Of a stretch of 38,684 nt of DNA, positions 1 to 38,684 are shown piece after piece. The stretch's first letter is position 1, and the number at the start of each line of letters is the position of its first letter. A program made the position numbers and the translations under genes. This DNA comes from an uncultured Granulosicoccaceae bacterium (GTDB lineage: Bacteria; Pseudomonadota; Gammaproteobacteria; Granulosicoccales; Granulosicoccaceae). The stretch is taken from positions 1 to 38,684 of the forward strand of contig CALFCF010000072.1 in NCBI GenBank assembly GCA_937951345.1. Reading direction: 5' to 3'. The notes beneath the pieces were generated by a model that was not told the origin of the DNA, ran no database searches, and saw nothing but the letters and a program-made list of their open reading frames with translations.

Positions 1-2
1 AG

Positions 3-197
3 GAACGCATCGAGCAGGAACGCATCGAGCAGGAACGCATCGAGCAGGAACGCATCGAGCAGGAACGCATCGAGCAGGAACGCATCGAGCAGGAACGCAT
101 CGAGCAGGAACGCATTGAGCAGGAACGCATCGAGCAAAAGCGCATCGAGCAAAAGCGCATCGAGCAGGAACGCATCGAACAGGAACGCATCGAACAG
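3..197 (+). repeat. 15-bp tandem repeat inside tolA (13 units, ERIEQ)
   Basis: Thirteen consecutive 15-bp units encode ERIEQ or KRIEQ in the tolA frame. The first seven are identical at the DNA level; later units carry single changes such as ATT for ATC, AAG for GAA and GAA for GAG. The array runs off the left edge, so the true copy number is not visible. Identity of synonymous positions points to recent slippage or unequal crossover rather than old protein repeats. Confidence 0.95.
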
Positions 198-638
198 GAA
201 CGAAGGGATGCTGAGCGTCGCGCTGCTGAAGAGGCTGAGCTTAAGCGACAGCAGGAAGCGGCGCGCCTGCAAGCAGATCGTGATCGGCAGCGACAACGTT
301 TGCAGGAACAGCGTCAGGCAGCAGCGACGGCAGAAGAGTCGCGCCGCGCAAATCAGCGACTGGAGCGTGAACGTAACCGCTACTACAACGCACTAGGTAG
401 TGCAGTACGGCGTAGCTGGCGTAAACCTCCGGGCGTGCCGGCAGGTATTGAGTGTCGGGTCAATGTTACGCAGGAACCCACGGGACGTGTTCGTGATGTC
501 AGGGTTGATAGTTGTAGTAAGGGCGGAGAGCTTATGCGCAATTCTGTGGAGCAGGCGGTATTGCGCGCTTCACCATTGCCGACCCCTCGTGATGATTCGT
601 TGTTTGATCGTGACTTGCGTATAACTTTCAGATTCTAG
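3..638 (+). CDS. tolA: TolA, cell-envelope integrity protein (C-terminal part, 5' truncated by window)
   Basis: TolA links the inner-membrane TolQR motor to TolB and Pal across the periplasm. The visible part is a long charged helical region (ERIEQ repeats, then an Arg/Glu/Gln/Ala-rich coiled stretch) followed by a compact C-terminal domain of about 85 residues. That domain starts near [16 protein letters not shown] and includes [19 protein letters not shown] and a final DLRITFRF. This is the usual layout of TolA domains II and III, with the two Cys residues common in domain III. The frame is open to the left edge, so the N-terminal membrane anchor lies outside the window. tolB, pal and cpoB follow on the same strand, which confirms the assignment. 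The TAG stop lies inside the left arm of the inverted repeat at 635-883. Confidence 0.93.
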
Positions 639-883
639 CCTGCTCTATTCACGAAGGCGAAAACAGTGACACTGAAAACTAAGCAATTTCCAGTTAGAAA
701 AGCAGTTTTAGCGTCGCTGCGGGTATCCGCACACTGTTTTCTATTCACCCCCAGTGCCAGTCTGCCGTCGCAGCTCACACGATTCGGCTCAACCCGTAGA
801 TTTCTACGAATTTCGCTGAATCGAGCGACCTGCTTAGGTAGCCAGACTCTGGTGGTGAACCCTTCATGAATAGAGCAGGCTAG
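635..883. repeat. Inverted-repeat-bounded element between tolA and tolB (MITE-like)
   Basis: The 23-bp arms at 635-657 and 861-883 are reverse complements with one mismatch (arm core AGCCTGCTCTATTCA). They enclose about 200 bp without a convincing gene; the 67-codon reading frame at 666-869 has no recognisable features. The left arm supplies the tolA stop codon. It could be a non-autonomous transposon remnant or a long-range RNA stem in the tolA-tolB message. No clear target-site duplication is visible. Confidence 0.6.
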
Positions 884-923
884 GCTCTGTGCGAAAATCG
901 TAAACGAGACTGACAGGAAAACT

Positions 924-2258
924 ATGTATCAACAACTGATCAACAAGTTTCGCGACAACTACCGAAAACTCTTCAGGTATGTTGGTTTGCTGTGTCTGGT
1001 TTCGGGAATCAATCTGTCTTCACCTGCGTTTGCTGTCATAGAAATCGAAGTGACAAAGGGTGGATTCAATGCGATCCCGATTGCTATTGCACCGTTTGGC
1101 TGGGGTGGTCTGGAGCCGCCGGTTGACGTCGCAGGCGTGATCAATGCAGATCTCTTGCGAAGTGGGTTATTTACCCCGTTAAGTAATGCAGACATGCCCG
1201 AATCACTCGTCAGCGGGCAGCGACCCAATTACCCGCTGTGGGATAGAGCAGGTGTTGATTACCTTGTTATTGGCAGTGGTAGTCGATCGGGACCTAACTT
1301 CAATATCGAATTCCAACTGTTTGACCCTATCCGTGAAAAGCTATTGACGGGTTTCAGTTACTCGGTACCGGCTTCAAGTCTGCGTGCGGTTTCGCACCAG
1401 ATAGCCGATGTAGTTTTTGAAGAGATAACCGGGATACGGGGCGCGTTTAATACGGAAATTGCCTATGTCGCCGAAACGGGTCCTGTAAATGACCGTAAAT
1501 ACCAACTGCAGTTAGCTGATGCGGATGGTGAAAATCCGCAGTCGATGTTGACGTCACCACGCCCGATTTTGTCCCCGTCGTGGTCTCCGGATGGTAAACA
1601 GCTGGCTTATGTGTCGTTCGAGGATCGCGAGAAAAGTGCCATTTATATACAGAATCGCGCGACTGGTAAGCGGCGTAAAATCATTTCACGTCAGGGTATC
1701 AACGGCGCACCGAGCTGGTCACCGGATGGCACACGCCTGGCGATAGTGTTGTCGTTTCAGGGTAATCCCGACATTTATATTGTAGATACCGCAACATCGC
1801 AGACGACGCAGGTAACGCGCAACCGCGCGATAGACACAGAACCTGACTGGCTCGATAACAATACTTTGGTGTTTACATCAAACCGCAGCGGTGGCCCGCA
1901 GATCTATCAGGTTAGTGCCTCTGGTGGCAGAGCACAGCGTTTAACTTTTGAAGGGAATTATAATGCCAGCCCCAGCGTGGCTCCTGATGGAAGTGGTATC
2001 GCTATGGTACATCGCGAGGGTGGCGATTACCGTATTGCATTGCTGGACATAGTGACCGGTGACTTTAGGGTGCTAACCAGTGGTTCGCTGGACGAATCCC
2101 CGAGCTTCGCACCCAATGCGCAAATGGTATTGTTTGCGACCTATCGCGGCGGACAGCAAACACTGGGCGCGGTTTCGCTGGACGGTGAGGTAGAACAAAG
2201 CTTTGTGCTCGGCGCATCAAATGTCAGAGAACCTACATGGTCGCCGTTTGATAACTAA
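924..2258 (+). CDS. tolB: TolB, periplasmic Tol-Pal translocation protein
   Basis: TolB is the periplasmic partner that binds Pal and TolA and helps keep the outer membrane tethered during division. The 444-residue product has a cleavable signal peptide ending near SSPAFA (residue 37). An N-terminal alpha/beta domain follows (EIEVTKGGFNAIPIAIAPF and the ADLLRSGLF segment). A C-terminal beta-propeller carries repeated blades of the type PSWSPDGKQLAYVSF, PSWSPDGTRLAIVLS and PSVAPDGSGIAMVHR. The length is normal for the family. AGGA at 915-918 lies 5 nt before the ATG and supports the start. It sits in the canonical order after tolA and before pal, but the 285-bp gap to tolA is unusually large because of the inverted-repeat element there. 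Confidence 0.97.
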   Translation: MYQQLINKFRDNYRKLFRYVGLLCLVSGINLSSPAFAVIEIEVTKGGFNAIPIAIAPFGWGGLEPPVDVAGVINADLLRSGLFTPLSNADMPESLVSGQRPNYPLWDRAGVDYLVIGSGSRSGPNFNIEFQLFDPIREKLLTGFSYSVPASSLRAVSHQIADVVFEEITGIRGAFNTEIAYVAETGPVNDRKYQLQLADADGENPQSMLTSPRPILSPSWSPDGKQLAYVSFEDREKSAIYIQNRATGKRRKIISRQGINGAPSWSPDGTRLAIVLSFQGNPDIYIVDTATSQTTQVTRNRAIDTEPDWLDNNTLVFTSNRSGGPQIYQVSASGGRAQRLTFEGNYNASPSVAPDGSGIAMVHREGGDYRIALLDIVTGDFRVLTSGSLDESPSFAPNAQMVLFATYRGGQQTLGAVSLDGEVEQSFVLGASNVREPTWSPFDN

Positions 2259-2288
2259 CCACGGTCTCCCGATTTAGCGGCAATTGGC

Positions 2289-2312
2289 GACGTTCACCGT
2301 TAGCTGAACGTC
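2289..2312 (+). other. Stem-loop downstream of tolB
   Basis: GACGTTCA and TGAACGTC form a perfect 8-bp stem with an 8-nt loop, 31 bp after the tolB stop. There is no T tract, so it is not a classical intrinsic terminator. It may stabilise or process the tolB-pal message. No gene is seen in the 266-bp tolB-pal gap. Confidence 0.4.
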
Positions 2313-2436
2313 ACTGCGCCGTTGGCGAGACTACATTCTTCGCTCAAATAGTCCTGCTGGCGTTAAAATACGCGAAGTGCACAATGACCGGGTAACTGAG
2401 GTCGGGTCGTACTCGGCAATATGCCCTTATACCCTA

Positions 2437-2442
2437 TATAAT
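2437..2442 (+). promoter_or_regulatory. Candidate -10 element upstream of pal
   Basis: A perfect TATAAT lies 83 bp before the pal ATG. The matching -35 region is weak at every usual spacing. An internal promoter ahead of pal would fit the long intergenic gap, but only the -10 hexamer supports it. Confidence 0.35.
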
Positions 2443-2524
2443 CGCACCAGATAACCATAAAAGATTCATCTCAAATGAGCAGCAACACATTTTTGCTCAA
2501 TACTTCAAACAAGAGAGGCGTGCA

Positions 2525-3088
2525 ATGAGACTGACCAAGTCGGTATATTCAGAAACCACACACCCAGCACCGCAGGTTGCGAAGAGAGTTCTGCCGTTTT
2601 TCGTCATTGCTTTCGCGATGCTGGTATCGGCCTGTACGTCAGCGCCAAAAATCCCTGACGTTCCACTAGTCAATACAAATTCAGGAGCTTCATCGAGCGG
2701 TACCAGCGACTCTGAAGTCGTTGCGGTCAATTCAAATTCAATTTCAGCACGGGCACCGGCAGATCGCGTGGTATTTTTTGATTTTGACGATGCTCAGGTG
2801 CGCAGTGAATACCGAGCCACAGTGACAGATCACGGTCGTTTTCTAGCCGCGAATCCAGATGGTAGGGTACAACTGGAAGGCCACACTGATGAGCGCGGTA
2901 CGCGTGAGTACAACATTGCACTGGGCGAAAATCGCGCTCAGAATATCAGCCAGCTTCTGCAATTGCAGGGTGCCCGCCCCGGTCAAATTTCTGTAATCAG
3001 CTTTGGTGAAGAATTGCCGGCGGCCAGCGGCCAGAACGAAGGTGCTTGGGCACAAAATCGACGTGTCGTAATCGTCTACAGCAACTAG
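2525..3088 (+). CDS. pal: Pal, peptidoglycan-associated lipoprotein
   Basis: Pal is an outer-membrane lipoprotein that binds peptidoglycan through an OmpA-type domain and is recruited to the septum by the Tol system. The 187-residue product has an N-terminal hydrophobic segment ending in a lipobox (MLVSAC, Cys37). A Ser/Asn-rich tether follows, then a C-terminal OmpA domain with VVFFDFDDAQVRSEYR, LEGHTDERGTREYN and the terminal AQNRRVVIVY signature. The signal peptide has an extended n-region (residues 1-22). GAGAGG at 2513-2518 is 6 nt from the ATG and supports this start. tolB precedes it and cpoB follows, as expected. Confidence 0.97.
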   Translation: MRLTKSVYSETTHPAPQVAKRVLPFFVIAFAMLVSACTSAPKIPDVPLVNTNSGASSSGTSDSEVVAVNSNSISARAPADRVVFFDFDDAQVRSEYRATVTDHGRFLAANPDGRVQLEGHTDERGTREYNIALGENRAQNISQLLQLQGARPGQISVISFGEELPAASGQNEGAWAQNRRVVIVYSN

Positions 3089-3289
3089 AGGCCGTCTTAA
3101 AATTAATCTGGGTGCCCGCAGTCTTGAACACCACCATGGTGTTACGTGTGGCACCAGTGGAGCACCGAATTCTACTCGGTCAGTAGGCGCCTCTGTGTGA
3201 TGCGTATTAGCTGGTGACTCCTGATAATTTTGAGACACATTACGGTCTGATAGACGCTGATCGCCGCATGCTGCTTATCGATACCAGTT

Positions 3290-4174
3290 ATGTTGAAAAA
3301 GTTAACAACTGATTTGCCGGCCGGGCGGCTTACAAAGCCCCAGGTTGCGAGGCTTCCATTGCCTCGGCTGTTGCCGTGGTTGTTTGCTGTGGCCTGTCTG
3401 CTTGCCATCTCTAATACAGCTTATAGCCAGAGCCGGCCAAAGCTCAGCGATGTAAATCAGCGACTGATCCGTGTTGAGAATGTACTGGATCAGTCATTGT
3501 TTGAGTTGTTGCAGCAGATTCGTGATCTGGAAAGTGATTTACGCGTGCTGCGTGGTGACATTGAAAGCCAGGCCAACGAAATTTCCCGATTGCGGCGGGC
3601 AGCTGGTAATCAATCCGGCAGTGACGATCTGGAGCAACGCCTTCTCAGTGTTGAACGGCAGTTGCGGACATTAAGCGGTGGCGATAGTGGCGACGGATCT
3701 GAATTTAACAGTGGATCAACCGACAGTGTCTCGCCGGACAGTGATGCCGCTTCCGGTATTGTCTCCGGTGAGGTCAAAACAGCCACAGGTGCTGAAACTG
3801 CCGCCTATCAGAAAGCTAAGCGGCTGCTTGACGATGGTGATTATGACGCCGCGATTGCCGGTTTCGAGGATTTTTTGACGAGTTTTCCCGGTGGTGCGTT
3901 TTCTGACAATGCGCTGTACTGGCAGGGTGAGGCGATGTATGCCCAACGCTCTTTTGAAGACGCGATCATCAATTTTAATGTCATGATCGAGTCGTTTCCG
4001 CAGAGTGCCAAAGTGCCTGACGCATTTTTAAAAATCGCTTTTTCGCACTTTGAGCAGGAACGCTATGCGGACGCCAGAACGATGCTTGAGCAGATCGTTT
4101 CGGCCTATAGTGGTCGATCGGCAGCGGTGCTTGCGCAACGACGGCTCAGTGAAATGGATTCAGCCGGCTTGTAG
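3290..4174 (+). CDS. cpoB: CpoB (YbgF), cell division coordinator
   Basis: CpoB is a periplasmic Tol-Pal-associated protein; in E. coli it coordinates outer-membrane constriction with septal peptidoglycan synthesis. The 294-residue product has a long signal peptide ending near SNTAYS (residue 46). An N-terminal coiled coil that trimerises in relatives comes next (residues about 52-125, RVENVLDQSLFELLQQIRDL and later). A Ser/Gly/Asp-rich linker leads to a C-terminal TPR array (about 170-290, AAYQKAKRLLDDGDYDAAIA, DNALYWQGEAMYAQRSFEDA, PDAFLKIAFSHFEQERYADA). Length, order of domains and position directly after pal match the family. There is no strong ribosome-binding site before the ATG. Confidence 0.94.
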   Translation: MLKKLTTDLPAGRLTKPQVARLPLPRLLPWLFAVACLLAISNTAYSQSRPKLSDVNQRLIRVENVLDQSLFELLQQIRDLESDLRVLRGDIESQANEISRLRRAAGNQSGSDDLEQRLLSVERQLRTLSGGDSGDGSEFNSGSTDSVSPDSDAASGIVSGEVKTATGAETAAYQKAKRLLDDGDYDAAIAGFEDFLTSFPGGAFSDNALYWQGEAMYAQRSFEDAIINFNVMIESFPQSAKVPDAFLKIAFSHFEQERYADARTMLEQIVSAYSGRSAAVLAQRRLSEMDSAGL

Positions 4175-4209
4175 GCGGATTCCTTCAATAGCAAGCCGGC
4201 AAAGCTTGC
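4163..4209 (+). other. Overlapping stem-loops at the cpoB 3' end
   Basis: GCCGGCTTG at 4163-4171, which includes the start of the cpoB stop region, pairs perfectly with CAAGCCGGC at 4192-4200. The same segment, as GCAAGC (4191-4196), can instead pair with GCTTGC (4204-4209). The two hairpins are mutually exclusive. No T run follows, so factor-independent termination is not supported. Confidence 0.4.
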
Positions 4210-4346
4210 CAGTGGGTTGGACGTTTGCGGTTCCCAAAGCTGCTATACTTCGGTATCATCCGGTTCCCTTGACGGATAGGTGGCTCTTAGATCGCGTTAA
4301 CCGGTCAGGGGAGCAGACCAATATCGGTTGAACCTTGTTTTAACCG

Positions 4347-4384
4347 ATAGTGCTATGAAGGTAGTGCTATGAAGATAGTGCTAT
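4347..4384 (+). repeat. 14-bp tandem repeat upstream of tRNA-Lys
   Basis: TAGTGCTAT recurs at 4348, 4362 and 4376, giving 2.7 copies of a 14-bp unit ending 12 bp before the tRNA. It is preceded by a 7-bp inverted repeat (ATCGGTT at 4323-4329, AACCGAT at 4342-4348). It lies where the tRNA promoter or leader should be. No convincing -35/-10 pair was identified. Confidence 0.6.
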
Positions 4385-4395
4385 TAAAAAACGTA

Positions 4396-4471
4396 GGGGC
4401 GTTAGCTCAGTTGGTAGAGCATCTGACTTTTAATCAGGTGGTCACAGGTTCGAATCCTGTACGCCCCACCA
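4396..4471 (+). tRNA. tRNA-Lys (anticodon UUU), CCA encoded
   Basis: A full cloverleaf can be drawn. The acceptor stem is GGGGCGT/ACGCCCC, the D arm is GCTC...GAGC and the anticodon stem is TCTGA/TCAGG with loop CTTTTAA. The T arm contains GGTTCGAATCC. The discriminator base is A, followed by an encoded CCA. The length is 76 nt. The TTT anticodon reads lysine codons. Its place directly after cpoB matches the lysT position in Enterobacteria. Confidence 0.98.
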
Positions 4472-4614
4472 TTTTTCTGTTAATCCCTTCTCTGCTATTT
4501 CTCTCCCTTTTATTTCTTAGCGATTTTTAGGTCTTACCGATGCCCGCGCGCTCATCACTTGAACGTGGATTTTGAAGTCGACGCGAACAGTATTTCAGGT
4601 ACCAGAACAAATTC

Positions 4615-5484
4615 CTACTTCCGGTAGTCATCTACCCACTGAAGTGTGCGCTCCAATCCACCAAAGGGGTAGAAGTGCATTTTGACGTCGCCGTGTTGGT
4701 CGGTTAATTGTTTTTTGTAAGTATCGACTAATTTATCAGGGCCGGCTGTACCCATTAGCTGCGTCAGGGAAAACCCATATTTCTTAACTACAGAAGAAGA
4801 TGCCTGAACCCCGCAGATTTTGGCAAAGCGAAGCAACGTCTTGATACCGGCCGGGCCGGGTATGCCGAGTCTGACAGGTGCGGAGATCCCGCGTTTACGT
4901 AATTCTATAAGCCAGCTGAGTACGGCATCTGCATCAAACGAAAATTGCGTCACAATCAGGGGTTGCATACCACGGGTGTTTATCTCGGTGCATTTAGCAT
5001 CGACGGCCGCAAAACACTCCTCAATAGACATATTGGGATGCCCCTCAGGATGTCCACCTATCCCCACAACTTCTATTCCGTTTTTTTCGAAAACGCCGGT
5101 TTTGATGACAGTCAGGCTGTCCGAATAGGGACCTTCGGCTACTGGCGGATCACCTGCAATGACGAAACATCGCTTTACGTGGCTTTGTGATGTAGCTGAT
5201 TGAACATATTGATGTAGCTCTTCTTCTGACTGTATGCGCCGTGCAGATATATGAGGCATCGGCAACATGTTGCTGGCAGCAACTTGTGCGATCGCCTGCA
5301 GTCTGGCTTCCATTGTTTCACCCGGCAGGAAGGTCACAGATACCGATGATTTTTGCGCAAGAGCAGGTACAGCTTGCCTGAATGATTCGACATCCTTAGC
5401 GGTAATTTCCAGCGAAAAGTCGTTCAGAATGTTGTCTTGCTGCATGCCTGTACTCACTTCTGTTTCTTGTTGAGGTGTATTCAT
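4615..5484 (-). CDS. MetF-like methylenetetrahydrofolate reductase
   Basis: The product resembles the FAD-dependent reductase that converts 5,10-methylene-THF to 5-methyl-THF. Visible family signatures are FSLEITAKD (with the Glu corresponding to the catalytic N-terminal Glu), MLPMPHISARR, CFVIAGDPP (the folate/FAD-site GDPP motif), VVGIGGHPEGHP, LIVTQFSFDAD and APVRLGIPGPAG. I chose the ATG at 5484 (289 residues, normal size). The frame stays open to a TTG at 5589, but the extra 35 residues are low-complexity and no strong ribosome-binding site decides the start. It belongs to a divergent MetF branch, so the exact donor and physiological direction are uncertain. It is divergently arranged with the photolyase-domain gene across about 500 bp. 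Confidence 0.85.
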   Translation of the reverse strand: MNTPQQETEVSTGMQQDNILNDFSLEITAKDVESFRQAVPALAQKSSVSVTFLPGETMEARLQAIAQVAASNMLPMPHISARRIQSEEELHQYVQSATSQSHVKRCFVIAGDPPVAEGPYSDSLTVIKTGVFEKNGIEVVGIGGHPEGHPNMSIEECFAAVDAKCTEINTRGMQPLIVTQFSFDADAVLSWLIELRKRGISAPVRLGIPGPAGIKTLLRFAKICGVQASSSVVKKYGFSLTQLMGTAGPDKLVDTYKKQLTDQHGDVKMHFYPFGGLERTLQWVDDYRK

Positions 5485-5589
5485 TACTTCTGGTTCATTG
5501 TTCACATTTGTATCACTGGCAGTTTGCCGAGTATCACCGGTACCACCACCGGATGGAACTGTTTGACTTTGTAGATCGGCTGCACGCAA

Positions 5590-5990
5590 GCTTCACAACT
5601 AGCATTGCAAGCGGTCTCTCCAAGTGAGGATAAGCGGCCGAAATAGTCGCGGGTAACACTAGCACCTGAGGTGAATCACAGGATAGTCAGGGATGGTCGG
5701 ATCACGACCCTTTTCTGTTCGTTAGAACCAGCTCGATGCAAACAAGTGTCAGTAACCGGCAGTTATACGCTGTTGTGTGAGTCAGCTGACAAACAGGCAA
5801 CAGTTTGGTGAACCGGGCTTTGGAGACTGACTACGGCAGTGCTTGTTGTGCAGATAAATCCGAAACAGCGGGAAATCAGATTTTGTCGTTGTGCCGGATA
5901 CTACTGCCTGGGCTACAGTTGTGGAACGAAGTTGATTGATCAATAAACGTAATACCTTCGTAACAGAAGAAAGTCGATTTATCCTCAGCA
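5590..5990. other. Intergenic region between metF-like and photolyase-domain genes
   Basis: About 400 bp with no supported gene; the short reading frame on the minus strand at 5782-5991 lacks any recognisable pattern. Small palindromes are present: CACCT-G-AGGTG at 5674-5684, a GGTCG/CGACC hairpin at 5695-5709 and ATTGATCAAT near 5936-5945. None matches a regulator site well enough to name. The region must contain the divergent promoters. Confidence 0.4.
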
Positions 5991-7124
5991 ATGACCGTTA
6001 TCCACCAACAAAGTTTTTTACGCACTTATGATGAAGTCATAAATCGAATCGAGTTAATCGATCCGGTCGCTTATGATCGAACGCGCAATTACCTTGATGG
6101 TATGGTGACAGGACTGAGTCCGTATCTCACGCATGGTGTTATCTCGACGCCGGACATAGTGGATATGCTAACTCAGCGATACAAGCCAAACCAATGTTAC
6201 CGTCTACTTTACGAACTAGCATGGCGAGAATATTTTCATCGAGTGTGGCAGTTGCTTGGTGAAGAAATATTTAGTGATATTCGTTCTGCACAAGATGAAG
6301 TCGAGTCTGAGAATCCTCCTCTTGCAATTATTGCAGCCGATACCGGCATTACTGCGATTGATAACGCAATCACGCAGCTTACTGAATATGGGCTTATTCA
6401 TAATCATGCACGTATGTGGATTGCTGGACTGAATTGCAACATCGCACATCGAGGTTGGCATGAGTCTGCAAGGTGGATGCATTACCATCTGCTAGACGGC
6501 GATCTGGCGAGTAATACTCTCAGCTGGCAATGGATTGCTGGAACATTCAGTAACAAACGTTATATTGCCAATCAGGACAACATCAATAAATTCAGCCGCA
6601 CACAGCAGTCTGAAACCTTTCTTGATGTTCCGTACGAACAGCTTCAGGATTTGCCGACACCGGAGATTTTGAAAGAATCGGCGAAACCTTTGTACAACGA
6701 GCAATTGTCTGAGGTCACTCTGCCTGAATCATTGGTCTTTGATGGAACCGTAGCGTTGCGGTCGGTCTGGAATCTTGATCCTGGCTGGCAGCCGGAGGCA
6801 GATCACCATATTGTTTTTGTGGAAAAAAACAGACTGGCGCGTTGGCCGCTAAGCCGCAAACGTTGGAACTTTATCGCTCACTGGGCCGACCAGTGCAAGG
6901 CTAAAATTGTTTGCGCGACGCAAGATGACATGCAGCATGCCTGTCAACAAGCGACAAAGGTTGTTCGTCGTGAGTATCCTGCGTGTACCCATTGGCCTGG
7001 CAAGGTTGACGCCAGAGACTGGCTATATCCTCCAATTGATGTTGATCTCGCTACTGCAGATCGGAATGATATACCGAGTTTTTCACGCTACTGGAAAACA
7101 GCGCGGCAAGCCGTTGGTTTATAA
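5991..7124 (+). CDS. Photolyase/cryptochrome-type FAD-binding domain protein, short form
   Basis: The 377-residue product starts directly in the helical FAD-binding domain of the photolyase/cryptochrome family. Visible motifs are GMVTGLSPYLTHGVIST (about 37-53), ELAWREYFHRVW (about 80-91), GLIHNHARMWIAGL (about 134-147) and DGDLASNTLSWQWIAGTFSN with YIANQDNINKFS. The usual N-terminal alpha/beta antenna domain is absent. Instead, about 130 C-terminal residues follow (HHIVFVEKNRLARWPLS, AKIVCATQDDM, and a terminal FSRYWKTAR) with predicted alternating strands and helices. That tail could be a reduced or permuted antenna domain. A DNA-repair or blue-light role is likely from the family but unproven. 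The ATG has no strong ribosome-binding site. Confidence 0.85.
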   Translation: MTVIHQQSFLRTYDEVINRIELIDPVAYDRTRNYLDGMVTGLSPYLTHGVISTPDIVDMLTQRYKPNQCYRLLYELAWREYFHRVWQLLGEEIFSDIRSAQDEVESENPPLAIIAADTGITAIDNAITQLTEYGLIHNHARMWIAGLNCNIAHRGWHESARWMHYHLLDGDLASNTLSWQWIAGTFSNKRYIANQDNINKFSRTQQSETFLDVPYEQLQDLPTPEILKESAKPLYNEQLSEVTLPESLVFDGTVALRSVWNLDPGWQPEADHHIVFVEKNRLARWPLSRKRWNFIAHWADQCKAKIVCATQDDMQHACQQATKVVRREYPACTHWPGKVDARDWLYPPIDVDLATADRNDIPSFSRYWKTARQAVGL

Positions 7125-7193
7125 ACCCGGATAGCACCAATTTGCCGATTATCCCTATGCTTTTTTTTTGGACAGGCGTCGCTGTTGTTGGGA

Positions 7194-8840
7194 TCAAGAA
7201 GCTAGGGTGGTGTTGTCCTCATGCAAAAGCACATTGAGGATTGAATGATTAAGTGAATAATCGACAGGAAGATCTATTACATGCATACCGTGCGTTGATA
7301 TTGCTGTTTGTAGAGTTTCATTGAATTCTTCGCTGGACTCCGGTCTATAACCTTTTGCACCGAAGCTGTTGGCGTATTGAACATAGTCGGGATTTTTGAA
7401 ATCCAATCCGAAAATGTCAAATCCCATGCCTTCTTGCTTCCATTTAATCATGCCGTAGGAAGAGTCGTTTAATATTATCGCTATCAGATGCAGGTCCATT
7501 CTGACTGCAGTCTCCAGTTCCTGAGAGTTCATCAGAAACCCGCCATCACCGTTGATCGACACAACGGTACGCTCAGGATGGAGTTGCTTGGCTGCCATCG
7601 CCGACGGTAGCCCTGCACCCATGGTTGCCAACGCATTATCGAGTAACAGTGTGTTGGGTTCGTAACACTTGTAATTGCGCGCAAACCAGATTTTGTAGAC
7701 GCCGTTGTCGAGCGTAACAATATCCTCAGGTGACAAATTCTCTCTCAGTACCTTAACCAGTCGTTGCGGCAGCATTGGGAAACGTTCGTCGTCAAAGTAT
7801 TTGCTAACGCGCGAATCAACTTCCATGCGGACTTGTTCAAATTCAGTAAACTCGCGCGCTGGGCTGTTGACTAAGCTGTCGGTAATTTCCCATATTGACG
7901 CTGATATATCGCCGACGACGTTCAGTTGCGGGAAGTAGACATCATCGACTTCAGCGGGAAAGAAATTTACATGAATCACTTTCATCCCACCTCGTTCCAT
8001 AAAAAACGGTGGTTTCTCTATAACATCATGTCCAACGTTGATCACAAGGTCAGCCTGGTCGATTGCCCGGTGCAAAAAATCATGGTCAGATAGTGCTGCT
8101 GTGCCTAAAAACTTCGAATTACGCTCGTCGATGACACCTTTACCCATTTGTGTGTTGAAGAAGTAGATGCCGGTTTGCTCTACGAAACGAGTAAGTGCTT
8201 TGCTTGCACGTTTGCGATTAGCACCGGCGCCAATAAGTAATAGTGGTCGTTTGGCCGTGCTTATCATGTCGACAGCCTGCGCTATCGACTTTTCGTCAGG
8301 GCGAGGTCGGCGATGATCCACCAGATCAAAAACCTCCGCATCCGCCTGTTCCTCAGCGATATCTTCGGGTAATTCCAGATAACACGCACCCGGTCGCTCA
8401 GCCTTCGCCAATCGGAAAGCTTCGCGCACCTTGCTAGGTACGGTATTTCCATCAACAATCTGAGTAGAATATTTAGTAATCGGACGCATCAGGTCAACAA
8501 CATCAACAATCTGAAACCGCCCCTGCTTACTTTTACGGATAGGTTTCTGACCACCGAGCATAATCATCGGCATGGCACCCAGCTGTGCATATGCCGCAGC
8601 GGTCACAAAATTCGTTGCACCTGGCCCCAGTGTTGACAGGCAAACACCGGGTTGGCCGGTAAGACGGCCGTAGGTAGCTGCCATGAAACCAGCGGCTTGT
8701 TCGTGCCGGGTCAGAATTAACTCAATTGTTGAATCCTTGAGCGAGTTCAGAAAGTCAAGATTTTCCTCACCAGGAATACCGTAAATATACTTAACGCCTT
8801 CATTCTCGAGCGCTTTGACGAACAGATCTGAAGTTTTCAT
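7194..8840 (-). CDS. Acetolactate synthase-type thiamine diphosphate enzyme (large subunit, stand-alone)
   Basis: This is a 548-residue ThDP-dependent enzyme of the acetohydroxyacid synthase/AlsS group, which condenses two pyruvates to acetolactate. The N-terminal PYR domain has GVKYIYGIPGEEN and the catalytic Glu47 in TRHEQAAGFMA, then GVCLSTLGPGATN. The middle domain has LLLIGAGANRKRASKAL. The C-terminal PP domain has the ThDP/Mg motif NGDGGFLMNSQELETAVR ending in ILND about 28 residues later. No small regulatory subunit gene is adjacent, which favours a catabolic or specialised role over branched-chain amino acid synthesis. AGGA lies 9 nt before the ATG. The gene is convergent with the photolyase-domain gene and divergent from the TVP38-type gene. 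Confidence 0.9.
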   Translation of the reverse strand: MKTSDLFVKALENEGVKYIYGIPGEENLDFLNSLKDSTIELILTRHEQAAGFMAATYGRLTGQPGVCLSTLGPGATNFVTAAAYAQLGAMPMIMLGGQKPIRKSKQGRFQIVDVVDLMRPITKYSTQIVDGNTVPSKVREAFRLAKAERPGACYLELPEDIAEEQADAEVFDLVDHRRPRPDEKSIAQAVDMISTAKRPLLLIGAGANRKRASKALTRFVEQTGIYFFNTQMGKGVIDERNSKFLGTAALSDHDFLHRAIDQADLVINVGHDVIEKPPFFMERGGMKVIHVNFFPAEVDDVYFPQLNVVGDISASIWEITDSLVNSPAREFTEFEQVRMEVDSRVSKYFDDERFPMLPQRLVKVLRENLSPEDIVTLDNGVYKIWFARNYKCYEPNTLLLDNALATMGAGLPSAMAAKQLHPERTVVSINGDGGFLMNSQELETAVRMDLHLIAIILNDSSYGMIKWKQEGMGFDIFGLDFKNPDYVQYANSFGAKGYRPESSEEFNETLQTAISTHGMHVIDLPVDYSLNHSILNVLLHEDNTTLAS

Positions 8841-9037
8841 GTCTATATATCCTGATGCGGGCGCTACTGATTTGCAGTGTGAGCCCGTCGTGTGCCTTTA
8901 TGGCGTCTGCTGTTTTTGGCTGAGTTACGTTCTGTGAGCGTTATACATGACAGAGATAGCGTTGATGATACCCTTGCAAAGACAACATAGTGATGACAGG
9001 TTTAGCCTGCGCGTCAGAAACTGATTCCAGTTGAACA

Positions 9038-9727
9038 TTGAAAAAGCGCAAATACAAAATATTCTGGAGTTTCATAGCAATAGTGCCTCTTATAGCGCTG
9101 CTACTGCTTGCCCAACAACTATTCAACGGGCTTGGGCTTGATCCGGATGAACTGGCATTACAAGCAGCTGCGCAACCGTCCGGCGTCTTACTGATTTGGT
9201 TCCTGGGTGCTGTGCTTTTCACAGCCCTTGGTTTGCCCCGTCAATTGGTCGCATTTGTGTGTGGCTATGTGTTCGGATTATGGCAAGGAGTAGTAGTATC
9301 CCTGATTGCTGCGTTGTTAGGCTGTATGTTCGCCTACTATGTCGCAAGGCAATTTTTGTCGCCATGGATCGCCCGTCGATATAAAAAATTTATCCAAATG
9401 CTTGAGAGTTTTGTCAGGCATGACGTTTTTATGAAGGTGATTGTTATCCGGCTTCAACCATTCGGCACGAACCTGTTGACCAATGTGTGCGCTGGCGTAT
9501 CTCGAGTGAAACCGGTGAGCTTTTTCAGTGCCAGTGCGGTGGGTTACGTGCCGCAAATGCTGGTATTCGCACTTGCCGGTGACGGCATTCGTCTGGGCGA
9601 AAACTCGCGTCTGCTAATCAGTGGCGCATTATTAGTGGTGTCTCTTATTCTTGCCGGGTGGTTGTGGCAGCGTCATCGTGCGCGTCAGACGATAGCCGCG
9701 CCTGATACATTGCCGGATCAGGGGTAA
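9038..9727 (+). CDS. TVP38/TMEM64 (VTT-domain) family membrane protein
   Basis: This 229-residue integral inner-membrane protein begins with a basic MKKRKYK and a first transmembrane helix. The VTT/SNARE-associated domain spans about residues 50-200. It shows the re-entrant-type segments LGLPRQLVAFVCGYVFGLWQ and GVSRVKPVSFFSASAVGYVP, with RLQPFGTNLLTN between them. The family includes DedA-like proteins linked to lipid scrambling or proton-dependent envelope homeostasis; the substrate here is unknown. The start is a TTG directly after an in-frame stop, with no better ATG and no clear ribosome-binding site. It is divergent from the acetolactate synthase-type gene across about 200 bp. Confidence 0.85.
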   Translation: MKKRKYKIFWSFIAIVPLIALLLLAQQLFNGLGLDPDELALQAAAQPSGVLLIWFLGAVLFTALGLPRQLVAFVCGYVFGLWQGVVVSLIAALLGCMFAYYVARQFLSPWIARRYKKFIQMLESFVRHDVFMKVIVIRLQPFGTNLLTNVCAGVSRVKPVSFFSASAVGYVPQMLVFALAGDGIRLGENSRLLISGALLVVSLILAGWLWQRHRARQTIAAPDTLPDQG

Positions 9728-9802
9728 TGCTTTGCGAGTCTGTCACTGATTTAATGCTCGCGAAGCCTTGGCTGCACTTTTTTTCTGAAGAACTGTTGCG
9801 TT

Positions 9803-10747
9803 TCAGTTCGTGTGTTCCGAAGAAATATGTGCCTGCTCAAGTAGCCATTCGCAGAACCTAGCCACCTTCGGTTTGTCAGCGTGTTTGGCCAGTGTGATCA
9901 TGTAGTAAGCGTGATCAAGCGGAAGACGAAGATCAAACGGGGCCACCAACCGTCCCGCTTCGATATCATCGTTTGCCAGCGCATCCAGTGTGTAGACGAC
10001 TCCTTGCCCATCCACTGCGGCAGCTAATGCCATACTGACTGAATTGAACGAGATTCCGTGCTCCGCATCTATGCCTTCAACACCCGCAGCTTCAAGCCAT
10101 TTATCCCAGGACGGGCGGCCTTCATAGGGCGTTGCATCATGCAAAAGTGTCTGGTGACGAAGATCGTCAGGTGTATTCAGCGGGTGTTCACCCGTCAGCA
10201 GGCGCGGGCTACACAGGGGTATTGCAGATACTTCAAACAACTTATCAACTTTCAGCTCGGCATAGTCACCCTGACCGAAGCGTATGGCTACATCGATCAA
10301 CCCGTGTTTGAATTTCTCGATGTGCAAAGAGTCTGTTGCTCCGCTATCAATCAAACTCCGGTCAGCCGATATATCCAGATCAATACCCGGATTTGCCTGT
10401 GTGAATTCTGCTAGCCGTGGCACGAGCCACTTGGCGGCAAATGATGGGGAGCTCCAGACCGTTAGCGTGGAATCATCATCTTCTGATCTCATCGCCTGCA
10501 CGGCTTCAGTGAGGCAGTTAAAGCCTTCCGTCACCTTAGCCAACCCGCGTGTGCCAGCGCGCGTCAATGTGATTTGACGACTTTGTCGATGGAACAGTTT
10601 GACATCCAGTGTTTCCTCCAGCGATTTGATCTGCTGACTTATTGCCGCTGGCGTGACAAACAATTCTTCCGCAGCTGCCTTGAAGCTTTTATGCCTGGCA
10701 GCGGCTTCGAACGCACGAAGGGCGTTAAGCGGAAGGTTATCACTCAT
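9803..10747 (-). CDS. LysR-family transcriptional regulator, GcvA-like
   Basis: The 314-residue product has an N-terminal winged helix-turn-helix (LNALRAFEAAARHKSFKAAA, LFVTPAAISQQIKSLEE, FHRQSRQITLTRAG) and a C-terminal periplasmic-binding-protein-like effector domain. The RAFEAAARH start and the LTVWSSPSFAAKWLVPRLAEF hinge are typical of the GcvA/AmpR-like LysR subgroup. I chose the ATG at 10747, giving MSDNLPLNALRAF, because regulators of this group start there; the frame is open a further 33 codons upstream to 10846. A 31-bp palindrome with a T-N11-A core lies 184 bp upstream and could be its own operator or one for the gene at 11345. The effector is unknown. Confidence 0.92.
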   Translation of the reverse strand: MSDNLPLNALRAFEAAARHKSFKAAAEELFVTPAAISQQIKSLEETLDVKLFHRQSRQITLTRAGTRGLAKVTEGFNCLTEAVQAMRSEDDDSTLTVWSSPSFAAKWLVPRLAEFTQANPGIDLDISADRSLIDSGATDSLHIEKFKHGLIDVAIRFGQGDYAELKVDKLFEVSAIPLCSPRLLTGEHPLNTPDDLRHQTLLHDATPYEGRPSWDKWLEAAGVEGIDAEHGISFNSVSMALAAAVDGQGVVYTLDALANDDIEAGRLVAPFDLRLPLDHAYYMITLAKHADKPKVARFCEWLLEQAHISSEHTN

Positions 10748-10930
10748 AATTTGTATTGACGATTGGGGTAAATGGCCGCCTGAGATCTTCTCATTGATGC
10801 GTCCAAGACAAGAGTTGCCGAGCATTAATACGCATTGAAAAACCACTGGAATTAATTCAATCGGCTTACCGCTGCACAGCAGTTACTTCTTTTATTACGT
10901 AGTATCCTGTAATAACGATGACATGTAAGT

Positions 10931-10961
10931 CAGTACAGTTAAGAAATTCTTAACTGTACTG
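10931..10961. promoter_or_regulatory. 31-bp perfect palindrome, candidate LysR-type operator
   Basis: The arms CAGTACAGTTAAGAA (10931-10945) and TTCTTAACTGTACTG (10947-10961) are perfect reverse complements around a single A. The core contains T-N11-A, the pattern preferred by LysR-type regulators. It is centred about 65 bp upstream of the start site predicted from the promoter at 10976-11004, the classical LysR recognition position. A transcribed hairpin is an alternative, but no T tract follows. Confidence 0.6.
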
Positions 10962-10975
10962 TAAATTAAACTCGT

Positions 10976-11004
10976 TTGTCCGGCAAGGTTGATCTGTCTA
11001 ATAT
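10976..11004 (+). promoter_or_regulatory. Candidate sigma-70 promoter
   Basis: TTGTCC at 10976-10981, a 17-bp spacer and TAATAT at 10999-11004 make a plausible housekeeping promoter, with transcription starting near 11011. It lies immediately downstream of the palindrome. It could drive the OmpA-family gene at 11345 or a short RNA ending at the hairpin at 11096. Confidence 0.5.
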
Positions 11005-11095
11005 TTCTGCCATCGACGGGGTAAAGCGTTTCGATTTTTGAGCGAATAGCCCTTCCGATCCTCCTCCAAGTGGTATTTTAGGCAGTGAGCCACCT

Positions 11096-11120
11096 TCACC
11101 ATGGATGGTGAGATTTTTTT
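11096..11120 (+). terminator. Candidate intrinsic terminator or attenuator
   Basis: A TCACC/GGTGA stem with a 6-nt loop is followed by GA and seven T residues. The stem is short. No plus-strand gene ends upstream, so it would terminate either a roughly 110-nt RNA from the promoter at 10976 or the leader of the gene at 11345. Confidence 0.45.
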
Positions 11121-11344
11121 CCTATTCTATTCCTCTGCATTCGATCGATCTGTATCCATACGGTGATGCGTTGATCTCTGCGTTATATTGCGGCCGTCTT
11201 GCTGCGCACGTGCACGCACTCGCTCTATCTTATAGCCTCACTATATATACGTGTCGTGCACTTGATATGACCGGCGTCGGAAGAAAGATATTGCTGGAGA
11301 GGTTTTTGCAACAGCCGGTTATCTTTCACACTTCTGTTCATGCA

Positions 11345-12553
11345 ATGTTCTTCGCTCTGAAGCTGCAAATTCCAACGGGTATCAAAATACTGTCATGGGT
11401 GCTGATCGTATCAGCTGCCTTGACTGGCTGCGGCGTGTTTGGCTGGATCGAAAGTCCAACTGATGCAGGTGCTGACGGAGGCAATCGCGGCTTTTATGCG
11501 AGCGTTGGCGGTTCGTTCTCCAATCTTGAACCGGATACATCCGATAGCACGGTTTTCTCTGTTGTTGATAGTAACGATAGCGGTTTCAACACCGGAGTGG
11601 GGCGTGATTTACGCTCGCGCCTTTCGGCAGAATTGCGCCTTGGCCGTCTCGGTGCTGCTCAATTGAGTCCACCTGAATCTGTTGAGTACTCTTTCGTTGA
11701 CGTTTCTGGTGTTTATTATCCGTTAGGCGATACGCAAGCCGTAAATCGCCGCGAAGGGTTGTTGCCATTTGTTCGTGGTGGTGTCACTCGTATGATTCAC
11801 GACTCGACAGTTCTTTTAGAACAGGAAGATAACTTTTTTATTATTGCAGGGCTCGGTATCGACTATTTGTTCAGCAGTAACCTGGGAGTTCGAGCGGAAT
11901 TCAATCTACATGACACTGATGCCCGGGCTGCTCATTTTGGTATCGTCTATCGCTTTGGTGGCCGTGATCAAAACTATGTGCCTCCCGGTGCACAAGCGGA
12001 TGATAGACAAACAGCCGGCATCAGCCGGGACAGAAATATTCCTGAAAGCCAAACCCGTTCAGAGAGTCGACCGACGCGCCCACCGGTATTCCGTCCGCAG
12101 AGTAATGCGCCACCGGTAACTAACCCGACGCAAACCACGAATGACTCTGCCGTTATCGTTCAGACACCGGTTGAGAGGCAGCCACAAATTGCCCCGATAC
12201 CGGTGCAGCCAACACTGCTGTCGAATGGTGTGTTGGCGGGTGTCGAATTTGCGCAGTCTTCTGCGCGACTCGACAGACAAGCGCAACAGACACTAAGTCA
12301 GCTTGCTTCTGAGTTACGAAGAAACCCGACAACTCGTATTGAGATTCAGTCGCATACCGATGGGTCGCGCTCCCCGGAGTTTGCAATGACCCTGGCGCGG
12401 GCGCGTGTCAGGGAAATTGGTCGCTTTTTGATTGGGCAAGGTGTGCCGGTCACACAACTTGCCGCCAGAGCATTCGGTGATCAGAGGCCGCTTGTTTCAA
12501 ACCCTCGGTCACCACTAAATAATCGAACAGAAGTACTGGTAATCACGCGTTAG
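11345..12553 (+). CDS. OmpA-family lipoprotein with N-terminal beta-barrel-like domain
   Basis: From the ATG at 11345 the product is 402 residues. It has a lipoprotein signal ending in ALTGC (Cys29), then an outer-membrane beta-barrel-like region of about 160 residues (GFYASVGGSFSNLEP, RSRLSAELRLGRLG, LGVRAEFNLHDTDARAAHFG, IVYRFG). A Pro/Thr/Gln-rich linker follows, then a C-terminal OmpA peptidoglycan-binding domain (GVEFAQSSARLDRQA, IQSHTDGSRSPEFAMTLARA, LNNRTEVLV). The frame is open upstream to 11105, but that extension has no signal-like character and would overlap a terminator-like hairpin. Its barrel and OmpA parts resemble those in the products of 28599-30488 and 34755-35888, so it is one of three paralogues here. 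It probably sits in the outer membrane and tethers to the cell wall. Confidence 0.8.
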   Translation: MFFALKLQIPTGIKILSWVLIVSAALTGCGVFGWIESPTDAGADGGNRGFYASVGGSFSNLEPDTSDSTVFSVVDSNDSGFNTGVGRDLRSRLSAELRLGRLGAAQLSPPESVEYSFVDVSGVYYPLGDTQAVNRREGLLPFVRGGVTRMIHDSTVLLEQEDNFFIIAGLGIDYLFSSNLGVRAEFNLHDTDARAAHFGIVYRFGGRDQNYVPPGAQADDRQTAGISRDRNIPESQTRSESRPTRPPVFRPQSNAPPVTNPTQTTNDSAVIVQTPVERQPQIAPIPVQPTLLSNGVLAGVEFAQSSARLDRQAQQTLSQLASELRRNPTTRIEIQSHTDGSRSPEFAMTLARARVREIGRFLIGQGVPVTQLAARAFGDQRPLVSNPRSPLNNRTEVLVITR

Positions 12554-12734
12554 AACAAGCCGAGGTAGTCGGTAGGCGTGCTGTCGTTGTTGCTGTACTA
12601 TGCTCAGCGATTTTGCGTTCCTGCTCTTGGCTGAAATAAATGACCTTCTCTGACATCGAAACTGTGTCGATGTCCCCATCTGGTCCATCTGGTCCATCTG
12701 CTCCATCGGCTTGACGCAAATCAAACGCTTTCAT
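12543..12734 (-). CDS. Possible small protein with collagen-like GPD segment
   Basis: A 63-codon frame on the minus strand starts at an ATG at 12734, with GGAG about 13 nt upstream. It encodes MKAFDLRQADGADGPDGPDG, then a more ordinary stretch SEKVIYFSQEQERKIAEHST. A 9-bp repeat (ATCTGGTCC on the plus strand near 12670-12690) creates the GPDGPDG. It overlaps the end of the converging gene by 11 bp. No family is recognised and it may not be expressed. Confidence 0.25.
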   Translation of the reverse strand: MKAFDLRQADGADGPDGPDGDIDTVSMSEKVIYFSQEQERKIAEHSTATTTARLPTTSACSNA

Positions 12735-13018
12735 CTGATATTTCACTCTCCAAATTTGAAATTTCTTTCTGCATGGTCTGTAGATTATCCGTCTGCACCG
12801 CATTCGCTCTATTCAAAAACCAAACTTTAGTGCAGGAAAGAGAATTTTCTTTCCTCTGTGTGCCAATCCTCAAGACGTCTGAGAATTAGTCGACAAGGTA
12901 TGTACAGGAAGTACGCAAAAAACCGCCTGTCGAGTTTGCGGTTGTTGCGATTGATTGATGCTGTCCGGATTTTGAGCGGTTTTGCGTTGCAAAATCGGGC
13001 ATTGAAAAAACTAATACG
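12735..13018. other. Leader region upstream of the four-gene surface operon
   Basis: No gene is supported here. Small inverted repeats are present, such as TTTTGC-GTT-GCAAAA near 12980-12995. The region must carry the promoter of the operon that begins at 13019, but no convincing -35/-10 pair or known riboswitch was recognised. Confidence 0.4.
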
Positions 13019-14902
13019 TTGAGCACATACAGTTACATAAAACCGTGTCATCTCGGTTCATTGCAATCGCGCACCGCTGTCAAGCGGTGTCGATGGTTGC
13101 GTTGTGCCTGGGTGACATTGCTGATGGTTTTGTCGGTTCCTGCGATAGCCATCGAAATAACAAGCTACATGGAAGTCCAACTCGTCAAAAATGTTTCAAC
13201 CACCTGGCAGACAGTGAGTCTTGATAATAGTTACGGCGATGCGATTGTTGTGTGTACGTACAACCTTACTGCATTCTCTGCAGCGCACCCACCTGCAGTA
13301 ACCCGGATTCGAAACATTACAGCGACAAGTTTTGACTTGCGTATTCAGGGATGGGAAGACTCGGCAGCGACTGCCAACGATGTGCATTGCCTTATTGTCG
13401 ATGAGGGCGCACACACATTGCCTGATGGACGCGATATCGAAGCACACAAAGTTGTTTCTGATCAGACCAATGGCCAGTTTGCAACAGATGGTGACTGGGA
13501 TGTTGCCTTAATGGAGGATGTCTCTGCCAGCATTGTTCATTCTTACACTGATCCGGTGGTCCTGGGTCAAGTGATGTCGTTTAACGATAACCGAGCCAGC
13601 GTTGTTCACGTTACTGATTGCGATAGACGGCAGGATCATCCGTTCCAAAGCGGACAGGCGGATGGTATCTGTGTCGGAAAGCATATTGGCCAGATCCCGT
13701 CGTCACGCGCTGATGAGACTATCGGTTACATCGTTGCCGAAGCGGGCAGTGGCACCGTTAACAACGTTTTCTTTGAGCTGGCTCTTGGTGCTGACGCTAT
13801 CGCCGGTAACGGCAACAATGACAGTTACGGATTGTCTGCAGATCACACAATAGCTGTTCTAACGCAGGCTGCTGTAGATGGTGTTAATGGCTCATGGGCC
13901 GTGTTGTATGGCACAGACCCATTGCCGAACGGCGCAATGTTTTTACAGGTTGATGAGGAAGTGTTTGTCGATGATACGACTCGCAATCACACCAATGAAC
14001 CCGTCTACTATTGGGCTTTTGCAGCTGCAGAGATAACTCTTGAGAAACAGGTAGTCAACGATCACAACGGAACGCTAACTACTACAGACTTTCAATTGAC
14101 AGCAACTGGTGTTGACACTGCGACTGGCGTTCACGGCGATGACGAAATAACCAAACAGCCGGTGCACCCAGGTGTCTACGTGCTTAGTGAAGTCAATCAG
14201 GCTGGTTACAGCGCATCCGACTGGTCATGCGTTGGTACGAGTGTTGATGGCGGCGATACTATCTCGTTGGCCAGCGGTGACAATGTAGTCTGCACTATTA
14301 CTAATGATGATGATCCGACAGCAGTTTTAACGCTTACCAAGCAGATCGTTAATGACAATGGCGGTAGCGCTGTTGATACAGATTTTACGTTATCGTTTGA
14401 CGATGGTGCCGGCGTTACTGCTAGCGGTGTGTCCGGAAGCGCCTCTGTAACATCCATAGTTGTTCCTCAAGGAAACTACACACTGACAGAAAACAATTTG
14501 GCGGGATATTCGCTGGCCTCGATAAATTGTGATGGCGACGATAGTGATGGTCTCGATGGTCTGAATCTGCTCGCAGGCGAGACAGTCACCTGTGTTTTTG
14601 TCAATGAAGATCAGGGAGTCGATCTGCAAATTGTCAAAATGGTTAGCAATAATGCTCCCAACATCGGCGACACGCTCACGTTTACGCTTTCAGTCACCAA
14701 TAGCGGTCCTGATACCGCAACAAACCTTACGATAACTGATCCACTGCCTGCTGGTTTTTCTTATATTGCTTCATCGATTTCCGGTGGTACGAGTTCAAAT
14801 GACTCCAACCCAAGTGGTTCAGGGTTGCAGTGGTCAGTGGCAAGTCTTTCACCTGGCAGTACCGAGTTACTCACTTTTCAAGCGACAGTGTTGGCGCCTT
14901 AA
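13019..14902 (+). CDS. Surface protein A: possible lectin-like head, SpaA-like domains and an incomplete C-terminal DUF11 domain
   Basis: The product is 627 residues and begins at a TTG with no strong ribosome-binding site; internal starts that still keep the signal peptide are possible. The signal peptide ends near SVPAIA (residue 44). Residues about 45-335 form an unnamed region with internal similarity (TWQTVSLDNSYGDAIVVCTY, AVTRIRNITATSFDLRIQ, ETIGYIVAEAGSG), loosely like jelly-roll or H-type lectin domains. Two SpaA/prealbumin-like domains follow (LEKQVVNDHNG...VCTITNDD and LTKQIVNDNGG...CVFVNED). The last ~95 residues are a DUF11 domain (LQIVKMVSNNAPNIGDTLTF, ITDPLPAGFSY) that stops at LLTFQATVLAP, before the usual final TNTATV strands. 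Those strands appear at the start of the next gene. Likely role: a secreted tip or adhesin subunit (inferred). Confidence 0.85.
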   Translation: MSTYSYIKPCHLGSLQSRTAVKRCRWLRCAWVTLLMVLSVPAIAIEITSYMEVQLVKNVSTTWQTVSLDNSYGDAIVVCTYNLTAFSAAHPPAVTRIRNITATSFDLRIQGWEDSAATANDVHCLIVDEGAHTLPDGRDIEAHKVVSDQTNGQFATDGDWDVALMEDVSASIVHSYTDPVVLGQVMSFNDNRASVVHVTDCDRRQDHPFQSGQADGICVGKHIGQIPSSRADETIGYIVAEAGSGTVNNVFFELALGADAIAGNGNNDSYGLSADHTIAVLTQAAVDGVNGSWAVLYGTDPLPNGAMFLQVDEEVFVDDTTRNHTNEPVYYWAFAAAEITLEKQVVNDHNGTLTTTDFQLTATGVDTATGVHGDDEITKQPVHPGVYVLSEVNQAGYSASDWSCVGTSVDGGDTISLASGDNVVCTITNDDDPTAVLTLTKQIVNDNGGSAVDTDFTLSFDDGAGVTASGVSGSASVTSIVVPQGNYTLTENNLAGYSLASINCDGDDSDGLDGLNLLAGETVTCVFVNEDQGVDLQIVKMVSNNAPNIGDTLTFTLSVTNSGPDTATNLTITDPLPAGFSYIASSISGGTSSNDSNPSGSGLQWSVASLSPGSTELLTFQATVLAP

Positions 14903-14923
14903 GGTGGAATTGAGAGTCAAACT

Positions 14924-17900
14924 ATGAAATGTTTTTCACGGAATAATGGCATGGGTATCAAGACCTCGAAAACTACAAAGCAAGGATGCTTGAGTGCGAG
15001 AGCTTCCCGTTCTCTTGCTCTATTGCTGGCAGCGATACCACTGACAGCTTATCCCTTGACGCTGTCTGACTACCTGAATATTTCAACGGTTACTGCATCG
15101 TCCGATCAGTTTGAAACAAATTTTGATAATAACGACGATCAGGTACAAATAGTCCCTAATGCTGAAATCATCATAGTCAAAGAGATAGTTAATGACGATG
15201 GTGGTGATCTTGTCTTAAGCGATTTTTCCCTTGCAACCAGTGCTGGAGTGCCATCTTTTGGAGCAGGCGCGGTGACCGGTACCACAACCACCTACACCAG
15301 CGACACAATCTATGTGCCACCGGGTACTTACACCCTTGTGGAAGCTGATTTGCCTGGCTACACAGAAGGTTCCTGGTCATGCTCAACTGGTACTGTAGGA
15401 AATAGTGCGTTTGATTCGGGTGAAGTGACACTGGCCTTCGGTGAGCAAACGGTTTGTACGATTACCAACGACGACATTGCCCCGCAGCTGACGTTAGCAA
15501 AGACGGTTGTTAACGACAACGGTGGTGATTTGTTGGTCGATGATTTTGATATATCAATCGACGGTGTTGAAGTTGCGAATAATACCGCGACTGCAGTAAC
15601 TGCCAACATCGATGTTGTAATCAGTGAGCTGGATCTGGATGGCTACACCGAAGGTACCTGGGCGTGTGTGGATGCGAATGGATTGACCACCGGTCTGCCG
15701 ACAGCAGGTGCTGCAACAGGTGAGACATTCCAATTGAAGCAGGGATCGGATGTGACCTGTTCGATATCGAATGATGATATCGCACCGCAACTGACATTAG
15801 TGAAAACGGTTGTTAATGACAACGGTGGTGATTTGTTGGTCGATGACTTCGACATTTCCATCAACAGTGTTGAAGTTGCCAACAATACAGCGACTGCCGT
15901 ATCGGCGAACACAGATATTGTCATCAGTGAGCTAGACCTTGATGGTTATACCGAAGGTACCTGGGCGTGTGTTGATGCGAATGGTTTGACAGCCGGTTTG
16001 CCAACAGCCGGTGCAGCTACCGGTGAGACATTCCAGCTGAAGCAGGGATCGGATGTGACCTGTTCCATATCGAATGATGATATCGCACCGCAACTGACAT
16101 TAGCGAAGACCGTTGTTAACGACAACGGTGGTAACGCAGTACTTGATGATTTTGATATTTCAATTGATGGTGTTGAAGTTGCCAATAACACAGCCACCGC
16201 AGTCACTGCCAACACTGATATTTTAATCAGCGAACTTGATCTGGACGGTTACACCGAAGGCACCTGGGCGTGTGTTGACGTGAATGGTTTGACTACCGGT
16301 CTGCCGACAGCGGGTGCTGCCACGGGTGAGACATTCCAGCTGAAGCAGGGATCGGATGTGACCTGTTCGATAACTAACGATGATTTAGCGCCTCTGCTGA
16401 CTCTGACCAAAACAGTGATCAACGACAACGGTGGTGATCTGTTGGTTGAGGATTTTGATATCTCAATTGATGGAACAGAAGTCGTTAACAGCGCACCTAC
16501 ACCAGTAGCATCGAATCAGCCTATCACGATCAGTGAGCTGGATCTGGATGGTTACACAGAAGGCACATGGGCGTGTGTTGACTCTACCGGATTAACAACG
16601 GGTCTGCCAACTGCAGGTGCAGCAACAGGGGTTGATGTGACGCTGGTTGAAGGCGCGAACGTAACCTGTTCGATTTCCAACGATGATATCGCGCCGCAAC
16701 TGACATTAACGAAAACAGTTGTTAATGACAACGGTGGAGATTTGCTTGTCGATGATTTCGATATATCTATCGATGGTGTTGAAGTTGCCAACAACACAGC
16801 GACTGCTGTAACTGCCAACACAGATATTTTAATCAGCGAACTGGATCTGGATGGCTACACCGAAGGTACCTGGGCGTGTGTGGATGCGAGTGGCTTGACC
16901 ACTGGTCTTCCGACTGCAGGAGCTGCCACGGGTGAGACATTCCAGCTGAAGCAGGGATCGGATGTGACCTGTTCCATATCGAACGATGACATCGCACCGA
17001 GATTGACGTTGTCAAAAACGGTTGTTAATGACAATGGTGGTGACTTGATAGTCGATGATTTCGATATAGCAATCGATGGACTTGAAGTCATCAACAATAT
17101 GGTGACTGCAGTATCAGCGAACACGGATATCGTGATCAGTGAGCTGGATCTGGATGGCTACACCGAAGGTACCTGGGCGTGTGTGGATGCGAGTGGATTG
17201 ACCACTGGTCTGCCGACAGCAGGTGCTGCAACAGGTGAGACATTCCAGCTGAAGCAGGGATCGGATGTGACCTGTTCGATATCGAATGATGATATCGCAC
17301 CGCAACTGACGCTAGCGAAAACGGTTGTTAACGATAACGGTGGTGATTTGTTGGTCGATGATTTCGACATCTCCATCGACAGTGTTGAAGTTGCCAACAA
17401 TACAGCGACTGCCGTATCAGCGAACACGGATATCGTAATCAGTGAGCTTGATCTGGATGGTTACACCGAAGGTACCTGGGCGTGTGTGGATTCGAGTGGA
17501 TTGACCACCGGTCTGCCGACAGCAGGTGTTGCCACCGGTGAGACATTCCAGCTCAAGCAGGGTGCGGATGTGACCTGTTCGATATCGAATGATGATATCG
17601 CGCCGCAACTGACATTAGCGAAGACGGTTGTTAACGATAACGGTGGTGATTTGTTAGTCGATGATTTTGATATCTCGATTGATAGTGTTGAAGTTGCTAA
17701 CAACACCGCGACTGCGGTATCGGCGAACACGGATATCGTAATCAGTGAGCTGGACCTGGACGGTTATACCGCCGGCACGTGGGCGTGTGTGGACGCGAAT
17801 GGTTTAACTACCGGTCTGCCGACAGCAGGTGTTGCCACCGGTGAGACATTCCAGCTGAAGCAGGGATCGGATGTGACCTGTTCCATATCGAATGATGATA

Positions 17901-18493
17901 TCGCACCGCAATTGACGCTGGTCAAGACTGTTGTTAACGACAATGGCGGTACAGCAATTATCGATGACTTTGATATTTCCATCGATGGAATTGAGGTCGC
18001 CAGTGGTGTGGCAAGCCCGGTACAGGCGAATACGGATATCGTGATCAGTGAGCTTGATCTGACACCATATGCTGAAGGTACATGGGAGTGTGTGGATGCC
18101 ACTGGCTTCACAGCCGGTCTGCCGGCTGCAGGTCTCGCAACTGGCGAAACCATTCAGCTCACACAAGGTGCTGATGTGACCTGTTCGATTACCAACAACG
18201 ATCTGGGTATCGATCTGAGTATCGCAAAAACTGTAGATGACCCAACACCCAATATCGGTCAGACAATCACGTTTACCCTGACAGTAGTAAACAACGGTCC
18301 GGATGTGGCGACAGCTGTAAGTGTAAACGATGTGGTTCCTGCAGGTTTCACTTATGTAGCCGGATCTATTTCTGGTGGTGACAGCAGTAACGATGCGGAC
18401 CCCGCAGGTGGCGGTCTCGACTGGACGTTGAATTCTGTCGCAGTAGGTGTCCCGGTGGTACTTACTTTCGATGCTTTAGTAAACGTACCGTAG
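14924..18493 (+). CDS. Surface protein B: rod of nine identical-type SpaA-like repeats between split DUF11 halves
   Basis: The product is 1189 residues. The signal peptide ends near residue 43-46 (IPLTAYPLT). Residues about 47-75 (DYLNISTVTASSDQFETN, then NNDDQVQIVP) look exactly like the last strands of a DUF11 domain with no preceding part. A divergent SpaA-like domain spans 76-184. Nine 101-residue repeats span 185-1093, each with LTLxKTVVNDNGG, ISELDLDGYTEGTW, a Cys pair (WACVD and VTCSISN) and a closing NDD. Lys, Glu and Asn are placed as in isopeptide-forming CNA-B/SpaA domains. The protein ends with a DUF11 domain (IDLSIAKTVDDPTPNIGQTI) that stops at VLTFDALVNVP, again lacking the final strands. 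GAGAG at 14912-14916 is 7 nt from the ATG. B lies 21 bp after A, in the same frame. Likely role: fibre shaft. Confidence 0.9.
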   Translation: MKCFSRNNGMGIKTSKTTKQGCLSARASRSLALLLAAIPLTAYPLTLSDYLNISTVTASSDQFETNFDNNDDQVQIVPNAEIIIVKEIVNDDGGDLVLSDFSLATSAGVPSFGAGAVTGTTTTYTSDTIYVPPGTYTLVEADLPGYTEGSWSCSTGTVGNSAFDSGEVTLAFGEQTVCTITNDDIAPQLTLAKTVVNDNGGDLLVDDFDISIDGVEVANNTATAVTANIDVVISELDLDGYTEGTWACVDANGLTTGLPTAGAATGETFQLKQGSDVTCSISNDDIAPQLTLVKTVVNDNGGDLLVDDFDISINSVEVANNTATAVSANTDIVISELDLDGYTEGTWACVDANGLTAGLPTAGAATGETFQLKQGSDVTCSISNDDIAPQLTLAKTVVNDNGGNAVLDDFDISIDGVEVANNTATAVTANTDILISELDLDGYTEGTWACVDVNGLTTGLPTAGAATGETFQLKQGSDVTCSITNDDLAPLLTLTKTVINDNGGDLLVEDFDISIDGTEVVNSAPTPVASNQPITISELDLDGYTEGTWACVDSTGLTTGLPTAGAATGVDVTLVEGANVTCSISNDDIAPQLTLTKTVVNDNGGDLLVDDFDISIDGVEVANNTATAVTANTDILISELDLDGYTEGTWACVDASGLTTGLPTAGAATGETFQLKQGSDVTCSISNDDIAPRLTLSKTVVNDNGGDLIVDDFDIAIDGLEVINNMVTAVSANTDIVISELDLDGYTEGTWACVDASGLTTGLPTAGAATGETFQLKQGSDVTCSISNDDIAPQLTLAKTVVNDNGGDLLVDDFDISIDSVEVANNTATAVSANTDIVISELDLDGYTEGTWACVDSSGLTTGLPTAGVATGETFQLKQGADVTCSISNDDIAPQLTLAKTVVNDNGGDLLVDDFDISIDSVEVANNTATAVSANTDIVISELDLDGYTAGTWACVDANGLTTGLPTAGVATGETFQLKQGSDVTCSISNDDIAPQLTLVKTVVNDNGGTAIIDDFDISIDGIEVASGVASPVQANTDIVISELDLTPYAEGTWECVDATGFTAGLPAAGLATGETIQLTQGADVTCSITNNDLGIDLSIAKTVDDPTPNIGQTITFTLTVVNNGPDVATAVSVNDVVPAGFTYVAGSISGGDSSNDADPAGGGLDWTLNSVAVGVPVVLTFDALVNVP
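15476..18202 (+). repeat. Nine 303-bp tandem repeats within gene B
   Basis: Units begin at 15476, 15779, 16082, 16385, 16688, 16991, 17294, 17597 and 17900, exactly 303 bp apart. Most are nearly identical in DNA. The fourth (16385) and ninth (17900) are the most divergent. This indicates repeated homogenisation or recent duplication and makes the gene prone to copy-number change. Confidence 0.97.
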
Positions 18494-18524
18494 GTTGACG
18501 GAGCAATCTGAAGCGCGGATTGAC

Positions 18525-21500
18525 ATGAAGTTGGCACTAGCGACAAACAACCGTGTATGCGGATCAGCCCGATGGGTAAGGGCCATGCTTTGCAGCTGCT
18601 TTGGCAGCAGCAAAGTGGGCGCTTGTGCGCTGGGCTGGTTGATTGCGTCATTGCCGTTGTCAGCTGCTGCGCTTACAGGTTCAGATTTCACCAACACAGC
18701 AACCACGGCTTCCTCTCCTGACCAGTTTGAACCGGGTCTGGCTAACAACAGTGATTCGGTTGTTGTTCTGCCAAAAGGAATTACGGTAAACAAAACTGCT
18801 GATGGCAGCGCATTGTCATCACCGACGCTTGCCGGTGACACGATAACTTACACCATAGAAGTTGCTAACCCCGGATTACTTGGGCTTAACAATGTAGTTC
18901 TGGCTGACTCCATTATCAGTGCTGCTGATATCTCACTGGTAAGTGGTGATATTGATAGTGATGGTGTGCTCGATGGACAGGAGGTCTGGGTCTACACAGC
19001 TACCTACGCTATCACGCAAGCTGATCTGGATAGTAATGGTGGTGGTGATGCAGACATAGATAACACGGTAACTGTTACCACAGACGAGCTACCCCCTGCC
19101 AGCGATTCCGCAGATGTACCGATTGTACAGGCGCCGGCCTTTACTGTTGCCAAGGTTGTGGATACGGCGGCGATAAATGCTCCGACAACATTGAACTATG
19201 AAATCACTGTTACCAACACCGGTAATCTTACGTTAACCGGTCTTGCGGTAACCGATGTACTACCCGACGGCTCGAATGCTGTGTTGACAGGGCCGCTGAC
19301 AGATACTGGAACGACAGGTGCGTTGGATGTGGGCGAATCCTGGGTTTTCACCACTATCTATCCGGCGACGCAAGCAGACATTGATGCCGGTAATCTATTG
19401 CTCAATACCGTGTCTGTTACGACAACGGAAACAGATACATTGGTGCAGACGGCGACAGCACAGACAGATGTCAACGCAGTTGCTGATTTTGAAATAACTA
19501 AAGTTGTTGATCAGGCCGCTATTGGTCAACCGTCAACACTCGGATACGTTATTACAGTTGCAAATACCGGTAATGTCAGTCTGACAAACATTGCGTTGAC
19601 CGATACCTTGCCGGATGGTTCTAACGGCACAGTCGGCTCACCAGCCGGTGATGCAGGAGTCACTGGCGTACTCGATGTCGGTGAGACCTGGACGTACAAC
19701 CTGACATACGCAGCAAGCCAGGCGGATATCGATGCCGGTAACGTTCTGATCAATACGGTATCAGCGACTACAACCGAAACCGGTACTGATCCGAAAACTG
19801 CATCAGCAGAAACAACGGTTAGTCAGTCACCAGCGTTCACGGTAGATAAAACTGTTGATTTTGCATCGATTACAACACCGGGACCACTCGGTTACATCAT
19901 CACGCTGGAGAACACCGGCAACGTCTCGCTCACCGGCATCAATTTGATTGATACATTGCCTGATGGCGCGAATGCCACGCTTGTAGGTCCGACGGGCGAC
20001 ACCGGGGTGACGGGTGTAGTCGATGTTGGTGAGACCTGGCAGTACACAACCAGTTACGCAGCGTCACAAGATGACATCGATGCAGCAGTTGATCTGACTA
20101 ACCAGGTTGAAGTCTCGGTTGATCAGTTGACAGACTCTCAGTCAGCAGAGGCGACGACCACTGTGGCCACAGATCCGTCGATGTCGATTGTCAAAACAGT
20201 TGATATCGCATCGGTCAATGCGCCTCAAACACTGAGCTACACGATCGAAGTGACCAATAACGGTAACGTCACTTTAAACAATGTTTCATTGAATGACAGC
20301 TTGCCTGACGGCAGTGCAGCAACCCTGACAGGACCATTGGCTGATGCGGGAGTGGCTGGAGCACTGGATGTAGGTGAGACATGGATTTACAACGGTACTT
20401 ATGCTGTCTCACAGGCCGAAGTTGATAATGGTGCAACCTTGACCAATACCGTTGTTGCAACTGCAGATGAGCTTAGTGGTTCGACTGCGACTGATTCTGC
20501 AGTGACAACAATAAACAGACTGCCCGCGTTTGAGTTGACGAAGGTGGTTGACCAGGCTGTGATCACAACACCGAGTGTATTGAACTACACGATAACCGTC
20601 GAGAATACCGGTAATGTATCGCTTGGAAATATTGTTATCGACGACACTGCGCCGGATGGTTCAGTCGCCACTGTTGTAGGGCCGCTAACAGATACGGGTG
20701 TCACGGGGCGAATCGATGTCGGTGAAACCTGGACATGGACTGCGACCTATAACGCGACGCAATCTGATGTAGATGCCGGGGCCAACCTTGTTAACACGGT
20801 TAGTGCTAGTACGGATGAAGCAGGTTCGGCAACTGATACGGCTGAAACTGTTGTAAATCAGTCGCCCGGCATCATGATTGTCAAGGCGGGTAATACTCAA
20901 AGTTACACAGCCGCTGGCGATGTACTGGAATATACACTGACCATCAGCAACACGGGTAATGTTGCGTTGTCCGCCGTAGTGATCAATGATCCGAACGCTG
21001 ATGCCGGTTCTATCAACTGTGCACCAGGTATCCCGTCACCGTTCCTGCCAGGCAGCTCATTTGAGTGCAGTGCACAGCATACGGTTACCGCCGGCGATGT
21101 TGCCTTTACACAGGTCAACAATCAGGCATTTGTCAATGCGCAAACACCGGACGGTTCACCGGTGATGGACCCAAGTGATGTGGTCTCCATCTTCATGGAT
21201 CAACTGCCACCGGTTGCAACTGATGATTCATTTATATCGCCGGTTAGCGCTGTGCCTGTTTCGCTCGCCGGTGCGGGTAACGACAGCGATCCCAACAACG
21301 ATCTTGATCCGACAACTGTGTCGTTGATTCATCCTGCCGCGCTTGACACGGATGGTGATGGTGATTTCGATACAGTCACGGTGCCCGGTGAAGGTTCGTG
21401 GATTGTCGTTAACACCACTGGCGCAGTGGTGTTTACACCACTTCCGCAGTTTAGTGGAGATCCCACGCCACTTCCGTATACCGTTAGTGATGCAACCGGT

Positions 21501-24500
21501 TTGGTTTCAAATCAGGCGTTATTGACGATTGACTACCCGCAGACAGCGCCAACGGCTAAGGATGATTTCAAGTCGAATCCGTCACCAGCTGTGCCTGGCA
21601 ACCCGACAACGCTGAATGTACTGGCCGATAACGGTAATGGTGTTGATTCAGATCCGGAAAACGACATTGTCGTTAGCACCGTTACGCTCACTCATGCTGA
21701 TGCTATCGATTCAGATGATGATGGTGACGCGGACACACTGACTGTACCGGGCGAAGGTGTCTGGGTAGTCGATAATGCGAGTGGTGATATTACTTTCACA
21801 CCCGCAGCAGGTTTTCTGCTGGACCCCACACCTGTCACTTATACAGTTAGTGACGGTACCGGCCTTGTATCGAATGTTGCGACTGTGACTGTGGACTATC
21901 CGCAGACTGCACCAGTTGCTGTTGACGACGAGCGACTTGATCAACCCCTGGGTCAGCCGGTCACATTGGCCACGCTTGTCAATGACTCAGACCCGGAAAA
22001 CAACATTGATGTAAGCACCGTTATGTTGCTTGATCCGGCAACCGGTGATCCGCTGAGTACATTAACGGTAGCAGGGCAAGGTGTCTGGGTGGTTGATCCG
22101 CAATCCGGTGATGTGACATTTACACCGGAAACGGGATTTCTGGGTGATCCTGATCCTGTGCAATATACCGTCAGTGATACAACCGGACTGGTATCCAACG
22201 TTGCGACGCTAACCGTAACTTATGAAGAACCGGCAACACTTGCTGGTACTGTGTGGCTGGATGCAGATCGTGACGGGTTGATCGGTGTGGATGAAGAACG
22301 TAAGCCCGGCTGGATATTGCGTGTTGTCAACGATGCGGGTGTTGTTGTCGCGAGCACTACGACGGATGCAAACGGTGATTATCTGATTAACGGTTTGATA
22401 CCGGGTGTATACACGGTTGAGTTCTACAACGAAAACGATGTGTTTATGGATAGCCAGAGCACAGGTTCACCCTTGCTCGCCGGACAGACCCTAAATTTAC
22501 CACTACCTGTTGATCCCAGCGGTGTGGTGTACGACAGCCTGACACGACTACCGGTGGAAGGTGTCACGCTGAATTTGCTTAATTCGACTGGTGTGGCCGT
22601 TGATCAGAGCTGCTTGAATCAGAATCAGCAGGGCCAGGTGACGACTGCTGATGGTCTCTATGCATTTGATGTATTCCCGGGTGCGCATCCCAGCTGTCCA
22701 CTGAGTGAAGTCTACTCCATTGATCTGGCTGCGGTTCCGGATGATTATTTCCCGACGTATTCGTCAATAATTCGTGAAGAAGGTGCTGCCAGTTGTGGTG
22801 GCCCCCTACTCGGTTGTGCGGTGTCCTCTGTTTTTGACTCTGCGCCGACTGAGAATGGCTGTACGGTTGATAGTTTGCCCGGCACTGATGCCTGTGAAGT
22901 TCAAGCGCAACCAACAGCACCGGTTGGCCAGCAGGATACGCGTTACTTTGTAGAGTTCGAACTGCAGTCCGGTGATACCAATGTAATTTTTAATCACTTG
23001 CCTTTGGATGCGCGCGATAACACACCGGAAATTCTATTAAGCAAAAGTGTTGATCAGCGCGAAGCATCCGCTGGCGGTATTGTCCGGTACACGCTGATCG
23101 CGGAAAACCTCAGAGACATTTCGGCGCACAACATTCTAATCACTGATGATCCAGCACCCGGGTTCACTATCGAGCCACAGTCTGTACAACTGCAACGTAC
23201 CGGCCCTGATGCGGAGTTGGATACTGCCGACGATGAGATTACCGCACTTGGTCTGTCGCCGGCCGCTCAAGGTGGTGATGCTTATCAATTCGACACATTG
23301 ACGCTTGAGCCGGATGAGACGTTGCGTATCACCTACCTGTCACGTATTGGTGTTGGTGTTGTTGAAGGTGCACATGTCAATCGCGCTGTTGCAGAAGGTC
23401 CGGCAGGCGTTGCCAGCAATGAAGTTACAGCCACTGTACTGATTGTTGCAGATCCGGTTCTTGATCAGGCTACGTTGATCGGAAAAGTATTTAACGATCA
23501 CGATGCTGATGGTTTGCAGGATTCAGCTGACGCAACTTCGATTGTGCTGAAGAGCGACTATTACGGTTGGAACAGTCTACCGCTGCCTGATCTGGATGGA
23601 CGTCGTTCTATCAATGATGATCCGTCACGCGAGAATGTGACGATCAGAATGCCGGTAACGCAAGCCAATCACTTCCGTATTGAAACTGCAGAAGGAACAC
23701 GCATATCGGTCGACGAAAGCGGCACAATTACCGAAGCTCATGTGGGTGCAAAAGCGCGCGGTACCAATGCTCAGGATCTACGCGTTTGCACACATCGAAC
23801 TAACAGCTGGTTTACCAACAAACAGGGATTTCTGGATAACACACAGGGCGAAATTCCTGTATTGGAAATTTCAGTCAGTAACCACGGCATCAGTGAGCGT
23901 GGTTTACCCGGAGTCAGACTTGCGACTGTAACCGGATTAATTATTGAAACTGATGCGCACGGTCGTTTCAATATACCGGATGTTGATGCCGGACGCGGTG
24001 GTCTGGGACGCAACTTCATCTTGAAAGTTGATCCGTCATCGTTGCCGGATGGTGCGCGATTCACCACTGAAAATCCTTATGTGTTGCGAATTGTCAATAC
24101 GGGTTTAAACCGTATGAACTTCGGTGTGCAGGTTGATCATGGTCGAACCGATCAATATGCACGTGGACTGGCAAGTTGTCATCGCGCAACCGAACCAGCA
24201 CCTGTTGAAGGATTTAGTGTTGAAGTGAATCTGGGTTCAGTATTTTTCGATACTGACAAAGCCAATGTTCGCACTGATCAAGCAGGCATAGTTGAAGATA
24301 TTATCGCCAAATTACGTGAATACGGTGGCGGTACGATCGTGATTGAAGCGTTCACCGATTCGCGCGCCTCGGCTGCTTACAATCTTGAACTTGCAGAGCG
24401 CCGTGCTCAGACAATTCGCGAGAAAATTCGTGCAGCACTAGGCGACGACCTGATGCAACAAGTCAGTGTTGAAGTTGATCCTCAGGGACTGGAGGAGTCA

Positions 24501-24509
24501 ACCCGATGA
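18525..24509 (+). CDS. Surface protein C: giant DUF11/CshA/SdrD-B mosaic ending in a partial OmpA domain
   Basis: The product is 1994 residues from the ATG at 18525; a TTG at 18495 would add 10 residues. The signal peptide ends near LPLSAAA (residue 49). Residues 50-80 (TGSDFTNTATTASSPDQFEP, then NNSDSVVVLP) are an orphan DUF11 C-terminal part. Six or seven DUF11-like repeats follow to about 893 (TVAKVVDTAAINAPTTLNYE-type, with NTGNVSLTN and DVGETWTY). Three CshA-like repeats span about 895-1236 (VPGEGSWIVVNTTG, VTFTPETGFLGDPDPVQYTV). SdrD-B/carboxypeptidase-like domains start at AGTVWLDADRDG, and another DUF11 lies near 1501. The C-terminus is an OmpA domain (GSVFFDTDKANVRTDQAG, EAFTDSRASAAYNLELAERRA) that ends before the usual NRRV segment. 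The stop overlaps the next ATG. Likely role: a shaft or adaptor at the cell surface. Confidence 0.88.
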   Translation: MKLALATNNRVCGSARWVRAMLCSCFGSSKVGACALGWLIASLPLSAAALTGSDFTNTATTASSPDQFEPGLANNSDSVVVLPKGITVNKTADGSALSSPTLAGDTITYTIEVANPGLLGLNNVVLADSIISAADISLVSGDIDSDGVLDGQEVWVYTATYAITQADLDSNGGGDADIDNTVTVTTDELPPASDSADVPIVQAPAFTVAKVVDTAAINAPTTLNYEITVTNTGNLTLTGLAVTDVLPDGSNAVLTGPLTDTGTTGALDVGESWVFTTIYPATQADIDAGNLLLNTVSVTTTETDTLVQTATAQTDVNAVADFEITKVVDQAAIGQPSTLGYVITVANTGNVSLTNIALTDTLPDGSNGTVGSPAGDAGVTGVLDVGETWTYNLTYAASQADIDAGNVLINTVSATTTETGTDPKTASAETTVSQSPAFTVDKTVDFASITTPGPLGYIITLENTGNVSLTGINLIDTLPDGANATLVGPTGDTGVTGVVDVGETWQYTTSYAASQDDIDAAVDLTNQVEVSVDQLTDSQSAEATTTVATDPSMSIVKTVDIASVNAPQTLSYTIEVTNNGNVTLNNVSLNDSLPDGSAATLTGPLADAGVAGALDVGETWIYNGTYAVSQAEVDNGATLTNTVVATADELSGSTATDSAVTTINRLPAFELTKVVDQAVITTPSVLNYTITVENTGNVSLGNIVIDDTAPDGSVATVVGPLTDTGVTGRIDVGETWTWTATYNATQSDVDAGANLVNTVSASTDEAGSATDTAETVVNQSPGIMIVKAGNTQSYTAAGDVLEYTLTISNTGNVALSAVVINDPNADAGSINCAPGIPSPFLPGSSFECSAQHTVTAGDVAFTQVNNQAFVNAQTPDGSPVMDPSDVVSIFMDQLPPVATDDSFISPVSAVPVSLAGAGNDSDPNNDLDPTTVSLIHPAALDTDGDGDFDTVTVPGEGSWIVVNTTGAVVFTPLPQFSGDPTPLPYTVSDATGLVSNQALLTIDYPQTAPTAKDDFKSNPSPAVPGNPTTLNVLADNGNGVDSDPENDIVVSTVTLTHADAIDSDDDGDADTLTVPGEGVWVVDNASGDITFTPAAGFLLDPTPVTYTVSDGTGLVSNVATVTVDYPQTAPVAVDDERLDQPLGQPVTLATLVNDSDPENNIDVSTVMLLDPATGDPLSTLTVAGQGVWVVDPQSGDVTFTPETGFLGDPDPVQYTVSDTTGLVSNVATLTVTYEEPATLAGTVWLDADRDGLIGVDEERKPGWILRVVNDAGVVVASTTTDANGDYLINGLIPGVYTVEFYNENDVFMDSQSTGSPLLAGQTLNLPLPVDPSGVVYDSLTRLPVEGVTLNLLNSTGVAVDQSCLNQNQQGQVTTADGLYAFDVFPGAHPSCPLSEVYSIDLAAVPDDYFPTYSSIIREEGAASCGGPLLGCAVSSVFDSAPTENGCTVDSLPGTDACEVQAQPTAPVGQQDTRYFVEFELQSGDTNVIFNHLPLDARDNTPEILLSKSVDQREASAGGIVRYTLIAENLRDISAHNILITDDPAPGFTIEPQSVQLQRTGPDAELDTADDEITALGLSPAAQGGDAYQFDTLTLEPDETLRITYLSRIGVGVVEGAHVNRAVAEGPAGVASNEVTATVLIVADPVLDQATLIGKVFNDHDADGLQDSADATSIVLKSDYYGWNSLPLPDLDGRRSINDDPSRENVTIRMPVTQANHFRIETAEGTRISVDESGTITEAHVGAKARGTNAQDLRVCTHRTNSWFTNKQGFLDNTQGEIPVLEISVSNHGISERGLPGVRLATVTGLIIETDAHGRFNIPDVDAGRGGLGRNFILKVDPSSLPDGARFTTENPYVLRIVNTGLNRMNFGVQVDHGRTDQYARGLASCHRATEPAPVEGFSVEVNLGSVFFDTDKANVRTDQAGIVEDIIAKLREYGGGTIVIEAFTDSRASAAYNLELAERRAQTIREKIRAALGDDLMQQVSVEVDPQGLEESTR

Positions 24510-27500
24510 AGATGCAACAAAAGTATTTGCAGCGGCAGAGTTTTGCAGTGATGCAAGGTGTTGCGCTGAGCATTTTGGTCTTTAGCGGTTCTATGGTGAC
24601 CACAAGCCCCGCGTTTGCAGCCTCCGACACAGATGACACTGTGACCGGCGACAGTGCTGCTTACAAGCTGAAGATAATAAAGCGTGGAGAAGCTACGCCC
24701 ACCGGTGACAATGCCACCACTGAGGGTCGACAGCAGAACCGGCGGGTTGATGTGCGTTTATTGCGTAAACCACCTGAGCAGCTTGCTGTCGAAAGCAGCG
24801 CTGTGGTTCCGGGTGGAGGTAGTGTTTGGATTACGCGTGATCCTGCAGCATTAGAGCGATTACTCCGAGTTCAGACATCAGCAACTTTAACGGTGGAAGA
24901 TCAGCAGCCTGTTACGCCATTGGAATTTCAGGTTGAAACAAACTATCCGTATTTTATCGATAGCGCAGAGGTGTTGTTGTTCAGAGATGGAGACTCTTAC
25001 AGTCAGAAACCGTTACTCGCTATGCCGGTTGATATTAATGGTGTCACAGCAACAGCAGCCTGGGATCCCGGCTCCAAGGGACCGAATGATTATTCCGAGG
25101 GTGAGAGACTTCTGTTAAACGCTCTGGTGCACGGAGAGACGTTTGAATATGCGCTGCGAGTTTATGACAAAGCCGGTAATTACGACCAAACGCATACGCG
25201 CACTATACGCGTAGTTGATGCTGCCAGAAGCATCGATAGTTCTAATTCTAACGATATTGATGATGAAATATCGTTGCAGTCGATTGATTCAATCGATGAT
25301 GGATTTGAAGATATCAATAATGAGACAGGCAACCTGGGCTATGAACCGTTAGCTGTGCAGGGTGTATTGATTGATGGAGCCCGCGTACGCGTGCATGGTC
25401 AGGATCTCGGTATAAGAAGCGGTTACGAAAATCGCGTACAGATAAATGGTGAACAAGTCCAGGTTAATGATGATGGTGAATTTCTGATCGAATATTTGTT
25501 GCCTTCCGGTACGCACGAGTTCAGTGTCGCAGCCAAAGGTGATGCTGAAGGTATAGCCGGATTTGATCAGCAGCTTTCCACTCGCGTCGACACCAATTAC
25601 TTTTTTATGGTTGGTTTGGCTGATTTGACGCTCGGTGAAAACGATGTATCCGGTAGTCTGGAGCCTCTGGAAGTTGATCAGGACCGCTACGACGGTGATA
25701 TTTTTGTCGATGGGCGAGTTGCGTTCTATCTGAAAGGAAAAGTTAAGGGTAAATACCTTGTCACTGCTCAAATGGATACGGGTACTGAAGACGTATCCGA
25801 GTTGTTTGATAATTTCAATCAGAAGGATCCGCGCAGTATATTCAGACGACTTGACCCTGATCAGTACTATCCGGTTTACGGGGACGACTCGAATTTATAC
25901 GACGACACAGATAGCCAGGGTAAGTTTTACGTGCGCGTTGAGTGGGATCGCTCACGTGCGCTATGGGGTAATTTCAATACCGCGTTCAGCGGTACAGAGT
26001 TAGCTGCGTTTAATCGCAGTTTGTATGGTGCACAACTGCAATATCGCAGTCCTAAAAATACCGCTCAAGGTGATACCAAAACGGAACTCTCAGTGTTTGC
26101 ATCGGAAGCGCAAACGGCTTTCAGGCACAACGAATTTCTCGGCACAGGCGGCAGTCTTTACTATCTGCGCGATCAGGATATCGTAATTGGTTCTGAGAAA
26201 GTCTGGGTTGAGGTGAGGCAACGCGGTGCAGAACGCGTCGTAGAACGTATTCCACTGGTTGCCGGTCGTGACTACGATATTGACGAATTTCAGGGTCGTA
26301 TAATCCTGACGCGTCCGCTAGTCACGGTTTCAGGCCAGTCAGGCCCGTCAATCATTCGGGATGAGCCGATTGATGGCAATGAAACCTTTCTGGTGGTTGA
26401 CTATGAATACCTTCCGGACGATTTCGAATCTGACAATGTTACTGCCGGTTTGCGTGCGCGGCGCTGGCTGGGGGATCACGTTGCGATCGGTGCAACGGTT
26501 GCGCACGAGACACGTGATGCTGATGACTACAATATACAAGGCGTTGATTTAACCTGGAAGAAGTCTGGAAACACTTACCTGCGTGCGGAGATCGCCCGCA
26601 GTGAAGCGAGTCAGACAGCTGGAAGTTTTTTGTCTGACGATGGTGGTATATCGTTCACCGCGTTTAACAGCAATCAGGGAACAACCAGTGGCGATGCATT
26701 TAGCATTGAAGGCCGCGTTTCATTAAATGAAATCAGGCGGGGACGTAAGGCCTCGCCAGGCTCGCGTGATCTGACCGTTGGTACCTGGTATCGCTATCGC
26801 GATGGTGGCTTCTCTGTAGCTAGTCTTGATTCCGGAGAAGATACGATCGAGGCGGGTGCAGAGTTTATTGCTGATCTGAATGAGCGAGCAGTTTTGCAGG
26901 GGCGAGCAACAGTCCTGGAGCGGGATGAAGTTTCAAGGGAAACTGCAGCGAGTTTACAAGCTGACTACAGACTGACCAATAGATTGCAGATGGGTGCTGA
27001 GTTACGTGAAATTCGCGAAGAAAATCTTGCCCAGAATGTCGAAGGTGGTGCAACGCTTGCCGGTGGACAGGTCACGTATGACTTGTCTGACTTGTGGACT
27101 GTCTATGCAGCTGCACAATCAACGTTGCGTGAATCCGGCAACTACGAAAGTAACGATCAGTTCCGTCTGGGTGCAGAGTACACACTATCAAATCGATTAC
27201 TCCTGTCAGGTGAGGTATCCACTGGCGATCGCGGCGATGCGGTGCTTGCCGGTGCGGAATGGCTAGTTAGCGACACATACAGTGTATACAGTAATTTGTC
27301 ACATGAAATATCCAACCGCAACGTCACCCGACAGATCGCAACATTGGGGCAGCGAAAACAACTCACAAAACGACTCAAGGTGTTTACAGAGCATCAGTTT
27401 ACCCATGAGGATAACCGCCAGGGCGCGTCCCATACGTTGGGCGTCGACCGTCAGTTCAATCGCTACCTGAGTGCAAACCTTTCAATTCAAATTGGAAGCT

Positions 27501-28246
27501 TCGAGGATGCCGACGGGGATGTCACTGATCGCGATGCCATATCAATTGGCATAGACGGTCGTACCGACAATTTGAGAGCTGGTAGCAGATTGGAATATCG
27601 ACGCGATCGCGGTAGCAATGAAGATATTGATCAGATCGTGACCACCAATCGTTTTGAATATCAGCGCAATGATGCGCTGCGCTGGCAAGGTATTCTGGAT
27701 GCGTCTGTAACGCAGGATCAGTTAGGTGATTTTGAAGATGCGCGATTTATAGAAGCGGGACTCGGGTTTGCCTACCGACCGGTCAGCAACGATCGTTTCA
27801 ATATGCTTGGTCGATTGACCTATCTATTCGATTTGCCACCATTGTCGCAGAGCACGGAGACGGATACGCGATCTATCATAGGTAGTGTAGAAGGTATTTA
27901 TGAGCTAAACGCACATTGGAATCTGGGGGCGAAAGCAGCTCATCGTGAAGGTGAGCAGCGTTTGCAGCGTGGAGACGGACTCTGGTTTGGTAACGATGCC
28001 TCGCTCTTTGGACTACGCCTACGATATCGAGTCCCCTATGGGCTTGATCTTTTGGGAAGTTACCGCTGGCTATCATCGGAAACAACCGAAGGTGTTCGTC
28101 AGGGGGCGCTATTCTCGCTCGGTCGAACGGTGGGTGACCATCTGAACTTATCGATCGGTTACAACTTTACCGACTTTGATGACGATCTTGGTGATGACAG
28201 CTTCGATGCTCGTGGATGGTTCCTGAATCTTGTCGGGCGCTATTGA
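24506..28246 (+). CDS. Protein D: large outer-membrane beta-barrel protein beginning with an OmpA-domain tail
   Basis: The product is 1246 residues. The signal peptide ends at TTSPAFA (residue 38). Residues about 53-88 (KLKIIKRGEATPTGDNATTE, then GRQQNRRVDVRLL) match the last part of an OmpA domain, including the GR..NRRV signature, without the rest of the domain. Ig/carboxypeptidase-like stretches follow. From about residue 380 to the end there are long alternating strands rich in Arg, Tyr and Asp, ending GWFLNLVGRY with a terminal aromatic, as in outer-membrane barrels. GGAGGAG at 24491-24497 is 8 nt from the ATG, which overlaps the TGA of C (ATGA), so translation is probably coupled. No known porin family is named with confidence. 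Likely role: outer-membrane anchor or exporter for the C protein. Confidence 0.85.
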   Translation: MKMQQKYLQRQSFAVMQGVALSILVFSGSMVTTSPAFAASDTDDTVTGDSAAYKLKIIKRGEATPTGDNATTEGRQQNRRVDVRLLRKPPEQLAVESSAVVPGGGSVWITRDPAALERLLRVQTSATLTVEDQQPVTPLEFQVETNYPYFIDSAEVLLFRDGDSYSQKPLLAMPVDINGVTATAAWDPGSKGPNDYSEGERLLLNALVHGETFEYALRVYDKAGNYDQTHTRTIRVVDAARSIDSSNSNDIDDEISLQSIDSIDDGFEDINNETGNLGYEPLAVQGVLIDGARVRVHGQDLGIRSGYENRVQINGEQVQVNDDGEFLIEYLLPSGTHEFSVAAKGDAEGIAGFDQQLSTRVDTNYFFMVGLADLTLGENDVSGSLEPLEVDQDRYDGDIFVDGRVAFYLKGKVKGKYLVTAQMDTGTEDVSELFDNFNQKDPRSIFRRLDPDQYYPVYGDDSNLYDDTDSQGKFYVRVEWDRSRALWGNFNTAFSGTELAAFNRSLYGAQLQYRSPKNTAQGDTKTELSVFASEAQTAFRHNEFLGTGGSLYYLRDQDIVIGSEKVWVEVRQRGAERVVERIPLVAGRDYDIDEFQGRIILTRPLVTVSGQSGPSIIRDEPIDGNETFLVVDYEYLPDDFESDNVTAGLRARRWLGDHVAIGATVAHETRDADDYNIQGVDLTWKKSGNTYLRAEIARSEASQTAGSFLSDDGGISFTAFNSNQGTTSGDAFSIEGRVSLNEIRRGRKASPGSRDLTVGTWYRYRDGGFSVASLDSGEDTIEAGAEFIADLNERAVLQGRATVLERDEVSRETAASLQADYRLTNRLQMGAELREIREENLAQNVEGGATLAGGQVTYDLSDLWTVYAAAQSTLRESGNYESNDQFRLGAEYTLSNRLLLSGEVSTGDRGDAVLAGAEWLVSDTYSVYSNLSHEISNRNVTRQIATLGQRKQLTKRLKVFTEHQFTHEDNRQGASHTLGVDRQFNRYLSANLSIQIGSFEDADGDVTDRDAISIGIDGRTDNLRAGSRLEYRRDRGSNEDIDQIVTTNRFEYQRNDALRWQGILDASVTQDQLGDFEDARFIEAGLGFAYRPVSNDRFNMLGRLTYLFDLPPLSQSTETDTRSIIGSVEGIYELNAHWNLGAKAAHREGEQRLQRGDGLWFGNDASLFGLRLRYRVPYGLDLLGSYRWLSSETTEGVRQGALFSLGRTVGDHLNLSIGYNFTDFDDDLGDDSFDARGWFLNLVGRY

Positions 28247-28255
28247 TTGGGATAA

Positions 28256-28287
28256 CAGTGACTGAACCAACAGTTACTGGTTTTTTT
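28256..28287 (+). terminator. Intrinsic terminator after gene D
   Basis: CAGTGACTG and CAGTTACTG pair in RNA over 9 bp with one G-U, around a 6-nt loop. One G and then seven T residues follow. It lies 10 bp after the stop of D and marks the end of the A-B-C-D operon. Confidence 0.85.
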
Positions 28288-28309
28288 AAGCGGAAAGATT
28301 TAGCACTGA

Positions 28310-28342
28310 AAACCGACACCAAACCGGCACGAAACCGGCATT
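28310..28342 (+). repeat. Three 11-bp direct repeats upstream of the 28599 gene
   Basis: AAACCGACACC, AAACCGGCACG and AAACCGGCATT follow one another without gaps, so AAACCG recurs once per helical turn. This spacing suits a regulator binding on one DNA face. The rest of the 350-bp gap between the D gene and 28599 shows no gene and no clear promoter. Confidence 0.5.
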
Positions 28343-28598
28343 AAAACTCTCTTTGTTTGGCTTATGCGCATGTTTGCAGTTGTTTAACCGCGCCAGTCAA
28401 CGGCTGTAAATTACACGCCTGTGCTTCCGATTGCCTTCTCTGGCATGAAATTTCCAAGTTCTTTTCCTGAATACAGACCGACGTGCACTTAGGTGCCGTG
28501 TGTCTCGTGAAATATTTTAGAGGCCGAAAGCGCGTTGCTGAACCGTTGGGTGATTGTACAGCTGACAGACAGTGACGTGCCGATGATACCGATTCCAA

Positions 28599-30488
28599 AT
28601 GAGTAGCCTATTGCGCTTTCGTACACTGTCGTTGCTGACTATGGCCGTAACACTGTTACTGCTGACGTCTTGTGCTAGCCAGCGTTCCCAATTGGCGGGA
28701 AGTGTGGGCAATCTTGTATCTATACCAGAGAACCGTGATTCTTTTCGCAAACGCTGGTACGCAGGAGCGACACTGGGGAATGCTGCTTTTGATCCGGATT
28801 TAAGCGCAACCGGTTTCAGTGTTCAAAACGGCAGTGCGTCTGCAACGCAAATCACTGGTGGCTACGATCTCCATAATCTTGTTAGCTTTGAATTCGATAG
28901 TTCGGTGCTTGGTAGTGCAGAACTTGAAGCAACCGCTGAAGTTGAATACACCTCGTTTGCCGCAAGTAGCTTGATTTATGCAGCACCGAGTGCGAACCGT
29001 TCCAGTCGCCAAAGTTGGAGTACCTTTGCTCGAGTGGGTTTAGGTTTCTCAAGCGCAGCGTCGAATGTGCGGGTACTTGACGGGCGTGATCTATCCGGTG
29101 TGGTTCTGGGGTTAGGCCTTGAGTACGGCTTTCGCAACGGTCTTGGTTTGCGACTTGAGACTACCCGGTTCCATGATGAGGCAGTATTTACTGGCATCGG
29201 TGCGGTCTTCCGTTTTGGCAGAAACACTTCGCTGGCACCGAAACTGGGAGCTGCAAAACCTTCTACATCAGAAGCTCCCGTCTACACGGGCAGTGGCGGG
29301 TTTACACAGCCGGTGGCAAACAAACCAAAATTACAGGCAGGTCTGCCCGGTGTTTTCCAACAGGACGCCCATCCAAGTCACGCAGCTAATGTTACTCCGC
29401 GGTTACCAAAATCTGCAACTGCACACTATAAAAGTAAAGTGGTTGTAGCGACCGTGCACGATCTGGACGGCGACGGCGTCGGTAACGACTCGGATGATTG
29501 CTTCAACACGGCACCGGGCACGTCGGTTAATGCAAAAGGGTGTGGTTTGTTTGATGGTGTCGTTGAGGGCGTGACCTTCAAAAACGGTTCTGCAAGCATT
29601 GACGAAACCAGTAAGCAAATTCTTGACAGGTTAGCTGTCAGGTTATTGGCATTCCCTGAAGTCCGTGTCGAAGTCCAGGCACATACAGATGACAAAGGTC
29701 CGGAATCAATAAACAAATCTGTTTCCGAAACGCGGGCACGCTTTGTCACAAACTATTTAAAGCGCCAGGGCGTGCCAGCAGAACAAATGGTAGCTGCTGG
29801 ATTGGGTGAAACCCGCCCTCGTGCTGACAATGAAACCGAAATAGGTCGTTTGTCCAACCGTCGCATTGAGCTGCGGTCATTGCCGGACCGAGAAATCGTA
29901 CCCAGGCATCTGACTGTGGTACCACCGGCAGCAGAGGTTTACTTGCTCAACAGCCAGTCAGCTCTTCCGAAACAGTCAAAATCGGCTAGCAAAGCAGTTG
30001 AAACAACAAAAACTGTAACAAATACCCGGGTAAGCAGCAAAGCTGAAGTTGAAGCTGCCATTATTGAAGAAGAGCCGGATCTGCTTGCTGCAAAAGAAAA
30101 CCAGACAGTCACACTGCCACCTCAGATCGCGATGCCAGGCACACGCCTGAACGGTGTGCTTGACGGTGTTGAGTTTAACGGCCGCACCGCCGAACTCACT
30201 GCGTCATCAGACAAGTCGCTGAACGCTATCGCCAATCAATTGGAACGATTCCGTTCCGCAAAGATTGCGATCATGGCCCACACCGATGATCAAGGTACCC
30301 GGGATGAAAATCAGACCCTATCGTTAATGCAAGCGCAAGCAGTCAAGAATTACCTCGTTGCTCGCGGGATAGAAGCCGTGCGAATTACACCGCATGGCTA
30401 TGGCAGCAGTTTGCCGGTGGCACAAAACTTGACAGCGAAGGATCGTGAGCTAAACAGTCGCGTCGAGTTACGCGTTGTTGCCCGGTAG
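28599..30488 (+). CDS. Lipoprotein with beta-barrel-like domain and two OmpA domains
   Basis: The product is 629 residues. The lipoprotein signal ends in LLLTSC (Cys25). Residues about 50-205 are barrel-like (RWYAGATLGNAAFDPDLSAT, FEFDSSVLGSAELEATAEVE, GVVLGLGLEYGFRNGLGLRL, IGAVFRFGRN). A single Asp-rich calcium-type loop (DLDGDGVGNDSDDC) leads to OmpA domain 1 (GVTFKNGSASIDETSK, VQAHTDDKGPESINKSVSET, GRLSNRRIEL). A charged linker then leads to OmpA domain 2 (GVEFNGRTAELTASSD, IMAHTDDQGTRDENQTLSLM, LNSRVELRV). Two peptidoglycan-binding-type domains in one lipoprotein is unusual. It shares the lipobox-barrel-OmpA order with the products of 11345-12553 and 34755-35888. No strong ribosome-binding site precedes the ATG. 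It follows the operon terminator, so it is probably transcribed separately. Confidence 0.85.
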   Translation: MSSLLRFRTLSLLTMAVTLLLLTSCASQRSQLAGSVGNLVSIPENRDSFRKRWYAGATLGNAAFDPDLSATGFSVQNGSASATQITGGYDLHNLVSFEFDSSVLGSAELEATAEVEYTSFAASSLIYAAPSANRSSRQSWSTFARVGLGFSSAASNVRVLDGRDLSGVVLGLGLEYGFRNGLGLRLETTRFHDEAVFTGIGAVFRFGRNTSLAPKLGAAKPSTSEAPVYTGSGGFTQPVANKPKLQAGLPGVFQQDAHPSHAANVTPRLPKSATAHYKSKVVVATVHDLDGDGVGNDSDDCFNTAPGTSVNAKGCGLFDGVVEGVTFKNGSASIDETSKQILDRLAVRLLAFPEVRVEVQAHTDDKGPESINKSVSETRARFVTNYLKRQGVPAEQMVAAGLGETRPRADNETEIGRLSNRRIELRSLPDREIVPRHLTVVPPAAEVYLLNSQSALPKQSKSASKAVETTKTVTNTRVSSKAEVEAAIIEEEPDLLAAKENQTVTLPPQIAMPGTRLNGVLDGVEFNGRTAELTASSDKSLNAIANQLERFRSAKIAIMAHTDDQGTRDENQTLSLMQAQAVKNYLVARGIEAVRITPHGYGSSLPVAQNLTAKDRELNSRVELRVVAR

Positions 30489-30623
30489 GCTGTTATTAGC
30501 TGTCGCTAGTGGTTCGGTGGCAGAGATACAAGTTATATATAAGCACGATAACAGCGCCGTTAGTTGAAGACAGTGGTTTATGCAAGTGTTTTGTGCAGAG
30601 AAATTTCAATAGCAGTGATAGAA

Positions 30624-30651
30624 CTGACAAATCAGATCTTTTTCCTATACT
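30624..30651 (+). promoter_or_regulatory. Candidate sigma-70 promoter for the 30717 gene
   Basis: CTGACA at 30624-30629, a 16-bp spacer and TATACT at 30646-30651 each match consensus at five of six positions. The predicted start near 30658 leaves a short leader before the gene. It lies in the 228-bp gap after 30488. Confidence 0.55.
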
Positions 30652-30716
30652 CCCTCGAAACGACTGTGGGAGAGAGACTCATGTTCTTCCAACTTTAGCC
30701 TGATGGTGGCATCGCG

Positions 30717-33700
30717 ATGAGATTAAAAAATAAATTCACGTTGTACCCTAAGGTCGGTAACGAAAATATGAAATTAATGATTAAATGGCGTAGTCCGGCG
30801 GCTATCGCACTCGGCATAGCGACTTCGTTGCTATTTGCTAACGCGGTTTTTGCGGAATCGAAAACTCAAATCGACCAATCCCTGACAGTGCTGGATACGT
30901 TGGATGCGGATGCTGCAGGAGAACTCCCGGCACTGCAACCACGCTCGACGCTTGATTCCGACGGTGACGGCATACCCAACTCGACCGACACTGACGACGA
31001 TGACGATCGTATCAGTGACGTGGACGAAGGTTTGATCGATGTTGACAACAATGGCCTCCCCGATCCCACTTCGCGTGACACTGACGGCGACGGCGTGCCT
31101 GATGGTATCGATTCGGACAGCGACAATGACGGTATTCCGGATTTTGACGAAGCCGTGCCAAATTTTAACCCGGGTATTTTCACGCCCGTAGACTCCGACG
31201 GGGACGGCACACCGGATTTCAACGATCTGGATTCAGACAACGACAATATTTTCGACCTTATTGAAGCAGGTGGTCCGGACGCTGATGGTAACGGTACTGT
31301 CGACAATTTCACCGACACTACTGGCAAGGGTATCGATGATGCGCTCGATGTAAACAGCCTGCCGGTTTTTGATACAGATGTCGACGGAATACATGACTAC
31401 CGCGACGACGACTCAGACAATGACGGAATTCCGGATCTGGTTGAGTCAGGAGGCAATGCGCCTCATCTGCCTGCTGACTTTGATGGTGATGGAGCAGCAA
31501 ACTACCGTGAAACCGACTCAGATGGCGACGGCATCAGTGACAGCGTCGAAGCGGGATCAAACCCGAATAATCCGATTGATACTGACAGTGACGGCGCACC
31601 TGACTACGTCGACCTCGACAGTAACAACGACGGTCTGAATGACAACACACCTACGCCCGATTCTGATGGAGACGGTGTTCCCAATCAGCTCGATCTGGAT
31701 GATGACAACGACGGCATTCTGGATGTTGACGAAGGTCTTGTAGATAACAACGGCGATGGCTTCGCAGATGCATCTTCAATTGATACAGACGGAGACGGTG
31801 TACCTGATGTGTTGGATCTCGACTCCGACAACGACGGTATTCTCGATTTAACGGAAGCTTCAGCTGACGTTGCAACACTGGCAAACCTTGACCAGGTGCT
31901 TAATGGCGCTGTTGATATTGCGTTTCCAGTTGGTGCTAATGGAATCCCGGATGCGATCGAGACGGCGGTTGATTCCGGCGTGCTAGTCACGGCACCGCTT
32001 GCAGATACTGATGGCGATGGTGTACCTGATTTCCGTGATCTTGATAGTGATGACGACAACATTTTCGATTTGATTGAAGCCGGTGGTGTTGACGGTAACG
32101 GTGACGGTCGCATAGACGGTTTTGCAGATGCAGATGGCAAAGGCGTGGATGACACAATTCAAAACGCGGCTTTACCGATTTTCGATACTGATGGTGACGG
32201 CACTCTTGATTTTCGTGATCTGGATTCGGATGCTGACACTATTCCCGATGCTGTCGAGACGACTGGACCGGCTAACCTGCCAACAGATACAGACGGTGAC
32301 GGTGCGGCTGATTTTCGCGAGACAGATTCAGATAACGACACTATTCCGGACAATCAGGAAGCAGGCGGCACACCGGCAGCTCCGCTGGATACTGACGGTG
32401 ATGGTACGCCTGATTTCCAGGATCTTGATTCAGACAATGACGGTACACAGGATGGCCAGGCTGCACCAGTGCAGGTTATAACCGGGCCGGATACCGATGG
32501 TGATGGTATACCGAATCAGGTGGATCTGGATGATGATAACGATGGTATACCTGACACGCTCGAAGGCGCTGTAGATGCTAACGGTGACGGTTTTCAGGAT
32601 CCTTCAGCACTGGACACAGACGGTGATGGAACCCCGGACGCATTCGATCTTGATAGTGACAACGACGGAATCCTCGATAACCAGGAAGCTCGGGCTGATC
32701 TGGCCATCGTGCAGTCTTTGGATCAGGTTGTAAACGGCGCAATCGATATCGCTGTCCCGGTAGGTGCGAACGGTCTTGCCGATATCATTGAAACATCACC
32801 TGATTCAGGCGTGATCAATTTCAGCATTCTGGATACAGATAATGATGGTACACCCGACTTTCAGGATATCGACTCTGATAACGACGGTATCAACGATCTC
32901 GTTGAAGCCGGTGGTGGTGATATTGATAATGACGGGCGCATCGATAACTTTGTAGACGCCGATGATAAAGGTGTTGATGACTTTGTTCAGAATAACGCCT
33001 TGCCTGTATTTGATACAGATGGTGACGGTACACCGGATTTTCGTGACACTGACTCGGATGCGGATACCATCCCTGATAGTACTGAGGCGGGACCTGCGCC
33101 GAATCAACCGATAGATACTGACGGTGATGGTGCACCTGACTTCCGTGAACAGGATTCGGATGGAGATTCATTGCCGGACAACGTTGAAGCGGGCGGCAAC
33201 CCGGCAGCACCAATGGACACGGATGGTGACGGTACACCTGATTTCCAGGACCTCGACTCAGATAATGACGGTACTCAGGATGGCGCCGGGCAACCGGTTG
33301 CACCGAATCCACCGATCGGACCTGATGTTGATGGTGACGGCATCATGAATGTTGATGACTTAGATGATGACAATGACGGCATCCTCGACACTAATGAAGG
33401 AATGGGTGATGCAGACGGCGACGCAGTTGCCAACCAGTTCGATCTGGACTCTGACAACGACGGTATGTTCGATATCCAGGAGGCCAGTCTTGTTCTGTCT
33501 CAGTCGATGACACTCGATACTGACAACAATGGTCAGGTCGATGGCAATGCGTTTGGCGCAAACGGTTTTGCGGATGCGCTCGAGACTGCACCGGAATCGG
33601 GTGTGCCGGTATTTCTATTGGCAGACTCTGACGGCGATGGTATCGCTGATTTTCTGGATGCTGACAGTGACAACGACAGTATTTTCGATTCGATTGAATC

Positions 33701-35888
33701 AAACAGACCGGATGCTAACGTCGATGGTCAGATTGATGCGAATGGAGCTCTTTCTTCATTCGGTGTAATTACTGGAACAGGCGGTGCCTTTGTAGATACA
33801 GATGGTGACGGTGTGGTTGACTTTCGTGACCTCGATACTGATAACGACGGCATTCCCGATATCCTCGAAGTGGGTTCCGGTGCTGTCGATGCAGATGCGG
33901 ATGGTCGAATAGATGCGTTTCAGGATGCTGATGCGAATGGCGTAAACGATTCGCAGCAAACGGCACCTATAGTCCCGCAGGACTTCGATGGCGATCTGAT
34001 TCGGGATTTTCGCGACCTTGACAGTGATAACGATGGCCTGTCTGATTTGCTCGAAACGCTGGGCCCTTCATTTGACTTAATGAATGACGGTGTTCTGGAT
34101 AGTTTCGCTGACGCAAATCAGGATGGCCTTGATGACAACATTGCATCTCAACCTGCACCGGTATCTGACACAGACGGTGACGGCTTCCCTGATCGCACTG
34201 ATCTTGACAGTGATAACGACGGGCTAACAGACATAACCGAGACTGGCGGTACGGATGCGAATGGCGACGGCGTAGTAGATAATCTGGCTGACGCTGATAG
34301 GGACGGTGTGCCTGATGTTGTTGACAGTGATGCAACTGGTGGTGTCGATAGCGACCTTGACAGTATTGATGATGCGTTCGACTCATCTATAACTGGTGGT
34401 CCGGATGCTGATGGTGATGGTATTGTCGATAGTGCTGATCCTGATGCTGATGGTGATGGTTTTGCCGGTATCAATGATGATGGCGCTGCTGATAATCAGA
34501 ATCTGCCTGATACAGACGGTGACGGCATACTGGATTTTCAGGAAGTTGATGGTGCCGTAACCGGCGCACCGGGTCAGGGCTTTTTCAAAACCGGTCTCGA
34601 AGGTTCAGGTTTTGGTTGTTCCATACTCAGCAGCGGTGTTGCCGGAAAGACCTTTGATCCATTGTTCCTTGTGATGCTGTTGTTAAGCGGTATCTGGCTG
34701 GGATTCAAATCTATTCGTCGCGCAAAACACGGTGTGTCTGATTTAGAAGGCACTGTGCGTTCGATAAAACCTGTAGCGACAATTGCGACAGTTTGCGGCT
34801 CTTTGTTTATCGCTTCATGTGGTGCGTTTAGTCTGCCGTCTCTGCCAGGTGCGGGGTCAAGTGACTTTGATGGTCAGCGGACTCGCAAGCGCGTTTATAT
34901 CGGTGCCGGTGTAGGTAGCTCCACACTGGAGCCACATGATTCTATGGCTCAGGGTGGAACCGTTGATGACACCAGCAGTACCGGAGGGATGTTGACATTG
35001 GGAATTGATTTGTCGAACCGGTTTTCAGCTGAACTGCATGCTGCAGATCTCGGTGAAGCCAGTACTGCTCCTGTTGGTCAGATTGGTTATACCGTGGGTG
35101 GTTTGAGCGGTATTGCCTATTTACTTAACGACCACACCGACCGTGGTCGGCGCGAAGGCTTCAATCTGTTTGCGCGTCTTGGTGTAGGAGCAATGAACAA
35201 CCAGGCTGAACTGGTTCGCTTCGAGCGCGAGAACGATGTGCATATACTGGGAGGCCTTGGTCTGGAGTATGGTTTCGGGTTCGGCCTGGCTGCCCGCGCA
35301 GAGTTTATTTCGTTTGACGAAGATGCACAGTACGCACAACTTGGTCTTCTATACCGCTTTGGCCGACCAGCGGGTAGAGCAGTGGCACCTCGGGCTGAAG
35401 CTCCTCAGCGGGTTGCGGTAGTTACACCGGATCCTATACCGGATCCTATACCGGAGCCGGTTGACTCTGATAACGATGGCGTGCCCAATGCTGTTGATAG
35501 TTGTCCATCAACACCATTTAACACGCCGGTTAATTCTGACGGTTGTGCCCTGTTCAACGGTGTTATTGAGGGAGTCAACTTTGAAACCAACTCGGCGCAG
35601 CTGACATCGAATGCGACAACCATTCTCGAAGGGGTGGCAAGCACGATGCTGCAATTCCCGGATGTGCGAGTGACGGTTGAGGCACACACTGACAATCGCG
35701 GTTCAGCATCATCCAATCTCGATCTGTCGAAGCGTCGCGCGATTAGTGTTGCCAAGTTCCTGGTTGAACGCGGCATATCAGCCAGTCGCCTGCGACCGCA
35801 AGCCTACGGTGAGTCACAACCGCGAGCCAGCAATGCAACCGCTGAAGGTCGACGGGCAAACCGCAGGGTGGAGTTCAACGCTTTGTAA
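30717..35888 (+). CDS. Giant Asp-rich TSP3-type repeat protein fused to a lipoprotein/barrel/OmpA module
   Basis: The product is 1723 residues. The signal peptide is best formed from Met18 (ATG at 30768), ending near FANAVFA; either start is possible. Residues about 80-1285 are thrombospondin type 3-like calcium-binding repeats (DTDGDGVPD, DLDSDNDGILD), arranged in a super-repeat of about 277 residues. Residues about 1298-1338 (GSGFGCSILSS, FDPLFLVMLLLSGIWLGF, then RR) look like a C-terminal sorting signal of the GlyGly/MYXO/JDVT-CTERM kind, but they are internal. Next come a lipobox-like segment (SLFIASC, Cys1368), a barrel-like region, another calcium loop and an OmpA domain (VNFETNSAQLTSNA, VEAHTDNRGSASSNLDLSKR, GRRANRRVEF). 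It reads as two genes fused in frame. Likely a calcium-stabilised surface rod tied to the outer membrane. Confidence 0.88.
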   Translation: MRLKNKFTLYPKVGNENMKLMIKWRSPAAIALGIATSLLFANAVFAESKTQIDQSLTVLDTLDADAAGELPALQPRSTLDSDGDGIPNSTDTDDDDDRISDVDEGLIDVDNNGLPDPTSRDTDGDGVPDGIDSDSDNDGIPDFDEAVPNFNPGIFTPVDSDGDGTPDFNDLDSDNDNIFDLIEAGGPDADGNGTVDNFTDTTGKGIDDALDVNSLPVFDTDVDGIHDYRDDDSDNDGIPDLVESGGNAPHLPADFDGDGAANYRETDSDGDGISDSVEAGSNPNNPIDTDSDGAPDYVDLDSNNDGLNDNTPTPDSDGDGVPNQLDLDDDNDGILDVDEGLVDNNGDGFADASSIDTDGDGVPDVLDLDSDNDGILDLTEASADVATLANLDQVLNGAVDIAFPVGANGIPDAIETAVDSGVLVTAPLADTDGDGVPDFRDLDSDDDNIFDLIEAGGVDGNGDGRIDGFADADGKGVDDTIQNAALPIFDTDGDGTLDFRDLDSDADTIPDAVETTGPANLPTDTDGDGAADFRETDSDNDTIPDNQEAGGTPAAPLDTDGDGTPDFQDLDSDNDGTQDGQAAPVQVITGPDTDGDGIPNQVDLDDDNDGIPDTLEGAVDANGDGFQDPSALDTDGDGTPDAFDLDSDNDGILDNQEARADLAIVQSLDQVVNGAIDIAVPVGANGLADIIETSPDSGVINFSILDTDNDGTPDFQDIDSDNDGINDLVEAGGGDIDNDGRIDNFVDADDKGVDDFVQNNALPVFDTDGDGTPDFRDTDSDADTIPDSTEAGPAPNQPIDTDGDGAPDFREQDSDGDSLPDNVEAGGNPAAPMDTDGDGTPDFQDLDSDNDGTQDGAGQPVAPNPPIGPDVDGDGIMNVDDLDDDNDGILDTNEGMGDADGDAVANQFDLDSDNDGMFDIQEASLVLSQSMTLDTDNNGQVDGNAFGANGFADALETAPESGVPVFLLADSDGDGIADFLDADSDNDSIFDSIESNRPDANVDGQIDANGALSSFGVITGTGGAFVDTDGDGVVDFRDLDTDNDGIPDILEVGSGAVDADADGRIDAFQDADANGVNDSQQTAPIVPQDFDGDLIRDFRDLDSDNDGLSDLLETLGPSFDLMNDGVLDSFADANQDGLDDNIASQPAPVSDTDGDGFPDRTDLDSDNDGLTDITETGGTDANGDGVVDNLADADRDGVPDVVDSDATGGVDSDLDSIDDAFDSSITGGPDADGDGIVDSADPDADGDGFAGINDDGAADNQNLPDTDGDGILDFQEVDGAVTGAPGQGFFKTGLEGSGFGCSILSSGVAGKTFDPLFLVMLLLSGIWLGFKSIRRAKHGVSDLEGTVRSIKPVATIATVCGSLFIASCGAFSLPSLPGAGSSDFDGQRTRKRVYIGAGVGSSTLEPHDSMAQGGTVDDTSSTGGMLTLGIDLSNRFSAELHAADLGEASTAPVGQIGYTVGGLSGIAYLLNDHTDRGRREGFNLFARLGVGAMNNQAELVRFERENDVHILGGLGLEYGFGFGLAARAEFISFDEDAQYAQLGLLYRFGRPAGRAVAPRAEAPQRVAVVTPDPIPDPIPEPVDSDNDGVPNAVDSCPSTPFNTPVNSDGCALFNGVIEGVNFETNSAQLTSNATTILEGVASTMLQFPDVRVTVEAHTDNRGSASSNLDLSKRRAISVAKFLVERGISASRLRPQAYGESQPRASNATAEGRRANRRVEFNAL
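34755..35888 (+). CDS. Nested candidate: lipoprotein/barrel/OmpA protein from an internal GTG
   Basis: In the same frame as the 30717 gene, a GTG at 34755 preceded by AGAAGG (34745-34750, 4-nt spacer) would begin MRSIKPVATIATV. This is a clean 21-residue lipoprotein signal ending in SLFIASC with Cys22. The resulting 377-residue protein has the lipobox, barrel and OmpA order of the 11345 gene product (402 residues) and of the 28599 product. Whether it is made separately, as well as or instead of the fusion, cannot be decided from the sequence. Confidence 0.4.
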   Translation: MRSIKPVATIATVCGSLFIASCGAFSLPSLPGAGSSDFDGQRTRKRVYIGAGVGSSTLEPHDSMAQGGTVDDTSSTGGMLTLGIDLSNRFSAELHAADLGEASTAPVGQIGYTVGGLSGIAYLLNDHTDRGRREGFNLFARLGVGAMNNQAELVRFERENDVHILGGLGLEYGFGFGLAARAEFISFDEDAQYAQLGLLYRFGRPAGRAVAPRAEAPQRVAVVTPDPIPDPIPEPVDSDNDGVPNAVDSCPSTPFNTPVNSDGCALFNGVIEGVNFETNSAQLTSNATTILEGVASTMLQFPDVRVTVEAHTDNRGSASSNLDLSKRRAISVAKFLVERGISASRLRPQAYGESQPRASNATAEGRRANRRVEFNAL

Positions 35889-35982
35889 TTGCGCTGGATA
35901 CGGGTTGATTTTATGAGATTCCATCACCCGTGGTACAACTGAAAACGAGAGTTGATTTGCGGCTCTTTGAAAGAACGACAAG

Positions 35983-36005
35983 CCCCGGCCCACGCCGGGG
36001 TTTTT
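35983..36005 (+). terminator. Intrinsic terminator after the 30717 gene
   Basis: CCCCGGC (35983-35989) and GCCGGGG (35994-36000) form a perfect GC-rich 7-bp stem with loop CCAC, followed by five T residues. It lies about 95 bp after the stop codon and is the strongest terminator in the window. Confidence 0.92.
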
Positions 36006-36091
36006 CGTTTTCGGCATGCATCCGTTACAAAAGAGTGAATGAACGACGCTAAGATAGCGGATCGTGTTGCCTTGACGCGGGAAATATTTTT

Positions 36092-36814
36092 ATGACAATC
36101 AGTTTTAGCCAATCAAAAACACCAGGCTATATGCCGTTGGCGACGTGCATGGCTATCTTGATTTACTTGAGCAACTTCATCAAAAAATAATCGCAGATCT
36201 TGAACGCTAGCCTGTTGACGAATACAGGATAATATTTTTGGGTGGCTACATTGATCGCGGGTTGGATTCTGCAGGCTGTGTTCAGTACCCGATTAACTTA
36301 CAGAATAAAAATGTTATTTTCCTTAGAGGAAATTATGAAGACAATCTGGAGAAATTTCTAAAAGATCCAGTCGGTGTGGCAGATTCATTTTTCACTTATG
36401 GTGGTAGCGAATGCGCTGCTTCATATGGCGTCGCAATAAACGATAGTAGGATACGCCGGATAGACGCAGCAGTTGTCCGTAGAGTTGAAAATTGCCCTGC
36501 CTGCGCACCGCAAAAACTTTTATGCCAATCTTTTAAAGAACGTTTCGCTTGGAGACTATAAGCTTGTGCATGCAGGTGTTCGACCCGAGGTCGGTCTGCA
36601 TGAACAATCAGGGCGCGATTTAATGTGGATACGCAGCGATTTCATTCCTAACCAGTCGCTCTATGAAAAATTTATAGTGCATGGGCATACACCTGCCTAC
36701 TCGATGGAAATCCTGCCAAATCGAATTAATGTAGATACGCACGCCTATGATACAGGTGTTTTGAGTTGTCTGATACTCGAAGGTACAGACTACTCCGTGT
36801 TGGATACGCAATAG
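36092..36814 (+). pseudogene. Decayed metallophosphatase (PP2A-like Ser/Thr phosphatase family)
   Basis: The fragments together resemble a bacterial calcineurin-like phosphoesterase of about 240 residues: LYAVGDVHGYLDLLEQLHQ, IIFLGGYIDRG, VIFLRGNYEDN, YKLVHAGVRPEVGL, FIVHGHTPA and INVDTHAYDTG. Damage seen: a one-base loss in the A run near 36116-36119 that breaks the MTISFSQS start from GDVHG; an in-frame TAG at 36208-36210; and a second frameshift near 36465-36475 between RRIDAAVV and VELKIALPAHRKN. Two metal-site residues are also changed: the expected GDYIDRG is GGYIDRG, and the expected RGNHE is RGNYE. This combination makes a working enzyme very unlikely. It lies between a strong terminator and a convergent gene. 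Confidence 0.88.
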
Positions 36815-36864
36815 TCTGTGTCAGTCGTTTCTTGGCGATATCTAATCGATGCTATTTGGAATTG

Positions 36865-38271
36865 TTAGTAGTTCACCACCTCAAGTTTGATAATTTTCAA
36901 TGCATCCAGTGCTTGTTGTGGCATATTGCGTAATCCGGCTCGCATTTTTTTCGTGTTCTCCAGTACCCGCGCTGGTAATTCAACACTTTTCGCTCTAGTG
37001 TTCGCCTGTGGTGCTAGTTGTTTCGCTCGTTTAGCGACAGGTTTAGTTTCCGAGATGGTTTTCTGATCGATCTGTGGCGGACTTAAAGAATCGCCGGTTA
37101 GATCGGTAGTTTGTTGTCCATCAGATAGTAATATCTCTGAATTCTGTTGCTCTCGGGCTTCTTGGTACTTCTTCTTGCCTTTGTTTTGCTTGTTCTTCCC
37201 ACGACCAGGGTTGATGTTATCTGGAACCGGCTCTGCTTCATCAGATAGATACAAATCGTCCATGGAACCGACAAAGTGCGAAGAGCTTAGCGAATCATTG
37301 AAACCGGATAAGCCGGTCGATTCTATCTCGTTAAGTGACCACGATAATTCCTTGTTCTCGTTAAAGAGCACGACAGCTCTAACCGCAGTAAAGTCAGATT
37401 CTATTTGTTGCAATGCAACCTTCATCCAAACATCTTTAGATTCCAGCGCATCTGAGTCATCACCAAACTGACCCCATTGAGCGTCTGGTGTATCAAATGG
37501 CTCTGCACTGGACATTTCTGCGATGATGACCGGTTTGTCCGGGTAATTGTCAATCAATGTGTTGTAAGCTGGTCCGAATGTGCTGGTAAAGTCCATCCAG
37601 TCAGACCAGATGTAGTTAGATCCCCAGTTATAGCCATCAATAGATGTCCAGTCGACTATGTCGTCACCGGGATAGTACTGTGTGACATCGTTGTAATCAT
37701 CGGAGCTGAAATTATTTACGCTCCAGATCCACTGTATATATTGATTGGCGCCCGCTGTTTCAAATCGATCGTATATGTAGCGCCAGCTTGATTTGTATAA
37801 ATCAGGATGGTTGGCATAGGGGTACCAGTTGCCATTAAACTCATGACCGAATCGTAAGAGCAAATAAGGTTGTTCTTCAGATGAGTATTGCTCGACGAAG
37901 CTCACCAGTGAGTTTGCCCAGCTATCCAGATAGAAATCCCAGTGTCCATCAATAATTTCGGGTAGAAGATTAGCCTCAGGGTTGGACAAATCTATTGGCA
38001 TCCAACTAATCATAGGTGTCGAGCCTGCTTCATGTATAAGCGTTGACTGCCAATACAACTGATCCCACGTGTGAGTAAAAGCTGAGTAAACATTTTGTAT
38101 GGCTACGTGACGATTTAAATTTGCATTGAGTTCTTCGAACTCGCCAGGTTGCCATCCGTTGCCTGGCAAATAGACACCGACAACAGTTGACGCGTAAAGT
38201 CGATTTGAAAATATCAATAAAGTAATGATGCAAGCTATACAAGCGACGCGTGCGTGAGAATTAAAAGTCAT
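36865..38271 (-). CDS. Secreted GH26-family-like glycoside hydrolase
   Basis: The product is 468 residues from the ATG at 38271; upstream Met codons to 38367 would place the signal peptide internally. The signal peptide ends near NRLYAS, so the enzyme is exported. The TIM-barrel catalytic region shows the GH26-type acid/base motif LLRFGHEFNGNWYPYA and a nucleophile motif KPVIIAEMSS. Between them are WSVNNF and DWTSIDGYNWGSNY. GH26 enzymes cleave beta-mannans or related beta-glucans and xylans; the substrate here cannot be read from the sequence. After about residue 340 comes a highly basic, Gln-rich tail (GRGKNKQNKGKKKYQEAREQ) and a roughly 100-residue low-complexity C-terminus not typical of the family. 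It converges on the phosphatase pseudogene. Confidence 0.82.
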   Translation of the reverse strand: MTFNSHARVACIACIITLLIFSNRLYASTVVGVYLPGNGWQPGEFEELNANLNRHVAIQNVYSAFTHTWDQLYWQSTLIHEAGSTPMISWMPIDLSNPEANLLPEIIDGHWDFYLDSWANSLVSFVEQYSSEEQPYLLLRFGHEFNGNWYPYANHPDLYKSSWRYIYDRFETAGANQYIQWIWSVNNFSSDDYNDVTQYYPGDDIVDWTSIDGYNWGSNYIWSDWMDFTSTFGPAYNTLIDNYPDKPVIIAEMSSAEPFDTPDAQWGQFGDDSDALESKDVWMKVALQQIESDFTAVRAVVLFNENKELSWSLNEIESTGLSGFNDSLSSSHFVGSMDDLYLSDEAEPVPDNINPGRGKNKQNKGKKKYQEAREQQNSEILLSDGQQTTDLTGDSLSPPQIDQKTISETKPVAKRAKQLAPQANTRAKSVELPARVLENTKKMRAGLRNMPQQALDALKIIKLEVVNY

Positions 38272-38538
38272 ATATAGTCCATTAAAGAGAAGATGAAGAA
38301 TCACTGATTCAGATTCTCTGTTCCATGTGGAGCGTGTAGCGACAAACAGTTGCATGGTTTTTAACATTTGCAGTTATGCAGTAAGGAATTGTGATGAATG
38401 TCATGCTCTTTCAGTGGGGTAATTTCGGTGCAAGTGTGTTTTCATCGTGCAGTAGCGCATGTGCTTTATGAGGCTGCAGATTTGTTATTCTCGATTTAAA
38501 ACCCGAGGTGTGATTTATCTTCAGATTAATATAAATAT

Positions 38539-38684
38539 TAGGGAACCTCTGATTTATTGCCTGCGTTGCCAGGGCTGCGTTGAAATTCGGCTCAAAATGC
38601 TCATGTATTCGCATATACACTCCGCTTTTTCGCCAAATTTCGCCTTGCCCTGCCTGCCTCGCCTAATAAATCAGAGGTTCCTTA
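38539..38684. mobile_element. MITE-like terminal-inverted-repeat element at the window edge
   Basis: The arms at 38539-38558 (GGGAACCTCTGATTTATT core) and 38665-38684 are reverse complements over 20 bp with one mismatch. Weaker complementarity continues inward (GCCTGCG... against ...CGCC). About 106 bp lie between them, with no gene. This fits a small non-autonomous element or a large palindromic repeat; it may extend beyond the window. The remaining 267 bp from 38272 to 38538 hold the promoter side of the GH26 gene and nothing else recognised. Confidence 0.6.

Follow-up and report, generated by a model that had tools for sequence, protein, structure and literature searches.

The window, by which we mean the whole 38,684-nucleotide stretch that was analysed, carries four open reading frames, A to D, on the same strand and at the positions given for them in the original prediction (Table 1). 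A is separated from B by 21 bp and B from C by 1 bp, and C overlaps D by 4 bp. The starts of A and C are TTG codons, and their assignment is uncertain. The putative tip protein A consists of a signal peptide, a head with a weak match to an H-type lectin, two SpaA (prealbumin-like) domains, and half of a DUF11/CLIPPER domain at the C-terminus. In the rod protein B, the signal peptide is followed by a donor tail, SpaA_2-type repeats that each retain an isopeptide triad (Lys/Glu/Asn) and a pair of cysteines, and a C-terminal half DUF11. The mosaic protein C has a donor tail, DUF7507/DUF11 domains, three CshA repeats, an SdrD_B domain, and a C-terminal OmpA half; D has an OmpA remnant at its N-terminus, Ig-like domains, and a very large C-terminal beta-barrel.

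Table 1. Positions in the window of the four genes, their parts and the neighbouring OmpA genes
Feature	Positions	Strand	Description and basis
Flanking OmpA proteins	11105-12553, 28599-30488, 30717-35888		profile matches
A	13019..14902	+	secreted putative tip; profile matches
A receiver half-domain	14621..14899	+	DUF11 positions 1-85 of 114; Lys540 codon 14636-14638, Asp574 codon 14738-14740
B	14924..18493	+	secreted rod; profile matches
B donor tail	15053..15163	+	CLIPPER strands beta8 and beta9, directly after signal peptide; predicted reactive Asn52, codon 15077-15079
Tandem repeats in B (303 bp)	15482..17950	+	nine SpaA_2-type repeats of 101 aa each
B receiver half-domain	18212..18490	+	Lys1102 codon 18227-18229, Asp1136 codon 18329-18331
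C	18495..24509	+	secreted mosaic; profile matches
C donor tail	18672..18788	+	predicted reactive Asn, codon 18693-18695
OmpA domain, N-terminal part, end of C	24243..24506	+	profile matches
D	24506..28246	+	outer-membrane protein; profile matches and AlphaFold2 model
OmpA remainder in D	24656..24763	+	helix and last strand (..EGRQQNRRVDVRLL), after signal peptide; profile and alignment
D barrel region	25718..28243	+	roughly 36-42 amphipathic strands; AlphaFold2 model

The last DUF11 domains of A and B score 81.1 and 75.7 bits against the curated model (Pfam cut-off, 24.6), and in both the match runs over profile positions 1-85 of 114, where the protein ends; neither terminus holds a DUF11/CLIPPER domain complete within one chain. 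What A, B, and C lack is found in B, C, and D, respectively, just after the signal peptide. Because a signal peptide separates the cut from the missing part in each downstream protein, a frameshift or an assembly error cannot give the split, and we reject this source of the cuts, on which 15 genomes agree. In the window a single TAA separates A from B within one reading frame, which would allow read-through of the stop codon to make them one chain; this explanation we also reject as having next to no likelihood, since A and B lie in different frames in G004 and G016, and B carries a signal peptide itself.

Two comparisons indicate that the halves belong together. Against intact DUF11 domains, addition of the real tail raised the score of the A receiver from 72.1 to 79.7 bits and that of the B receiver from 66.4 to 70.7, and shuffled tails, used as a control, gained only about 0.4 bits. 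When aligned by MAFFT, unaided, intact DUF11 domains span A, its stop, the signal peptide, and B with one gap of 52 columns, placing Asn on Asn. An AlphaFold2 prediction of the in-frame A-B read-through, made from 12 sequences and including the read-through linker, has the receiver at about 90 pLDDT, a disordered signal peptide, and the B tail as two strands. The best Foldseek match to the modelled A half and B tail was PDB 9IFR, and VIA-align superposed model residues 1-182 on that structure with a Z-score of 13.3 and an rmsd of 2.4 (115 of 123 residues); as modelled, the A half and the B tail form one CLIPPER fold. A PDB sequence search with the joined A-B fragment aligned 9IFR over the first part only, so the match of the tail rests on the MAFFT alignment and the model. 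The original prediction had proposed that the last strands of each joint domain come from the next protein, a logic recalling donor-strand exchange; for an incomplete Ig domain filled by an N-terminal extension of the subunit that follows, sequence, alignment, and model all support that logic. HMM scores do not discriminate A plus the B tail from A plus the C tail or B plus the B tail; the order of partners is thus unproven, and B might polymerise with itself.

The family to which these domains belong suggests that the joints are more than a matter of docking. DUF11 is the CLIPPER domain, which forms a Lys-Asn isopeptide staple with the help of a catalytic Asp; the residues given for 9IFR are Lys715, Asp748, and Asn806 (PMC12617251). 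Chain numbering verified Asn806 and placed the Asp of the LTLND motif at 749, one off the published 748; we take it to be the one that aligns with the receiver Asp here. At the A-B and B-C joints the triad is present but divided between two chains, with Lys and Asp on the receiver and Asn on the tail of the next protein, a point that the original prediction overlooked along with the identity of DUF11 as an isopeptide-forming domain. Since the split divides the three residues of such a domain, both joints are probably covalent. All 38 aligned receiver halves have the Lys and the Asp, and reading by eye found both again in the six A and B halves from three genomes added later; the donor Asn occurs in all 30 tails, much of the rest of which is variable. 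Against this, conservation of the triad at the joints would be expected from simple folding too, as Lys-Asp-Asn is common in intact DUF11 domains. It could be that the halves complement one another non-covalently, by ordinary donor-strand complementation, and that the triad was inherited from the parent domain and goes unused across chains. Docking alone accounts for the cuts and the tails, chaperone-usher pili function without isopeptides, and in the second cluster (system 2) the Asp is missing from the first receiver. What makes us regard this alternative as unlikely, if a serious one, is that Lys and Asp have been kept in all examined receivers of system 1, whether from A, from B, or from orphan tips, even diverged ones, together with the constancy of the donor Asn.

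The C-D joint is of another kind, and a weaker one. The OmpA domain of C ends at profile position 63 of 98; on the YiaD-type OmpA model (206 positions), C matches 102-166 and residues 52-84 of D match 173-205, and neither chain has a complete OmpA-like domain at the joint. D has one extra strand relative to fused relatives, and L189, G043, G054, and L087 have a C end of the OmpA type with no matching remnant in D. Loci with unsplit genes and intact domains had been named in advance as grounds for abandoning the head-to-tail model. Such loci do exist: C and D are fused in G007, L063, L064, and L083, with a single intact OmpA domain at the joint, and in G027 one chain of 5,417 amino acids replaces A, B, and C. 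These fused forms display the sum of the halves, however, and so back the joint rather than refute it. The proposal that D is a large outer-membrane barrel is supported by its AlphaFold2 model and by the outer-membrane barrels returned in the fold search. Neither Foldseek nor VIA-align found a specific relative of the barrel, many unrelated outer-membrane barrels being tied, so that the fold gives no export mechanism; the usher FimD ranks alongside porins and TonB receptors (Z 11-13, rmsd above 10).

We think it likely that A to D together make up, as its subunits, a single fibre of the cell envelope built by domain complementation, in which A, B, and C are self-welded and a split OmpA domain holds C to D. 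All four would be Sec substrates. The DUF11 ends of A and B, which lack their last two strands, would be filled by the mature N-termini of B and C, respectively; docking would bring the receiver Lys and Asp beside the donor Asn, and a Lys-Asn isopeptide bond should then form spontaneously, welding both the A-B and the B-C joint with no need of a sortase, a chaperone, or an usher. The OmpA domain of C, most of which is already there, would be completed without a covalent bond by the remnant at the N-terminus of D, whose giant barrel would anchor the chain and perhaps export it. We infer the isopeptide bond, the display at the surface, the tip-to-anchor order, and the roles of D in anchoring and export. 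OmpA domains usually face the periplasm, where they normally bind peptidoglycan, a habit that fits poorly with C being displayed at the surface. The chain might instead, once assembled, never leave the periplasm and serve there as scaffolding between outer membrane and peptidoglycan, and the OmpA proteins in flanking genes would suit such a role. The CshA, SdrD_B, SpaA, and DUF11 modules, like the possible lectin head, are nonetheless characteristic of surface adhesins, and the number of repeats varies as widely as it does in surface stalks; we consider a periplasmic scaffold rather unlikely.

Gram-negative fibres joined by donor strands are regarded mainly as products of the chaperone-usher pathway. 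The original prediction noted that the operon has no chaperone or usher gene, and the same is true of the entire assembly (95.5% complete), in which neither the usher (PF00577) nor the PapD-type periplasmic chaperone (PF00345) had a match; the E. coli positive control matched both profiles. We therefore reject membership in the chaperone-usher class. Type 1 and P pili likewise fill an incomplete Ig domain with the N-terminal extension of the next subunit, and have a tip-to-base order of subunits whose counterpart here we infer, but they donate a single strand, are non-covalent, and require both a PapD-type chaperone and an usher. The CLIPPER stalk of fibrillar adhesins (9IFR; PMC12617251) shares the domain family, the Lys/Asp/Asn triad, a Gram-negative adhesin context, and an OmpA-like anchor, but keeps domain and bond in one chain, where here both domain and triad extend over two proteins. 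The archaeal thread filament Saci_0406 combines donor-strand complementation without chaperone or usher with a proposed intermolecular isopeptide bond, which runs from the N-terminal alpha-amino group of Asp24 to Asn57 two subunits away (PMC9715654); it differs in being a homopolymer of an unrelated fold family with no outer membrane, whereas A, B, and C are distinct and their predicted bond would use an internal Asn of the tail. SpyTag/SpyCatcher and DogTag/DogCatcher are two-piece isopeptide domains that react spontaneously (PMC8878318), but they are laboratory splits of Gram-positive adhesin domains, and the split here is apparently natural and repeated. Sortase-assembled Gram-positive pili also have SpaA-type and CnaA-like Ig domains in a covalent fibre (covalency being predicted here) but are polymerised through a C-terminal motif, and A, B, and C show no motif of this type at their ends. 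Searches of the open-access journal literature gave no description of such joints, which counts as slight evidence of novelty.

The arrangement is not unique to this locus; it recurs in other operons and families. A search of genomes for conserved split points showed that 15 Granulosicoccaceae genomes share the positions of the A|B|C cuts; among them the length and repeat number of the B rod vary strongly. Together with the curated-model cuts and the scores on tail addition, this conservation supports the original claim that the proteins join head to tail through DUF11 and OmpA domains divided between them. The fused forms described above could suggest that the cuts are relics of gene fission, in which long ancestral adhesins broke into fragments that do not bind one another. 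That account is highly improbable in our judgement, given that the same cut is kept in 15 genomes, that a signal peptide was gained exactly at each cut with the tail retained at the mature N-terminus, and that the pattern recurs in separate families and in solitary tips.

These solitary, or orphan, tips are encoded elsewhere in the same genomes and end at the same receiver half-domain with no adjoining donor gene; carrying other heads, they may dock on the same shaft. They could also be taken to mean that the half-DUF11 at the C-terminus acts not as a socket but as a signal by which export machinery sorts or secretes the protein, and C-terminal Ig-like sorting domains do exist in type 9 secretion. 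We hold this to be very unlikely, as it leaves unexplained both the matching N-terminal tails and the frequency with which tail-bearing genes follow receivers.

A relay of split domains that weld themselves, if it exists as we propose, would add a further route of fibre assembly drawn from a very common domain, DUF11, and would account for some DUF11 proteins whose N-terminus holds the closing part of a domain and whose C-terminus holds the opening part of one. It would also be a source of new tag/catcher pairs, a natural counterpart of SpyTag/SpyCatcher. Whether there is a widespread natural class of covalent fibres, with a CLIPPER domain split between consecutive secreted proteins, a self-catalysed Lys-Asn weld at each docking, an outer-membrane barrel at the end, and interchangeable solitary tips, all without sortase, chaperone, or usher, is in our estimation an evenly balanced question; recurrence in many other bacteria suggests that this may be an unrecognised way of making surface fibres. 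The A4 tail search returned few matches across the phylum, a consequence of the short model. Half-DUF11 relays are found in other families of Pseudomonadota, where all nine C-terminal DUF11 domains end at model position 87-89 of 119 and the gene after a receiver is enriched for tails (Fisher p = 1.5e-5); in one five-gene relay a receiver is followed by a tail-less gene. The tail HMM was trained on one family, and evident tails elsewhere score low (QTIRNTATLTF in L196, SQTITNTAQLSY in L184), which makes the adjacency test conservative.

The four genes A (a putative secreted tip), B (a repeat rod), C (a mosaic) and D (an outer-membrane barrel protein) are closely packed, with 21 bp between A and B, 1 bp between B and C, and a 4-bp overlap of C with D. 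The original prediction described four proteins with split shared domains, and this is right because the cuts in A, B and C are answered by missing pieces in B, C and D, which lie directly C-terminal to the signal peptides of the latter three. According to Pfam, the final domain of both A and B covers DUF11 positions 1-85 of 114, where the protein ends, and C ends at OmpA position 63 of 98; in NCBIfam, D residues 52-84 match OmpA-type models over their final 33 positions, and C covers positions 102-166 and D positions 173-205 of the 206-position YiaD model.

Genes of the operon, donor pieces and solitary receiver proteins (L, fetched locus)
Feature	Position	Sequence	Remark
A	13019-14902		same strand as B, C, D
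B	14924-18493		same strand as A, C, D
C	18495-24509		same strand as A, B, D
D	24506-28246		same strand as A, B, C
Donor tail of B		..LTLSDYLNISTVTASSDQFETNFDNNDDQVQIVPN	behind signal peptide
Donor tail of C		..LTGSDFTNTATTASSPDQFEPGLANNSDSVVVLPK	behind signal peptide
OmpA remnant of D		..AYKLKIIKRGEATPTGDNATTEGRQQNRRVDVRLL	behind signal peptide
Solitary half-DUF11 protein	L058 (oriented) 3725-4900		
Solitary half-DUF11 proteins	L129-L139		
Solitary half-DUF11 protein	L053 3673-5232		

Against a 121-position scoring model built from intact DUF11 domains of other proteins in the family, the match of the receiver halves (the incomplete C-terminal domains) ends near position 86, and it reaches about 113 when the real donor tail (the stretch behind the next protein's signal peptide) is added. 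The score rises from 72.1 to 79.7 bits for A (72.5 with shuffled tails) and from 66.4 to 70.7 for B (66.7 with shuffled tails). Unaided, MAFFT aligned the in-frame A-B stretch to intact domains with one 52-column gap, spanning the A stop, the spacer and the B signal peptide, and resumed in the B tail. An AlphaFold2 model of A residues 533-627, continued to B residue 90 by read-through of the stop, gave pLDDT values of about 90 for the receiver, about 42 for the disordered signal-peptide stretch, and 71-82 for the B tail, modelled as two strands. Its top Foldseek match is 9IFR, and VIA-align superposes 115 of 123 residues at 2.4 angstrom (Z 13.3, model residues 1-182), a Z that other Ig-like domains equal. 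The read-through is a modelling device only; as a real product it is rejected, the frames differing in the relatives G004 and G016.

DUF11 was renamed CLIPPER in a 2025 survey, and the one solved domain, 9IFR, contains a Lys715-Asn806 isopeptide bond with Asp748 as presumed catalyst (PMC12617251). Asn806 (chain numbering) is the Asn of VVNKVTAS, and at its position the donor tails carry the Asn of DYLN, DFTN and similar motifs. The Lys and Asp are present in all 38 aligned receivers (12 A, 12 B, 14 orphan) and, read by eye, in the six halves that G013, G028 and G058 contribute; the Asn is present in 30 of 30 donor tails. Since the receiver holds Lys and Asp and the donor Asn, we infer from 9IFR that the cut falls between strands beta7 and beta8, the donor presumably contributing beta9 as well as beta8, the strand of the reactive Asn. 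Should the halves dock, the parent-domain geometry predicts that a bond would form spontaneously and join two different proteins. Thus the triad split over two chains suggests covalent welding of the predicted joints, and because the nine 101-residue SpaA_2-type repeats of the window's B all keep a Lys/Glu/Asn isopeptide pattern as well, A-B may be braced by covalent bonds throughout.

Relatives with the same order and split points had been proposed as a check, and 15 genomes have A, B and C with identical cuts, D following in the same fetched stretch in 13 (in G028 the C-D junction is on another contig, and the G013 stretch ends before D). D is matched to some extent in 29 of 57 sampled relatives and is full-length or nearly so in 16, the window genome's own copy not counted. 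B ranges from 383 to 1,597 residues, as expected of a shaft with a variable repeat number. The C-D split also occurs in G001, G027, G033, G017 and Cocleimonas (L061, L062). Unsplit homologues, named beforehand as grounds for refutation, do exist: G007 and, in Desulfobulbaceae, Gammaproteobacteria and Thermodesulfovibrionia bins, the loci L063, L064 and L083 encode a single chain that joins a C-like to a D-like region through an intact OmpA domain, after which D's next motif follows, and in G027 (L093 plus L050) a single 5,417-residue chain of several dozen DUF7507-like repeats and a C ending replaces A-B-C, D being separate and split from it. They support the joint rather than refute it, since the fused forms show the sum of the split parts. 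The C-D joint, to which D contributes an extra strand, is less general, since in L189, G043, G054 and L087 the OmpA-like end of C has no corresponding remnant in D.

The family also has a second cluster of split DUF11 genes (L094, L095 and L097, from G013, G031 and G023), which encodes a small receiver, a tail-plus-half protein of ~980 aa, a tail-plus-barrel protein of ~2,020 aa, a small OmpA lipoprotein and a ~920-aa tail-plus-half protein. Among 40 DUF11 loci sampled across the phylum Pseudomonadota, all nine DUF11 domains whose end lies within 3 residues of the C-terminus break off at model position 87-89 of 119, and N-terminal tails are enriched in the gene after a C-terminal half-DUF11 (3/8 versus 1/435, Fisher p = 1.5e-5), the lone outlier being the gene that actually comes next once an intervening spurious ORF is discounted. 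In other families, L189 has the four-gene order and L184 and L176 have five-gene relays, all three ending in outer-membrane barrel proteins; L196 and L190 are further examples. We conclude that the joint is genuine, and that it is both conserved and recurrent.

Further secreted proteins ending in the same receiver half occur in 10 of the 15 A-B-C genomes, most encoded away from the operon with no donor gene adjoining, and their heads differ (Calx-beta-like, LamG-like, SpaA and others); in G015 one stands directly upstream of A. Family genomes lacking A and B showed no such close receiver half, except G001, where a contig end truncates the operon. These proteins are consistent with exchangeable tips on a common shaft. 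Some receivers have no tail-bearing gene next door. As B tails would also fit B halves, B could polymerise.

In the model of D residues 51-1246, the OmpA remnant and Ig-like domains are accompanied by a very large barrel with about 36-42 strands (pLDDT 73, moderate). Many kinds of outer-membrane barrel match it equally well, so on this model D is an outer-membrane protein; the barrel proposed for it stands, while export via D is speculation. Many D orthologues have a conserved Cys pair (e.g., CASGECEA, CTSAACAE) between signal peptide and OmpA remnant, absent from the window's D.

No usher or PapD chaperone was found in the genome assembly, which extends to the whole assembly the earlier statement that neither gene is present. 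The likeness then drawn to donor-strand exchange survives as a logic of domain complementation, to which the split isopeptide triad is now added, but the system is not a chaperone-usher pilus. From the sequences, our verdict is that the joint would act like donor-strand complementation. The nearest known systems are the archaeal thread (PMC9715654) and the engineered DogTag/DogCatcher split (PMC8878318). We regard the A-B-C-D joint as a variant of donor-strand assembly, and there is a real chance that it is a class of its own.

Three more members of the OmpA family are encoded beside the operon (11105-12553, 28599-30488 and 30717-35888); two OmpA domains occur in one of them and many TSP3-like calcium repeats in another, and counterparts of the latter two loci stand behind D in G001. 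The contig begins with 13.5 copies of the 15-bp tandem unit AGGAACGCATCGAGC (1-202), and a short 14-bp tandem repeat (4346-4384, 4396-4471) lies immediately upstream of a tRNA-Lys gene.

Follow-up and report, generated by a model that had tools for sequence, protein, structure and literature searches.

The window examined here, a 38,684-nucleotide stretch of DNA from an uncultured, marine-type Granulosicoccaceae bacterium, contains four consecutive genes, A to D, in which every junction between two genes divides a protein domain. At each junction, the upstream protein ends with the front of a domain, and the downstream protein opens, behind its signal peptide, with exactly the part that is missing. 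The A/B and B/C junctions divide a DUF11 domain, such that the Lys and Asp of a Lys/Asp/Asn triad are on the upstream protein and the Asn is on the downstream one, while the C/D junction divides an OmpA domain. These splits are conserved among relatives, and the start of D overlaps the end of C and has its own ribosome site. In the initial annotation, the OmpA domain was counted as a third, unrelated domain type split at a gene junction; it is the third junction but only the second domain type, since A/B and B/C both split DUF11. We consider it likely that A to D are subunits of a single surface fibre in which each joint is a domain common to two consecutive proteins and the barrel of D holds the chain.

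Gene organization

The coordinates of the genes and of the divided domains are collected in Table 1. The start of C is probably the ATG at 18525, in which case numbering from the TTG overstates residue positions by about 10. The overlap of C and D by ATGA, described in the initial annotation, is borne out by the coordinates of the two ORFs. The position of D's start within the last codons of C and the hairpin right after D fit one transcription unit whose products are made in step.

Table 1. Genes A to D and their divided domains, in window coordinates
Feature	Position	Strand	Description
Gene A	13019..14902	+	627 aa from TTG (start uncertain); signal peptide, unique N-terminal domain, two SpaA-type domains, truncated C-terminal DUF11
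A tail	14618..14899	+	DUF11 front, Pfam 1-85/114; predicted isopeptide Lys540, catalytic Asp574
Gene B	14924..18493	+	1189 aa; signal peptide, DUF11 rear, SpaA-type repeats, truncated C-terminal DUF11
B head	15050..15157	+	rear of A's DUF11; invariant Asn-Asn pair B69-70
B tail	18209..18490	+	DUF11 front, Pfam 1-85/114; Lys1102, Asp1136
Gene C	18495..24509	+	2004 aa from TTG; signal peptide, DUF11 rear, DUF11/DUF7507 and CshA repeats, SdrD_B, OmpA front
C head	18669..18773	+	rear of B's DUF11, Pfam 86-114/114; invariant Asn-Asn pair C84-85
C tail	24213..24506	+	OmpA front (beta-1 to beta-3); peptidoglycan-site Asp C1955, Arg C1970
C/D ribosome site and overlap	24494..24509	+	GGAG (24494-24497) and ATGA overlap, conserved in the family
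Gene D	24506..28246	+	1246 aa; signal peptide, OmpA rear, Ig-like domains, large predicted outer-membrane beta-barrel
D signal peptide	24506..24619	+	residues 1-38 (...TTSPAFA/ASD, cleavage at the slash); assigned by eye
D head	24659..24763	+	OmpA rear, residues 52-86, ending NRRVDVRLL
Hairpin	28256..28279	+	terminator-like, with T-run, immediately 3' of D

OmpA-domain proteins also occur elsewhere in the window. At 924-4174, genes for TolB, an OmpA protein resembling Pal and a TPR protein that binds TolA mark the end of a tol-pal cluster, and an OmpA-domain protein with a small barrel is encoded just upstream of A (11105-12553). Downstream of D are a protein with two complete OmpA domains (28599-30488) and an OmpA protein with many Asp-rich repeats of the thrombospondin-3 type (30717-35888); similarly sized genes come after D in the related locus L032.

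Division of the OmpA domain between C and D

Residues 1917-1977 of C match positions 1-63 of the 98-position Pfam OmpA profile, where the match ends, and no Pfam OmpA match is obtained for D when it is searched on its own. Joined, the C tail and D head match the profile from 1 to 98 with 49.2 bits, compared with 38.9 bits for C alone (+10 bits), so that the complete 98-column PF00691 is reached only by the two together and neither alone suffices. That the start of D carries the missing OmpA end, as first proposed from reading the sequence, is corroborated by NCBIfam, where D 51-84 corresponds to the end portion of ten families, mostly OmpA-type. Several NCBIfam families match C and then D at adjoining positions with zero overlap: YiaD (102-166 in C, 173-205 of 206 in D), PA1041 (123-193 in C, 202-235 of 236 in D), TssL (30-103 in C, 106-136 of 137 in D) and YfiB (56-121 in C, 127-158 in D). 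An HMM built from intact OmpA domains only places the C tails of most loci at columns 7-75 and their D heads at approximately 81-112 of 114, and a profile-profile comparison over 168 columns places them at 35-115 (P 97%) and 121-150 (P 94%), respectively.

The initial description of the C tail as an OmpA front without its last strand holds with respect to the front, and the boundary has to be redrawn: C keeps a beta-3 of its own (VSVEV), D brings a second beta-3 (YKLKII), and the parts exclusive to D are helix 3 and beta-4, the NRRV strand. D1955 and R1970 of C fall in conserved TD and ERRA motifs and occupy the positions of the peptidoglycan-site Asp and Arg, which are D271 and R286 in A. baumannii OmpA. 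The OmpA-domain fold (SCOP d.79) has the strand order 1-4-2-3, with beta-4 sitting between beta-1 and beta-2. An AlphaFold2 (AF2) model of the C tail alone, which like that of D comes from a small alignment, contains helix 1, beta-2, helix 2 and beta-3 without a beta-1 strand (pLDDT 69, pTM 0.59), so that no complete OmpA fold is predicted in C alone. The unformed beta-1 fits the absence of beta-4, which would normally lie beside it. The model aligns to solved OmpA domains, such as residues 220-313 of 3td3, and ends short of their C-terminus.

D itself is predicted to be a large outer-membrane barrel. Its AF2 model (residues 53-1246) begins with a beta-alpha-beta element predicted at very low confidence (pLDDT 30-42), continues with Ig-like domains and ends in about 34 consecutive strands that run to the C-terminus, giving the C-terminal antiparallel barrel of long strands that is expected of an outer-membrane beta-barrel. 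The best matches in a fold search are outer-membrane barrels with Z of about 15 and an rmsd near 20; as these are general outer-membrane barrels at high rmsd, we do not claim a specific barrel family for D.

Conservation and history of the C/D junction

Judged by the sequences of its relatives, the C/D split is genuine and old. D is present in 21 of the 48 family genomes, as part of a single ORF of 2253 aa in one (G007) and as a gene separate from C in the others. In all 20 of these split loci, the start of D (ATG or GTG) and the stop of C share exactly 4 bp (ATGA or GTGA), and a GGAG-like ribosome site lies ahead of the start; these counts, like the other conservation counts given here, come from related genomes and do not represent independent events. 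C and D are likewise separate genes in Cocleimonas relatives. The split recurs in L089 and L092, which represent two further families of the class and have an NRRV-like strand of their own, PDRRV. The survey of homologues called for in the initial annotation therefore finds the split kept both within the family and beyond it. The suspicion that C and D are one ORF fails against two genes with the same overlap and ribosome site at 20 loci, and this conserved layout rules out a sequencing error or a broken gene at C/D.

Within the N-terminus of D, the OmpA rear is the best conserved piece, with a mean identity to the window of 54%, against 9% in the signal peptide, 17% and 20% in the linkers, and 27% at the start of the body. 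According to the intact-OmpA HMM, the front and rear have both decayed in two lineages (L017 and L035), and in L006 only the detectable rear is lost. A cysteine pair located between the signal peptide and the OmpA rear of D in most relatives (e.g., L007, L010 and L018) is absent from the D of the window.

Fused forms are also found. In G159 (L114/L115, G159:C2:427000-464500), the C and D parts are encoded in a single open frame of 11,777 codons, in the order OmpA front, signal-peptide-like stretch (MMKNLGGLLLSAVVGTAHA) and OmpA rear, such that the stretch sits inside the OmpA domain. G007 and L037 are single-chain relatives with a complete OmpA domain. In our tree, the split forms group together, L089 and L092 joining them with weak support. 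The fused forms branch among their closest relatives.

In a distant clade of the class (L121-L131, L093, L060 and L082), the products of C'-like genes finish with an OmpA-like front that is truncated and degenerate (profile match P 70%) and has a conserved CCY.L.IE.E..W tail. A conserved motif, ..N(T/A)E..LPP...F.LW.., opens the D'-like genes, whose proteins mostly contain between one and three complete OmpA domains and otherwise none. Profile comparison finds no match to the OmpA rear in these D' heads, and no OmpA domain is found in the D' of L021; the front may therefore stand alone in this clade. At the level of these comparisons, the distant clade shows either that a front can be kept where no rear is recognisable or that the rear has been altered beyond recognition.

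Divided DUF11 domains at the A/B and B/C junctions

DUF11 was recently solved and renamed CLIPPER; an isopeptide bond joins its Lys and Asn, with an Asp as the catalytic residue (crystal structure 9IFR, PMC12617251). In the window, A and B both stop at column 85 of the 114-column Pfam profile, so that the same split, between columns 85 and 86, is found at both junctions. The missing end follows the signal peptide in both B and C, the C head matching columns 86-114 on its own, and the joined pairs A+B and B+C each cover 1-114. The A tail aligns to 9IFR such that its Lys and Asp coincide, without a gap, with those of the crystal structure (we count a Lys-Asp spacing of 34 residues, versus 33 by the printed numbers). 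The second Asn of the pair in the B and C heads takes the place that the Asn has in 9IFR, 6 residues ahead of the domain end; this position was assigned from domain boundaries rather than from an aligned 9IFR tail. By sequence, the Lys, the catalytic Asp and the Asn stand at their 9IFR positions. Across 24 junctions, every tail (24 of 24) has the Lys and the Asp and every head (24 of 24) the Asn-Asn pair, and at each junction the reactive residues are divided between the upstream protein (Lys and Asp) and the downstream protein (Asn). The rebuilt A-B and B-C domains probably can form a spontaneous Lys-Asn isopeptide bond between two proteins.

All three splits occur together in 12 genomes (the window and 11 relatives), and the gaps and frames at A/B and B/C vary among relatives from overlap to spacing. 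Gene A is matched in 20 of the 48 family genomes, 16 of which carry D. The D-bearing genomes with no match to A are G007, where the genes are fused, G001 and G017, where the contigs end inside C, and G027 and G033. In the latter two (loci L077 and L078), a single C-type ORF exceeds 3,600 aa, A and B are not seen as separate genes, and the C/D split is retained.

The most serious alternative to joints of this kind is vestigial gene fission, in which a continuous protein broke apart, the domain ends at the N-termini are inert, and the truncated OmpA of C folds by itself. In its favour, there are single-chain relatives with a complete OmpA domain, and the distant clade retains a truncated front with no recognisable rear. 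Inert remnants are nonetheless difficult to reconcile with a D head that is the most conserved part of D's N-terminus, with three junctions in two folds at which the head always completes the missing columns of its partner, with the retention of Asn-Asn in every head, or with the joint decay of both OmpA halves in two lineages. We therefore regard fission as unlikely.

Probable pairing of the OmpA halves

We infer that the C and D halves physically pair into one OmpA domain, a proposal supported by the single ORF of G159, the conservation of the D piece and the joint decay in two lineages. A point against pairing is that C's own beta-3 might occupy the slot needed by the beta-3 of D. The same strand is relevant to a second alternative, in which the halves do pair, but for regulation or quality control, with the D head acting as a chaperone-like cap or plug and not as a permanent anchor. 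With a beta-3 already in C, the strand of D could be swapped out, and the D head sits between the signal peptide and the remaining barrel protein, as plug domains do. However, both the NRRV strand of D and the peptidoglycan-site residues of C are conserved, as expected of a stable, working OmpA domain, and the single ORF of G159 joins the two halves permanently unless it is cleaved; we judge this alternative somewhat less probable even than fission. Finally, it is very improbable that frameshifting or read-through makes the proteins as one joined chain with no split in the cell, as the constant 4-bp overlap of C and D across the family and the natural fusion in G159 might suggest, given that the frames and gaps at A/B and B/C are so variable, that D has a ribosome site of its own, and that each downstream protein opens with a signal-peptide-like stretch that would become internal upon fusion.

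Proposed assembly of the fibre

In the fibre that we propose, A, B, C and D would each be exported separately across the inner membrane by their own signal peptides, and the tail and head halves would meet outside the cytoplasm, closing one domain per joint. The B head would complete the DUF11 of the A tail, the C head would complete that of the B tail, and the D head would supply helix 3 and the NRRV strand to the OmpA domain of the C tail. The A-B and B-C domains may then seal themselves by an isopeptide bond, while the closed OmpA domain would tie the fibre to the outer-membrane barrel of D. Since C carries the binding residues, the rebuilt OmpA domain could also bind peptidoglycan in the cell wall, if the site works. 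The likely order of the fibre is from A at the tip to D at the base, and passage of A to C through the barrel of D is a guess. Docking, covalency, surface display, peptidoglycan binding and this order are all what we infer from the arrangement described above. Whether the system is a natural Tag/Catcher, with split DUF11 domains covalently joining secreted proteins and a split OmpA domain tying the fibre to both the outer-membrane barrel and the cell wall, is in our estimation an evenly balanced question; if it is, fibres would be assembled covalently without a sortase.

Comparison with known systems

We found no paper on a split OmpA domain or on a natural split isopeptide domain in the open-access literature. 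The arrangement suggests that nature builds a long surface fibre from separately exported proteins, using divided domains of two unrelated folds as plugs and sockets within one operon, and the system offers a clean test of how a fibre is attached to the outer membrane and the cell wall.

The closest single-chain counterparts are Gram-negative fibrillar adhesins whose DUF11 (CLIPPER) stalk is anchored by a C-terminal OmpA domain, such as B9T28_05395 of Acinetobacter silvestris (PMC12617251). In these and in the window, an OmpA-like anchor comes after stalk domains of the CshA and DUF11 types, and the stalk uses DUF11, the domain with a Lys-Asn isopeptide bond in crystal 9IFR. Whereas B9T28_05395 is one chain of whole domains, the stalk in the window is made of three chains in which every joint is a divided domain, and its anchor is common to C and a separate barrel protein, D. 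The anchor has the profile, the peptidoglycan-site Asp and Arg, and the NRRV strand in common with the PF00691 family (Pal, OmpA and MotB), and differs from it in being encoded by two genes as two secreted chains.

In the donor-strand complementation of chaperone-usher and type V pili, an incomplete domain is completed by the N-terminus of the next subunit, and the sequence complementarity and polarity of the window fit this principle, the polarity being the same as in chaperone-usher pili. Unlike these pili, the window divides two folds, DUF11 and OmpA, with the potential for a covalent bond. No Pfam match to a PapD-type chaperone or an usher was found in A to D or in the other large ORFs of the window, to which this search was confined.

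The engineered Isopeptag/Pilin-C and SpyTag/SpyCatcher pairs (PMC4748275, PMC5487036) also divide an isopeptide domain such that the reactive residues are on different chains, and in Isopeptag/Pilin-C the reaction is between an amine and a carboxamide with loss of ammonia (PMC4748275), as predicted for the DUF11 pairs of the window. While the Tag/Catcher pairs were designed, the division in the window is natural, conserved across genomes and located between consecutive genes of an operon, with putative reactivity. If the DUF11 joints do react, they would be nature's version of an engineered ligation tool in wide use, and would give Gram-negative bacteria a way to make covalent fibres without a sortase.
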